This document shows, piece after piece, positions 1 to 36,995 of a stretch of 36,995 nt of DNA (positions within the stretch are counted from its first letter, which is position 1; every line of letters starts with the position of its first letter). This DNA is from a virus. The notes under the pieces are model-generated. The model saw only the letters and a list, made by a program, of their open reading frames with translations, did no database searches and was not told where the DNA came from. The stretch is from IMG/VR virus record IMGVR_UViG_3300032093_000391, positions 1 through 36,995 of that record. One strand, written 5' to 3'. The translations under genes were made by a program, and so were the position numbers.

Positions 1-59
1 TAGAAGGCGCCGCCCGGCGCCCCCACGATGTACCAGAACAAGCCTATCTGCTTTACCAT
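1..59 (-). CDS. Partial 5' end of a small phage gene (same as 36452-36601)
   Basis: The first 19 codons of a gene start with ATG at 59 on the minus strand and run off the left edge of the contig. They are identical to the beginning of the complete 49-residue gene at 36452-36601. The start overlaps the stop of the upstream gene by 7 bases, exactly as in the right-end copy. The truncation comes from the end of the contig and is not a mutation. It is the best evidence that base 1 follows base 36542 in the real genome. Confidence 0.7.
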   Translation of the reverse strand, partial: MVKQIGLFWYIVGAPGGAF

Positions 60-127
60 TGGTTGCGGTCTCCCCTGTCTAGGCTAGGCCACTGATGCAC
101 CGCCGGGCGGCCTGTGCGGTCTGGCAT
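1..127. repeat. Left copy of exact 127-base terminal duplication
   Basis: Bases 1-127 match 36543-36669 base for base. The next base differs (C at 128, T at 36670). Imperfect similarity continues to base 277 and then disappears. An exact match of 127 bases that starts at the contig's first base is what an assembler with a 127-base word leaves at a branch point. It therefore probably marks the join of a circular or circularly permuted genome rather than a biological terminal repeat. Confidence 0.85.
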
Positions 128-277
128 CTCAAACACGGCGCCGGGCTTTTTGTCTGTGGTCAGGTCCCAATCATTGCGCCATAGGCGCACGGCCTCAATG
201 GGGTTGTGCGCTTCCACTACAAGGCTCATGTCGTCGCCGTTCTCGTCATCGGAATAGACTAGGTATATGCGTGTCAT
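53..277 (-). CDS. Small phage protein, allele or paralogue A (74 aa)
   Basis: I recognise no named family. The protein begins MTRIYLVYSDDENGDD, is acidic and rich in aromatic residues, and has no membrane segment. The start at 277 follows a GGGAGG ribosome site that lies inside the end of the preceding gene, with only 3 bases between the two genes, so they are co-translated members of one operon. A near-identical protein is encoded at 36595-36819. The two differ at only 4 of 74 residues (D15N, E28D, T41S, K43V), although their upstream genes are unrelated. The carboxyl-terminal third is identical in DNA as well, because it lies within the 127-base exact match. Confidence 0.8.
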   Translation of the reverse strand: MTRIYLVYSDDENGDDMSLVVEAHNPIEAVRLWRNDWDLTTDKKPGAVFEMPDRTGRPAVHQWPSLDRGDRNQW

Positions 278-280
278 GGT

Positions 281-502
281 TCATGCCTCCCGCATCGCAA
301 GGCGAATAGTGGTCAGGTTGAACCGGCCGCCGTCTGGCGTGCGCTCTCCCGCGTAATCCCGCGCCATGGCGCGCGCCGCGCGGTCTTTGGTGTTGTGTTG
401 CGTGATGTAATCCAGCATCGCGCGATACAGCCCCTCGTCATTGTGAAGCCACAAGCTGACATTCCACGCGTTCCATGAGCGATGGCCGTTGTATTGCTTC
501 AT
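281..502 (-). CDS. Small phage protein, possibly DUF7249-like (73 aa)
   Basis: A 73-residue basic protein with a WNAWNVSLWLHNDEGLY stretch near the start, followed by helical sequence rich in Ala and Arg. I associate this Trp-Asn-rich opening with a family of small phage accessory proteins (DUF7249 by memory, not verified). Its function is unknown. A GAGAGGGG ribosome site precedes the ATG at 502. The gene is the direct upstream partner of the 53-277 gene, with a 3-base gap, in the leftward small-gene operon. The corresponding position at the right end of the contig holds a different gene, so this slot is variable between the two junction variants. Confidence 0.75.
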   Translation of the reverse strand: MKQYNGHRSWNAWNVSLWLHNDEGLYRAMLDYITQHNTKDRAARAMARDYAGERTPDGGRFNLTTIRLAMREA

Positions 503-582
503 AACCCTGTTCCCCTCTCACTCAAGCCCTGATTGGCTTGGATGATGGCAAGCAAGCCTGCCATCGCCGAAGCTAACCAAGA

Positions 583-660
583 TCAGAAAACTAGAAGCCA
601 AACGAACAGCGCCAGAAAGAAAGCGCATATCGCAGCGTCGTGCAATAGATTATGTGACAT
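583..660 (-). CDS. Tiny single-pass membrane peptide (25 aa)
   Basis: The ATG at 660 lies one base after the stop of the 662-997 gene and opens a 25-codon frame. It encodes a short polar head (MSHNLLHD) followed by about 17 hydrophobic residues that would form one transmembrane helix. A GGAG sits about 8 bases before the ATG, inside the upstream gene. Tight coupling, a ribosome site and a helix-like composition support it; its small size is the main doubt. Between it and the next gene (503-582) there is only a 21-codon frame with an ATGA overlap and no good ribosome site. I do not call that frame. Confidence 0.4.
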   Translation of the reverse strand: MSHNLLHDAAICAFFLALFVWLLVF

Positions 661-661
661 G

Positions 662-997
662 TTAGGCGCTCCGCATTTTGGGCATATTGGCCAAGGCGCG
701 GCGCGCGTCTGCAATTGCGCTCCGCACCATGTCGCGGAAATACCCGTCGCGGTCTTTATGCGCGAAATCTGATGCAGAAGCATAAGCGCACGCGCTTAGG
801 TAATCCGTCGCAATCTCCGCGCCGTCTAACGTCACGCGCAAGCGCGCAATGAACCAATCCACCGCGCCAGAGCGCACCATTTCGATGTCGTCGTCGTTAT
901 CAAAACAATCCGCCGGGTCTGTATCGTCTGGCGTCACGTCGCACGTGATGCGAAAGCGCTCGGTTTCAAATGACCAGATAGTGTCCCAATGCCGCAT
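662..997 (-). CDS. Conserved-looking phage protein of unknown function (111 aa)
   Basis: This is the first gene of the leftward small-gene operon, next to the 998-1759 control region. I place the start at the ATG at 997 (MRHWDTIWSF) because GGAGGG lies 7-8 bases before it. A longer frame starting at 1078 has no such site. The protein is acidic in its first half and contains an ATDYLSACAY motif and a YFRDMVRSAIADAR segment, a pattern I have seen in hypothetical proteins of unrelated phages. It has no membrane segment and no catalytic motif I can name. Being first in the operon suggests early expression, which is inference. Confidence 0.75.
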   Translation of the reverse strand: MRHWDTIWSFETERFRITCDVTPDDTDPADCFDNDDDIEMVRSGAVDWFIARLRVTLDGAEIATDYLSACAYASASDFAHKDRDGYFRDMVRSAIADARRALANMPKMRSA

Positions 998-1357
998 AGT
1001 TTTTCCCTCCGAAAAATAGGCAATCCGTTTTGCCGATGTAGATTCTTTTACAGACCGATTATGGCAAGAATAAGGCAACCTAGAATTTATTACATGACAT
1101 TTTGGTAATGTGGGAGTAATGTTGCGTTAACCGAAAACGGAAAAAATAGGTGTTTTAGGCGTATGTATAGGTAGCCTAGGCGACAACCAGGCCGCGCGGG
1201 GCTATGTAGTTGGCGAAAAAGGCTTTTTTCATTTTTCCTAGGCTTTCTAGGTATTATTATATTAACCAACTGCCACTTAGATATTAATTAACATATGTAA
1301 AGTATAATGACCTATAGGATAGTTGTACTATCTCACTTGGGGGCGATGAAAAACGCA

Positions 1358-1393
1358 TGACCTAGAATGCCTAGATGACCTAGCGATGACCTA
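1358..1393. repeat. Array 1 of 9-base repeats (TGACCTA core)
   Basis: Exact TGACCTA copies start at 1358, 1376 and 1387. A degenerate unit (ATGCCTA) at 1367 preserves a 9-base step from 1358 to 1376. A solitary copy starts at 1308. Directly left of the array, 1343-1364 is a 22-base element that recurs at 1487-1508 with its central five A's replaced by five T's. Such closely spaced short direct repeats are typical of protein-binding iterons or operator clusters. Confidence 0.7.
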
Positions 1394-1501
1394 TCGCTCC
1401 CCAAGCCCCGCGCATCACGCCTATGCGTTACGTAACAGAACCCGTTGCGTATCATGTTAGCAGCTAGCTGGCGCCGTCGCGCTGGCGCGATGTTTTTCGC
1501 A

Positions 1502-1526
1502 TGACCTATTTGACCTAGATGACCTA
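1502..1526. repeat. Array 2 of 9-base repeats (TGACCTA core)
   Basis: Three exact TGACCTA copies at 1502, 1511 and 1520 are spaced exactly 9 bases apart. The array starts 144 bases from array 1 and has the same left flank (GCGATG, five identical bases, CGCATGACCTA). The duplicated arrangement of flank plus repeats suggests a binding region used twice. Read on the minus strand, it could also be a repeated three-residue peptide motif. Confidence 0.7.
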
Positions 1527-1546
1527 TCCGCGCGACCAGGCGGAAT

Positions 1547-1564
1547 GTTACGTTATAACGTAAC
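1547..1564. promoter_or_regulatory. 18-base perfect palindrome (operator-like)
   Basis: GTTACGTTATAACGTAAC is a perfect 18-base palindrome. A shorter relative, GTTACGTAAC, is at 1427-1436, and both are followed by AGA. The shared GTTACG/CGTAAC half-sites about 120 bases apart look like two operators for one dimeric DNA-binding protein, one on each side of the TGACCTA array. This is inference from symmetry only. Confidence 0.55.
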
Positions 1565-1596
1565 AGATTATGCTGCAATGCAACATAAACACCTGG

Positions 1597-1620
1597 ACAT
1601 CTGAATAGCTATTCAGATGT
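1597..1620. promoter_or_regulatory. 24-base perfect palindrome
   Basis: The half-site ACATCTGAATAG (1597-1608) is followed directly by its exact reverse complement (1609-1620). In RNA it could fold as a 10-pair stem with an AGCT loop. No T-run follows, so a simple terminator is unlikely. A strong dimer operator or a processing site is more likely. It lies 140 bases before the terminase small-subunit gene. Confidence 0.6.
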
Positions 1621-1725
1621 TCACGCCTGCCCCGCCCATCCGGCCGCGCGCCGAAGGCCGGGGGGAGGAGGGCCGGCGGGGACCCCGTCCCGGTCACGGA
1701 GGGTCCGCAAACAATTTTTTATTTT

Positions 1726-1753
1726 TTGCAAACCCAACCAGCCATGCTATACA
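1726..1753 (+). promoter_or_regulatory. Candidate late promoter, close to the terS start
   Basis: TTGCAA (1726-1731), a 16-base spacer and TATACA (1748-1753) preceded by TGC form a plausible extended -10 sigma-70 type promoter. Transcription would begin about 1760, which is the A of the terS start codon, giving a leaderless or nearly leaderless message. This fits the absence of any ribosome site before that ATG. An AT-rich tract (1711-1727) lies just upstream. Confidence 0.45.
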
Positions 1754-1759
1754 AAATCT

Positions 1760-2209
1760 ATGGCAGTCTTTTCGCTCCCCTATGAGCCGCGCAAATTGGA
1801 AGCCACCGAGGCGCGGCTTGAAGCCATCTATCACGCCGCGCGTAATGGATTGCGTGGCGAGGCGTTGGCGCTCGCATCCGGCATGACGCCGACCGAATAC
1901 CGCGCGCTGTGCGAGTTCGACCCGCTGGCGGCGCTGGCCGCGGAGAAGGGCCGGGCCGACGGCGAGATGGAAATGTCCAAGGTGCTGCATGACGCCGCCC
2001 GCGCCGGCGACGCCAAGGCGGCGCTGGATGTGCTGAAGCACGTCCATGGCTGGGTCGCCAAGCAGGCGGTGCAGGTCGAGGTCAACCAGACCATCTCCAT
2101 CACCTCCGCACTGCAAGAGGCCCAGCGGCGCGTCATCGAGGGGGTAACGGTGCCGGATGAAGACTTGCTGTCGTCGAATAGGGTAGAAAATGCAGACCAC
2201 ACGGTATAG
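1760..2209 (+). CDS. terS: Terminase small subunit-like
   Basis: DNA-recognition subunit of the packaging motor. The 149-residue protein opens with a helical region (EARLEAIYHAARNGL) and a helix-turn-helix-like segment (ALASGMTPTEYRALCEFDP). A helical oligomerisation region follows, with KAALDVLKHVHGW, a stretch typical of small terminase subunits. It lies immediately upstream of the large subunit and overlaps it by 20 bases, the usual arrangement. The start at 1760 has no ribosome site. The next in-frame Met lies well inside the protein, so I keep 1760 and suggest leaderless translation from the promoter at 1726-1753. As the first gene of the late operon it sets the left boundary of the virion genes. 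Confidence 0.8.
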   Translation: MAVFSLPYEPRKLEATEARLEAIYHAARNGLRGEALALASGMTPTEYRALCEFDPLAALAAEKGRADGEMEMSKVLHDAARAGDAKAALDVLKHVHGWVAKQAVQVEVNQTISITSALQEAQRRVIEGVTVPDEDLLSSNRVENADHTV

Positions 2210-3713
2210 CGCCGACGACGAAATGGAACTGATGAGCCGGCTGTGGACGCCGGCCATCAAGGACGACCCGCTGAAGTTCGTGTTGTTCGTGTTCCCGTGG
2301 GGCCAGCCTGGCACACCGCTGGAACACTTCGACGGCCCGCGCAAGTGGCAGCGCGAGGTGCTGCAACGCATCGCCGACCATGTGAAGCAGAACAACGGCA
2401 AGATCGACTTCGACACGCTTCGAATGGCGACATCATCCGGCCGCGGGATCGGCAAGTCGGCCTTAGTCAGTTGGCTGGTCATCTGGATGCTGACCACGCG
2501 GATTGGCTCGACAACCATCGTGTCGGCCAACTCCGAGGCGCAGCTTCGGTCGATCACATGGGCGGAAATTACCAAGTGGCTCTCGATGGCGCTTAACAGC
2601 CACTGGTTCGAGGTCAGCGCCACGCGGCTGATGCCGGCCAAGTGGCTGACGGAACTGGTGGAGCGCGACCTCAAGATGGGCACCCGGTACTGGGGCGTCG
2701 AGGGCCGGCTGTGGTCGGCGGAGAACCCCGACGCCTACGCGGGGGTCCACAACTTCGCCGGGGTCATGCTGGTGTTCGACGAAGCCAGCGGTATCGACGA
2801 CAGCATCTGGTCGGTCGCGGCGGGCTTCTTCACGGAGAACACGCCGCACCGCTTCTGGCTGGCGTTCAGCAACCCGCGGCGCAACAGCGGCTACTTCTAC
2901 GAGTGCTTCCACTCCAAGCGCGACTTCTGGGACACCAAGATCGTGGACGCGCGCACGGTCGAGCATACGGACAAGCAGGTCTATCAGCAGATCATCGACG
3001 AATACGGCCCCGACAGCACCCAGGCCCACGTCGAGGTGTACGGTCAGTTCCCCAACGCGTCCGACGACCAGTTCATCGGGGCCAGCACTGTCGACGACGC
3101 CATGCGGCGGCCGCAGCACAAAGACCCGTCGGCGCCCATCATCATCGGCGTGGACCCGGCACGGTTCGGGTCCGACAGCACGGTTATCGCCATCCGGCAG
3201 GGACGCGACATCGTGGCGATCAAGCGCCACAAGGGCGACGACACCATGACGGTGGTGGGCCACGTCATCGACGCCATCGAAACGTACAAGCCGGCGTTGG
3301 TGGTGATCGACGAGGGCGGCCTAGGCGCCGGCATCGTCGACCGGCTGAAGGAGCAGCGGTACAAGATCAAGGGGGTCAACTTCGGGAACAAGTCGAAGAA
3401 CCCGCTGATGTGGGGCAACAAGCGGGCCGAGATGTGGGGCGAGATGCGGACCTGGCTGAAGGACGCGTCCATCCCGCTGGACCGCTACCTCAAGAACGAC
3501 CTGACCGGGCCGATGATGAAACCGGACAGTAAAGGGACTATCTTCTTGGAAAGCAAAAAGGATATGAAGGCCCGCGGGCTGGCCAGTCCTGACGCGGCCG
3601 ACGCCATCGCGGTGACGTTTGCGTTTCCTGTGGCCCACCGGGAATTTGTTGACAGGGCACCGCGCAGGGCCTATGCTCCGGGCGGAATTTCAAACTCTTG
3701 GATGGGGGCGTAA
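2190..3713 (+). CDS. terL: Terminase large subunit (ATPase-nuclease)
   Basis: The packaging motor that pumps DNA into the prohead and cuts it. At 507 residues it has the usual length. The ATPase half shows a Walker A-like SSGRGIGKSA (residues 82-91) and a Walker B VMLVFDEAS (192-200, D197/E198). The RNase H-fold nuclease half shows IIGVDPARFG (D322), VVIDEGG (D374/E375) and DAADAIAV (D468/D471), a complete set of acidic residues. The start overlaps the small subunit. The Walker A is of the variant G-R-G-I-G-K-S type common in terminases. The mode of packaging cannot be told from the sequence. The permuted-looking ends would fit headful packaging. Confidence 0.95.
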   Translation: MQTTRYSADDEMELMSRLWTPAIKDDPLKFVLFVFPWGQPGTPLEHFDGPRKWQREVLQRIADHVKQNNGKIDFDTLRMATSSGRGIGKSALVSWLVIWMLTTRIGSTTIVSANSEAQLRSITWAEITKWLSMALNSHWFEVSATRLMPAKWLTELVERDLKMGTRYWGVEGRLWSAENPDAYAGVHNFAGVMLVFDEASGIDDSIWSVAAGFFTENTPHRFWLAFSNPRRNSGYFYECFHSKRDFWDTKIVDARTVEHTDKQVYQQIIDEYGPDSTQAHVEVYGQFPNASDDQFIGASTVDDAMRRPQHKDPSAPIIIGVDPARFGSDSTVIAIRQGRDIVAIKRHKGDDTMTVVGHVIDAIETYKPALVVIDEGGLGAGIVDRLKEQRYKIKGVNFGNKSKNPLMWGNKRAEMWGEMRTWLKDASIPLDRYLKNDLTGPMMKPDSKGTIFLESKKDMKARGLASPDAADAIAVTFAFPVAHREFVDRAPRRAYAPGGISNSWMGA

Positions 3714-3715
3714 CC

Positions 3716-4123
3716 ATGGCCTACACGAAACCAATCGGCGTAGCGTTCACCGATCAGGACATCAACGGCGCGAATGTTGTGCTGGTTGACGAGCAGCTTG
3801 GCTACACCGCCGCCGGGCAAGGCACTGTAACGCAGGATACCAGCAAGTCGACCGCGGTGACGCTGAACAAACCCGCTGGGCAGATCACGATGAACAACGC
3901 GTCGCTGGGCGCCACGACCAACGTGACGTTTACGCTGAACAACAGCTACATCAGCGCCAACGACGTGATCGTGTTGAACGTCAACGGCGGCACGACCGCG
4001 GCCTACAACGTCTACACCAGCGTCCTCGGCGCCGGCACGGCGTCTATCACGCTGCGGAACATCACGGCGGGCGCGCTGTCCGAAGCGGTGGTGCTGAACT
4101 TCGCGCTGATCCACTGCGCCTAA
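3716..4123 (+). CDS. Beta-rich putative virion protein (135 aa)
   Basis: I chose the ATG at 3716 (MAYTKPIG) over the one at 3698, because GGGGGCG precedes 3716 at a suitable distance and 3698 lies inside terL. The protein is almost all beta-strand-forming sequence rich in Thr, Asn, Val and Ala. It has a TLNKPAGQITMNNASL segment and ends with SEAVVLNFALI. I have seen this pattern in small proteins near the packaging genes of many environmental phages. An immunoglobulin-like decoration or fibre-base role is plausible, but no catalytic or binding motif is visible. It sits directly between terminase and portal gene groups. Confidence 0.7.
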   Translation: MAYTKPIGVAFTDQDINGANVVLVDEQLGYTAAGQGTVTQDTSKSTAVTLNKPAGQITMNNASLGATTNVTFTLNNSYISANDVIVLNVNGGTTAAYNVYTSVLGAGTASITLRNITAGALSEAVVLNFALIHCA

Positions 4124-4150
4124 CACTCTTACCGGCACAGCGGGGACGCG

Positions 4151-4408
4151 ATGGCCAAGAAAAGTGTTTCGCTGGCCGTAGGCCGAGGCGAGAAGCTACC
4201 GACCGATAAGGGTGCGGGCCTGACCGCCAAGGGCCGCGCCAAGTACAATCGTGAGACAGGCTCCAACCTGAAGCCTCCGGCCCCCAGCCCCAAGACCGAG
4301 GCGGACAAGGGGCGTAAAAAACGTTTTTGCGCTCGCATGGGCGGCGTGGTAGCCAAGGCTGAGAACGCCGACAGGGCGAAGGCCAGCATGAGAAGGTGGA
4401 AGTGCTAA
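4151..4408 (+). CDS. Small basic phage protein, DUF6321-like (85 aa)
   Basis: A Lys/Arg-rich protein with the sequence signature KGAGLTAKGRAKYNR, a Pro-rich linker and RFCARMGGV. This matches my memory of DUF6321 phage proteins (not verified by search). Its function is unknown. Strong basic charge and a place among packaging genes would fit binding to DNA or to the negatively charged portal/terminase, but that is inference. GGGGACG precedes the start. Its TAA stop shares one base with the ATG of the next gene, so translation is probably coupled. It is the first of three consecutive small basic proteins. Confidence 0.8.
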   Translation: MAKKSVSLAVGRGEKLPTDKGAGLTAKGRAKYNRETGSNLKPPAPSPKTEADKGRKKRFCARMGGVVAKAENADRAKASMRRWKC

Positions 4409-4569
4409 TGGCAAAACCGGGTCTATACGCCAACATCCACGCCAAACGGGAGCGCATCGCGGCCGGGTCTGGCGAGAAGATGCGTAAGGTCGGCTCCAAG
4501 GGCGCCCCTACCGCCGCGGCGTTTCGTGAATCTGCCAAGACGGCCAAGCCAGCCAAGAAGGGTAAGTGA
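4408..4569 (+). CDS. Small basic phage protein (53 aa)
   Basis: A 53-codon frame starts with ATG at 4408, overlapping the previous stop by one base (TAATG). The product starts MAKPGLYANIHAKRERIAAG, continues with SGEKMRKVGSKGAP and ends in a Lys/Ala-rich tail. This wording (YANIHAKR, GEKMRK.GSKGAPT) recurs in tiny proteins next to terminase or portal genes in several phages as far as I recall. The protein is strongly basic with no hydrophobic segment. Its function is unknown. Only one base separates it from the next gene. Confidence 0.8.
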   Translation: MAKPGLYANIHAKRERIAAGSGEKMRKVGSKGAPTAAAFRESAKTAKPAKKGK

Positions 4570-4570
4570 C

Positions 4571-4708
4571 ATGCCGCTGGTAAAGTCCACCTCCAAGGAC
4601 GCCTTCCGCAAGAACGTGAAGGCCGAAATTGCTGCCGGCAAGCCGGCAAAACAGGCTGTAGCCATCGCGTACGCAACCAAGCGCGCAGCGGCTAAGAAAG
4701 GCAAGTAA
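4571..4708 (+). CDS. Tiny basic phage protein (45 aa)
   Basis: Starts MPLVKSTSKDAFRKNVKAEI at 4571, one base after the previous stop. A longer frame from 4526 would run through the previous gene and is rejected. A basic amphipathic helix with a KQAVAIAYATKRAA core is a pattern I recognise from very small phage proteins encoded just before portal genes. It ends with TAATG, sharing one base with the portal start, so the three small basic proteins and the portal form one coupled translational chain. The biochemical role is unknown. Confidence 0.8.
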   Translation: MPLVKSTSKDAFRKNVKAEIAAGKPAKQAVAIAYATKRAAAKKGK

Positions 4709-6864
4709 TGGCCGCCAACGATGTAGAAGCCGCAGGAAAAGTATCGGACAGCGACGACAAGGATCGGCTGTCGGTCATGCGCCGGCGCTACACCATGGCG
4801 CTGTCGGCCTACTCGGACAGCCGCGAGGACGAACTGGACGACCTGCGCTTCATGGCCGGGTCGCCTGACAACCAGTGGCAGTGGCCGGCGGACGTGCTGG
4901 CGACCCGCGGGTCTGTGCAGGGTCAAACGATCAACGCGCGGCCGTGCCTGACGATCAACAAGCTGCCGCAGCATGTGCGCCAGGTGACCAACGAGCAGCG
5001 GCAGAACCGGCCGACCGGCAAGGTGATCCCGGCCGACGACCGCGCCGACGTGCGCGTGGCCGAGATATTTGACGGCATGGTGCGGCACATCGAGTATATC
5101 TCAGACGCCGACGTGGCTTACGACACGGCCTGCGACAACCAGGTCACCTACGGCGAAGGCTACATCCGCATTCTGACGGAGTACGCCCGCGAGGACAGCT
5201 TCGACCAGGACATCAAGATTGGGCGGGTGCGGAACTCGTTCTCCGTCTACATGGACCCGGCCATCCAAGACCCGTGCGGCGCCGACGCCGAATGGTGCTT
5301 CATCACCGAAGACGTGAGCAAGGCCGACTATGAACGCATGTTCCCAGATGCTGCGCCGATTTCTAGCCTCATGTCGCAAGGTGTGGGCGACCAGAGCCTT
5401 TCTCAATGGCTCTCGGAAGACATGGTACGTATCGCCGAATACTTCTACTACGAACACGAAAAAGCAACGCTGAACCTCTACCCCGACAACATTACAGCCT
5501 TTGCCAATTCGCCGCAGGACAAGCAACTGAAGGCGATGTTTGGCAAGCCGCTGCGTAGCCGCGCGGTCGACCGCAAGAAGGTCAAGTGGGTCAAGACCAA
5601 CGGGTTTGAGGTGCTGGAAGAACGCGATTGGGCAGGCAAATACATTCCCGTCGTGCGCGTAATCGGCAACGAGTTTGAGGTTGACGGTCAGCTTTACGTG
5701 TCGGGCCTTGTGCGGAACGCCAAGGACGCCCAGCGCATGTATAACTACTGGGTCAGTCAGGAAGCCGAAATGCTGGCTTTGGCCCCCAAGGCGCCCTTCA
5801 TTGGCTATGGCGGCCAGTTTGAAGGCTACGAGATGAACTGGAAAACGGCCAACACGAACAACTGGCCGTACCTAGAGGTCAATCCCGACGTTACGGACGG
5901 CGCTGGAAGCCCTCTGCCGCTTCCGCAGCGCGCACCGCCGCCGCTGGCCCAGACCGGCCTCATACAAGCTAAATTGGGCGCTGCTGACGACATCAAAGGC
6001 ACCACAGGCCAGTACGACAGCAGCCTCGGGGCGCAGAGCAACGAGCGGTCTGGCCGGGCCATTCTGGCGCGCGAGAAGCAGGGCGACACGGGCACCTACC
6101 ATTACGTCGACAACCTGTCCCGCGCGATCCGGCACGTCACCCGGCAGCTTGTTGACATGATCCCCAAGATTTACGACACCGCCCGCGTGGCGCGTATCGT
6201 GGGCCTAGACGGCGAAGTTGGCATGGTGCGGATCAATCCGACCCAGCCGGAGCCGGTGAAGGAAATCCGCGACGAAAACGGGCTTGTGATCGACAAGATT
6301 TACAACCCGTCGGTCGGCGTTTACGACGTGTGCGTGACCACTGGGCCAGGCTACATGACCAAGCGTCAGGAAGCCTTGGACGCCATGTCGATGCTTCTGC
6401 AATCCAACCCGCAGCTTTGGACGGTCGCCGGTGATCTGTTCATCAAAAACATGGATTGGCCGGGCGCGCAGGAGATGGCGGCGCGGTTCGCTAAGATTAT
6501 TGATCCAAAGGTTATGGAAGGCGAAGACCAATCGCCAGAGATGCAGATGGCCAAGATGCAGATCGAAGCCCTGACCAAGGAACTGAACCAAGTCGTCGGC
6601 ATGTTGCAGCGCGTCGAGCAGTCGATCGAGGCGCAGGAAGTGCAGATCAAGGCCTACGACGCCGAAACCAAGCGCATTTCCGCGGTCCAGGCCGGCATGA
6701 CGCCCGATCAAATCCAAGACATTGTGATGGGCACCATCGCAGCAGCCATGGATACCGGCGATTTGGTTGGCCCCGGCGGCCCAGTTTCACGTGAAATGCC
6801 GGAAATGCAACCGGAAATGGGCGGTATGCCGCCTCAAATGCCGCCAGGAGGCCCAATGCAATGA
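4708..6864 (+). CDS. Portal protein, P22 gp1-like
   Basis: Forms the ring at the capsid vertex through which DNA enters and leaves. At 718 residues it is close to P22 gp1 in length. Family features are an N-terminal region with LDDLRFMAGSPDNQWQWP and RPCLTINKLP, the VTNEQRQNRP segment, a stem and wing region in the middle, a helical region (about 600-650) of the coiled-coil barrel type and a low-complexity Met/Pro/Gly tail. The start shares a base with the preceding stop. Codon use drifts toward more A/T in the second half, continuing into the AT-richer genes that follow. This hints at mosaicism inside or just after this gene. Confidence 0.9.
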   Translation: MAANDVEAAGKVSDSDDKDRLSVMRRRYTMALSAYSDSREDELDDLRFMAGSPDNQWQWPADVLATRGSVQGQTINARPCLTINKLPQHVRQVTNEQRQNRPTGKVIPADDRADVRVAEIFDGMVRHIEYISDADVAYDTACDNQVTYGEGYIRILTEYAREDSFDQDIKIGRVRNSFSVYMDPAIQDPCGADAEWCFITEDVSKADYERMFPDAAPISSLMSQGVGDQSLSQWLSEDMVRIAEYFYYEHEKATLNLYPDNITAFANSPQDKQLKAMFGKPLRSRAVDRKKVKWVKTNGFEVLEERDWAGKYIPVVRVIGNEFEVDGQLYVSGLVRNAKDAQRMYNYWVSQEAEMLALAPKAPFIGYGGQFEGYEMNWKTANTNNWPYLEVNPDVTDGAGSPLPLPQRAPPPLAQTGLIQAKLGAADDIKGTTGQYDSSLGAQSNERSGRAILAREKQGDTGTYHYVDNLSRAIRHVTRQLVDMIPKIYDTARVARIVGLDGEVGMVRINPTQPEPVKEIRDENGLVIDKIYNPSVGVYDVCVTTGPGYMTKRQEALDAMSMLLQSNPQLWTVAGDLFIKNMDWPGAQEMAARFAKIIDPKVMEGEDQSPEMQMAKMQIEALTKELNQVVGMLQRVEQSIEAQEVQIKAYDAETKRISAVQAGMTPDQIQDIVMGTIAAAMDTGDLVGPGGPVSREMPEMQPEMGGMPPQMPPGGPMQ

Positions 6865-7223
6865 GTTGCGCTGAATTTATCGGCTGCATGTTTTTAGCCC
6901 GCGACGTGGCCCATTCGGTCCACCTGAACACCCGCAGTTTTGCCAAACACAGCGCGCTGAACGGCTTTTACGACGGTATCATTGACCTCGCGGACAAATT
7001 TGCAGAGGCTTATCAGGGCCGACACGGGCTAATTGGCCCAATTTCTTTGCATTCGGCGCGCAAAACCTCGAACATTGTCGAATTTCTTGAGGATAGCCTC
7101 AAAGAAATTGAAAACGAGCGTTACAAGGTTTGCGATAAGTCAGATTCTGCTTTGCAGAACATTATTGACGAAATAGTTGGGCTGTACCTGTCAACCCTAT
7201 ATAAGCTGAAGTTTTTGGCATGA
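6861..7223 (+). CDS. DUF5856-like helical protein (120 aa)
   Basis: An ATGA overlap couples it to the portal gene. The protein begins MSCAEFIGCMFLARDVAH and contains HLNTRSFAKHSALNGFYDGI, DLADKFAEAYQGR and a C-terminal helix. The spacing of His, Glu and Asp in predicted helices is like the DUF5856 phage family and resembles Dps or ferritin-type four-helix proteins. I base this on motif memory. If correct, it may bind metal or act as a small virion-associated helical bundle; nothing here proves either. It opens the accessory cassette placed between portal and scaffold. Confidence 0.75.
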   Translation: MSCAEFIGCMFLARDVAHSVHLNTRSFAKHSALNGFYDGIIDLADKFAEAYQGRHGLIGPISLHSARKTSNIVEFLEDSLKEIENERYKVCDKSDSALQNIIDEIVGLYLSTLYKLKFLA

Positions 7224-7405
7224 TCATCAATTTTGAAATCACCAAAGACGGCTTTACACACCGCGACGCGTTGGTGTTACCGGACAATCACAACCTGACC
7301 GAAGCTGAAATCGAAGCTATGAAACAGGCGCGATTTGACGCTTGGTATGCTCTTATGACGTTGCCACCGGGCGCTCTTGAAATGGAGAAAATGACCGATG
7401 GCTGA
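7220..7405 (+). CDS. Small phage protein of unknown function (61 aa)
   Basis: Begins MIINFEITKDGFTHRDAL, followed by an acidic helix (LTEAEIEAMKQARFDAW) and a short Pro-containing tail. The start overlaps the previous stop by 4 bases, and the end overlaps the following fibre-like gene by 8. I have seen similar small proteins next to structural genes in environmental phages, where they may serve as chaperones or adaptors for the neighbouring fibre protein, but I cannot assign a function. Confidence 0.75.
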   Translation: MIINFEITKDGFTHRDALVLPDNHNLTEAEIEAMKQARFDAWYALMTLPPGALEMEKMTDG

Positions 7406-8717
7406 TCGTTATTGGGTTGGCGGCACAGGCACTTGGAACACAACGTCTACAACGGTGTGGTCGGCGTCATCTGGCGGCCCGTCGGGCGCGTCAGTGCCTA
7501 CCGCTGCGGATAATGTGATCTTTGACCAAGCGGCAACCTACACGGTCACGATGTCAGGCGCGCTAGCCTGCCTTAACTTTACTGTTACGGCAGGCACAGT
7601 AACATTTGCGTCCACAGGTTCCGTAACTGTTTCTGGCGATTTTACGCTGCGTACGGGTACAATTTGGACCAACTCCGGCACGTTGACGTTTAACTCTACC
7701 ACGACGCAAAATATCACAACCGCCGGCACGTCTATGGGCGCAGCAATTATATTTAACGGTATTGGCGGCGCATGGACGTTGGTGGATGCGTTGACTATGC
7801 CAACGCGCATCTTGACGTTGACCAACGGCACGTTGAACATGAACAATAAAAACGTGACCTGTTCGGCGCTGTCTTGCAACAACAGCAACACCCGCGCAAT
7901 CAATTTTGGCACTGGCCAATTTTATTGCGGCGCAAACGGCGCAACAACAGTAAATTTATCCACTGGCACTAATTTAACATTAACCGGTTCTCGTTTGATC
8001 GAAGCCACCTATTCAGGTGCTACAGGCACACGCACATTAAACGGCCCTACATCCGCAAGCGCCACTGCTGACAACATCCCAAACTTTAAAGTTAGCGCGG
8101 GAACAGATACGCTTACTTTAGTGAATAATATGCAAAATCTTGATTTTACAGGGTTTGCAGGTACATTAAACGTCGGTACTCGCGCTATTGCCGGAAACCT
8201 AACACTTTCTTCAGGTATGACCTTGGCCGCGGGCACAAACACTACAACTTTCTATGGGTCATCCGGCACCGACACCATTACGACAAATGGAAAAACGCTT
8301 GATTTTCCAATTACGTTTAATGGATACGGCGTCACATGGCAGTTGCAGGATGCTTTAACTGTTGGTTCTACGCGCACGCTTACATTAAGCGGCGGTACGC
8401 TTTCGCTTAAAGCAAGCACAACCAATAGCGCAGGAACTTTTGCGTTTTCTGGGTCCGCCGCGAGTCCAATCGTGCTAAACAGCACAACACCTGGCACAAG
8501 AGCGACTATTTCGCAGACCACAGGAACTGTTACGCCTACCTACGCGTACATTACGGATAGCGCGGCAACTGGCGGGGCCACATGGACGGGGCTTGCTGCA
8601 AATAATGTTACAGACGGCGGCAATAACACCGGGTGGACTTTTGACATTCCGTACGCTGGAATTGCTGTGCTATACGGCGATACACTTCGGTCCTTTACCG
8701 AACGCAGGAGATTCTAA
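7398..8717 (+). CDS. Beta-solenoid-like fibre or adhesin-type virion protein
   Basis: 439 residues that open with MADRYWVGGTGTWNTTSTTVW, a beginning common in phage surface proteins. Dozens of short strands rich in Thr, Ser, Gly and Asn follow (for example LTLTNGTLNMNNKNV and NLTLSSGMTLAAGT). They repeat roughly every 20-30 residues, as expected for a beta-solenoid. No enzyme motif is visible. The C-terminus ends with a small hydrophobic and Arg-rich segment (LRSFTERRRF). Ribosome signal GGAG lies in the end of the preceding gene. The gene is AT-richer than terminase and coat genes, a sign of a horizontally exchanged host-contact module. A capsid fibre or tail fibre are both possible. Confidence 0.7.
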   Translation: MADRYWVGGTGTWNTTSTTVWSASSGGPSGASVPTAADNVIFDQAATYTVTMSGALACLNFTVTAGTVTFASTGSVTVSGDFTLRTGTIWTNSGTLTFNSTTTQNITTAGTSMGAAIIFNGIGGAWTLVDALTMPTRILTLTNGTLNMNNKNVTCSALSCNNSNTRAINFGTGQFYCGANGATTVNLSTGTNLTLTGSRLIEATYSGATGTRTLNGPTSASATADNIPNFKVSAGTDTLTLVNNMQNLDFTGFAGTLNVGTRAIAGNLTLSSGMTLAAGTNTTTFYGSSGTDTITTNGKTLDFPITFNGYGVTWQLQDALTVGSTRTLTLSGGTLSLKASTTNSAGTFAFSGSAASPIVLNSTTPGTRATISQTTGTVTPTYAYITDSAATGGATWTGLAANNVTDGGNNTGWTFDIPYAGIAVLYGDTLRSFTERRRF

Positions 8718-9023
8718 ATGGCTATGAACCTTAAAGCCGTAACTGTTTGTTATGGCTACCAGCAAATCACCTCCTTATCGTCCGCTTCCACGCTGACGGT
8801 TCCTTCACGTACGCCCTTTGGCAGTAATAACCAACCGGTATTTGCGCTCATTATTGCTGAAGGTCAGGCCGTTCGGTGGCGCGACGATGACACGGCGCCT
8901 ACTGCAACTGTGGGGATGCCCTTAGCTGTTGGGGTGCCTTTGCAATACGACGGCGACCTCACAAAAATTAAGTTTATTGAGCAGGCCGTTGGCGCTAAAC
9001 TAAACATTAGTTACTATTCGTAA
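8718..9023 (+). CDS. Small beta-rich virion protein (101 aa)
   Basis: It begins immediately after the previous stop, with AGGAG as ribosome site. The sequence MAMNLKAVTVCYGYQQITSL, then QAVRWRDDDTAPTATVGMPL and KFIEQAVGAKLNISYY at the end matches a pattern I know from small uncharacterised structural proteins of podoviruses and siphoviruses. The compact all-beta composition would fit a decoration or fibre-base domain. It lies between two fibre-like proteins, so it may act as an adaptor in the same assembly. Confidence 0.7.
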   Translation: MAMNLKAVTVCYGYQQITSLSSASTLTVPSRTPFGSNNQPVFALIIAEGQAVRWRDDDTAPTATVGMPLAVGVPLQYDGDLTKIKFIEQAVGAKLNISYYS

Positions 9024-9048
9024 CCGCTGCTTTAGCAAAGGTTAGAGT

Positions 9049-10341
9049 ATGGCCGACGTTAAAATATCCGCTCTCCCAGGCGCTTCTACGCCACTTACCG
9101 GCGCAGAAATCGTGCCTATTGTGCAGAGCGGCACTACAGACCAAGTGTCTGTGGCTAATTTAACGGCTGGCCGTTCGGTCGCTGCCAGCACGCTTAATGT
9201 GGACGCCAACACGGCCAACGCTGCGGTTCGCGTCACGCAGACCGGCGCGGGCAACGCTTTGTTGGTTGAAGATAGCACGAACCCCGACGCTACGCCGTTT
9301 GTGGTAAACGCCAGCGGGCAAGTTTTGATCGGCCGCACGACGGCGCCCTTTGGTACAACGCAACTTGGTATTGAACAAACCAGCAATAACACAAGCGCCG
9401 CGTTTCAAGATTTTCTTAAAAATCGCGCCGGAAGCACTATAGCCACCGGAGATGGTGTTGGCCAACTTCGTTTTTGGGGGTACGATGGAACTTCTAACGA
9501 ACAAGTCGCCGCTATTTCTGCTATTGCTGAAGGCACAATTAACACCGGCGATGTTCCAGGCCGCATAAGTTTTTCTACGCGGCAACAAAGTACAGCGTCT
9601 GTTAGCGAACGGATGCGTATTAACAATACCGGCGACGTAGGGATTGGTAATTTTACCCTTACCGGGTACAATTTACGTTTACAAAAATCGCTTACGGGGG
9701 CTGTTACGTCGCGCGCTATGCTAAATAGCCCGACAATTCAGTCAGACGTAACAACGTCTGCTTTAGTGTACGAAGCCCAACCCGCAACAACATCCGTCGC
9801 GTTTACGCTAACAACCTTGACGTATTTTCAAGCTACTCAAGGATCGTTTGGCGCCGGGTCTGCCGTAACAAACCAGTTTGGTTTTAACGCCGGAACAAAC
9901 CTAATAGGCGCTACAACTAACTATGGTTTTTACGCCGATAACACTGCTGCGGTAACCGCTGGCAAAACCTCGTATGGTTTTTATTCCAACGTAAACACCG
10001 CAACTGGCGGCGGCACTACTTGGGGTTTTTACGGCGCTGGAACCGCGCCAAACTTCTTCGCCGGCGACATGCGGTTTGACAAAACCGTTACTGCTGCGGG
10101 AACAACCGGCGCGCAAACCATCAACAAAAACGCCGGCACTGTCAATTTCGCTGCTGCCGCGACATCGTTGGTGGTCACTAACAGTCGCGTGACCGCTAAC
10201 TCAATTATTATTGCTACGGTAGCCACCGTAGACACAACCATGAAATCCGTTGTTGCTGTTGCTGGCGCGGGGTCTTTTACATTGACCTCCAACGCCGCCG
10301 CAACTGCGGAAACCCGCGTAAACTGGCTAGTTATTAACTAG
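9049..10341 (+). CDS. Fibre-like virion protein (430 aa)
   Basis: The N-terminus (MADVKISALPGASTPLTGAE then IVPIVQSGTTDQVSVANL) is a common opening of phage tail or capsid fibre proteins. It is followed by a motif seen upstream of fibre chaperone regions (ERMRINNTGDVGIG). The middle contains several NYGFYADN / SYGFYSN / TWGFYGAG repeats at about 290-345, likely loops in a beta-prism or helix. The C-terminal region is again Val/Thr-rich. No S74 peptidase or lyase signature is present. It may form a second surface appendage besides the tailspike at 16438-18489. The base composition is AT-richer than its flanks. Confidence 0.7.
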   Translation: MADVKISALPGASTPLTGAEIVPIVQSGTTDQVSVANLTAGRSVAASTLNVDANTANAAVRVTQTGAGNALLVEDSTNPDATPFVVNASGQVLIGRTTAPFGTTQLGIEQTSNNTSAAFQDFLKNRAGSTIATGDGVGQLRFWGYDGTSNEQVAAISAIAEGTINTGDVPGRISFSTRQQSTASVSERMRINNTGDVGIGNFTLTGYNLRLQKSLTGAVTSRAMLNSPTIQSDVTTSALVYEAQPATTSVAFTLTTLTYFQATQGSFGAGSAVTNQFGFNAGTNLIGATTNYGFYADNTAAVTAGKTSYGFYSNVNTATGGGTTWGFYGAGTAPNFFAGDMRFDKTVTAAGTTGAQTINKNAGTVNFAAAATSLVVTNSRVTANSIIIATVATVDTTMKSVVAVAGAGSFTLTSNAAATAETRVNWLVIN

Positions 10342-10350
10342 TTGGTAAAC

Positions 10351-10377
10351 ACCCGTACTGGTGCGGTCCACCAGGGT
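10351..10377 (+). promoter_or_regulatory. Leader hairpin before scaffold gene
   Basis: In the 51-base gap before the scaffold gene, CTGGTG (10358-10363) and CACCAG (10369-10374) form a perfect 6-pair stem with a CGGTC loop. ACC/GGT (10351-10353 with 10375-10377) could extend it across a 4-base bulge. The ribosome site AAGGAA follows 6 bases later. There is no T-run, so a terminator is unlikely. A translation-control or RNA-processing element for the highly expressed scaffold and coat genes is the likelier role. Confidence 0.5.
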
Positions 10378-10392
10378 TCGTAAGGAACACCA

Positions 10393-11175
10393 ATGTCTGA
10401 AGCAGTACAAGACTTAGCGGAAGTACCCGCGCCGGAACAGGCCGCTACGGCGGCGCCTGTAACCGATGCCTCATTGCCGGAAGACCAAACGACAGAAGCG
10501 CCTAAGACCTTCACCCAAGAAGAATTGGACGCGATTGTCGGCAAACGCCTTGCCCGTGAACAACGGAAATGGGAGCGTGAGCAAGCCCAAAGGCAGGCTG
10601 AACTGGAAGCACGACGGGCAACCCCCGTCAACCCTCCGGCGCCTGACGATTTCACCAACGCTGCTGAATACGCGGAGGCTTTGGCCGAGCGGAAAGCACA
10701 GGAGTTGGTTCGTCAGCGTGAAGCCGCCCAGCAGCAGGCTAAATTGCTGGAAACATACCACGAGAAAGAGGAAACCGCCCGCGGCAAATACGACGACTTT
10801 GAACAGGTCGCGTACAACCCGAGCCTTCCTGTGACCGATGTTATGGCCCAGACAATTCAGGCTTCTGACGTTGGCCCCGACATCATTTATTGGTTAGGGT
10901 CCAATCCGAAAGAGTCTGCGCGTATCGCCAACCTTCCGCCAATTTTGCAGGCCAAGGAAATCGGCAAAATCGAAGCCAAGATGGCTTCTGATCCGCCGCT
11001 GAAAAAAACCTCAACCGCGCCCGCCCCTATTGCTCCGGTGACCGCGCGTTCAGCTTCCTCCCCTGCCTATGACACGACAGACCCTAGGTCTGTTAAATCC
11101 ATGTCAACGTCAGAATGGATTGAAGCGGAGCGTATGCGCCAGATCAAGAAGTGGGAGGCTTCCCGCAACCGCTAA
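10393..11175 (+). CDS. Scaffolding protein
   Basis: An internal assembly factor that shapes the prohead and then leaves. The 260-residue protein has an acidic, Pro/Ala/Glu-rich N-terminus and then FTQEELDAIVGKRLAREQRKW, a signature I associate with phage scaffold proteins. A long charged coiled coil (about 50-130) and a basic C-terminal end (ERMRQIKKWEASRNR) suited to bind coat protein follow. It lies immediately before the coat gene, as in P22-like phages. The ribosome site AAGGAA is 7 bases before the ATG. Function is inferred from order and composition, since scaffold sequences are poorly conserved. Confidence 0.85.
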   Translation: MSEAVQDLAEVPAPEQAATAAPVTDASLPEDQTTEAPKTFTQEELDAIVGKRLAREQRKWEREQAQRQAELEARRATPVNPPAPDDFTNAAEYAEALAERKAQELVRQREAAQQQAKLLETYHEKEETARGKYDDFEQVAYNPSLPVTDVMAQTIQASDVGPDIIYWLGSNPKESARIANLPPILQAKEIGKIEAKMASDPPLKKTSTAPAPIAPVTARSASSPAYDTTDPRSVKSMSTSEWIEAERMRQIKKWEASRNR

Positions 11176-11193
11176 GTATAAGGATCAGCCACC

Positions 11194-12399
11194 GTGGCTA
11201 ATTCACTTCTTACCATCGACATGATTACTCGGAAGGCTCTCGAAATCCTCGAGAACAACCTTGTGATCACCCGCACCGTGAACCGCCAGTACGACGACAG
11301 CTTTGCCGTCGAAGGCGCGAAGATCGGCTCCACCCTCCGCATCCGTCTGCCAGACCGCGCTCTGGTGACCGACGGCGCCGCGCTGCAAGTGCAGGACGAC
11401 AACGAACAGTTCACCACGCTGACGGTTTCCAGCCAGAAGCACATCGGTGTGAACTTCACGTCTGCTGAACTGACCATGCAGTTGGATGACTTCGCCGAGC
11501 GCGTTCTCAAGCCGCGTATTTCGCAGCTTGCGTCCAGCATCGACGCTGACGTGGCCAACTCCTACAAGTCGATCTTCCAGTCTGTCGGCACCCCCGGCAC
11601 GACCCCGGCGACCTCTCTGGTGCTGCTCCAGGCCCAGCAGAAGTTGAACGAGTCTGCTGCCGTCATGTCCCCGCGCTACGCGACGGTCAACCCGGCCGCC
11701 AACGCTGGGCTGGTTGAAGGCTTGAAGGGCCTCTTCAACCCGGTCAACACAATCTCCCGCCAGTTTAAGAACGGCCTGATGGGTGAAGGTGTGCTGGGTC
11801 TTGAAGAGATCAACATGTCTCAGTCCATCAAGCAGCACACGACCGGCAGCCGCACCGGCGCGCACACGGTGACCACCACTGTGTCCACGCAGGGCCAGGC
11901 GACGATCAACATCACCGGCACCGGCACTCAGACGATTGCCGCCGGCGACGTGTTCACCATCGCCAACGTGTACGCGGTTAACCCGCAGACCCGTGAGTCC
12001 ACCGGCTCCTTGCAGCAGTTCGTGGTGACGGAAGCCGCTACCGCGGCCGGCGGCGCTTACACTGCTGTCAAGATTGCGCCCGCTATCTACACCTCCAGCA
12101 ACGCGCTGGCGACTGTGGACAGCTTCCCGCAAGCGACCGCTGCGGTCACGTTCCTCGGCTCTGCTTCCACGCAGTACCCGCAGAACCTCGTGTACCACAA
12201 GGACGCGATTTCCTTTGCCACCGCCGACCTTCTGCTGCCGCAGGGCGTCGACATGGCTTCCCGTCAGGTCCACAACGGCATCTCCATGCGTGTTGTGCGC
12301 CAGTACGACATCAACAACGACCGCCTGCCGTGCCGTATTGACGTGCTGTACGGTTTCAGCGCCATCCGCCCACCAATGGCCGTGCGGCTCTGGGGCTAA
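11194..12399 (+). CDS. Major capsid protein, P22 coat-like
   Basis: Forms the icosahedral shell. The 401-residue protein begins at a GTG codon (11194) preceded by AAGGA and starts (M)ANSLLTIDMITRKALEILEN, typical of P22 gp5-family coats. The HK97-fold core is interrupted by an inserted beta-rich domain (about 225-290, with TGTQTIAAGDVFTIANVYAVN), as in the P22 coat I-domain. The C-terminus has the family pattern MRVVRQYDINNDRLPCRIDVLYG. The codon choice is strongly GC-biased and uniform, as expected for a highly expressed gene. It is preceded by the scaffold and followed by a small structural gene and a terminator hairpin. Confidence 0.92.
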   Translation: MANSLLTIDMITRKALEILENNLVITRTVNRQYDDSFAVEGAKIGSTLRIRLPDRALVTDGAALQVQDDNEQFTTLTVSSQKHIGVNFTSAELTMQLDDFAERVLKPRISQLASSIDADVANSYKSIFQSVGTPGTTPATSLVLLQAQQKLNESAAVMSPRYATVNPAANAGLVEGLKGLFNPVNTISRQFKNGLMGEGVLGLEEINMSQSIKQHTTGSRTGAHTVTTTVSTQGQATINITGTGTQTIAAGDVFTIANVYAVNPQTRESTGSLQQFVVTEAATAAGGAYTAVKIAPAIYTSSNALATVDSFPQATAAVTFLGSASTQYPQNLVYHKDAISFATADLLLPQGVDMASRQVHNGISMRVVRQYDINNDRLPCRIDVLYGFSAIRPPMAVRLWG

Positions 12400-12424
12400 C
12401 AGGTAGAGATAGGAGAACACGATC

Positions 12425-12841
12425 ATGGCACTTCCTTCTGTCGGTGGCGGCTATCAGATTGGTGATGGCAACCTCAACGAAGCCGAAATTGTTTCTGTCC
12501 CCGCGCCGGCAACGGCCGCGGACAGCGCAACGCTAACGGCCGCGCAGCTTACCAACGGCATCATCATCGGTACGCCGACGACGACCGCCGCTTATACGCT
12601 GCCGCTGGCGTCCGATCTGGACGCCTACCTGAACAACTCCAAAGTAGGGTCTGCGTTTGACTTCCGCGTCATCAACACGACGACTGCGGGCGTCATCACG
12701 ATGACCACCAACACTGGCTGGACAATCGGCTCCAGCGGTTCGCAGGGTCTTATGACCATTGCGGCTACCGCCGGCACCGTGCGGGCCTTCCGCGCACGTC
12801 GTCTGGGGGATAACTCCTGGGCGCTGTACGCGATTTCGTAA
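12425..12841 (+). CDS. Putative capsid-associated protein (138 aa)
   Basis: It follows the coat gene with a TAGGAG ribosome site. The N-terminus is MALPSVGGGYQIGDGNLNEA, followed by SATLTAAQLTNGIIIGTPT and a series of short strands ending in GDNSWALYAIS. I have seen this pattern as a stand-alone protein behind coat genes in several phages. Decoration of the capsid is a reasonable inference. It could equally be a head-fibre base. A strong hairpin (12848-12871) directly after its stop suggests that scaffold, coat and this protein form a high-expression unit. Confidence 0.7.
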   Translation: MALPSVGGGYQIGDGNLNEAEIVSVPAPATAADSATLTAAQLTNGIIIGTPTTTAAYTLPLASDLDAYLNNSKVGSAFDFRVINTTTAGVITMTTNTGWTIGSSGSQGLMTIAATAGTVRAFRARRLGDNSWALYAIS

Positions 12842-12847
12842 CCGACC

Positions 12848-12871
12848 CGGCCCCTGCTTCGGCAGGGGCCG
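12848..12871 (+). terminator. Hairpin terminator after coat cluster
   Basis: CGGCCCCTGC (12848-12857), a TTCG tetraloop and GCAGGGGCCG (12862-12871) form a perfect 10-pair GC-rich stem, 6 bases after the stop of the preceding gene. The downstream T-content is weak (ACCCTTAG). It is therefore probably a partial terminator or a 3'-end stabiliser that lowers expression of the tail genes relative to the coat. Confidence 0.75.
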
Positions 12872-12887
12872 ACCCTTAGAGGTTTGT

Positions 12888-13100
12888 ATGGCCGTAATCT
12901 ATCTACAGCACCCCCAGCACGGCACTAAGGTGGCCACTATGGACGCCGAAGCAATTTATGATGAAGAGTGCGGATGGATGCGCTATAATCCCGCCGCGCC
13001 GGCACCTGCGCCGGACGATGAACCTGTCAATGGGCTGGCCGTCCGACGGCGCCGCCCCCGCGTAACCAAAGAGGACGACAGCGATGGCAACGGCGGGTGA
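12888..13100 (+). CDS. Small phage protein between coat and gp4-like gene (70 aa)
   Basis: Start chosen at ATG 12888 (MAVIYLQHPQHGTKVATMDA) with AGAGG before it. A longer frame from 12759 would cross the terminator and overlap the previous gene. The protein has an acidic and Tyr/Trp-containing core (EAIYDEECGWMRYNP), a Pro/Ala linker and a basic patch (VRRRRPRVTK). The opening is one I recall from short hypothetical proteins placed right after coat genes. The function is unknown. It overlaps the next gene by 17 bases. Confidence 0.8.
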   Translation: MAVIYLQHPQHGTKVATMDAEAIYDEECGWMRYNPAAPAPAPDDEPVNGLAVRRRRPRVTKEDDSDGNGG

Positions 13101-13794
13101 TCAGATAAATGGGGCGCTTCGGCTTTTAGGCGTATTAGCAGAAGGCGAAACGCCTTCCGCCGAAACTTCGCAAGACGCTCTTAACGCCCTCAACCAAATG
13201 ATCGACAGTTGGAACACGGAGCGGTTAGCCGTGTTTTCCACGCAGGACCAGGTTGAGACTTGGCCACCCGGCACAATTTCACGCACCTTTGGGCCGACCG
13301 GCGATATTGTGGGCGACCGTCCCATTTTGGTTGACGACAGCACCTACTTTCGCGATCCGGCTTCCGGCATTTCTTACGGCCTCAAGCTAATCAACCAGCA
13401 GCAATACAACGGCATCGCGGTCAAGACCGTAACCAGCACATACCCGCAAGTGCTGTGGATTAACATGACGTACCCTAACATCGAAATGTACGTTTACCCA
13501 GTACCAACCAAGGTGCTAGAATTTCACATTGTGTCGGTCCAACCCCTGACGCAACCCGCTAATCTGGCTACAACGCTGGCGTTTCCGCCTGGCTATCTGA
13601 GGTGCTTCCGGTACAACTTGGCTTGCGAAATCGCGCCTGAGTTTGGTGTTGAGCCTTCACCGCAAGTCCAACGTATCGCCATGACCTCTAAGCGCGACCT
13701 GAAGCGCGTCAACAACCCTGACGACATCATGGCGCTGCCGTACAGCATTGTTGGCACCCGCCAGCGGTTCAACATCTTTGCCGGCAATTACTAA
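13084..13794 (+). CDS. Head completion / tail accessory protein, P22 gp4-like
   Basis: 236 residues with the gp4-family opening (GDQINGALRLLGVLAEGETP, then NALNQMIDSWNTERL). In P22, gp4 binds beneath the portal, closes the filled head and is the platform for later tail proteins. Predicted helical N-terminal half and mixed C-terminal half fit the family. It lies between the coat group and the gp10-like gene, as expected. Its start lies inside the end of the previous gene and its stop shares one base with the next start (TAATG). P22 gp4 also has a muramidase activity; I cannot see a comparable catalytic residue here. Confidence 0.85.
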   Translation: MATAGDQINGALRLLGVLAEGETPSAETSQDALNALNQMIDSWNTERLAVFSTQDQVETWPPGTISRTFGPTGDIVGDRPILVDDSTYFRDPASGISYGLKLINQQQYNGIAVKTVTSTYPQVLWINMTYPNIEMYVYPVPTKVLEFHIVSVQPLTQPANLATTLAFPPGYLRCFRYNLACEIAPEFGVEPSPQVQRIAMTSKRDLKRVNNPDDIMALPYSIVGTRQRFNIFAGNY

Positions 13795-15341
13795 TGAAGA
13801 CGCCGATCCTTGGGTCCACCTATGTAGCCCGCAGCGTCAACGCTGCGGACAGCCGCATGGTCAACCTCTTTCCCGAACTTGTACCGGAAGGCGGCAAGGA
13901 GCCGGCGTTTCTTCAGCGGGCGCCTGGCCTGCGTCGGCTTGCCTCTATAGGCACGGGGCCTATCCGTGGGTTGTGGCAATTTGGCGGCTATGGTTACGCT
14001 GTATCAGGTAACAAGTTATACAAGATTGATACGTCTTGGACCGCAACGGAATTAGGCGGGGTTAGCGGCAGCGGCCCGGTGTCTATGTCGGATAACGGTA
14101 CGCAGTTGTTTGTGGCGGCCAACGGCCCCAGCTACATTTACAACTCCACTACCAACGTATTTCAACAAATTTTGGATGAAGATTTTCCCGGTGCGGTAAC
14201 CGTTGGGTATCTTGACGGGTATTTTGTATTCAACGAACCCAACAGCCAAAAAATATGGGTGACAAGTTTGTTAGACGGCTTGTCTATTGAACCGCTGGAT
14301 TTTGCCAGCGCGGAAGGTTCGCCTGACGGGCTTGTGTCGCTTGTGGTCAGCAACCGCGAAATTTGGCTGTTCGGCACCAATTCTACCGAGGTTTGGTACG
14401 ACGCCGGCACCGCCGATTTTCCCCTTCAGCGCATTCAAGGCGCGTCTAACGAACTTGGCTGCGCTGCTGCGTATTCAGTCGCTAAAATGGACAACACCGT
14501 GTTTTGGCTAGGCGCCGATGCTCGCGGGCGCGGAATGGTGTACCGGGCCAACGGCTATGTCGGCCAGCGCGTTTCGACCCATGCGGTTGAATGGCACATT
14601 CAACAGTACGGCAATTTGTCTGACGCTATTGGCTACACATATCAGCAAGACGGCCATTCATTCTATGTGCTGATCTTTCCGCAAGCCAATACGACATGGG
14701 TGTACGATCTTGCAACACAAGCCTGGCATGAGCGCGCGGGCTGGAACAACGGAGATTTCACACGTCATCGCAGCAACTGCCAAATGTCGTTCAACGATGA
14801 AATTGTGGTAGGCGATTACGAAAACGGCAACATCTATGCTTTTGATCTTGACGTGTACGCAGACGACGGCCAAATCCAAAAATGGCTTAGGTCATGGCGG
14901 GCGCTTCCCACCATGCAAAATACGCTGCGACGCACAACGCAACACGCGCTGCAATTAGATTGCGAAACTGGCGTGGGGCTTAACGAAGCGCCTAACGCCG
15001 CGGATTTATACGACAGCGAAGTATTGCTTGGCGCGATTTTGACAGAAGCCGGCGATTTTTTGATTACGGAAAGCGGCGACTACATATACGCGCAACAATC
15101 TAATTTAATGACCATGATCCCTCGCGCCATGCTGCGGTGGTCTGACGACGGCGGTCATACCTGGTCTAACGAGCATTGGAAATCTATGGGCCAGATTGGC
15201 CAATTTGGTTTTCGTACCATTTGGCGCCGGTTAGGTATGACGCTTAAAATTCGCGACCGCGTGTACGAAGTGTCGGGAACTGACCCGGTTAAGATCGCCA
15301 TAATGGGCGCCGAATTAGTCATAAGCCCCACCAATGCCTAG
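13794..15341 (+). CDS. DNA stabilisation / tail hub protein, P22 gp10-like
   Basis: 515 residues, close to P22 gp10 (472 aa). The first part (MKTPILGSTYVARSVNAADS, then RMVNLFPE) is typical of the family. Propeller-like repeats with Trp and Gly follow (GLWQFGGYGYAVSGNKLY, WLFGTNSTEVWYD, FWLGADARGRGMVY). A C-terminal part carries WSDDGGHTWSNEHW. In P22-like phages this protein closes the head after gp4 and carries the tailspike and needle. It overlaps the preceding gene by one base and the next by 8. No unusual feature is visible. Confidence 0.88.
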   Translation: MKTPILGSTYVARSVNAADSRMVNLFPELVPEGGKEPAFLQRAPGLRRLASIGTGPIRGLWQFGGYGYAVSGNKLYKIDTSWTATELGGVSGSGPVSMSDNGTQLFVAANGPSYIYNSTTNVFQQILDEDFPGAVTVGYLDGYFVFNEPNSQKIWVTSLLDGLSIEPLDFASAEGSPDGLVSLVVSNREIWLFGTNSTEVWYDAGTADFPLQRIQGASNELGCAAAYSVAKMDNTVFWLGADARGRGMVYRANGYVGQRVSTHAVEWHIQQYGNLSDAIGYTYQQDGHSFYVLIFPQANTTWVYDLATQAWHERAGWNNGDFTRHRSNCQMSFNDEIVVGDYENGNIYAFDLDVYADDGQIQKWLRSWRALPTMQNTLRRTTQHALQLDCETGVGLNEAPNAADLYDSEVLLGAILTEAGDFLITESGDYIYAQQSNLMTMIPRAMLRWSDDGGHTWSNEHWKSMGQIGQFGFRTIWRRLGMTLKIRDRVYEVSGTDPVKIAIMGAELVISPTNA

Positions 15342-16353
15342 CCCCCCTAACGTCACAAATATCCCGGCTCCACGCGTTCCGATTATTGACGACCGGACAG
15401 GGCTATTGTCGCGCGAATGGTACAGGTTCTTCTTTAACCTGTTTAATCTTACCGGCGCCGGCGACAACTGGACTTCGCTGCAAGATGTTCAAGTAGGGCC
15501 GCCCGGCAGTCTTGACGATCAATTTGCGGCGGCCCAACAGCTTGCGGGCGTGTTGGGGGCGCCTGACAGTTCGGCACAAGAGTCGCAGATTGCCGTGTTG
15601 CAGAGCCAGGTGCAAGGGCTTTCTCTTATGCCTCCGCTCACGCCGCAGGCGCCTAACCCTGTTTTTGGGGCGTTTTACAGCACCGTAAACCAGCCCGATG
15701 GCTCCACTACAACGGCGTATCCGCTTGTCTACGACACAATCCAGATAGAGCGGAACGTTGAGTTGCAGGACCGCACGGCGACGTTTACGGCGACCCTCGG
15801 CCCTGCCAGCACCACCATGACGGTCACAGCAATCAGCGCCGGGCCGATCTACCCCGGCATGGTTATCGCCGGCACGGGCGTCACGGCTGGCACCTACATT
15901 GTGTCGCAGACCACTGGCACCGACGGCAGCACCGGCAATTACGTTGTCAGCACTTCTCAGACGGTAGGGTCCACGACTATTACCGGGACGTGCAAATCCA
16001 AAATAGTCGCGCGCGCGGCGGGCACTTACAACGTCCAGTTCAGCATCCAGTTCGTCAACACCGACGCCAGCATCCACGACACGGACGTATGGCTGCGGAA
16101 GAACGGCACAAACGTGGCCGGCACCAATAGCCAGTTCTCGGTGCCCAACCGTCATGGCGGCATAGACGGGCACCTGATTGGGGCGCTAAATCTGTTTGTG
16201 GAATTAGCGCCAAACGACTATGTTGAGTTGATGTGGGCGACCACTAACTCGGCTACTACAGTTCAATACATCGGGCCACAAACCGGTCCTGTGCGCCCGG
16301 CAACGCCGTCTGTTATTGTAACAATTTCTTTAGCTTCGGTGCCGTCTGTATGA
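15334..16353 (+). CDS. Tail needle-like protein with C-terminal knob domain and an inserted domain
   Basis: 339 residues. The N-terminus has a short helix (SREWYRFFFNLFNL), a pattern of podovirus tail proteins, followed by a helical region with heptads (about 65-95). The C-terminal half reads like a TNF/C1q-type jelly-roll: VELQDRT is one strand, then SKIVARAAGTYNVQFSIQF, DVWLRKNG and FVELAPNDYVELMWAT. Between VELQDRT and CKSKIV lies a Gly/Thr-rich segment (about residues 149-222, with PGMVIAGTGVTAGTYIVS) that looks like an inserted exchangeable module. The place between gp10-like and tailspike genes fits the needle (gp26 position). A fibre function is an alternative. Confidence 0.65.
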   Translation: MPSPPNVTNIPAPRVPIIDDRTGLLSREWYRFFFNLFNLTGAGDNWTSLQDVQVGPPGSLDDQFAAAQQLAGVLGAPDSSAQESQIAVLQSQVQGLSLMPPLTPQAPNPVFGAFYSTVNQPDGSTTTAYPLVYDTIQIERNVELQDRTATFTATLGPASTTMTVTAISAGPIYPGMVIAGTGVTAGTYIVSQTTGTDGSTGNYVVSTSQTVGSTTITGTCKSKIVARAAGTYNVQFSIQFVNTDASIHDTDVWLRKNGTNVAGTNSQFSVPNRHGGIDGHLIGALNLFVELAPNDYVELMWATTNSATTVQYIGPQTGPVRPATPSVIVTISLASVPSV

Positions 16354-16437
16354 CCTTGGCGCTATTTTCCCCTATCCTCTCGACCGGAGCGCCTGCTAAG
16401 TATAGGCTGCTTGCCGCAAAACTAAAGGACCGACCCT

Positions 16438-18489
16438 ATGGCCACCCTTAGCCCGCTGCCCAAACTGCAATTTTTTGACGCCGCTGGCGTACCGCTGGTT
16501 GGCGGAAAATTGTACTCATACGCCGCGGGCACCTCGACGCCATTGGCGACGTACACCAGCGAGTCGGGCACGGTTCCTAACACCAACCCGGTCATCCTTG
16601 ACGCGCGCGGCGAAGCATCTGTTTGGCTGGGGTCTTCCGCGTACAAGTTGAAATTGACCACCTCAACAGATGTTGAAATCTGGACGGTCGATAATATCGA
16701 CAACATTAGCCAAACCGATCTGGACGCGCTGGAAGCGTCTATTAAGGCTTATTATTCGGCATCGTCTGGTGCAACCCATGTAGGGTATATTCAAGACCTT
16801 GCTAACGCTACTGCTCGTACCGTCGAAAGCAAAGCAAGCGACATTATATCGCTGAAAGATTTTGGCGCGGTAGGCGACGGGGTAGCAAACGACACAACCG
16901 CCGTAAACAATTGGATAACGGCGGTGCTGGCGTCTGGCGGCGGCGCCGGGTATGTGCCAACAGGCATTTACCGGGTAACATCACAAATTACAATTGACTT
17001 GGTTAATTGCCGCACAACGGGCATTCGTTTATGGGGCGACGGCCCGCGCCGCAGCTATTTTAACAGCGATTATACCGCAGGCACTTGTTTTCGCCTTATC
17101 AACACCAACACCTCAGACGGGTATTTTTACACCTCGTTTGACGGTATAGGCTTTGAAGGCAACGTTGACGGCACGATGTTTGAGTTAGGCGACACTGCCG
17201 GCGGCGACGGCGGCAATAGCCTTAACTTCCGCAACATTACCATGAACAACTACTCAAGTGGCGTTAATGCTAAAACACTTATTATGACGCGCATTTTTGC
17301 GTCTACGTTTGAAAACCTGACTATTAACGGTTTGGGTGGCGCGACCAGCAACAGCATCGTAGTGACGTTGAACGAAGTGCAATTCAGCAACTTCAACAGT
17401 TGTTCGTTTGGTAATGGCAAAACGCTTTTGGTGTTTGGTACTGGCGCGTCTGGCTATTCATACGGCAACACGTTTACTAACTTGGACCTTGAAGAAGGTA
17501 CCCTTTGCCTGTCTATCGACAGCGCAAACGCCACCAAGAATACCTTTCTTGGCGGTACGTTTGTCAGCACGTTTGGGGATTATTGCGTGGACGCCAACCT
17601 TGGCGACAGCAATATGTTCATCAACGTCAATTACGCTGCGTACAATATCGCCGCCTTTGACACTAAGGTCGGCGTTATTGATATGCGCCACAACCTTATG
17701 CGGTATTCGTCTGACTACAAATTCTTTATTCCCAACATTAACCAGTATAGCGCGGGCAACACCGGCTCCACTATACCCAACATTCAGTTCAATTCGTCGC
17801 TTGGCACCGACGACGCCCCAACCGTACTGACGGCGGCGCAGCAAGTTGGTTCGCTGTACGGCAAAGCGTATGACGGCGCGGCGTACCAAACAACGTCCCG
17901 CATTGACCTTTACAGCCTCGGCGCCCCGGTCACTTCTACATCTTCGCCCGGCAACATTCGGTTTTTTACCACTCCCTCAGCTTCGGTCACGCCCGTTATC
18001 CGTGCGGTAGTTTTAGAAACCGGTAACTTTGTGCCTGAAACCGACAACGCTTATTCGGTGGGGCAATCCGGTCAACGGTGGTCAGCTATTTGGGCCGCCA
18101 ACGGAACCATCCAAACCTCGGACGCGCGCACCAAAACTGACATTACCGATGCCGCGCTGGGGCTTGATTTCATCAACGCCCTGCGCCCGGTGTCATACAA
18201 GTTCACGGTCGGCGGCACCCGCGTTATTGGGCAGGAATACGAGAACGACATTCCCGGCAAGGTGCTGACCGAGGACGTGCCTGGCCAACGCACCCACTGG
18301 GGTCTTATCGCCCAAGAAGTTAAGGCCGTCTGCGACGCTGCTGGCGTGGACTTTGGCGGCTGGCTGTTGACTGACAAAGACAACCCCGATAGCCAACAGG
18401 CGCTGCGGTACGACCAATTCATTGCGCCATTGATTAAAGCGGTGCAGGAGTTGTCGGCGCGGGTAGCGGTCTTGGAAGCTAAAGGTTAA
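16438..18489 (+). CDS. Tailspike/fibre with beta-helix and S74 chaperone
   Basis: Receptor-binding protein, 683 residues, in three parts. Residues 1-110 are a virion-anchor domain of the type FFDAAGVPLVGGKLYSYAAG. Residues about 135-500 are a right-handed beta-helix opening with LKDFGAVGDGVANDTTAV, the pectate-lyase-like signature found in polysaccharide-degrading tailspikes. Residues about 555-683 are a peptidase S74 intramolecular chaperone with Ser561 and Lys566 in SDARTK, plus ALRPVSYKF and the terminal coiled coil. By analogy the chaperone helps trimer formation and cuts itself off before Ser561. The gene starts 84 bases after its neighbour with AAAGGA as ribosome site, so it may have its own signals. 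I see no definite promoter. Confidence 0.88.
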   Translation: MATLSPLPKLQFFDAAGVPLVGGKLYSYAAGTSTPLATYTSESGTVPNTNPVILDARGEASVWLGSSAYKLKLTTSTDVEIWTVDNIDNISQTDLDALEASIKAYYSASSGATHVGYIQDLANATARTVESKASDIISLKDFGAVGDGVANDTTAVNNWITAVLASGGGAGYVPTGIYRVTSQITIDLVNCRTTGIRLWGDGPRRSYFNSDYTAGTCFRLINTNTSDGYFYTSFDGIGFEGNVDGTMFELGDTAGGDGGNSLNFRNITMNNYSSGVNAKTLIMTRIFASTFENLTINGLGGATSNSIVVTLNEVQFSNFNSCSFGNGKTLLVFGTGASGYSYGNTFTNLDLEEGTLCLSIDSANATKNTFLGGTFVSTFGDYCVDANLGDSNMFINVNYAAYNIAAFDTKVGVIDMRHNLMRYSSDYKFFIPNINQYSAGNTGSTIPNIQFNSSLGTDDAPTVLTAAQQVGSLYGKAYDGAAYQTTSRIDLYSLGAPVTSTSSPGNIRFFTTPSASVTPVIRAVVLETGNFVPETDNAYSVGQSGQRWSAIWAANGTIQTSDARTKTDITDAALGLDFINALRPVSYKFTVGGTRVIGQEYENDIPGKVLTEDVPGQRTHWGLIAQEVKAVCDAAGVDFGGWLLTDKDNPDSQQALRYDQFIAPLIKAVQELSARVAVLEAKG

Positions 18490-18500
18490 GGAGTTTTAAC

Positions 18501-18839
18501 ATGGCCGTTACCGTAACCGTTCTGATCCCGGCCAAGACCGCCGAGAACGCGCAGACGACGCAATACACCTCAACCGGCGTGACGACGATCATCGACAAGT
18601 TTACGGCGACCAACTACAGCGCCGCAGCCGCGACGATCAGCGTCAATCTGGTCACGGCCGCTGGGTCCGCCGGCAACGACAACCTGATTGTTAAGACCAA
18701 GACGTTGCAGGCCGGCGAAACCTACACCTTTCCTGAGATTGTGGGCCAGATATTGGCCCCGAGCGGGTTCATCTCCACGATTGCCGGCACCGCGTCGGCG
18801 GTCAACATTCGCGCCAGCGGGCGCCAGGTGACGCAGTGA
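18501..18839 (+). CDS. Small beta-rich virion protein (112 aa)
   Basis: A strong AAGGAG precedes the ATG. The sequence begins MAVTVTVLIPAKTAENAQTT and contains TTIIDKFTATNYSAAAATIS and TYTFPEIVGQILAPSGF, a pattern I recall from small proteins near tail genes in several environmental phages. All-beta composition suggests a jelly-roll or immunoglobulin fold. A role in tail or fibre attachment is plausible. Its TGA stop overlaps the GTG start of the acetyltransferase, so both are translated together. Confidence 0.7.
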   Translation: MAVTVTVLIPAKTAENAQTTQYTSTGVTTIIDKFTATNYSAAAATISVNLVTAAGSAGNDNLIVKTKTLQAGETYTFPEIVGQILAPSGFISTIAGTASAVNIRASGRQVTQ

Positions 18840-19309
18840 CCATAACAATCCGCCGCCCTGAATACGCCGACCTAGGCCGATACACCGAACTGGCCGTTGA
18901 GTTTATTGCGGCGGCGCCGATCAGCAAACTTGTAGAAATAACACCCGACAACGTGGCGGATTTTTTGGTCCGCGCCATCGACAACCCCGATGTAGGCATG
19001 TGGATGGCGGTCAAAGACGGCGCCGTTGTTGGTATCTGCGGAGCGCTGCGGTACCCGCTGTACTTCGGCCCGCAACACATTATCGTGCAGGAGTTGTGGT
19101 GGTGGCTGACCCCTGACGCGCGAGGCAGCGGCGCAGGGCAGGCGCTGTACAAGACACTGGAAGATTGGGCCAAAGAAAATGGCGCCGCCGCTATCTTTAT
19201 GATTGCGTTGGACGACGATAGGGTGGAAAAAACCAGTAAGTTTTACGCGCGCGCCGGGTATAAACCTTTGGAGCGCACGTTTGCAAAAGGGGCCGGTTCA
19301 TGGCTGTAG
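18836..19309 (+). CDS. GNAT-family N-acetyltransferase
   Basis: Transfers an acetyl group from acetyl-CoA to an amine. The 157-residue protein has the family signature. Motif B/A strands (MWMAVKDGAVVGICGAL) lead to the catalytic core strand VQELWWWLTPD. The acetyl-CoA pyrophosphate loop ARGSGAG (residues 95-101) is followed by a helix, and the end shows FYARAGYKPLE. It starts at a GTG that overlaps the previous stop and overlaps the next gene by 10 bases, so it belongs to the virion operon. Its target is unknown. Placement beside ejection proteins suggests that it may modify a virion or host protein, which is inference. Confidence 0.85.
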   Translation: MTITIRRPEYADLGRYTELAVEFIAAAPISKLVEITPDNVADFLVRAIDNPDVGMWMAVKDGAVVGICGALRYPLYFGPQHIIVQELWWWLTPDARGSGAGQALYKTLEDWAKENGAAAIFMIALDDDRVEKTSKFYARAGYKPLERTFAKGAGSWL

Positions 19310-20052
19310 CAACTTCAACGGCAATTCTTGGCGCCGCAGCGTTGGGCACCGGCGCTAGTTTGTACGGCGCCAGCCAAGCGGCCAAAGCGCAAAAGTCCGC
19401 AGCTAACCGCGCCACCGACGCGCAAATGGCGATGTTCGAGCGGCAGCTTGAACTGCAAGAGCCTTTTCGTGAAGCTGGCTTAACCGCACAAAATCGGCTG
19501 TTGACGTTGCTGGGTTTAGGCGCGGATCCCAATGCGGCGGACTTTGGCAAATACGCCCGCGATTTTGGCATGAAAGATTTTCAGACCGATCCTGGTTACG
19601 GGTTTCGGTTAAACGAGGGTATGAAGGCGCTGGAACGGTCGGCGGCTGCGCGGGGCGGCCTGTTGTCGGGTTCAGCGTTAAAAGGTAGCCAACGGTTTGG
19701 GCAAGACTTGGCGTCGCAAGAGTATATGAACGCTTTTAACCGCTACCAAACCAACCGCGCCAATCAACTCAACCCGCTGCAAAGCCTCATGGGCGCGGGC
19801 CAAACCAGCGCGAATGTTTTAACCGGCGCGGCGGGCCAAACCGGACAAGGCATGGCGAACTCTATGATGGCTGCCGGCGCCGCCCGCGCGAGCGGCTACA
19901 CTGGCATGGCCAGCGCGCTGAACCAGGGCCTTAGCACGGGCGCCAATCTGTACATGCAATATCCGCTGTACCAAGCAATGAGCCAGTATTACAGTCGCCC
20001 TAGCTACGGCCAAGTATCAGGCGCTAATGTAGGCGGCCCTGGCGGCCTCTAA
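19300..20052 (+). CDS. Internal virion / DNA ejection protein (250 aa)
   Basis: Begins with a hydrophobic small-residue helix (AILGAAALGTGASLYGASQA). A helical region with ELQEPFREAGLTAQNRLL follows, then DPGYGFRLNEGMKALERSAAARGGLLSG and GQDLASQEYMNAFNRYQ. This is the hallmark of a widespread phage protein often annotated as a DNA transfer protein, positioned as P22 gp7 is. It is thought to be packed in the head and ejected with the DNA to help it cross the envelope. The C-terminus is Ala/Gly/Met-rich, ending YGQVSGANVGGPGGL. GGGG precedes the start. Confidence 0.75.
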   Translation: MAVATSTAILGAAALGTGASLYGASQAAKAQKSAANRATDAQMAMFERQLELQEPFREAGLTAQNRLLTLLGLGADPNAADFGKYARDFGMKDFQTDPGYGFRLNEGMKALERSAAARGGLLSGSALKGSQRFGQDLASQEYMNAFNRYQTNRANQLNPLQSLMGAGQTSANVLTGAAGQTGQGMANSMMAAGAARASGYTGMASALNQGLSTGANLYMQYPLYQAMSQYYSRPSYGQVSGANVGGPGGL

Positions 20053-20064
20053 GGAGACGGAACT

Positions 20065-22131
20065 ATGGTAGATTACACTATCGCGAACCAAATCCGTCCC
20101 TTCCAACTGCCTGACATTGCCGGCATCGCGGGCGCCATGCAGGGGTTGGAACTGAACCGTATGCGGTCGCAACAACTTCAAGCCGCCGAGCAGGAACGCA
20201 ACGCGCTGCGCGGTCTTATGGCTGACCCAAACTTTGATATTTCTTCACCTGAAGCCTCGCGCCGCATCTTGCAAGTGGCCCCGACCATTGGAGGACCGGC
20301 GTATAACGCCGCCCTTTCAGGACGCCGCGAACTACGCCAAAGCGAAACGGCTGCGGCAGAGGCAACACTGAAAAATTTTGAGTTAAGCCGTGAAAGTTTG
20401 CGTGGTATTTCGGCGCTCCCTGAAGGCGACCGTCAGGCCGCTTGGGAGGCTTGGCGCGCGCGGACTGAAGCTACTGTGCCGGGCACTCGCGGGTTTATCC
20501 CGCCCGCGTATTCAGATGAGGCTTTTGCGGCGATGATTTCTAAAGCCGATGAAATCGCCAAAAACCTGACTGAGCGGCCAGTGGTAACTCAAGTGCCAGG
20601 ATTTCCGCCATTTTTGACGAACCCGCGCACAGGCGTAACACGACCGGCCACAGAAGCGAATGCTCCGCCAGCCGCACCGCCCGCCGCGCCCCGCGCCGAA
20701 GGGCCTCCAATGTCGCCGGGCCAAACAGCCGCGGCACCGCGGTCGCAATCTACCGATCCTTTGTTGATTGACGCGGCTATTCGTCGAAACGAAGGCACCG
20801 CGCGCAATCCCGCGTCGTCGGCTGTTGGCCCATATCAGTTTATCGACAGCACATTTGTGGACCAGTTCCGGCGCAGTTTTCCCGACGTAGCGCGAAACCT
20901 GCCGCCGGAACAGATTTTGACATTCCGCGGCGCCCAAACGCCTGACGGCCGGCGCGTGGAAGATGTTATGGGGCCAGCGCTTACCACGCAAAATCAGCAG
21001 GCGCTGGTGCAGGCAGGGTTTGCGCCGACAGCGGGTAACACTTACCTCGCGCATTTCTTGGGTTCTGGCGGCGCGCGAGCCGTTTTGCGGGCCGATCCAA
21101 ACACGCCTATATCTCAGTTGGTGTCCCGCGAAGCTATCGCCGCCAACCCGACTATTTTAGGTGTCCCCGGCGTAACCGCTGGGCAGATCGTGCAGTGGGC
21201 TAACAACACAATTGATATGGGTCCGCGCGACGCGCGGCGGGCGCTAACCACGCCGAATGCCATGGCGGCGCCGGGCGCTACCACCAACGCCATGCTGGCG
21301 CCGCAAGACGCCACGGCGATGGGACAACCGCAATTGCCGACGTTCGCTCCGCCGCGCTCGATAGCAGAGGCGTTATATCAAAAAAACATGATGGATTTAG
21401 CGGTTGACCTAGAAAAGAAGCGCCTCGAAGCCGAGCGCCGCCGCGGCGAACAGCCTGAGCGAGTGCAAGAAGCGGGGCAAACATCTGAAGCGCAAAGGCG
21501 CGGGGCATTGACCGCCGAGCAAGAGCGCGACGAGCGTAAAAAGCAAGAAGGCCGCACAAACGTCAACACCACACTTGGTAAAATGTTTGCGGCTTACGAG
21601 CGCCTAAACGAAATTGGCGGCATCCCCAGCGAGACAAGAGGTACGGGCGGTAACATCGCCGCGTATGCTGCGGGCACCGCCCCCGGCCAAGCAGTCGGAC
21701 AAGCGCTGGGTACCCGCGCTCAATCTGTGCGAAACGAACTTCAAAGCCTTGCGCGCACACTCATAACCGACATTAAAAATTCGACGGGGATGTCGGCGCA
21801 GGAAATGAACTCCAACGTCGAATTGCAACAGATGTTAGCGGCAGTGTCTAGCCCAACGCAGTCTATTGAGTCTGTGCGCGCCATCATTCAAAACCTTAGC
21901 GAGCGGTATGGGCTAGGCCAAACATTTGCGCCGCCCGCCCCCGCGCAAGCCCCCGCCGCCGCGCCAGCGACGCGCCCGGCTGAAGGTGTGCCGGGTCCGC
22001 GGCGCGGGGCGGCGGCCCCGGCGGGGCGCCCAACCTTAGAACAGTTCCTTGAGCGCGCCCGGCCCGCCAACCCTAACGCATCAATCGAAGACCTTACGGC
22101 GTACTACAATCGCACATACGGGGGCCGCTGA
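20065..22131 (+). CDS. Ejection protein with lysozyme-like transglycosylase domain
   Basis: 688 residues. The N-terminal part is helical (about 20-150). Then a Pro/Ala linker leads into a lytic-transglycosylase-like domain (about 230-370). It has ARRNEG-type spacing (AIRRNEGTARNPASSAVGPY, candidate catalytic E243), QFIDSTFVDQF and AHFLGSGGARAVL. The third part is charged and helical and ends in an Ala/Pro-rich tail with PTLEQFLERARP. Internal virion proteins with such domains are injected and cut peptidoglycan locally during DNA entry. A strong AAGGAG lies before the ATG, and the stop shares a base with the next start (TGATG). Confidence 0.75.
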   Translation: MVDYTIANQIRPFQLPDIAGIAGAMQGLELNRMRSQQLQAAEQERNALRGLMADPNFDISSPEASRRILQVAPTIGGPAYNAALSGRRELRQSETAAAEATLKNFELSRESLRGISALPEGDRQAAWEAWRARTEATVPGTRGFIPPAYSDEAFAAMISKADEIAKNLTERPVVTQVPGFPPFLTNPRTGVTRPATEANAPPAAPPAAPRAEGPPMSPGQTAAAPRSQSTDPLLIDAAIRRNEGTARNPASSAVGPYQFIDSTFVDQFRRSFPDVARNLPPEQILTFRGAQTPDGRRVEDVMGPALTTQNQQALVQAGFAPTAGNTYLAHFLGSGGARAVLRADPNTPISQLVSREAIAANPTILGVPGVTAGQIVQWANNTIDMGPRDARRALTTPNAMAAPGATTNAMLAPQDATAMGQPQLPTFAPPRSIAEALYQKNMMDLAVDLEKKRLEAERRRGEQPERVQEAGQTSEAQRRGALTAEQERDERKKQEGRTNVNTTLGKMFAAYERLNEIGGIPSETRGTGGNIAAYAAGTAPGQAVGQALGTRAQSVRNELQSLARTLITDIKNSTGMSAQEMNSNVELQQMLAAVSSPTQSIESVRAIIQNLSERYGLGQTFAPPAPAQAPAAAPATRPAEGVPGPRRGAAAPAGRPTLEQFLERARPANPNASIEDLTAYYNRTYGGR

Positions 22132-23789
22132 TGGTTGATATTGTCGATCCGTTTCGCCAACCATCGCCGACCATTGTAGACCCTTTTTCGGGCGTCGCCG
22201 TTACCGATCCTTTCGCCGGCGCCGCAGCGCCCGACACGTCAGTCGCGCAGAACGTCGGCGTGGCTGCACGGGCGGCGTATCCGCAGGCCACGGCGGCCGG
22301 TCTTGGCGCGCTGGTAGGGTCGCGCTTTGGCGCGCCTGGCGCCCGCGTCGGCGCCGCGCTTGGCCCTCTCGCGTTAGGTTTGGGCGACATCGCCGCAACC
22401 GGATACAACGTCGCGGCGCCGTACATCGGTACGCCGCAGGTGTCCACGCCGTCTGAACTGATCCAAAGCGGGTTTGAGCGCGGGGGCTTTGGCGCCCGCC
22501 CGCAGACGCCCGAGCAAGAACTGTTGAGCGCGGGCGTTTCCGGTGGGGCAAGCGGTGCCGCGCAAGCCGCTGCGTTTAACGTGCTGGCCCGGCGGCTAGG
22601 CCCTACCGTGGCGCGGAACGTGTTCGCCCAGTTAGGGCAGCAACCCGTTGTCCAAGCCGGCGCAGGCGCAGGCGCGGCCATGGCGCCTACGGCGCTGCGC
22701 GAGTATGCCGACGTGGAAGACCCTTACGCGCTTATGGCGTCCAGCTTGGTTGGCGCCGTTTTGGGCGGTAAAGCCACGGCTGCTGCCGGCAACGTCGGCC
22801 GGGCGGCGATGGACCTACCGCGCATGGCGACGACGCCGACGACAACCGAAATACGCAACCAGGCCCAGCGGGCGTATCGGCAAGCTAAATCGGCGGGGGT
22901 AACGTATGACCCAGCAGCAGTCACCCAGTTTGGAGACGATCTAGCTGTTACGCTGCGTAATGAAGGGTTTGACGCCACTCTACACCCGAAAGCAAGCGCG
23001 GCACTGCAACGTATTCAAGAAGCTGGCCAGCCTGCTGCGCCGGGGGCGGCTGCCGCGCCAGTGTCTTTTGAAGACCTTGACATCTTGCGCCGTGTTGCGC
23101 GCGGCGCCCGCCTTAGCGACAACGCCGATGAGCGTCGCATCGGGCGAATGATCATAGACAAATTGGATAGTTTTGCGCTTCGGCCGCCGTCAAACGCGGT
23201 CTTAAGCGGCGACGAAAAGGGCGCCGGCACTGCTATCCGCGAAGCGCGCAGCCTGTGGTCGCGCATGAGCAAAAGCAGCGAAATTGAAGATTTGGTGGAG
23301 AACGCCAAACTGTCCGCGCAAGGCGTTGGCGGGCGGATGGATGAGGCCATTCGCGCGCAGTTTGCCTCTTTGGCCCGCGACATTAACAAAGGCCGCAACC
23401 CTGGCTTTACCCCAGAAGAAGTGGCCAACATCGAGCGCATCGCCAAGGGCGAAACGATGCGCTTTGGCACTCGCGCTGTTAGCGCGCTGGCGCCTAGTTC
23501 TACCCTTCGCGGCCTGACTACGGCGGCCACGCAGGCGGGCGGCATGGCGCTGGCGGCGAATGATCCTTACGCAGCAGCGTTTGCTATCCCAACCATGGCG
23601 GTGGGCATGGGCGCCCGCGGCGCCCGAAACGCAATGGCGCAGATAGACGCTGCTCGATTGGCCGCCGGTGTGCGGCGCGGTGATGTGACAGCGCCCTTTG
23701 CGGCGCGCCCGGTGCCATTGATGTCGCCTACGTTGCAGCAGATACTGTCGCAGACGGAACCCGAACCCGCCAACGCTTTTGCTCGCTAG
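22131..23789 (+). CDS. Large ejection / internal virion protein (552 aa)
   Basis: Third protein of the ejection set, in the position of P22 gp16/gp20. It opens with Pro/Asp-rich repeats (IVDPFRQPSPTIVDPFSG, VTDPFAG). Several Ala/Gly-rich hydrophobic segments (about 45-90 and 135-240) could insert in membranes, then a helical region (about 255-470). It ends with another Ala/Gly-rich part and the PF.RPVP motif region. No enzyme motif is visible. Composition and gene order fit a protein that helps form a passage across the inner membrane. Assignment rests on context, since this group evolves fast. Confidence 0.65.
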   Translation: MVDIVDPFRQPSPTIVDPFSGVAVTDPFAGAAAPDTSVAQNVGVAARAAYPQATAAGLGALVGSRFGAPGARVGAALGPLALGLGDIAATGYNVAAPYIGTPQVSTPSELIQSGFERGGFGARPQTPEQELLSAGVSGGASGAAQAAAFNVLARRLGPTVARNVFAQLGQQPVVQAGAGAGAAMAPTALREYADVEDPYALMASSLVGAVLGGKATAAAGNVGRAAMDLPRMATTPTTTEIRNQAQRAYRQAKSAGVTYDPAAVTQFGDDLAVTLRNEGFDATLHPKASAALQRIQEAGQPAAPGAAAAPVSFEDLDILRRVARGARLSDNADERRIGRMIIDKLDSFALRPPSNAVLSGDEKGAGTAIREARSLWSRMSKSSEIEDLVENAKLSAQGVGGRMDEAIRAQFASLARDINKGRNPGFTPEEVANIERIAKGETMRFGTRAVSALAPSSTLRGLTTAATQAGGMALAANDPYAAAFAIPTMAVGMGARGARNAMAQIDAARLAAGVRRGDVTAPFAARPVPLMSPTLQQILSQTEPEPANAFAR

Positions 23790-23798
23790 AGGCCGCCC

Positions 23799-24029
23799 AT
23801 GACGCAAGACTTGTACAACATCATCGTGGGCATAGCCGGCGCCGCGATTGGTTGGATGATGAAAGTGGTGTGGGAGAGCGTCAGGGCGCTGCAGACCGAC
23901 ATGAAGGCCATTGAGCGCGAACTGCATACAAGCTACGTCAGCAAGGACGACTACAGGGCCGACATCCAAGAAATCAAAGAGATGTGCAAAGCGATCTTTG
24001 AGCGGCTTGAGCGTAAGGCCGACAAGTAA
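23799..24029 (+). CDS. Small membrane-anchored coiled-coil protein (76 aa)
   Basis: One N-terminal hydrophobic segment (LYNIIVGIAGAAIGWMMKVVW, about residues 5-25) is followed by a charged coiled coil (about 28-76). The topology resembles XhlA-type holin partners and other small lysis-associated proteins. It is the first gene of the lysis region. AGAGG precedes the start, and its stop shares one base with the next start (TAATG). The function is inferred from topology and location. Confidence 0.7.
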   Translation: MTQDLYNIIVGIAGAAIGWMMKVVWESVRALQTDMKAIERELHTSYVSKDDYRADIQEIKEMCKAIFERLERKADK

Positions 24030-24493
24030 TGGAACTGCCCAAGCTGACGCCTGTTGTGCAGTTTGCGACGGCCAGCTTCGCGCTGGCTGTTGGCGGCTAC
24101 TCTGCGGGTGAAAAGTTTGGCTGGTTCAAGAACGAGATTATCGCGTGGGCGCCGGAGCATTTCAGGATCGTCGACACCAAGATTGGCCAGCCCGTTACGG
24201 TAACAGTGGCGCGGGTCAAAAAGCGCGACGACTGTTCGGTCGAAGGGTTCGAGGTGACCGTGCGCGATGGCGCTGGCGTTATCCACCAGGCCACACCAAG
24301 CATGACGCGGTTCACCGGTCCCGCTGGCCCTGCGATCGACACCTTCACCTACCTGCTGGACATTGCCGACAAGGAAACCATCGCCCAAGGACGGGCGACG
24401 CTGTTGGCTACTATTAAGTACAAGTGTCCTGAAGGTGAACGGACTGTCACCTATCCTCGACACCAAAACCTGACCTTCATGTTGGAGCGATAG
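24029..24493 (+). CDS. Membrane-anchored protein of the lysis region (154 aa)
   Basis: A hydrophobic segment near the N-terminus (about 10-25) precedes a soluble beta-rich domain that would face the periplasm if the helix is an anchor. It includes VTVTVARVKKRDDCSVEGFE and contains two Cys (in RDDCSVE and KYKCPEG) that could form a disulphide. No known spanin or endolysin motif is seen. The gene is translationally coupled to the previous one (TAATG) and followed one base later by the holin gene. A spanin-like or lysis-regulatory role is possible. The sequence does not prove it. Confidence 0.65.
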   Translation: MELPKLTPVVQFATASFALAVGGYSAGEKFGWFKNEIIAWAPEHFRIVDTKIGQPVTVTVARVKKRDDCSVEGFEVTVRDGAGVIHQATPSMTRFTGPAGPAIDTFTYLLDIADKETIAQGRATLLATIKYKCPEGERTVTYPRHQNLTFMLER

Positions 24494-24494
24494 G

Positions 24495-25013
24495 ATGGAC
24501 CAGCTTCTGAACCTTGTCCGCACGGTCGCGCCGTCCATCGCCAGCGCCGTCGGCGGCCCTCTGGCCGGCATGGCCACACGCGCCATTTCTGAGGCTCTGC
24601 TGGGCAAGCCAGACGGCACCGAGGCCGAACTGACTGAGGCCGCGGCCAAGGCCACACCGGAACAGCTTCTGGCGCTGAAGACCGCCGAGCAGGACTTCGC
24701 GGTCAAGATGCGCGAGTTGGACATCGACCTAGAACGCATCGCCAACGCCGACCGTGACAGCGCCCGCAACCGCGAGGTAGCGGCGAAGGATTGGACCCCG
24801 CGCATTTTGGCTGGGCTAATCACAGCGGGGTACTTCGGCGCCCTGTTCTACATGCTGCAAAACGGCCTGCCGCAGCACGGCGGGTCTGAGGCCTTGTTGA
24901 TCATGCTGGGTACCCTTGGCACGGCTTGGGGCGGCGTTGTAGCGTATTACTTTGGCAGCAGCGCCGGCAGTAAAGAGAAGACCGACGCGATGAATAGGAT
25001 GGCTCGCAGGTGA
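24495..25013 (+). CDS. Holin, three-helix (GTA holin-like)
   Basis: 172 residues. An N-terminal amphipathic segment (MDQLLNLVRTVAPSIASAVG) leads to a long helical region with ATPEQLLALKTAEQDFAVKM and the charged DRDSARNREV. Two clear membrane helices follow (about 103-122 and 132-154) and a short basic tail. The order and the central D-x-x-SAR motif match the 3TM holin family found in gene transfer agents and phages. It forms holes in the inner membrane to release the endolysin. GGAG lies before the ATG, and the stop overlaps the GTG start of the endolysin. Confidence 0.85.
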   Translation: MDQLLNLVRTVAPSIASAVGGPLAGMATRAISEALLGKPDGTEAELTEAAAKATPEQLLALKTAEQDFAVKMRELDIDLERIANADRDSARNREVAAKDWTPRILAGLITAGYFGALFYMLQNGLPQHGGSEALLIMLGTLGTAWGGVVAYYFGSSAGSKEKTDAMNRMARR

Positions 25014-25621
25014 TCACTTCCAAGTTAATGCAGGGTTTGGGTTGGACCGATCCGGTCGAATGGGCCGCAGTGTTGGACGACGCCTGCAACCGCCACGGCA
25101 TCATCACGTCCAAGCGCATCGCCATGTTCCTAGCCAACACGGGCCACGAGAGCAACGGCGGCCGCGCCATCCGCGAGAACTTGAACTACAAGCCCTCTGC
25201 GCTGGTGGCGCAGTGGCCCAAGTACTTCTCGCCCGAATACGCCGAAGAGGTGGGCCGCACGGACGCGCACCCGGCGGATCAGAAGGCCATTGCCGAGGCG
25301 GCTTATGGCGGGCGCATGGGCAACAAGAACCCTGGCGACGGCTGGCGCTTCATCGGCCGCGGGCTAATGCAGACGACCGGGCGGTACAACTACGAAAAGC
25401 TGGCGCAGACCATGGGTATGCTGGTAGATGATCTGCCAAGCTGGATCGAGACTAAAGAAGGCGCCGCCGAGAGCGCGGCGTTCTACTGGGCCGCCAACGG
25501 CTGCAACGAACTGGCCGACGCTGACGCGCTGGACAAGTGCCGGCAGCGGATCAACGGCGGCCTGATCGGCATAGTGGATGTGCGCGAGCGGTATATTAAG
25601 GCGCTGGGCTTGTTGACGTAA
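25010..25621 (+). CDS. Endolysin, glycoside hydrolase family 19
   Basis: Muralytic enzyme. The GTG start at 25010 overlaps the holin stop. The 203-residue protein matches GH19 phage endolysins. FLANTGHESNGG (candidate catalytic E47) and a second acid in RENLNY (E56) are followed by GGRMGNKNPGDGWRFIGRG and MQTTGRYNY, the substrate cleft. ESAAFYWAANGCNELAD and a C-terminal ERYIKAL complete the fold. It has no signal peptide or anchor, so export depends on the holin. Its last 26 bases overlap the convergent 25596-25784 gene on the other strand. Confidence 0.9.
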   Translation: MITSKLMQGLGWTDPVEWAAVLDDACNRHGIITSKRIAMFLANTGHESNGGRAIRENLNYKPSALVAQWPKYFSPEYAEEVGRTDAHPADQKAIAEAAYGGRMGNKNPGDGWRFIGRGLMQTTGRYNYEKLAQTMGMLVDDLPSWIETKEGAAESAAFYWAANGCNELADADALDKCRQRINGGLIGIVDVRERYIKALGLLT

Positions 25622-25784
25622 GCAGTTCCCGCCGCTCGCGCATGGCGCGGAGCGCGGTGAACCGCTGGTGCATACGGATCATCAGGGTAGTGCGACGCTC
25701 GCCCTGACGTTCTTCTTCGATTAGGTTGGCCAACTCGTCTTCGCGCAGGCTGCTCAACCGGGCGTTCAATTCCCGCCAATTCAT
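25596..25784 (-). CDS. Small helical protein at the end of the helicase operon (62 aa)
   Basis: Begins MNWRELNARLSSLREDELA and is highly charged, with RTTLMIRMHQRFTALRAMRER. This is a pattern I recall from short proteins that accompany phage SNF2-type helicases. It has an ATGA overlap with the end of the helicase gene, which makes co-translation and a functional link likely. It is convergent with the endolysin and overlaps its last 26 bases, so no terminator fits between. The function is unknown. A helix-rich adaptor of the helicase is a guess. Confidence 0.75.
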   Translation of the reverse strand: MNWRELNARLSSLREDELANLIEEERQGERRTTLMIRMHQRFTALRAMRERRELLTSTSPAP

Positions 25785-27139
25785 TCTTTCGGTCCCTTCA
25801 GTTCGTCCAAGGCCATGTCTGAGATGGCGCGTTTGTCATAAAGCCCGGCCCATATACGCTCGTCAATGGTTTTGTTGCAGAGCAGGACATAGACCCAGAC
25901 CGGCGCGGTCTGGCCGCCGCGGTGCAGCCGCCCGACGACCTGCTCGTACAGTTCGAGCGACCACGGGATTGACATCAGCACCATCTTGTTGCCGCCATAC
26001 TGAAGGTTCAGCCCGTGCCCGGCCGACTTGGGGTGGATCAACAGCAGTTCGACCTTGCCGGCGTTCCACCGGGCGATGGCGTCGGGGTCGTCGATCGTCA
26101 CGGCATGGGGGTAGCGCCGGCGCAACTCGGCCAGTTCTTCCTTGTAATTGTAAACGACGATGGTGTTGTCGCGCTGGTTGCCCTCTAAAATATCGTGCAG
26201 CAGGTCGAATTTATGGTAAGAAAACCAGACCGCTTCCTGAATGGGTGTAAATTTTCCGGCGATCTCATGTGCTAGGCTCTGGCTATTGTAAACGAACCCG
26301 CTGGACATCTGCTGTAGCTTGCTGGTGACCGCAGCGGCTGACAGCGCCGTGATCTGCTGGCCGTCCAACTGCACCAAGAAGTCCTTCTTCATCTGCTCAT
26401 ACGGCAGGCGGTCGGTCATGTTGCAGCGCATCTCAACCACGTTCAGCGGCGGCAGCTTGTCCTGGTACTCGCCTGGCTCCAGCACGAATGTGGCTGGGCG
26501 AATGGCGTCCATGACCGCAGCCAGCGCGTCCTTGCGCGGCGCCCACTCGCCGTATTCGCGGTTGATGCAGACAAAATACTTCTGCAAGAACGCGCCCTTA
26601 GACCGGCCCAGCAGCGCCTGATCCACCATCTTGCACTGGCCAAACACGTCCTCAAGACCGTTGCTGGTGAAGCTGCCGGTCAGGCCCCAGCGGTATTTAA
26701 ACCAGCCGATGATCTTCTCCAGCGCCTTGAAGCGCTTGCCGGCGGGGTTCTTCAGCCGGGTCAACTCGTCGAACACGATGCCGTCAAACGGCCCGATCCC
26801 GCCGGGGATGCGTTCAATGTTGTCGTAGTTCGTCACCACCACCTGCGCGTCGCCCGCGAAGGCGTCCACGCGCTGCTTGGGCGTCCCGACGGCCACAGCC
26901 ACCTTCATGTCCGGCGCCCACTTGGGCGCCTCGACCGGCCAGACATCCGTGCAGACGCGCTTCGGCGCCAGCACCAGCCAACGCTTGACGTGCCCGTCGG
27001 CCAGCATGGCTTGCATGGCGGTCAGCGTGATAGCCGTCTTGCCCGCCCCCACCGGGGCTAAGATCATCGCGCGGTCGTGCGCGTAAAGGAAGTCCGCCGC
27101 GGTATCTTGGTAGGGCCTTAACCGCAATTCGTTGCCCAT
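25781..27139 (-). CDS. SNF2/DEAD-type helicase
   Basis: A 452-residue ATP-dependent DNA translocase or helicase of superfamily 2. Start chosen at ATG 27139 (MGNELRLRPYQDTAADF), because GAAGGAG precedes it by about 12 bases and the Q-motif-like RPYQ is at the right place; a frame extending to 27262 lies inside the VRR-NUC gene. Motifs: Walker A APVGAGKT (28-35), TNYDNI, DELT box (124-127), LTGSF, HPKSAGHGLNLQYGG and the SNF2-like EQVVGRLHRGGQT. Its start overlaps the VRR-NUC gene by 22 bases. Phages often keep this pair, probably for replication or recombination repair. Confidence 0.9.
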   Translation of the reverse strand: MGNELRLRPYQDTAADFLYAHDRAMILAPVGAGKTAITLTAMQAMLADGHVKRWLVLAPKRVCTDVWPVEAPKWAPDMKVAVAVGTPKQRVDAFAGDAQVVVTNYDNIERIPGGIGPFDGIVFDELTRLKNPAGKRFKALEKIIGWFKYRWGLTGSFTSNGLEDVFGQCKMVDQALLGRSKGAFLQKYFVCINREYGEWAPRKDALAAVMDAIRPATFVLEPGEYQDKLPPLNVVEMRCNMTDRLPYEQMKKDFLVQLDGQQITALSAAAVTSKLQQMSSGFVYNSQSLAHEIAGKFTPIQEAVWFSYHKFDLLHDILEGNQRDNTIVVYNYKEELAELRRRYPHAVTIDDPDAIARWNAGKVELLLIHPKSAGHGLNLQYGGNKMVLMSIPWSLELYEQVVGRLHRGGQTAPVWVYVLLCNKTIDERIWAGLYDKRAISDMALDELKGPKE

Positions 27140-27393
27140 TGGTCCACTTGCTCCTTCGTCCAGAGGCAGACATAACGCTGCCCCAATCGTTCCATTTCCT
27201 GCGCGAACACCTTCTGCAACGGCGCCAGGCGGCCGCCCTTGGTCTTCAACTCCACAAACCAAGTCTGGCCGTCTGGCAGGCAGACCACCCGATCCGACAC
27301 GCCACGGTGGTTGGTCGACTTGAACTTGTAGGCCACGCCGCCCATACGGACGACGTGCCAGACCAAGTGCCGCTCTATTTCACTCTCACGCAT
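27118..27393 (-). CDS. VRR-NUC domain nuclease
   Basis: A 91-residue stand-alone VRR-NUC domain of the PD-(D/E)XK superfamily. An N-terminal helix with RESEIERHLVWHV is followed by RGVSDRVV (D34), FVELKTKGGR (E48, K50) and LQKVF with Q60, the set of metal-binding and catalytic residues. These small phage enzymes can cut branched DNA such as Holliday or flap structures. It is the first gene of the short leftward operon, followed directly by the SNF2-type helicase, and it diverges from the replication operon. The start is a bare ATG at 27393 with only GGGGG about 12 bases before it. Confidence 0.9.
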   Translation of the reverse strand: MRESEIERHLVWHVVRMGGVAYKFKSTNHRGVSDRVVCLPDGQTWFVELKTKGGRLAPLQKVFAQEMERLGQRYVCLWTKEQVDQWATNCG

Positions 27394-27420
27394 AAAATTC
27401 TTTTACCCCCGATTTAGGAC

Positions 27421-27449
27421 TTGTGCAACAGGTTCTGTTGCGATATACG
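27421..27449 (+). promoter_or_regulatory. Candidate promoter with overlapping dyad in divergent spacer
   Basis: The 84-base spacer between the VRR-NUC and Cas4-like genes holds GCAACAG (27425-27431), GTT and CTGTTGC (27435-27441), a perfect 7-base inverted repeat. For the rightward operon, TTGTGC (27421-27426), 17 bases and TATACG (27444-27449) form a moderate sigma-70-like promoter whose spacer contains the dyad, an arrangement typical of repression. A leftward candidate (TTGCAC, 17 bases, TAAAAG) overlaps the same dyad but is weak. Confidence 0.45.
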
Positions 27450-27477
27450 GATGCCACACACTTCGAGGGGAAGTCAA

Positions 27478-28617
27478 ATGGCACCACATTCCAACATCGT
27501 CGGCGGGTCGACCGCCAAGCGGGTCATCGCCTGCCCGGCCAGCGTCAAGCTGGCGCAGCAGATGCCGCCTAAGCCGTCGTCCAAATACGCCGACGAAGGC
27601 ACCCTGCTGCACAACATCATGGACGCGGTGCTGATGGACAACCGCGCGCCCGACGAGTTCATCGGCACGACGTTGAACGACGTGACCGTCACTGAGGAAC
27701 TGATCGAGGATAAGGTGGCGCGGGCGTTGGCCGCACTGATCGAGATCGACCCGGCCTGTGAGATGGAATACGAATGTGAAACCATCGTGGGCTTCGGCGA
27801 CGCCCTGCCCGACGTGTTCGGCTCTGCCGACCTCATCGGCCGCATTGGCAACCGCGCCATCGTGCTGGATTGGAAGTTCGGCGACGGCGTTGACGTGCCG
27901 GTGGAAGAGAACCCGCAGGCGATGTTCTACGCTGCGGCGGCCATGCGGACGCCCGCCGTGCAGTGGGCGTTTGACGGCGCGACCGAGATCGAATGCGTCA
28001 TCGTGCAGCCGACCGCCCGCGTACCTGTCAAGCGTTGGTTGACAACTCCCGACCGCATCCGCGCCTTCGAGCGCGACCTGTTCGCAGCCGTCAGGGCGGC
28101 GCTGGGGCCGAAGCCTGACATGGCCGCCGGCGACCACTGCCGCTGGTGCCCGGCCAAGCCGATCTGCCCGCTGTTGACCGGCAGCGTCGACCGCGCGTTG
28201 CAGGCACAGATCAAGGCGCTGGACGCGCCGCTGATCGGCGAGATGCTGACCAAGGCTGACCTGCTGGAGCAGTGGATCACGGACCTGCGGGCGCTGGCGT
28301 TTCAGATGTTGCAGGCAGGCGGCACGGTGCCCGGCTTCAAGCTGGTGCCGAAGCGTGCCACCCGGCAGTGGGTCGATCCCGAGAAGGCGCGGGCTGCGCT
28401 GGAAGACCTCGGGCTTGACCAGACAGAATTGATGGAGACAAAGTTGTTGTCGCCCGCGCAGGCCGAGAAGGTGCTGAAGAAGCACAAGCTGGCCATGCCC
28501 GACGACTTGATTGTCGCCATCTCATCAGGTGACACGCTGGCACCCGAGGATGATCCTCGCCCAGCGTCGTTACAGATCGGCCGTCAGTTGGCGGCTGCTC
28601 TTGGTAAACTCTCGTAA
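27478..28617 (+). CDS. Cas4/RecB-like PD-(D/E)XK exonuclease (DUF2800-like)
   Basis: The start at 27478 (MAPHSNIVGGSTAKRVIACP) has AGGGGAAG before it; the upstream ATG at 27421 lacks one. The 379-residue protein shows the RecB-family pattern: GTLLH (41-45), SADLIG (D118) and LDWKFG (D131, K133). Four cysteines, Cys19 and C221-C224-C230 (HCRWCPAKPICP), would bind an iron-sulphur cluster as in Cas4 and AddB. It probably resects DNA ends for recombination or genome replication. It leads the rightward replication operon and diverges from the VRR-NUC gene. Confidence 0.88.
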   Translation: MAPHSNIVGGSTAKRVIACPASVKLAQQMPPKPSSKYADEGTLLHNIMDAVLMDNRAPDEFIGTTLNDVTVTEELIEDKVARALAALIEIDPACEMEYECETIVGFGDALPDVFGSADLIGRIGNRAIVLDWKFGDGVDVPVEENPQAMFYAAAAMRTPAVQWAFDGATEIECVIVQPTARVPVKRWLTTPDRIRAFERDLFAAVRAALGPKPDMAAGDHCRWCPAKPICPLLTGSVDRALQAQIKALDAPLIGEMLTKADLLEQWITDLRALAFQMLQAGGTVPGFKLVPKRATRQWVDPEKARAALEDLGLDQTELMETKLLSPAQAEKVLKKHKLAMPDDLIVAISSGDTLAPEDDPRPASLQIGRQLAAALGKLS

Positions 28618-28629
28618 AGGAACGGTAAA

Positions 28630-29292
28630 ATGAACGAAGTCGCGAAATTCGGTAACGCTAACCTCCCCTCCGTGCAATCGCTGGCGCAGTCCCTGCGGTC
28701 GATGGACACCGGCGTGGCCCTTGGCAATACGGTCATCCTGAAGATGGACAAGACCGGCCATTGGGTCTTCGGCGCTGACCAGACCGAAGTGGAAGACGAC
28801 AGCACTTGGGCAGTCAATCCGTTCTCCTTCACCCATGGCTTCATCGCGTGGGGCGACGGTGACGTGCTGGGTGAGAAGATGGTGCCGGTGTCGCATCCCC
28901 TGCCGGAACTGGAGCCTGCCCCGGCTGGTTCCAAGCGCGGTTGGGAAACGCAGGTGGGCATGTCCCTCCAGTGCATGAGCGGCGAAGACAAGGGCATGGA
29001 AGCCCGCTTCTCGACCACCTCGGTGGGCGGCAAGCGCGCCGTTCAGGTGCTGGCGCTGGCCATCGCCACGCAGGTGGAGAAGGATCAGTCCAAGCCTGTG
29101 CCGGTGGTGCGCCTAAAGAAGGAACACTACACCCACAAGTCCTACGGGCGCATCTACACGCCTGTGTTCGACGTGGTGTCGTGGGTGAGCCTTGAAGGCC
29201 CTGCCGCTGCGGAGCCTGAAGCCGAGGCAGAAGCCGAGGAAGAGGCGCCTGCGCCTGCTGACACGGGCCGCCGTCGTCGTCGCGCGGCCTGA
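28630..29292 (+). CDS. ssb: Putative single-strand DNA-binding protein
   Basis: 220 residues with FSFTHGFIAWGDGDVLGEKM, WETQVGMSLQCMSGED and HYTHKSYGRIYTPVFDVVSW, a signature I recall from proteins lying between the Cas4-like nuclease and polymerase in related phages. A C-terminal acidic stretch (EAEAEAEEEAP) is typical of phage single-strand binding proteins. It ends in RRRRRAA, which is unusual, because acidic tips normally end the protein. The OB fold is inferred from order and composition, so the name is provisional. AAAGGAA precedes the start, and a hairpin follows the stop. Confidence 0.6.
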   Translation: MNEVAKFGNANLPSVQSLAQSLRSMDTGVALGNTVILKMDKTGHWVFGADQTEVEDDSTWAVNPFSFTHGFIAWGDGDVLGEKMVPVSHPLPELEPAPAGSKRGWETQVGMSLQCMSGEDKGMEARFSTTSVGGKRAVQVLALAIATQVEKDQSKPVPVVRLKKEHYTHKSYGRIYTPVFDVVSWVSLEGPAAAEPEAEAEAEEEAPAPADTGRRRRRAA

Positions 29293-29300
29293 GAAGGAAT

Positions 29301-29328
29301 GGCCCTCGGCGCAAGCCGGGGGCCTTTT
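29301..29328 (+). terminator. Hairpin with T-run before DNA polymerase
   Basis: GGCCCTCGG (29301-29309) pairs with CCGGGGGCC (29316-29324) over nine pairs including one T-G wobble, around a CGCAAG loop and followed by TTTT. It starts 8 bases after the stop of the preceding gene and ends 4-5 bases before the polymerase start. It looks like an intrinsic terminator acting as an attenuator. It would also bury the GGGGG that is the only candidate ribosome site for the polymerase gene. Confidence 0.65.
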
Positions 29329-29332
29329 CAGC

Positions 29333-31297
29333 ATGATCCTCTGGCTTGACTTTGAAACCCGCAGCCGCTGCGACCTGACCAGCGCGGGCGTTTACAATTA
29401 CGCGCAGGACGGCAGCACCGAAGTGTTGTGCATGTCCTACGCCTTCGACGATGAGGACGTGGTGACCTGGCAGCCGGGTCAACCTTTCCCTGACCGCGTG
29501 GCGCAGCACCGGGGCCAGATACGCGCCCACAACGCCGCCTTCGAGCGGCTGGTCTTCTGGTATGTGTTGGCGCCCGAGCATGGCTTCCCCGAGCCGGCGC
29601 TGGAGCAGTTCTATTGCACCGCAACGCAGGCGCGGGCCAACTGCGCGCCCGGCAGTCTGGAGGACGTGGGGCGCTTCGCCGGCGCGGGTATGAAGAAAGA
29701 CCACCGCGGCGCCCAACTGATCCGCGCCCTGTCGATCCCCAAGCCCGACGGCACCTTCCGCGAGGACGCCGATCTGCTGGCCGAGATGGTGGCTTACTGC
29801 GAACAGGACGTGCGCGCCATGCGCGCCGTCAGCAAGGCCATGCGCGACCTATCTGATGAAGAACTGGCCGACTACCATGTAAACGAGCGGATCAACGACC
29901 GTGGGGTGCTGGTGGACACCGCGCTGTGCGGTGCTGCGGTGCGCTACGCCGCCGACGAATTGGTCGAAATCCAGCAGACCGTGCGTGAGGTGACCGAGGG
30001 CGTCATCACCAGCGTCAGAAGCCCCAAGATGCGGGCGTGGGTCGAACACCGGGTGGGCGCGCAGGCGCGCAAGCTAATGACCGTCTGGAAGGACGGGGTG
30101 CCCAAGGTGTCGATCGACAAGACCGTGCGCGCCAACCTGCTGGCACTGGCCGATGAGAACGCCGACGAAGTGCCGCCCGACGTGGCCGAGGTGATCCAGT
30201 GCGCCGATGACCTGTGGGCCAGCAGCGTGGCCAAGTTTAGCCGTGCGGCGGCGCTGGCCGACGCCGAGGACCAGCGGGTGCGCGGCGCGTTTGTCTTCGC
30301 CGGCGGCGCTGCCACAGGCCGGGCCAGCAGCTACGGCTTGCAGGTCCACAACTTCCCGCGCAAGTGCGCCGAGGCGCCCGACGACGTGCGGCAGGCCATG
30401 GTGCGCGCACATCAGATCGTGCCGCGCTACGGCAAGCGCGTCACGGACGTGCTGAAGGGGATGCTGCGCCCTGCCCTGCTGCCGTCGCCCGGCAAGGTGC
30501 TGGTGGCGGCGGATTGGTCGGCCATCGAGGCGCGCGTGAACCCGTGGTTGTCCGGTGCCGGCGACGACAAGCTGGAACTGTTTCGCACCGGCAAGGACGT
30601 TTACAAGGTCAACGCCATGGCGACCTTCCGCGTGGCCATGGACGAGGTCACCAAGGACCAGCGCCAGGTCGGCAAGGTGCAGGAGTTGGCCTGCGGCTTC
30701 GCGGGCGGCGTGGGCGCCTTCGCTGCCATGGGGCGCGTCTACGGCGTTCACATGCCTGAGAGCGAGGCACAGCGCATGGTTGACGCGTGGCGCCGGGCGA
30801 ACCCGTGGGCCGTGCCGTTCTGGCAGGGGTTGGAGGGCGCCTATACCCGCGCCATGCGGAACAAGGGCCATGAGTTCAGCGCCGGGCGGGTGACGTATTT
30901 GTTCGACGGGGTGCATCTTTGGTATGCGCTGCCCTCTGGTCGTGTGCTATGTTACCCCTTTGCGAAGCTAGAACCGGATGGGGTCACCTATGCTAAAGCC
31001 TCATGGAAGCCCGGCGCGGACGCTACCGAGTGGCCGCGCGCCCGCCTGTGGCGCGGGCTGGCCTGCGAGAACGTCACGCAGGCAGCGGCCCACGACCTGC
31101 TGCGGCACAGCCTGCGGCGGCTAGAGGCGGACGGGCAGGACGTGGTGCTGCATGTGCATGACGAAATCGTGGTCGAAACGGCCGACCCCGACGCCACCGT
31201 CGCCGCTATGGAGCGGGCGATGTGTGTGCCACCGAATTGGGCGGGCGGCATCCCGCTCAATATCGAGGCCGAAGTGATGACGCGTTACGGGAAATGA
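29333..31297 (+). CDS. DNA polymerase I, family A
   Basis: Replicative polymerase with proofreading. The start at 29333 (MILWLDFETRSRCDL) is chosen because the exonuclease motif begins at once; an upstream ATG at 29192 lies within the previous gene. Exo I DFE (D6, E8), Exo II AHNAAFERLV, Exo III YCEQD (D159). Pol motif A AADWSAIEAR (D394), a motif B region with RQVGKVQELACGFAGGVGAF, and motif C HVHDEIVVE (D610, E611). At 654 residues it lacks the 5'-3' exonuclease of bacterial Pol I, as is usual for phage enzymes. Only 12 bases and an RNA hairpin separate it from the preceding gene. Confidence 0.95.
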   Translation: MILWLDFETRSRCDLTSAGVYNYAQDGSTEVLCMSYAFDDEDVVTWQPGQPFPDRVAQHRGQIRAHNAAFERLVFWYVLAPEHGFPEPALEQFYCTATQARANCAPGSLEDVGRFAGAGMKKDHRGAQLIRALSIPKPDGTFREDADLLAEMVAYCEQDVRAMRAVSKAMRDLSDEELADYHVNERINDRGVLVDTALCGAAVRYAADELVEIQQTVREVTEGVITSVRSPKMRAWVEHRVGAQARKLMTVWKDGVPKVSIDKTVRANLLALADENADEVPPDVAEVIQCADDLWASSVAKFSRAAALADAEDQRVRGAFVFAGGAATGRASSYGLQVHNFPRKCAEAPDDVRQAMVRAHQIVPRYGKRVTDVLKGMLRPALLPSPGKVLVAADWSAIEARVNPWLSGAGDDKLELFRTGKDVYKVNAMATFRVAMDEVTKDQRQVGKVQELACGFAGGVGAFAAMGRVYGVHMPESEAQRMVDAWRRANPWAVPFWQGLEGAYTRAMRNKGHEFSAGRVTYLFDGVHLWYALPSGRVLCYPFAKLEPDGVTYAKASWKPGADATEWPRARLWRGLACENVTQAAAHDLLRHSLRRLEADGQDVVLHVHDEIVVETADPDATVAAMERAMCVPPNWAGGIPLNIEAEVMTRYGK

Positions 31298-31307
31298 GGA
31301 GGGAAAG

Positions 31308-33617
31308 ATGGATTTCATAGAGTTTCTGGAAAGCCTGGCGCCGCAGCGGGAGACGCTGCTGGTGGTCAGACAAAAGCCTGTCATGCGCGAGGGCGCGCAG
31401 GTGCTACACGCGGACGGGTCGCCGAAATACACCTGGCCGGCGTTCCTGCCGTCCAAGCGGAAAGGGGAGGGGGCCTGGTATGCGAACACCGGCTCCTTCA
31501 TCTTGGAGCGGTTCAAGGACGGCCAGCCGTCGGCCTCGTCGGCCAATTGCGAATACGTCCTTGTGATGATGCTGGACGATGTGGGGACCAAGGCGAAGAC
31601 GCCGCCCCTGCCGCCGACCTGGATCATGGAAACCAGCGAGGGGTCGTTCCAATGGGGCTACGCCTTCAGCGACCAGCCCACTAAGGGCGAGTTCACCGCA
31701 GCCATGGACGCCATCGCGGCGGCTGGCTACACCGACCCCGGCGCGACCAACGCGGTGCGGAACTTCCGCCTGCCGGGCAGCGTGAACCTGAAGCCCGGCC
31801 GTGGTGAGTTCAAGGCCCGGCTGGTCGAGTTCTACCCCGACCGCGAGTTCACCCTGCCGCAGATATGCGAAGCGCTGGGCGTCGCGCCTGCCGCGGCTGA
31901 CACGGCGGCGCAGCGCGCGTTCAAGCTGCGCGACACGGGCAAGGACAGCGTTCTGGGCTGGCTGAACGAGCAGGGCCTAGTCCTGTCTGGCGTCAACGCC
32001 GAGGGCTGGCTGGGCGTCGTCTGCCCCAACCATGGCGAGCATACCGACGGCCAGATCGGCGCCCGCTACAAGCCGCTGGATCGGTCCTTCTGCTGCTACC
32101 ACGGCCACTGCGAGCATCTGGACACGCGGGCCTTCTTGGGATGGGTGGCAGACAACGGCGGTCCCCGCGTCACGCCCGGCTTGCGCGATGAGTTGCTGGC
32201 CGAACACATGGCGCGGGCCATGGACAAGCTGGCGCCCACAGCCGAATACCCTGACCGGGCGGCGGAGATCATCGCCGAGGTCGACCGGAAGGAGGCCAGC
32301 CGGGTCCAGAAATCGCAGTGGTATGAGCGTTTCGCCTATGTCGTGTCGGACGACAGCTTCTTCGACCTTCAGGAACGCCGCGAGATTACCCGGTATTCCT
32401 TCAACGCCTTGTTCCGGCATGTGCCCTGCAAGTCGATCCACAACGCCCGCAAGATCGAGGCCGCCACCTGTTTCGATGAGAACCGTCAGGCCATGGGCGC
32501 GCGGGTGCTGGAGGGCGTCACCTACGCCGCCGGCGAGAGCGTGCTGGTCACGCGCAATGGCGTCGTCTATGGCAACCGCTGGCGCGATGGCCGCCCCGAC
32601 GTGTCGAAGGTGGCGCATGAGGACATCAGCATCTGGCAGCAGCACTGCCGGCGGCTGGTGCCAGACGAGGCCGAGTTGAACCACCTGTGGGACATCATGG
32701 CCTTCAAGACGCAGAACCCGCGCGTCAAGATCAACCACGCCGTATTGCACGGCGGCCATGGCGGCAGCGGTAAGGATACCATGTGGGCGCCGTTCCTGTG
32801 GGCCGTGTGCGGGCCGGGGCTGGTCAACCGGGGGCTGGTGGATGGCGATTCGCTGAACAGCCAGTGGGGCTACGCGCTGGAGAGCGAAGTGATCATCCTG
32901 AACGAGTTGAAGGAGCCGGAAGCCGCCACCAGGCGCGCGCTGGCCAACAGGCTGAAGCCCATCATTGCCGCGCCGCCTGAGATGCTGACGGTCAACCGTA
33001 AGGGCCTGCACCCCTACGATACCGTCAACCGCGCCTTCGTGCTGGCCTTCAGTAACGACCCGGTGCCGATCACGATCAGCAGCGATGACCGCCGCTGGTT
33101 CGTGCTGTGGTCGCAGGCGCCCATCATGGCCGAGGCCGAGGCCAAGCTGATCTGGCGCTGGTACAAGGAAGGCTTGGGGTTTGAGAAGGTCGCCAAGTGG
33201 CTGCACAGCCGCGACGTGTCGGCGTTCAACCCCGGCGCGGCGCCTGTGCTTAACGACGCTAAGGCCAACCTGATCGAGCATAGCATGAGCATGGCCGAAA
33301 GCTTCATTGTCGAACTGATCCGCAACCGCCAAGGCGACTTCGCCAAGGGCGTCATTGCCTCGCCCTTCCATGCCGTGTGCGACCGCCTGAGCGGCTTGGC
33401 CCCGCCAGGCGTCAAGATACCGCAGCCCGCGCTGCTTCACGCGCTGAAGGAAGCCAAGTGGGTGGATGTTGGCAGGGTGGGGACGGTCGAGTTGATGAAC
33501 AAGAAGCACATCTTTGCGACGCCCGAGATGGCGAAGAAGTATTCGAAAAGCGACCTCCGGCGCATTGTAGAAGAAGAGGCCGCGCCGAAGGTGGTCAACC
33601 TCAAAGCGGTGGGTTAG
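31308..33617 (+). CDS. Primase-helicase: AEP primase plus SF3-type helicase
   Basis: 769 residues, two functional halves. The first 250 residues look like an archaeo-eukaryotic primase/RepB-type domain: MMLDD (D90, D91) is followed by RNFRLPGSVNLKPG. A Cys/His cluster (CPNHGEHTDGQ ... CCYHGHCEH) suggests a zinc-binding linker at about 245-275. The last 400 residues are a superfamily 3-type helicase (DUF5906-like): Walker A HGGHGGSGKDT (G482-T491), Walker B VIILNEL and NRAFVLAFSNDPVP with SSDDRRWFVLW as sensor and Arg finger. A perfect AGGAGGG precedes the ATG. It ends the rightward replication operon and overlaps the convergent gene by 17 bases. Confidence 0.9.
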   Translation: MDFIEFLESLAPQRETLLVVRQKPVMREGAQVLHADGSPKYTWPAFLPSKRKGEGAWYANTGSFILERFKDGQPSASSANCEYVLVMMLDDVGTKAKTPPLPPTWIMETSEGSFQWGYAFSDQPTKGEFTAAMDAIAAAGYTDPGATNAVRNFRLPGSVNLKPGRGEFKARLVEFYPDREFTLPQICEALGVAPAAADTAAQRAFKLRDTGKDSVLGWLNEQGLVLSGVNAEGWLGVVCPNHGEHTDGQIGARYKPLDRSFCCYHGHCEHLDTRAFLGWVADNGGPRVTPGLRDELLAEHMARAMDKLAPTAEYPDRAAEIIAEVDRKEASRVQKSQWYERFAYVVSDDSFFDLQERREITRYSFNALFRHVPCKSIHNARKIEAATCFDENRQAMGARVLEGVTYAAGESVLVTRNGVVYGNRWRDGRPDVSKVAHEDISIWQQHCRRLVPDEAELNHLWDIMAFKTQNPRVKINHAVLHGGHGGSGKDTMWAPFLWAVCGPGLVNRGLVDGDSLNSQWGYALESEVIILNELKEPEAATRRALANRLKPIIAAPPEMLTVNRKGLHPYDTVNRAFVLAFSNDPVPITISSDDRRWFVLWSQAPIMAEAEAKLIWRWYKEGLGFEKVAKWLHSRDVSAFNPGAAPVLNDAKANLIEHSMSMAESFIVELIRNRQGDFAKGVIASPFHAVCDRLSGLAPPGVKIPQPALLHALKEAKWVDVGRVGTVELMNKKHIFATPEMAKKYSKSDLRRIVEEEAAPKVVNLKAVG

Positions 33618-33804
33618 GGCGGCCCATCGTTTCATTAGGCTGGATGCGGACCTCTTTATTGGGCCACGTCCAGCACTGCCCTGTGGCGTCTTGGAAGCAG
33701 ACCCACAACAGGTCTGCCTCCGGCCCGTAATCTATCACCAGGTGCGCCCACGCCCGCCCCTTGGGCGTCAACAGCGGCAGGGGCGGGTTCAGTTGCTGGA
33801 TCAA
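33601..33804 (-). CDS. Small phage protein, TTG start (67 aa)
   Basis: I place the start at TTG 33804. It forms a TTGA overlap with the stop of the upstream gene and has GGGAG 7 bases before it; an ATG at 33852 would extend into that gene without support. The product LIQQLNPPLPLLTPKGRAWA, then LVIDYGPEADLLWVCF and CWTWPNKEVRIQ has the look of a small protein that I recall from many environmental phages. The function is unknown. This is the last gene of the long leftward operon. Its end overlaps the primase gene by 17 bases. Confidence 0.75.
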   Translation of the reverse strand: MIQQLNPPLPLLTPKGRAWAHLVIDYGPEADLLWVCFQDATGQCWTWPNKEVRIQPNETMGRPNPPL

Positions 33805-34175
33805 GCCTTTTCTCCCAGCGCCGCGCGCGTTTCCGGTTTCAACTTGTCCCAATCGCCGCGCCAGACATGCTTCGCCAAATCCTGCACAGCAGCGCGCAGC
33901 TTTTCGATTTCATCTCTGGCCTCTTGGTAATCAGATAGGTAGGCATGGTTTGAGGCGGCGAGTTTCGCGTTCTCCGCCTTCAACGTAACCGCCTCGGCGC
34001 AGAATTGCGTGGTGCTTTGACCCCGCGCGCAACCGCCAACCTTCAGTTTTTCGTTCTCTGCCTTCAGCGCATCACGCTCGGCGGCGAGGGAGCGGAGGGC
34101 GGCGGCACGGATGGGGAAGTTGTCGATGTCGCAGCCGCCCGCCATGCGGAGGGCATCTTCCGTGGTGATGGTCAT
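33801..34175 (-). CDS. Coiled-coil phage protein (124 aa)
   Basis: Begins MTITTEDALRMAGGCDIDNF. Residues about 27-100 are heptad-rich helix (LRSLAAERDALKAENEKLKV, then EAVTLKAENAKLAASN and EARDEIEKLRAAV). The rest is polar. The composition resembles Ea22/ead-type accessory proteins of lambdoid phages, but I see no defining domain. An ATGA overlap with the upstream gene and a TTGA overlap with the next give tight coupling in the small-gene operon. The function is unknown. Confidence 0.7.
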   Translation of the reverse strand: MTITTEDALRMAGGCDIDNFPIRAAALRSLAAERDALKAENEKLKVGGCARGQSTTQFCAEAVTLKAENAKLAASNHAYLSDYQEARDEIEKLRAAVQDLAKHVWRGDWDKLKPETRAALGEKA

Positions 34176-34384
34176 GTCAGCACCGCCAGCGCCAACGCCA
34201 ACGTCAGCACCACAAGCGATTTAATAATTCGCTCTACCACCCGCTCCAGCCGCAGGATAGCTGTGCGCTGAGCCGATCCATCGGCCTCCAGCCACTCCAC
34301 CCGCGCCTTTAGCCGGGGCTCTGGCCTGTCGCCTTCTATGAGGGCGCGCAGCATCTCCGCGCGCTCTAGTTCCCTATCTTTCAT
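34172..34384 (-). CDS. Small protein with C-terminal membrane helix (70 aa)
   Basis: The N-terminal 45 residues are charged and helical (ELERAEMLRALIEGDRPEPR). The last 20 (SLVVLTLALALAVLT) form a hydrophobic tail anchor. GGAGG precedes the ATG in the end of the upstream gene. An ATGA overlap links it to both neighbours. It may be a membrane-associated host-takeover protein, but I can assign no function. Confidence 0.7.
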   Translation of the reverse strand: MKDRELERAEMLRALIEGDRPEPRLKARVEWLEADGSAQRTAILRLERVVERIIKSLVVLTLALALAVLT

Positions 34385-34560
34385 TGCCCTTCCTCCTTTT
34401 GTGGCACGAACAGCTTGCGCGCCCGCAGAACGTGCGGGCAGGCCTCTTGCGTTTCTGTCAGGGTGGCGATGGTGCTACGCAGCCGCGCCGCGCCCCACAG
34501 GTCGCCCTCGCGCTCGGCAAGGGCTAGGTTGTCTTGCAAGCGCTCCAGAAAGGTCTTCAT
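34381..34560 (-). CDS. Small phage protein (59 aa)
   Basis: A 59-codon frame lies between two ATGA overlaps (34557-34560 and 34381-34384). The product starts MKTFLERLQDNLALAEREGD and has LWGAARLRSTIATLTETQEAC, followed by a short basic end. Predicted helical, no membrane segment, no family I recognise. Its length and exact stop-start overlaps with both neighbours support it as a real gene of the leftward operon. Confidence 0.75.
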   Translation of the reverse strand: MKTFLERLQDNLALAEREGDLWGAARLRSTIATLTETQEACPHVLRARKLFVPQKEEGQ

Positions 34561-34889
34561 GCTGCCTCCGTGCCGTAGAACGGCTTCAAGCCCTTCAGGG
34601 CCTCGTATAGCTTGCGCTCTGGCGTCGGCATAACGTCAGGGTCCAGCCCGTCCAAATTGAACGGGCCAGGCTGGCCATCCAGCCCGTCCTGCCACGCCCA
34701 GGCCAGCGACCAATACGCCGCCTCCGCCACCTTCAGAAACGCCTTCAGGCGCGCGTCGGCGTCGTCGGCGCGCAGATCGGCAAGCTGCGCCCGCTGGTAG
34801 TGGTGCCATGCGATCTCGCATTGCGCCTTGTGCGCCTGCTCCAGTTCGGCCACGCGCTTGCGTAGCCCGTCATGTGTTAGGTCGTCCAT
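34557..34889 (-). CDS. Phage protein of unknown function (110 aa)
   Basis: I choose ATG 34889 (MDDLTHDGLRKRVAELEQAH) because AGGAGG precedes it by a suitable distance; the frame extends to 34925 without a site. The N-terminal 70 residues are heptad-like helix. A second part is Trp-rich (YWSLAWAWQDGLDGQP) and ends LYEALKGLKPFYG. No known domain. The stop overlaps the next start by ATGA. It lies 8 bases downstream of the zinc-ribbon gene. Confidence 0.7.
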   Translation of the reverse strand: MDDLTHDGLRKRVAELEQAHKAQCEIAWHHYQRAQLADLRADDADARLKAFLKVAEAAYWSLAWAWQDGLDGQPGPFNLDGLDPDVMPTPERKLYEALKGLKPFYGTEAA

Positions 34890-34897
34890 TGTCCCTC

Positions 34898-35197
34898 CTA
34901 GTCTGCCGTCCGGCAGCGGCTGCATAATCTATTACCGGGGCCATAACTGTCAAACATTATTTGACAGCGCAGGCACTTGCGCGGCGTGTAGCCCTTATCC
35001 TCGCGCTCGCGTGTGGGGCTTTTATGGTAGGGGCTATACGCCCCGCGCTTGGCCCACCAGGTCGAGAGCGTCTTAGCCGACACGCCCACGGTCCTGCTGA
35101 TGGCCTCCCATGTCGTGCCCTTGCGCCGTTCATGCGCGATGAAATCGACATGGGCGGCGGCGATGCCTTGCGGCAGGCGGTTGTCAGGCTTTGGCAT
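34898..35197 (-). CDS. Helix-turn-helix / zinc-ribbon protein (99 aa)
   Basis: A small DNA-binding candidate. Residues about 25-51 form a helix-turn-helix-like unit (KGTTWEAISRTVGVSAKTLS followed by TWWAKRG). The C-terminus carries a four-cysteine zinc ribbon: C75-x2-C78 and C92-x2-C95 around MFDSYGPGNR. Such a zinc ribbon following an HTH occurs in phage transcription factors and inhibitors. GGAAGG precedes the ATG. It is the most regulator-like protein in the genome, so the repeats and palindromes at 1343-1620 are natural candidate targets, but this link is pure inference. Confidence 0.75.
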   Translation of the reverse strand: MPKPDNRLPQGIAAAHVDFIAHERRKGTTWEAISRTVGVSAKTLSTWWAKRGAYSPYHKSPTREREDKGYTPRKCLRCQIMFDSYGPGNRLCSRCRTAD

Positions 35198-35378
35198 GGT
35201 GCGCCTTCCAGACCTGCTCGGCCTCGTCTAGCTGGCGTCCAAGCGCGGCTAGGGTGCGCTGGATGCGCCAATGCTCTTCGCTGCCGTCCCATGTCTGCTT
35301 TAGCAGTTCCTCATGGGTCTGGATGCTCGCCATCAGCACGCGCAGGCTACGGAACGGCATGGGTTCAGTAATGATCAT
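35184..35378 (-). CDS. Small helical phage protein (64 aa)
   Basis: Starts at ATG 35378 (MIITEPMPFRSLRVLMASIQ), after GGGGAAG at about 8 bases; the ATG at 35393 has no such support. The rest is helical (THEELLKQTWDGSEEHWRIQ, RTLAALGRQLDEAEQVW). No known domain. The start lies inside the end of the upstream membrane protein gene and its stop overlaps the next gene by 14 bases. Confidence 0.7.
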   Translation of the reverse strand: MIITEPMPFRSLRVLMASIQTHEELLKQTWDGSEEHWRIQRTLAALGRQLDEAEQVWKAHHAKA

Positions 35379-35487
35379 CTTCGTCTTCCCCAATGGTTGT
35401 CTCGATGTAATACGCCAGCAGGGCCAACAGCCCTCCGCCTAGCAGCAGCCCCGCAATGATAACGCGAAGCCAATCCAAAATTGTCAT
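35365..35487 (-). CDS. Small single-pass membrane protein (40 aa)
   Basis: Start chosen at ATG 35487 (MTILDWLRVIIAGLLLGGGL), preceded by GGGGG at about 6 bases. Residues about 8-27 form a Leu/Gly-rich membrane helix, followed by an acidic tail (GEDEDDHY). The longer frame (to 35556) is very Arg-rich and has no ribosome site. Topology and size resemble small phage toxins or lysis-control peptides. The function is unknown. Confidence 0.65.
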   Translation of the reverse strand: MTILDWLRVIIAGLLLGGGLLALLAYYIETTIGEDEDDHY

Positions 35488-35521
35488 TGCATCCCCCTCG
35501 GGTGCGGTGTAACGTGTTCTT

Positions 35522-35560
35522 GTGCGTGGGCGGCTTTCCCTCCCCGACAAGCCCACGCAC
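35522..35560 (-). promoter_or_regulatory. 10-base inverted repeat with Shine-Dalgarno-like loop
   Basis: GTGCGTGGGC (35522-35531) and GCCCACGCAC (35551-35560) are perfect inverted copies around a 19-base loop. On the leftward transcript the loop contains GGGGAGGG. The gap between genes 35585 and 35487 holds only this element and a doubtful 31-codon frame. A hairpin exposing a ribosome-site-like loop could control the downstream genes or protect the message. Confidence 0.5.
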
Positions 35561-35584
35561 CGCCCGCCGGGTTGAGCATCTGCC

Positions 35585-35830
35585 TCACGGCTCCCCGGCG
35601 GGCGGCCCTTTCATGGGTGTCGGGTCGTAATCCCACCCCGGCAGGTAAACCGTCACGGCGTAGCGCTCCCCGGAGAACGTCACCGCCTTGATGCGCGCCA
35701 GCCTGACGCCGCTTCGCATCATTGGCTCGGCCCATTCTATTGCCGTGTCGGCGTGTTCCGGCAGCGGCATGGCGTCGCGCTCGGCCAGCCAGCGCGCGTA
35801 TTGTATGGCCTTCTTTTCGTCGGGTATCAT
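35585..35830 (-). CDS. Phage protein of unknown function (81 aa)
   Basis: Start chosen at ATG 35830 (MIPDEKKAIQYARWLAERDA), with GAGGAAAA before it; a frame to 36034 extends through the methyltransferase-like gene and is a shadow. The protein is helical at first, then has ARIKAVTFSGERYAVTVYLP and ends in a Pro-rich tail with PMKGPPAGEP. No family recognised. ATGA overlap with the upstream tiny gene. Confidence 0.75.
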   Translation of the reverse strand: MIPDEKKAIQYARWLAERDAMPLPEHADTAIEWAEPMMRSGVRLARIKAVTFSGERYAVTVYLPGWDYDPTPMKGPPAGEP

Positions 35831-35886
35831 CGTGTTTTCCTCATTGCAATCAGCAGGCAAAGCGCCCGCAGGATTAGAGTTAGCAT
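35827..35886 (-). CDS. Possible 19-residue hydrophobic peptide
   Basis: ATG at 35886 lies inside the end of the methyltransferase-like gene, after GGGGG at about 7 bases. The frame MLTLILRALCLLIAMRKTR ends with an ATGA overlap to the next gene. The hydrophobic body with a basic tail is typical of tiny membrane peptides. Evidence is its ribosome site and tight overlaps. Its length makes chance a real alternative. Confidence 0.35.
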   Translation of the reverse strand: MLTLILRALCLLIAMRKTR

Positions 35887-36464
35887 GGGTTCCCCCATTG
35901 TTCGGCCATCGCGTCGGCGATGCCTTGGAATGTCGCGCTGCGTATTTTCCACCGATCCGCAGAGGGCGGCAGGTTGTACCATTGCGGCAGGCTGCGCCCT
36001 GACTTGGTGACGTGCCGCGCGCCCTTGCCGACAATGTTGGTTGGCGTCAGGTGCGGCAGGCCCTTCAGCCATAGGCAAGTCGTTTTGGTCGCCTCATGGC
36101 CAAACTGCCAAGGCTGGATTACCTGATCAGGCCTCCTGATCCGGCTTGATATGACGCTGACCGGGTTCTCCAGCGCGATGCGGGCGATGGGCGCGGCCAG
36201 CAGCAGGCGCACGAAGTCCAAGGCCTCGGCTTGTTCCTGCGCCTTGTCCTTGAACCAGCGCGCCCCGCTGACGGCCAAGTGAGTGCAGGGCGGATGGGCG
36301 ATCATTAAATCCCACCCATCGCCTAGAATGTCTTGCACCGGGCCTTGGTAGTGCGGGCCGGGCGTTTCGCTTGGCAGCAGGTCGCAGGATAGGGCGTCAT
36401 GCCCTCGCGCGCGAAAAGCATCCCGCACGGCGCCGGAGTATTCGCAGGCAATTAAGACGCGCAT
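35880..36464 (-). CDS. DNA cytosine methyltransferase-like protein (194 aa)
   Basis: Starts MRVLIACEYSGAVRDAF (SAM-binding motif I-like, ExSG), then SCDLLPSETPGPHYQG and DLMIAHPPCTHLA (PPC at 58-60, catalytic Cys60 position). It continues with ALENPVSVIS (E99-N100-P101, the ENV-like motif VI), KTTCLWLKGLP and GIADAMAEQW. This is the cut-down C5-methyltransferase-like family seen in phages. It keeps the Cys and Glu but lacks an obvious target-recognition domain, so it may modify free nucleotides, act on DNA with another subunit, or protect the genome. Overlaps the 49-aa gene by 13 bases. Confidence 0.8.
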   Translation of the reverse strand: MRVLIACEYSGAVRDAFRARGHDALSCDLLPSETPGPHYQGPVQDILGDGWDLMIAHPPCTHLAVSGARWFKDKAQEQAEALDFVRLLLAAPIARIALENPVSVISSRIRRPDQVIQPWQFGHEATKTTCLWLKGLPHLTPTNIVGKGARHVTKSGRSLPQWYNLPPSADRWKIRSATFQGIADAMAEQWGNPC

Positions 36465-36601
36465 AGGGCGGCCCTTTCATGCTGCGCCAGCACGGCGCGC
36501 AAGATTTCGTCAGCGTCGGCCTTGGTCGGCCATGGGGTGCCATAGAAGGCGCCGCCCGGCGCCCCCACGATGTACCAGAACAAGCCTATCTGCTTTACCA
36601 T
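36452..36601 (-). CDS. Small phage protein (49 aa)
   Basis: ATG at 36601 overlaps the stop of the upstream gene by 7 bases, and GGGGAG lies about 10 bases before it. The product starts MVKQIGLFWYIVGAPGGAFY and ends in a helical ADEILRAVLAQHERAA region. Its first 19 codons recur at 1-59. It lies between the variable 74-aa gene and the methyltransferase-like gene, and overlaps the latter by 13 bases. The function is unknown. Confidence 0.75.
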   Translation of the reverse strand: MVKQIGLFWYIVGAPGGAFYGTPWPTKADADEILRAVLAQHERAALCAS

Positions 36602-36669
36602 TGGTTGCGGTCTCCCCTGTCTAGGCTAGGCCACTGATGCACCGCCGGGCGGCCTGTGCGGTCTGGCAT
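36543..36669. repeat. Right copy of exact 127-base terminal duplication
   Basis: Identical to bases 1-127. It is followed by a first mismatch at 36670, with imperfect similarity to 36819. It covers the start of the 49-aa gene and the 3' end of the 74-aa gene. Unlike the left copy it sits inside the contig, with 326 bases after it. Confidence 0.85.
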
Positions 36670-36819
36670 TTCAAAAACGGCGCCGGGCTTCACGTCGCTG
36701 GTCAGATCCCAATCGTTGCGCCATAGGCGCACGGCATCAATGGGGTTGTGCGCCTCCACTACAAGGCTCATGTCGTTGCCGTTTTCGTCGTCGGAATAGA
36801 CTAGGTATATGCGTGTCAT
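36595..36819 (-). CDS. Small phage protein, allele or paralogue B (74 aa)
   Basis: The second version of the gene at 53-277 (70 of 74 residues identical). I place the start at ATG 36819; a longer frame to 36897 would run through the upstream gene and adds unrelated sequence. It has an ATGA overlap with the upstream partial gene, whereas the left copy has a 3-base gap to a different gene. So the same cassette is joined to two different neighbours. The function is unknown. Confidence 0.8.
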   Translation of the reverse strand: MTRIYLVYSDDENGNDMSLVVEAHNPIDAVRLWRNDWDLTSDVKPGAVFEMPDRTGRPAVHQWPSLDRGDRNQW

Positions 36820-36995
36820 GCTGCACCGCCACGGGCTTCGGCGATGGCGATACGGGCCTGACGCACCATCTCGGCAGCAGGGGAATCGTCTTCCCATTCA
36901 ATGCCGTCATCACGCTCAATTTGCCAAATCAGCGCATGTAGCGCAGCCAGCAGCTTTGGCGCGGCCGCGATCAGCGCCGCGTCGGCCGCGCGCTG
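36816..36995 (-). CDS. Partial helical phage protein, C-terminal 59 residues
   Basis: An open frame enters from the right edge (minus strand) and stops at 36816. The visible end reads DAALIAAAPKLLAALHALIW, then IERDDGIEWEDDSPAAEMVR and ends with ARIAIAEARGGAA. The AAPxLLxAL motif followed by an ARxAIAxA end is a widespread pattern in small phage proteins of unknown function. The ATGA overlap with the 74-aa gene supports it. Its start lies outside the contig. No equivalent exists at the left copy, where the neighbour is the 281-502 gene. Confidence 0.75.
   Translation of the reverse strand, partial: QRAADAALIAAAPKLLAALHALIWQIERDDGIEWEDDSPAAEMVRQARIAIAEARGGAA

Follow-up and report, generated by a model that had tools for sequence, protein, structure and literature searches.

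Two ends of a phage contig

The window, which is the whole stretch of DNA analysed here, comprises an entire virus record of 36,995 bases. Pfam searches identified a P22-type portal protein, a large terminase (Terminase_6N at 21.6 bits, just below the cut-off of 22), and a family A DNA polymerase. Among the closest annotated phages found are Phage DSL-LC05 (OR003940.1, genome 37.6 kb) and Caudoviricetes sp. MW202483.1 (genome 38.8 kb), whose portal proteins are 73% and 78% identical, respectively, to that of the window. However, their DNA matches start only at window positions 2240 and 1833, and neither phage has a DNA match in the junction region, i.e., where the two ends of the window would meet. 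Elsewhere in the window, a gene at 4408-4569 encodes a 53-aa protein (phrog_16028); its DNA matches short segments of cyanophages, a Pelagibacter phage, and a Roseobacter phage at 74-79% identity, although these phages have little else in common with that stretch.

The two ends of the window form a direct repeat of 283 bases at 94% identity, the sole family longer than 43 bases among the 12 direct-repeat families of the window, and thus not a repeat by chance. Bases 1-127 match 36543-36669 exactly, and the first mismatch falls at position 128, a C at the left end (allele A) and a T, at 36670, at the right end (allele B). Another 150 bases, 128-277, contain the 14 mismatches between the two ends, 10 of which are at third codon positions. 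The ends show no relationship from 284 on, where an ungapped comparison has 137 mismatches over 170 positions, and the similarity stops at the start codon of a 74-aa gene. The two 74-aa proteins differ at four positions (D15N, E28D, T41S, and K43V) and have no family in Pfam or PHROGs. A preliminary description, made from the letters of the window, had given the exact duplication, the 70/74 identity of the gene copies, and the loss of similarity past the start codon; our end comparison reproduced all three to the base. If mismatches were as frequent in 1-127 as in 128-277, 127 consecutive bases would be free of them with a probability of about 4e-6. Hence, the clean 127 bases need an explanation of their own.

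Table 1. Features at the two ends of the window and at the join between them
Feature	Coordinates	Strand	Evidence
First copy of the exact 127-base match; putative branching k-mer that starts the contig	1..127	.	Exact match, first mismatch at 128
74-aa gene, allele A; no family match	53..277	-	No Pfam or PHROGs match
Neighbour gene of allele A, 73 aa, DUF7249 / phrog_871	281..502	-	Pfam, PHROGs
49-aa gene, intact here, cut at 59..1	36452..36601	-	End comparison; uninterrupted in L001 and L002
Closure point between 36542 and base 1; circular map of 36,542 bp	36542..36543	.	Single 260-base junction in each of L001, L002, and L003
Second copy of the exact 127-base match; contig back at its own start	36543..36669	.	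Exact match to 1..127
Allele B of the 74-aa gene; 70 of 74 residues as in allele A	36595..36819	-	End comparison
326-base tail, alternative strain allele, outside the main map	36670..36995	.	End comparison, relatives, junction counts
Neighbour gene of allele B (AAPxLL), phrog_1273; truncated at the contig end	36816..36995	-	PHROGs

The join between 36542 and base 1 in other contigs

A search of viral contigs with the 74-aa protein yielded 24 loci. Three of these (L001, L002, and L003), from sample numbers that differ from that of the window (3300042691, 3300008450, and 3300008266, respectively), run without a gap across 36542/1. Over a 260-base junction, all three are 100% identical to the join of 36542 to base 1 into allele A, and each whole contig contains the 127-mer once, the junction into A once, and the junction into B never. 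Three other contigs therefore carry the join as continuous DNA, which supports the closure at about 36,542 bases that had been proposed from the window itself. The same proposal held that a gene cut at 1-59 is completed at 36452-36601; joining 36542 to 1 indeed restores this 49-aa gene.

The three contigs (G001, G002, and G003, carrying L001, L002, and L003, respectively) were also compared with the window along their length. G002 matches 21313-36542 and then runs on through 1-440; compared with the window's own right end, it shows 14 mismatches, which are the 14 differences between A and B. G001 covers 36320-36542 plus 1-4921 with one mismatch, and G003 covers 32474-36542 plus 1-2546 but lacks 77 bases (36390-36466). 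In L003 (2488-3132), this deletion fuses the 49-aa gene in frame to the methyltransferase-like gene that comes next (phrog_757), creating a 214-aa frame.

These alignments bear on whether the repeat is a true tandem duplication, i.e., a single genome of more than 36,995 bp with two 74-aa genes, each with its own upstream neighbour. Such a genome would account for the presence of both copies in one contig, and the exact B allele was not seen alone elsewhere. We nevertheless consider it very improbable. G001 and G003 have both flanks around a single copy of the repeat, so these genomes are without a tandem duplication at this place. A duplication would be expected as two copies in near-identical genomes too, and we found one copy each in G001, G002, and G003. 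Moreover, none of the 24 loci contains two 74-aa genes (tblastn). We therefore rejected this explanation, which would also need the repeat to equal the assembler's k of 127 by coincidence, both in the window and in a second record, G009 (see below).

A match of 127 bases and its probable relation to the assembler

For nine other near-full-length relatives, we determined the longest exact direct match between the first and the last 3 kb. In four of the nine (G007, G009, G012, and G013), this match is exactly 127 bases long and starts at base 1. The second copy reaches the contig end in G007, G012, and G013, while G009 mismatches first at base 128 and then continues for 44 divergent bases, the same anatomy as in the window. 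The remaining five differ from 127 (G004: 126, G006: 123, G011: 110, G010: 22, and G008: 11), which counts against reading 127 as k. Two papers report JGI assemblies made by metaSPAdes with -k 33,55,77,99,127 and hence a largest k of 127 (PMC7311315 and PMC11584781). We infer that the window's record was likewise assembled with a largest k of 127. Circular closure at this k should leave the first k bases of the contig repeated exactly, as they are in the window. The repeat length thus looks like an assembler signature, although our literature search for an end-repeat signature found no paper that states it for 127 bases. As this length agrees with the assembler's k, it tells nothing about how far the homology truly extends; 127 is only a minimum imposed by k.

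The breaks flanked by 127 bases lie at very different distances from the start of the large terminase gene: 2,190 bases in the window, 16,535 in G012, 22,184 in G013, 25,526 in G007, and 30,367 in G009. They are at different map places and therefore mark no single physical end. A 283-base direct repeat at 94% identity at two contig ends might otherwise suggest genuine physical terminal repeats at the ends of a linear phage genome, with copies that have diverged. We regard this as extremely unlikely. In known phages, replication keeps the copies of a terminal repeat identical, so the divergence of the window's copies after 127 bases counts against it, as do the scatter of the breaks in five records (2,190 to 30,367 bases ahead of the gene for the large terminase) and the three contigs that run through the supposed ends. 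Direct terminal repeats are identical copies at fixed genome ends; here, the copies diverge and the breaks are scattered among relatives, and we rejected this candidate. A circular map would fit headful packaging. On the terminase gene itself, we noted that in L031 (7509-8064; contig families as for L011 and L013) a 164-aa ORF, HNH homing endonuclease-like by eye, lies after the large terminase gene. This ORF is followed by a second copy of the terminase gene's last 68 bases, identical to the terminase end of the window.

When two strains have a stretch longer than k in common, a de Bruijn graph merges them there and splits them at the first difference. With this in mind, we conclude that the near-repeat is very probably the closure of a circular map followed by extension into a slightly different, co-occurring strain, an ordinary event that involves no real duplication. 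To a de Bruijn assembler run at k values up to 127, the 127-mer at 1-127 would be a branching vertex with two exits, A (C at 128) and B (T at 36670). The contig would start at the last shared 127-mer, leave along A, round the circle, and re-enter the vertex at 36543-36669. It would then be extended for 326 bases along B, presumably the minor branch, and stop. A and B would be the alleles of two strains present together, with different genes beside the 74-aa gene, and no single molecule would be expected to carry both.

Both parts of this reading have counterparts. Like the k-mer-length end overlap of circular contigs (metaSPAdes, largest k 127), the window has exactly 127 matching bases from base 1, as do G007, G012, and G013; unlike plain closures, which have no tail, it continues after the second copy into a divergent tail of 326 bases (44 bases in G009). 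Strain forks in viral-population assembly graphs, as presented in PMC11443906, likewise have a shared stretch longer than k and then two alleles, whereas in the window the circularity of the map brings both exits into one contig. The same paper describes de Bruijn assemblers as unable to tell which contigs to pair across a conserved region (PMC11443906). The contig ends of G009 (L116 and L117) provide a second record with a forked closure, a sign that forked closures recur in the collection.

Alleles A and B and the variable interval beside them

In relatives of the window, the 74-aa gene occurs once, and the genes beside it vary. Searches with tblastn placed the DUF7249 gene in 5 of the 24 loci (L001, L002, L003, L020, and L021) and a gene resembling that of the tail in 3 (L011, L013, and L023; 43-46% protein identity); both counts are lower bounds (L002 stops inside the interval), and the 24 loci are not independent strains, as some look like near-duplicates (e.g., L011 and L013). 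In L023, the tail-like gene (43% protein identity) abuts the 74-aa gene, the same arrangement as in the window tail. The varying neighbours, the abutting gene in L023, and the lack of any locus among the 24 with two 74-aa genes support the earlier suggestion that the right-end tail is an allele from a second strain. Counting against a strain fork, a 43-base piece of the tail allele had no match in any other viral contig searched.

A search with the partial tail protein matched a single contig, L107, at 86% identity. L107 belongs to a distant phage, with a terminase only 36% identical to that of the window, and this best match would suit a tail that is a chimera with an unrelated phage and not an allele of the same lineage. 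We give a chimera next to no credence and rejected it: for its first 150 bases, the tail runs on within the same 74-aa gene, 91% identical to allele A and altered mainly at third codon positions, and tail-like genes occupy the same site in the relatives L023 (directly abutting), L011, and L013.

Returning to two strain alleles on a circular map, we examined the interval next to the fork. An ORF at 1760-2209 has no PHROGs match and is, from its place before the large terminase gene, a small-terminase candidate. From the start of the 74-aa gene to the start of this candidate, the distance ranges from 1,483 bases (L001, L003, and the window) to 2,692 bases in the 22 of 24 loci that have both. The gene content of this 1.5-2.7 kb interval varies among strains. 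It is conceivable, if rather doubtful, that the interval is a hotspot where the lineage swaps small accessory genes at the start of the 74-aa gene; the fork would then mark an active cassette slot, perhaps with a role in counter-defence.

We suggest that the window should be read as a circular map of 36,542 bp, the last 453 bases being neither a duplication nor extra genes. For contigs elsewhere, this offers a simple diagnostic: where the first k bases recur exactly and are then followed by divergent sequence, circular closure combined with a strain fork is suggested.

Follow-up and report, generated by a model that had tools for sequence, protein, structure and literature searches.

A divergent gap in the genome of a freshwater phage holds an array of short repeats, which raises the question of what the array does and which protein reads it. 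The genome is the IMG/VR virus record IMGVR_UViG_3300032093_000391, analysed here over its whole length (36,995 nt, roughly 60% GC; "the window"), with phage genes encoding terminase, a PDDEXK nuclease, PolA and a primase. The original prediction offered two roles for the array, either an initiator-binding site, at a replication origin that adjoins an AT-rich stretch, or an operator switching between early and late operons. The layout, the spacing and the co-variation of the repeats with the primase favour the former, and we consider it very probable that 1147-1526 is the replication origin of the phage, with iterons read by the C-terminal winged helix of its own primase-helicase.

The large rightward genes all lie in one run from terS to the primase gene, while the small leftward genes extend from 1078 back over the record ends to the end of the primase gene. 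The array occupies the divergent gap between this leftward small-gene operon and terS, which gave no family match of its own. A second contig (L081), identical to the window across most of its length, joins 33225-36389 to the window start via a short stretch (~76 bp), placing the primase end and the array on one molecule, 4-5 kb apart (4.6 kb from the primase end to terS in L081). The same join makes it possible that the stretch 36390-36995 is a misassembled or variant end. The record ends (1-278 and 36543-36820) form a 278-bp near-duplicate, 95% identical, containing a small leftward gene. Related phages are full-size podoviruses of 37-38 kb; the annotated distant relative is a podovirus with a P22-like portal and coat, and a DNA search of phage records returned one distant record, with the match confined to the terminase. 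To the right of the array are two palindromes (z ~ -4 each), one perfect (1546-1565, 20 bp, kept in several close relatives) and one near-perfect (1594-1623, 30 bp). At the place of the second palindrome, L003 and L009 carry other short tandem repeats upstream of terS (gcgccctggtct and caccacaccag). GC skew was uninformative, without a clear switch at the array. Coordinates of the features are collected in Table 1.

Table 1. Features of the candidate origin, its neighbours and the proposed initiator in the window.
Feature	Coordinates	Strand	Remarks
Left iteron cluster	1147..1181	-	TAGGY at 1147, 1156, 1168 and 1177; two 9-step pairs (1147/1156, 1168/1177)
Iteron pair TAGGCtttcTAGGT	1239..1252	-	1239/1248; borders the AT-rich stretch; conserved in close relatives
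AT-rich stretch, candidate DNA unwinding element	1253..1307	.	55 bp, 80% AT; the region's AT peak over 60 bp is centred here
Single TGACCTA iteron	1308..1314	+	Right border of the AT-rich stretch
Right iteron block 1	1343..1393	+	22-base boundary element 1343-1364, then RCCTA at 1360, 1369, 1378 (9-base steps) and 1389
Right iteron block 2	1487..1526	+	22-base boundary element 1487-1508, then RCCTA at 1504, 1513 and 1522 (9-base steps)
Presumed terS (small terminase)	1760..2209	+	Right neighbour of the candidate origin; overlaps terL (2190-3713)
Family A DNA polymerase (PolA)	29192..31297	+	PF00476; replication module shared with the primase-helicase
Primase-helicase, 769 aa, proposed initiator	31308..33617	+	AEP-like primase N-terminus, SF3/D5-type helicase (DUF5906), C-terminal winged-helix domain
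Predicted winged-helix domain, proposed iteron-binding	33366..33569	+	Codons ~687-754; model m3c7a526646f0, pLDDT 75
Predicted wing GRVGTVELMNKKHI	33471..33512	+	Codons 722-735, with residues 725, 727 and 730

The array is real, and larger than first described. The heptamer TGACCTA stands exactly at each of the seven positions originally listed (1308, 1358, 1376, 1387, 1502, 1511 and 1520), with two further isolated copies elsewhere in the window, giving a count of 9 against 1.6 expected, which none of 100 shuffles reached. The unit is wider, however, with a core RCCTA in both orientations that occurs at 18 sites in 1017-1526 (11 on the plus strand and 7, as TAGGY, on the minus strand), mostly at 9-base steps, and the minus-oriented clusters on the left had been overlooked. 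Between 1001 and 1759, seven RCCTA pairs lie exactly 9 bases apart, compared with 0.007 expected from a regional Markov model (0 of 5000 simulations reaching 7). The 9-step members of the whole window are all confined to the array region, and the best 500-bp stretch holds 16 sites compared with 5 in the runner-up. The iterons point outward from the AT-rich stretch, with minus sites on its left and plus sites from 1308 to 1526 on its right.

The two 22-base elements that open the right-hand blocks also read exactly as reported (GCGATGAAAAACGCATGACCTA in block 1 and GCGATGTTTTTCGCATGACCTA in block 2). The exchange of AAAAA for TTTTT between them, described as a mirrored flank, is ordinary spacer variation, with AAAAA, TTTTT, TTTTC or GAAAA in relatives. 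In more distant relatives a complete inverted repeat unit stands at this spot (TAGGCATGACCTA, CTCGGCATGACCGAG), and for this reason it looks in the window like a degenerate inverted iteron with an A/T tract. Several relatives open each right-hand block with an inverted repeat copy, and the 22-base elements of the window look like remnants of such copies.

Searches with terL and terS produced 154 loci. In the 97 distinct regions upstream of terS, identical 5-mers at a distance of 9 numbered 1433, compared with 118 in shuffles and far above other distances. In most of 38 phages, the iterons on both sides of the AT peak point outward (114 minus to 36 plus on its left, 83 minus to 258 plus on its right). 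The relatives keep the array position, the 9-base step and the outward layout, while the repeat unit varies by lineage (ATGACCTAG, ACTGCCGAA, ATGACCCAA, TTGTCCACA and others). A constant architecture with a lineage-specific unit points to changing specificity, and hence to a changing binder. The original prediction had also envisaged that relatives might keep the 81-aa frame over the array (ORF 1333-1578) and lose the spacing; the reverse is seen, since the spacing is kept and the frame, present outside near-identical contigs as broken pieces only, was rejected as a gene.

The identity of the binder was addressed through co-variation. For 49 longer contigs, iteron similarity was calculated from the weighted overlap of those 6-mers that show enrichment in the region and at the 9-step. 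It was then correlated with the identity of 60-aa windows (173 in total) covering every conserved protein, corrected for mean protein identity. The best of the 173 covers residues 691-750 of the primase-helicase (r=0.49), and the top 16 are all from the primase, beyond residue 270, while its N-terminus (1-180) gave r=-0.01. The correlation was r=0.475 (p=2e-4) in a dereplicated set of 31 genomes, and the primase C-terminal signal remained after correction for primase 1-600 (r=0.37, p=0.001). The terS product, used as a linkage control, reached r=0.12 (p=0.002) and was set aside as an iteron binder because of this weak correlation despite its adjacency to the array. Two binders had originally been proposed for testing. 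The primase-helicase gains support, which comes from its C-terminal domain, and the helix-turn-helix (HTH) protein encoded at 34898-35197 is rejected, with a weak correlation (r=0.19, p=0.056) and near identity in phages of three different repeat types (G003, G042, G037, G038, G040 and G041). This protein combines the HTH with a C-terminal four-cysteine zinc-ribbon-like motif, and in MW202483.1 a comparably located gene carries the annotation 'dnaa protein helix-turn-helix'.

Natural swaps of the primase C-terminal domain coincide with swaps of repeat type. G037 and G041 are 97% identical over primase 1-600 but 77% identical in the C-terminus, and their iterons differ. G038/G040, compared with G041, are 91% identical in the rest of the primase and 97% in the C-terminus, and have the same distinct GCG-type repeat; G003 and G042 have almost identical C-termini and the common repeat ACTGCCGAA.

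The primase-helicase scores above the cut-off for NrS-1 polymerase-type (DUF5906) SF3 helicases (PF19263, 39.2 bits against 27.6), and matches both the NrS-1 polymerase helicase (6k9c, E=6e-10 over 463-662) and phrog_1156 (DNA primase). A model of the full-length primase was too poor for use. The model of the C-terminal 169 residues, of moderate quality (pLDDT 75), contains helices followed by helix 106-115, strand 119-124, a loop and strand 133-137, a predicted winged-helix pattern that would place 725-730 (local 125-130) in the wing. Its fold matches in the PDB were each non-significant, many of them winged-helix proteins (replication terminator protein, PadR, MarR, RFX5), and the top match in a viral structure library was a close homologue described as an NrS-1 polymerase-like helicase protein. 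A PDB sequence search with the C-terminal profile returned unrelated, insignificant chains only.

Residues 725, 727 and 730 were the best three columns in the 31-genome set. After extension with primase-anchored loci (133 distinct regions, 122 usable) they lead 627 variable primase columns in their association with iteron type (0.59, 0.56 and 0.52), in a set that overlaps the discovery set and with core regexes and triplet chosen with the data in view. Iteron similarity is 0.43 for same-triplet pairs at 50-70% primase identity, compared with 0.09 for different-triplet pairs at 95-98%, and in 63 of 73 genomes same-triplet partners (<90% primase identity) predict the repeat better than the closest relative with another triplet. 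Aligned in a common register, the repeat classes by triplet are TTGTCCACA for KRD; ATGACCCAA for AGQ, AGP and ASP; RCCGCCCAA for ASQ; ACTGCCGAA for DGR; ACTGCCGAG for DSR/DTR; AYTGCGKAK for ETR; ATGACCTAG-like for GVM (the window) and YTL; ATGGCCTAA for AFS; ATAGCCTAA for GFS; ACKRCCCAC for KRT; and ATTGCCCTA for GPQ. A contig binned in a Rhodoferax MAG (L420; primase, iterons and terS) provides a partly out-of-sample case, being at most 76% identical to any other over residues 1-600: it combines the KRD triplet with repeats of the TTGTCCACA type, with an iteron similarity of 0.44 to KRD phages and 0.01 to others. Its binning is a weak hint of betaproteobacterial hosts. The triplet is not the whole determinant of the repeat, as G010/L320 have KRD with TGACCCACA and the GFS phages are heterogeneous; arrays are weak in L300 and several KRT phages. 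The core RCCTAG of the window recurs in G045 (L142) with other wing residues (YTL instead of GVM), and the common core of these two triplets suggests convergent specificity.

These results bear on several other explanations. The array could be an operator without origin function, on which a phage regulator switches the leftward and rightward operons, as its position in a divergent gap between the leftward genes and terS and the nearby palindromes might suggest. However, the repeat type tracks the primase C-terminus and no regulator found does so, the HTH protein being near constant across three types, and no sigma-70-like promoter pair was found in 900-1900. An operator of this kind is unlikely, and the early-late switch is left unsupported as the main role; as a second role it is possible, and autoregulation by the primase could make the locus origin and operator at once. 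It is also very unlikely that the co-variation reflects linkage alone, recombination having moved the array jointly with the primase 3' end while no binding takes place. In relatives, 2-7 kb separate the two (a median of 3.4 kb between primase end and terS over 122 loci), a distance that would allow joint exchange, but terS, adjoining the array, and the HTH gene, between primase and array, correlate much less. Moreover, the signal peaks at three wing residues and not over the whole gene end, and same-triplet phages that are 50-70% identical over primase 1-600 still have a common repeat. A pac/cos packaging start site bound by the adjoining small terminase would suit an array immediately upstream of terS-terL and the small residual terS correlation, but is highly improbable, as terS falls far below the primase C-terminus although adjacency should favour it through linkage. 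Binding of the array by host DnaA is scarcely conceivable: one class (KRD) has a near-match to the E. coli DnaA box, but most classes including that of the window misfit, the window units do not match TTWTNCACA-type boxes, and the unit changes with the phage protein.

The KRD repeat TTGTCCACA, present upstream of terS in G022 (L051) and other phages of its class, differs by one base from the DnaA box of E. coli and matches that of high-GC actinobacteria exactly. The KRD type might have converged on the DnaA-box sequence, or might share sites with host DnaA.

In the preferred reading as a replication origin, the C-terminal winged-helix domain of the primase-helicase would bind the 9-base iterons, ATGACCTAG-like in the lineage of the window, with wing residues 725, 727 and 730 reading the variable iteron bases. 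By analogy, the outward iteron blocks on either side of the AT-rich stretch may load primase-helicase hexamers, or helicase rings, on both sides. The loaded helicase would then melt 1253-1307 and unwind outward, leading to bidirectional theta replication, with the primase-helicase supplying the primers and the phage PolA extending them. From the sequence we infer that the protein physically binds the array, that the DNA melts and that the origin fires there.

The array is best read as working like the SaPI/PICI Rep/ori and P4 alpha/ori replicons, but in podoviruses of full size and at a distance from the initiator gene. The SaPI/PICI Rep-ori systems (SaPIbov1, SaPI1, EcCICFT073; PMC6092414, PMC7581432) belong to satellites, whereas the phages here are full-size, and no other known bacterial replicon was said to have their layout (PMC6092414). 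PICI origins lie just 3' of rep (PMC6092414), whereas here 2-7 kb (median 3.4 kb, and 4.6 kb in L081) separate the array, in its divergent intergenic gap, from the initiator gene, with a fixed 9-base step and a repeat specificity split into many classes. This distance counts against the reading, and because of it we compare the locus to a PICI origin in its working without classing it as one. P4 alpha is a primase-helicase of similar size (777 aa), the short type 1 repeats of P4 ori1 run in both orientations with steps of 9-11 bases, and P4 ori likewise occupies a divergent gap, between the leftward alpha operon and the rightward late operon. P4 differs in its repeat (GGTGAACA) and in having a second site, crr. 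The locus is not filed as a P4 member because nothing resembling a second site such as crr was found (in 11/11 phages checked, all 9-step sites fall within a single region) and no P4 alpha homology was detected (hhalign probability 0.9%, E 0.059, 45 columns, a weak test with its single-sequence template).

Other systems are further removed. The NrS-1 primase-polymerase (6K9C/6LRB; PMC7102993, PMC8718748) shares the helicase family, but has only two copies of an 8-nt recognition site, read as a primase template, in place of a large array, and the window phage has a separate PolA. The SCCmec Cch2 helicase (PMC7581432) resembles the proposed initiator in that its C-terminal domain, taken alone, binds short direct repeats of a putative origin, but it involves three 5-nt repeats only, in a non-viral island with primase activity on separate proteins. 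Geminivirus Rep and its iterons (PMC12548392) involve an unrelated protein and rolling-circle replication of ssDNA.

In over 100 related phages, changes in the repeat sequence go along with changes at three amino acids of the primase. If the origin reading is true, origin and initiator would be assigned from sequence alone for a large group of uncultured freshwater podoviruses, and full-size phages would join the phage-inducible islands in having a replicon layout that was described as exclusive to the latter. The data set, with its natural domain swaps, would make the DNA-recognition code of an initiator directly readable and testable. More tentatively, the three wing residues may set the origin iteron across a large podovirus clade, as a legible natural code, and modular exchange of domain and array may have given rise to many mutually incompatible origin types, perhaps selected by co-infection or origin-targeting defence.
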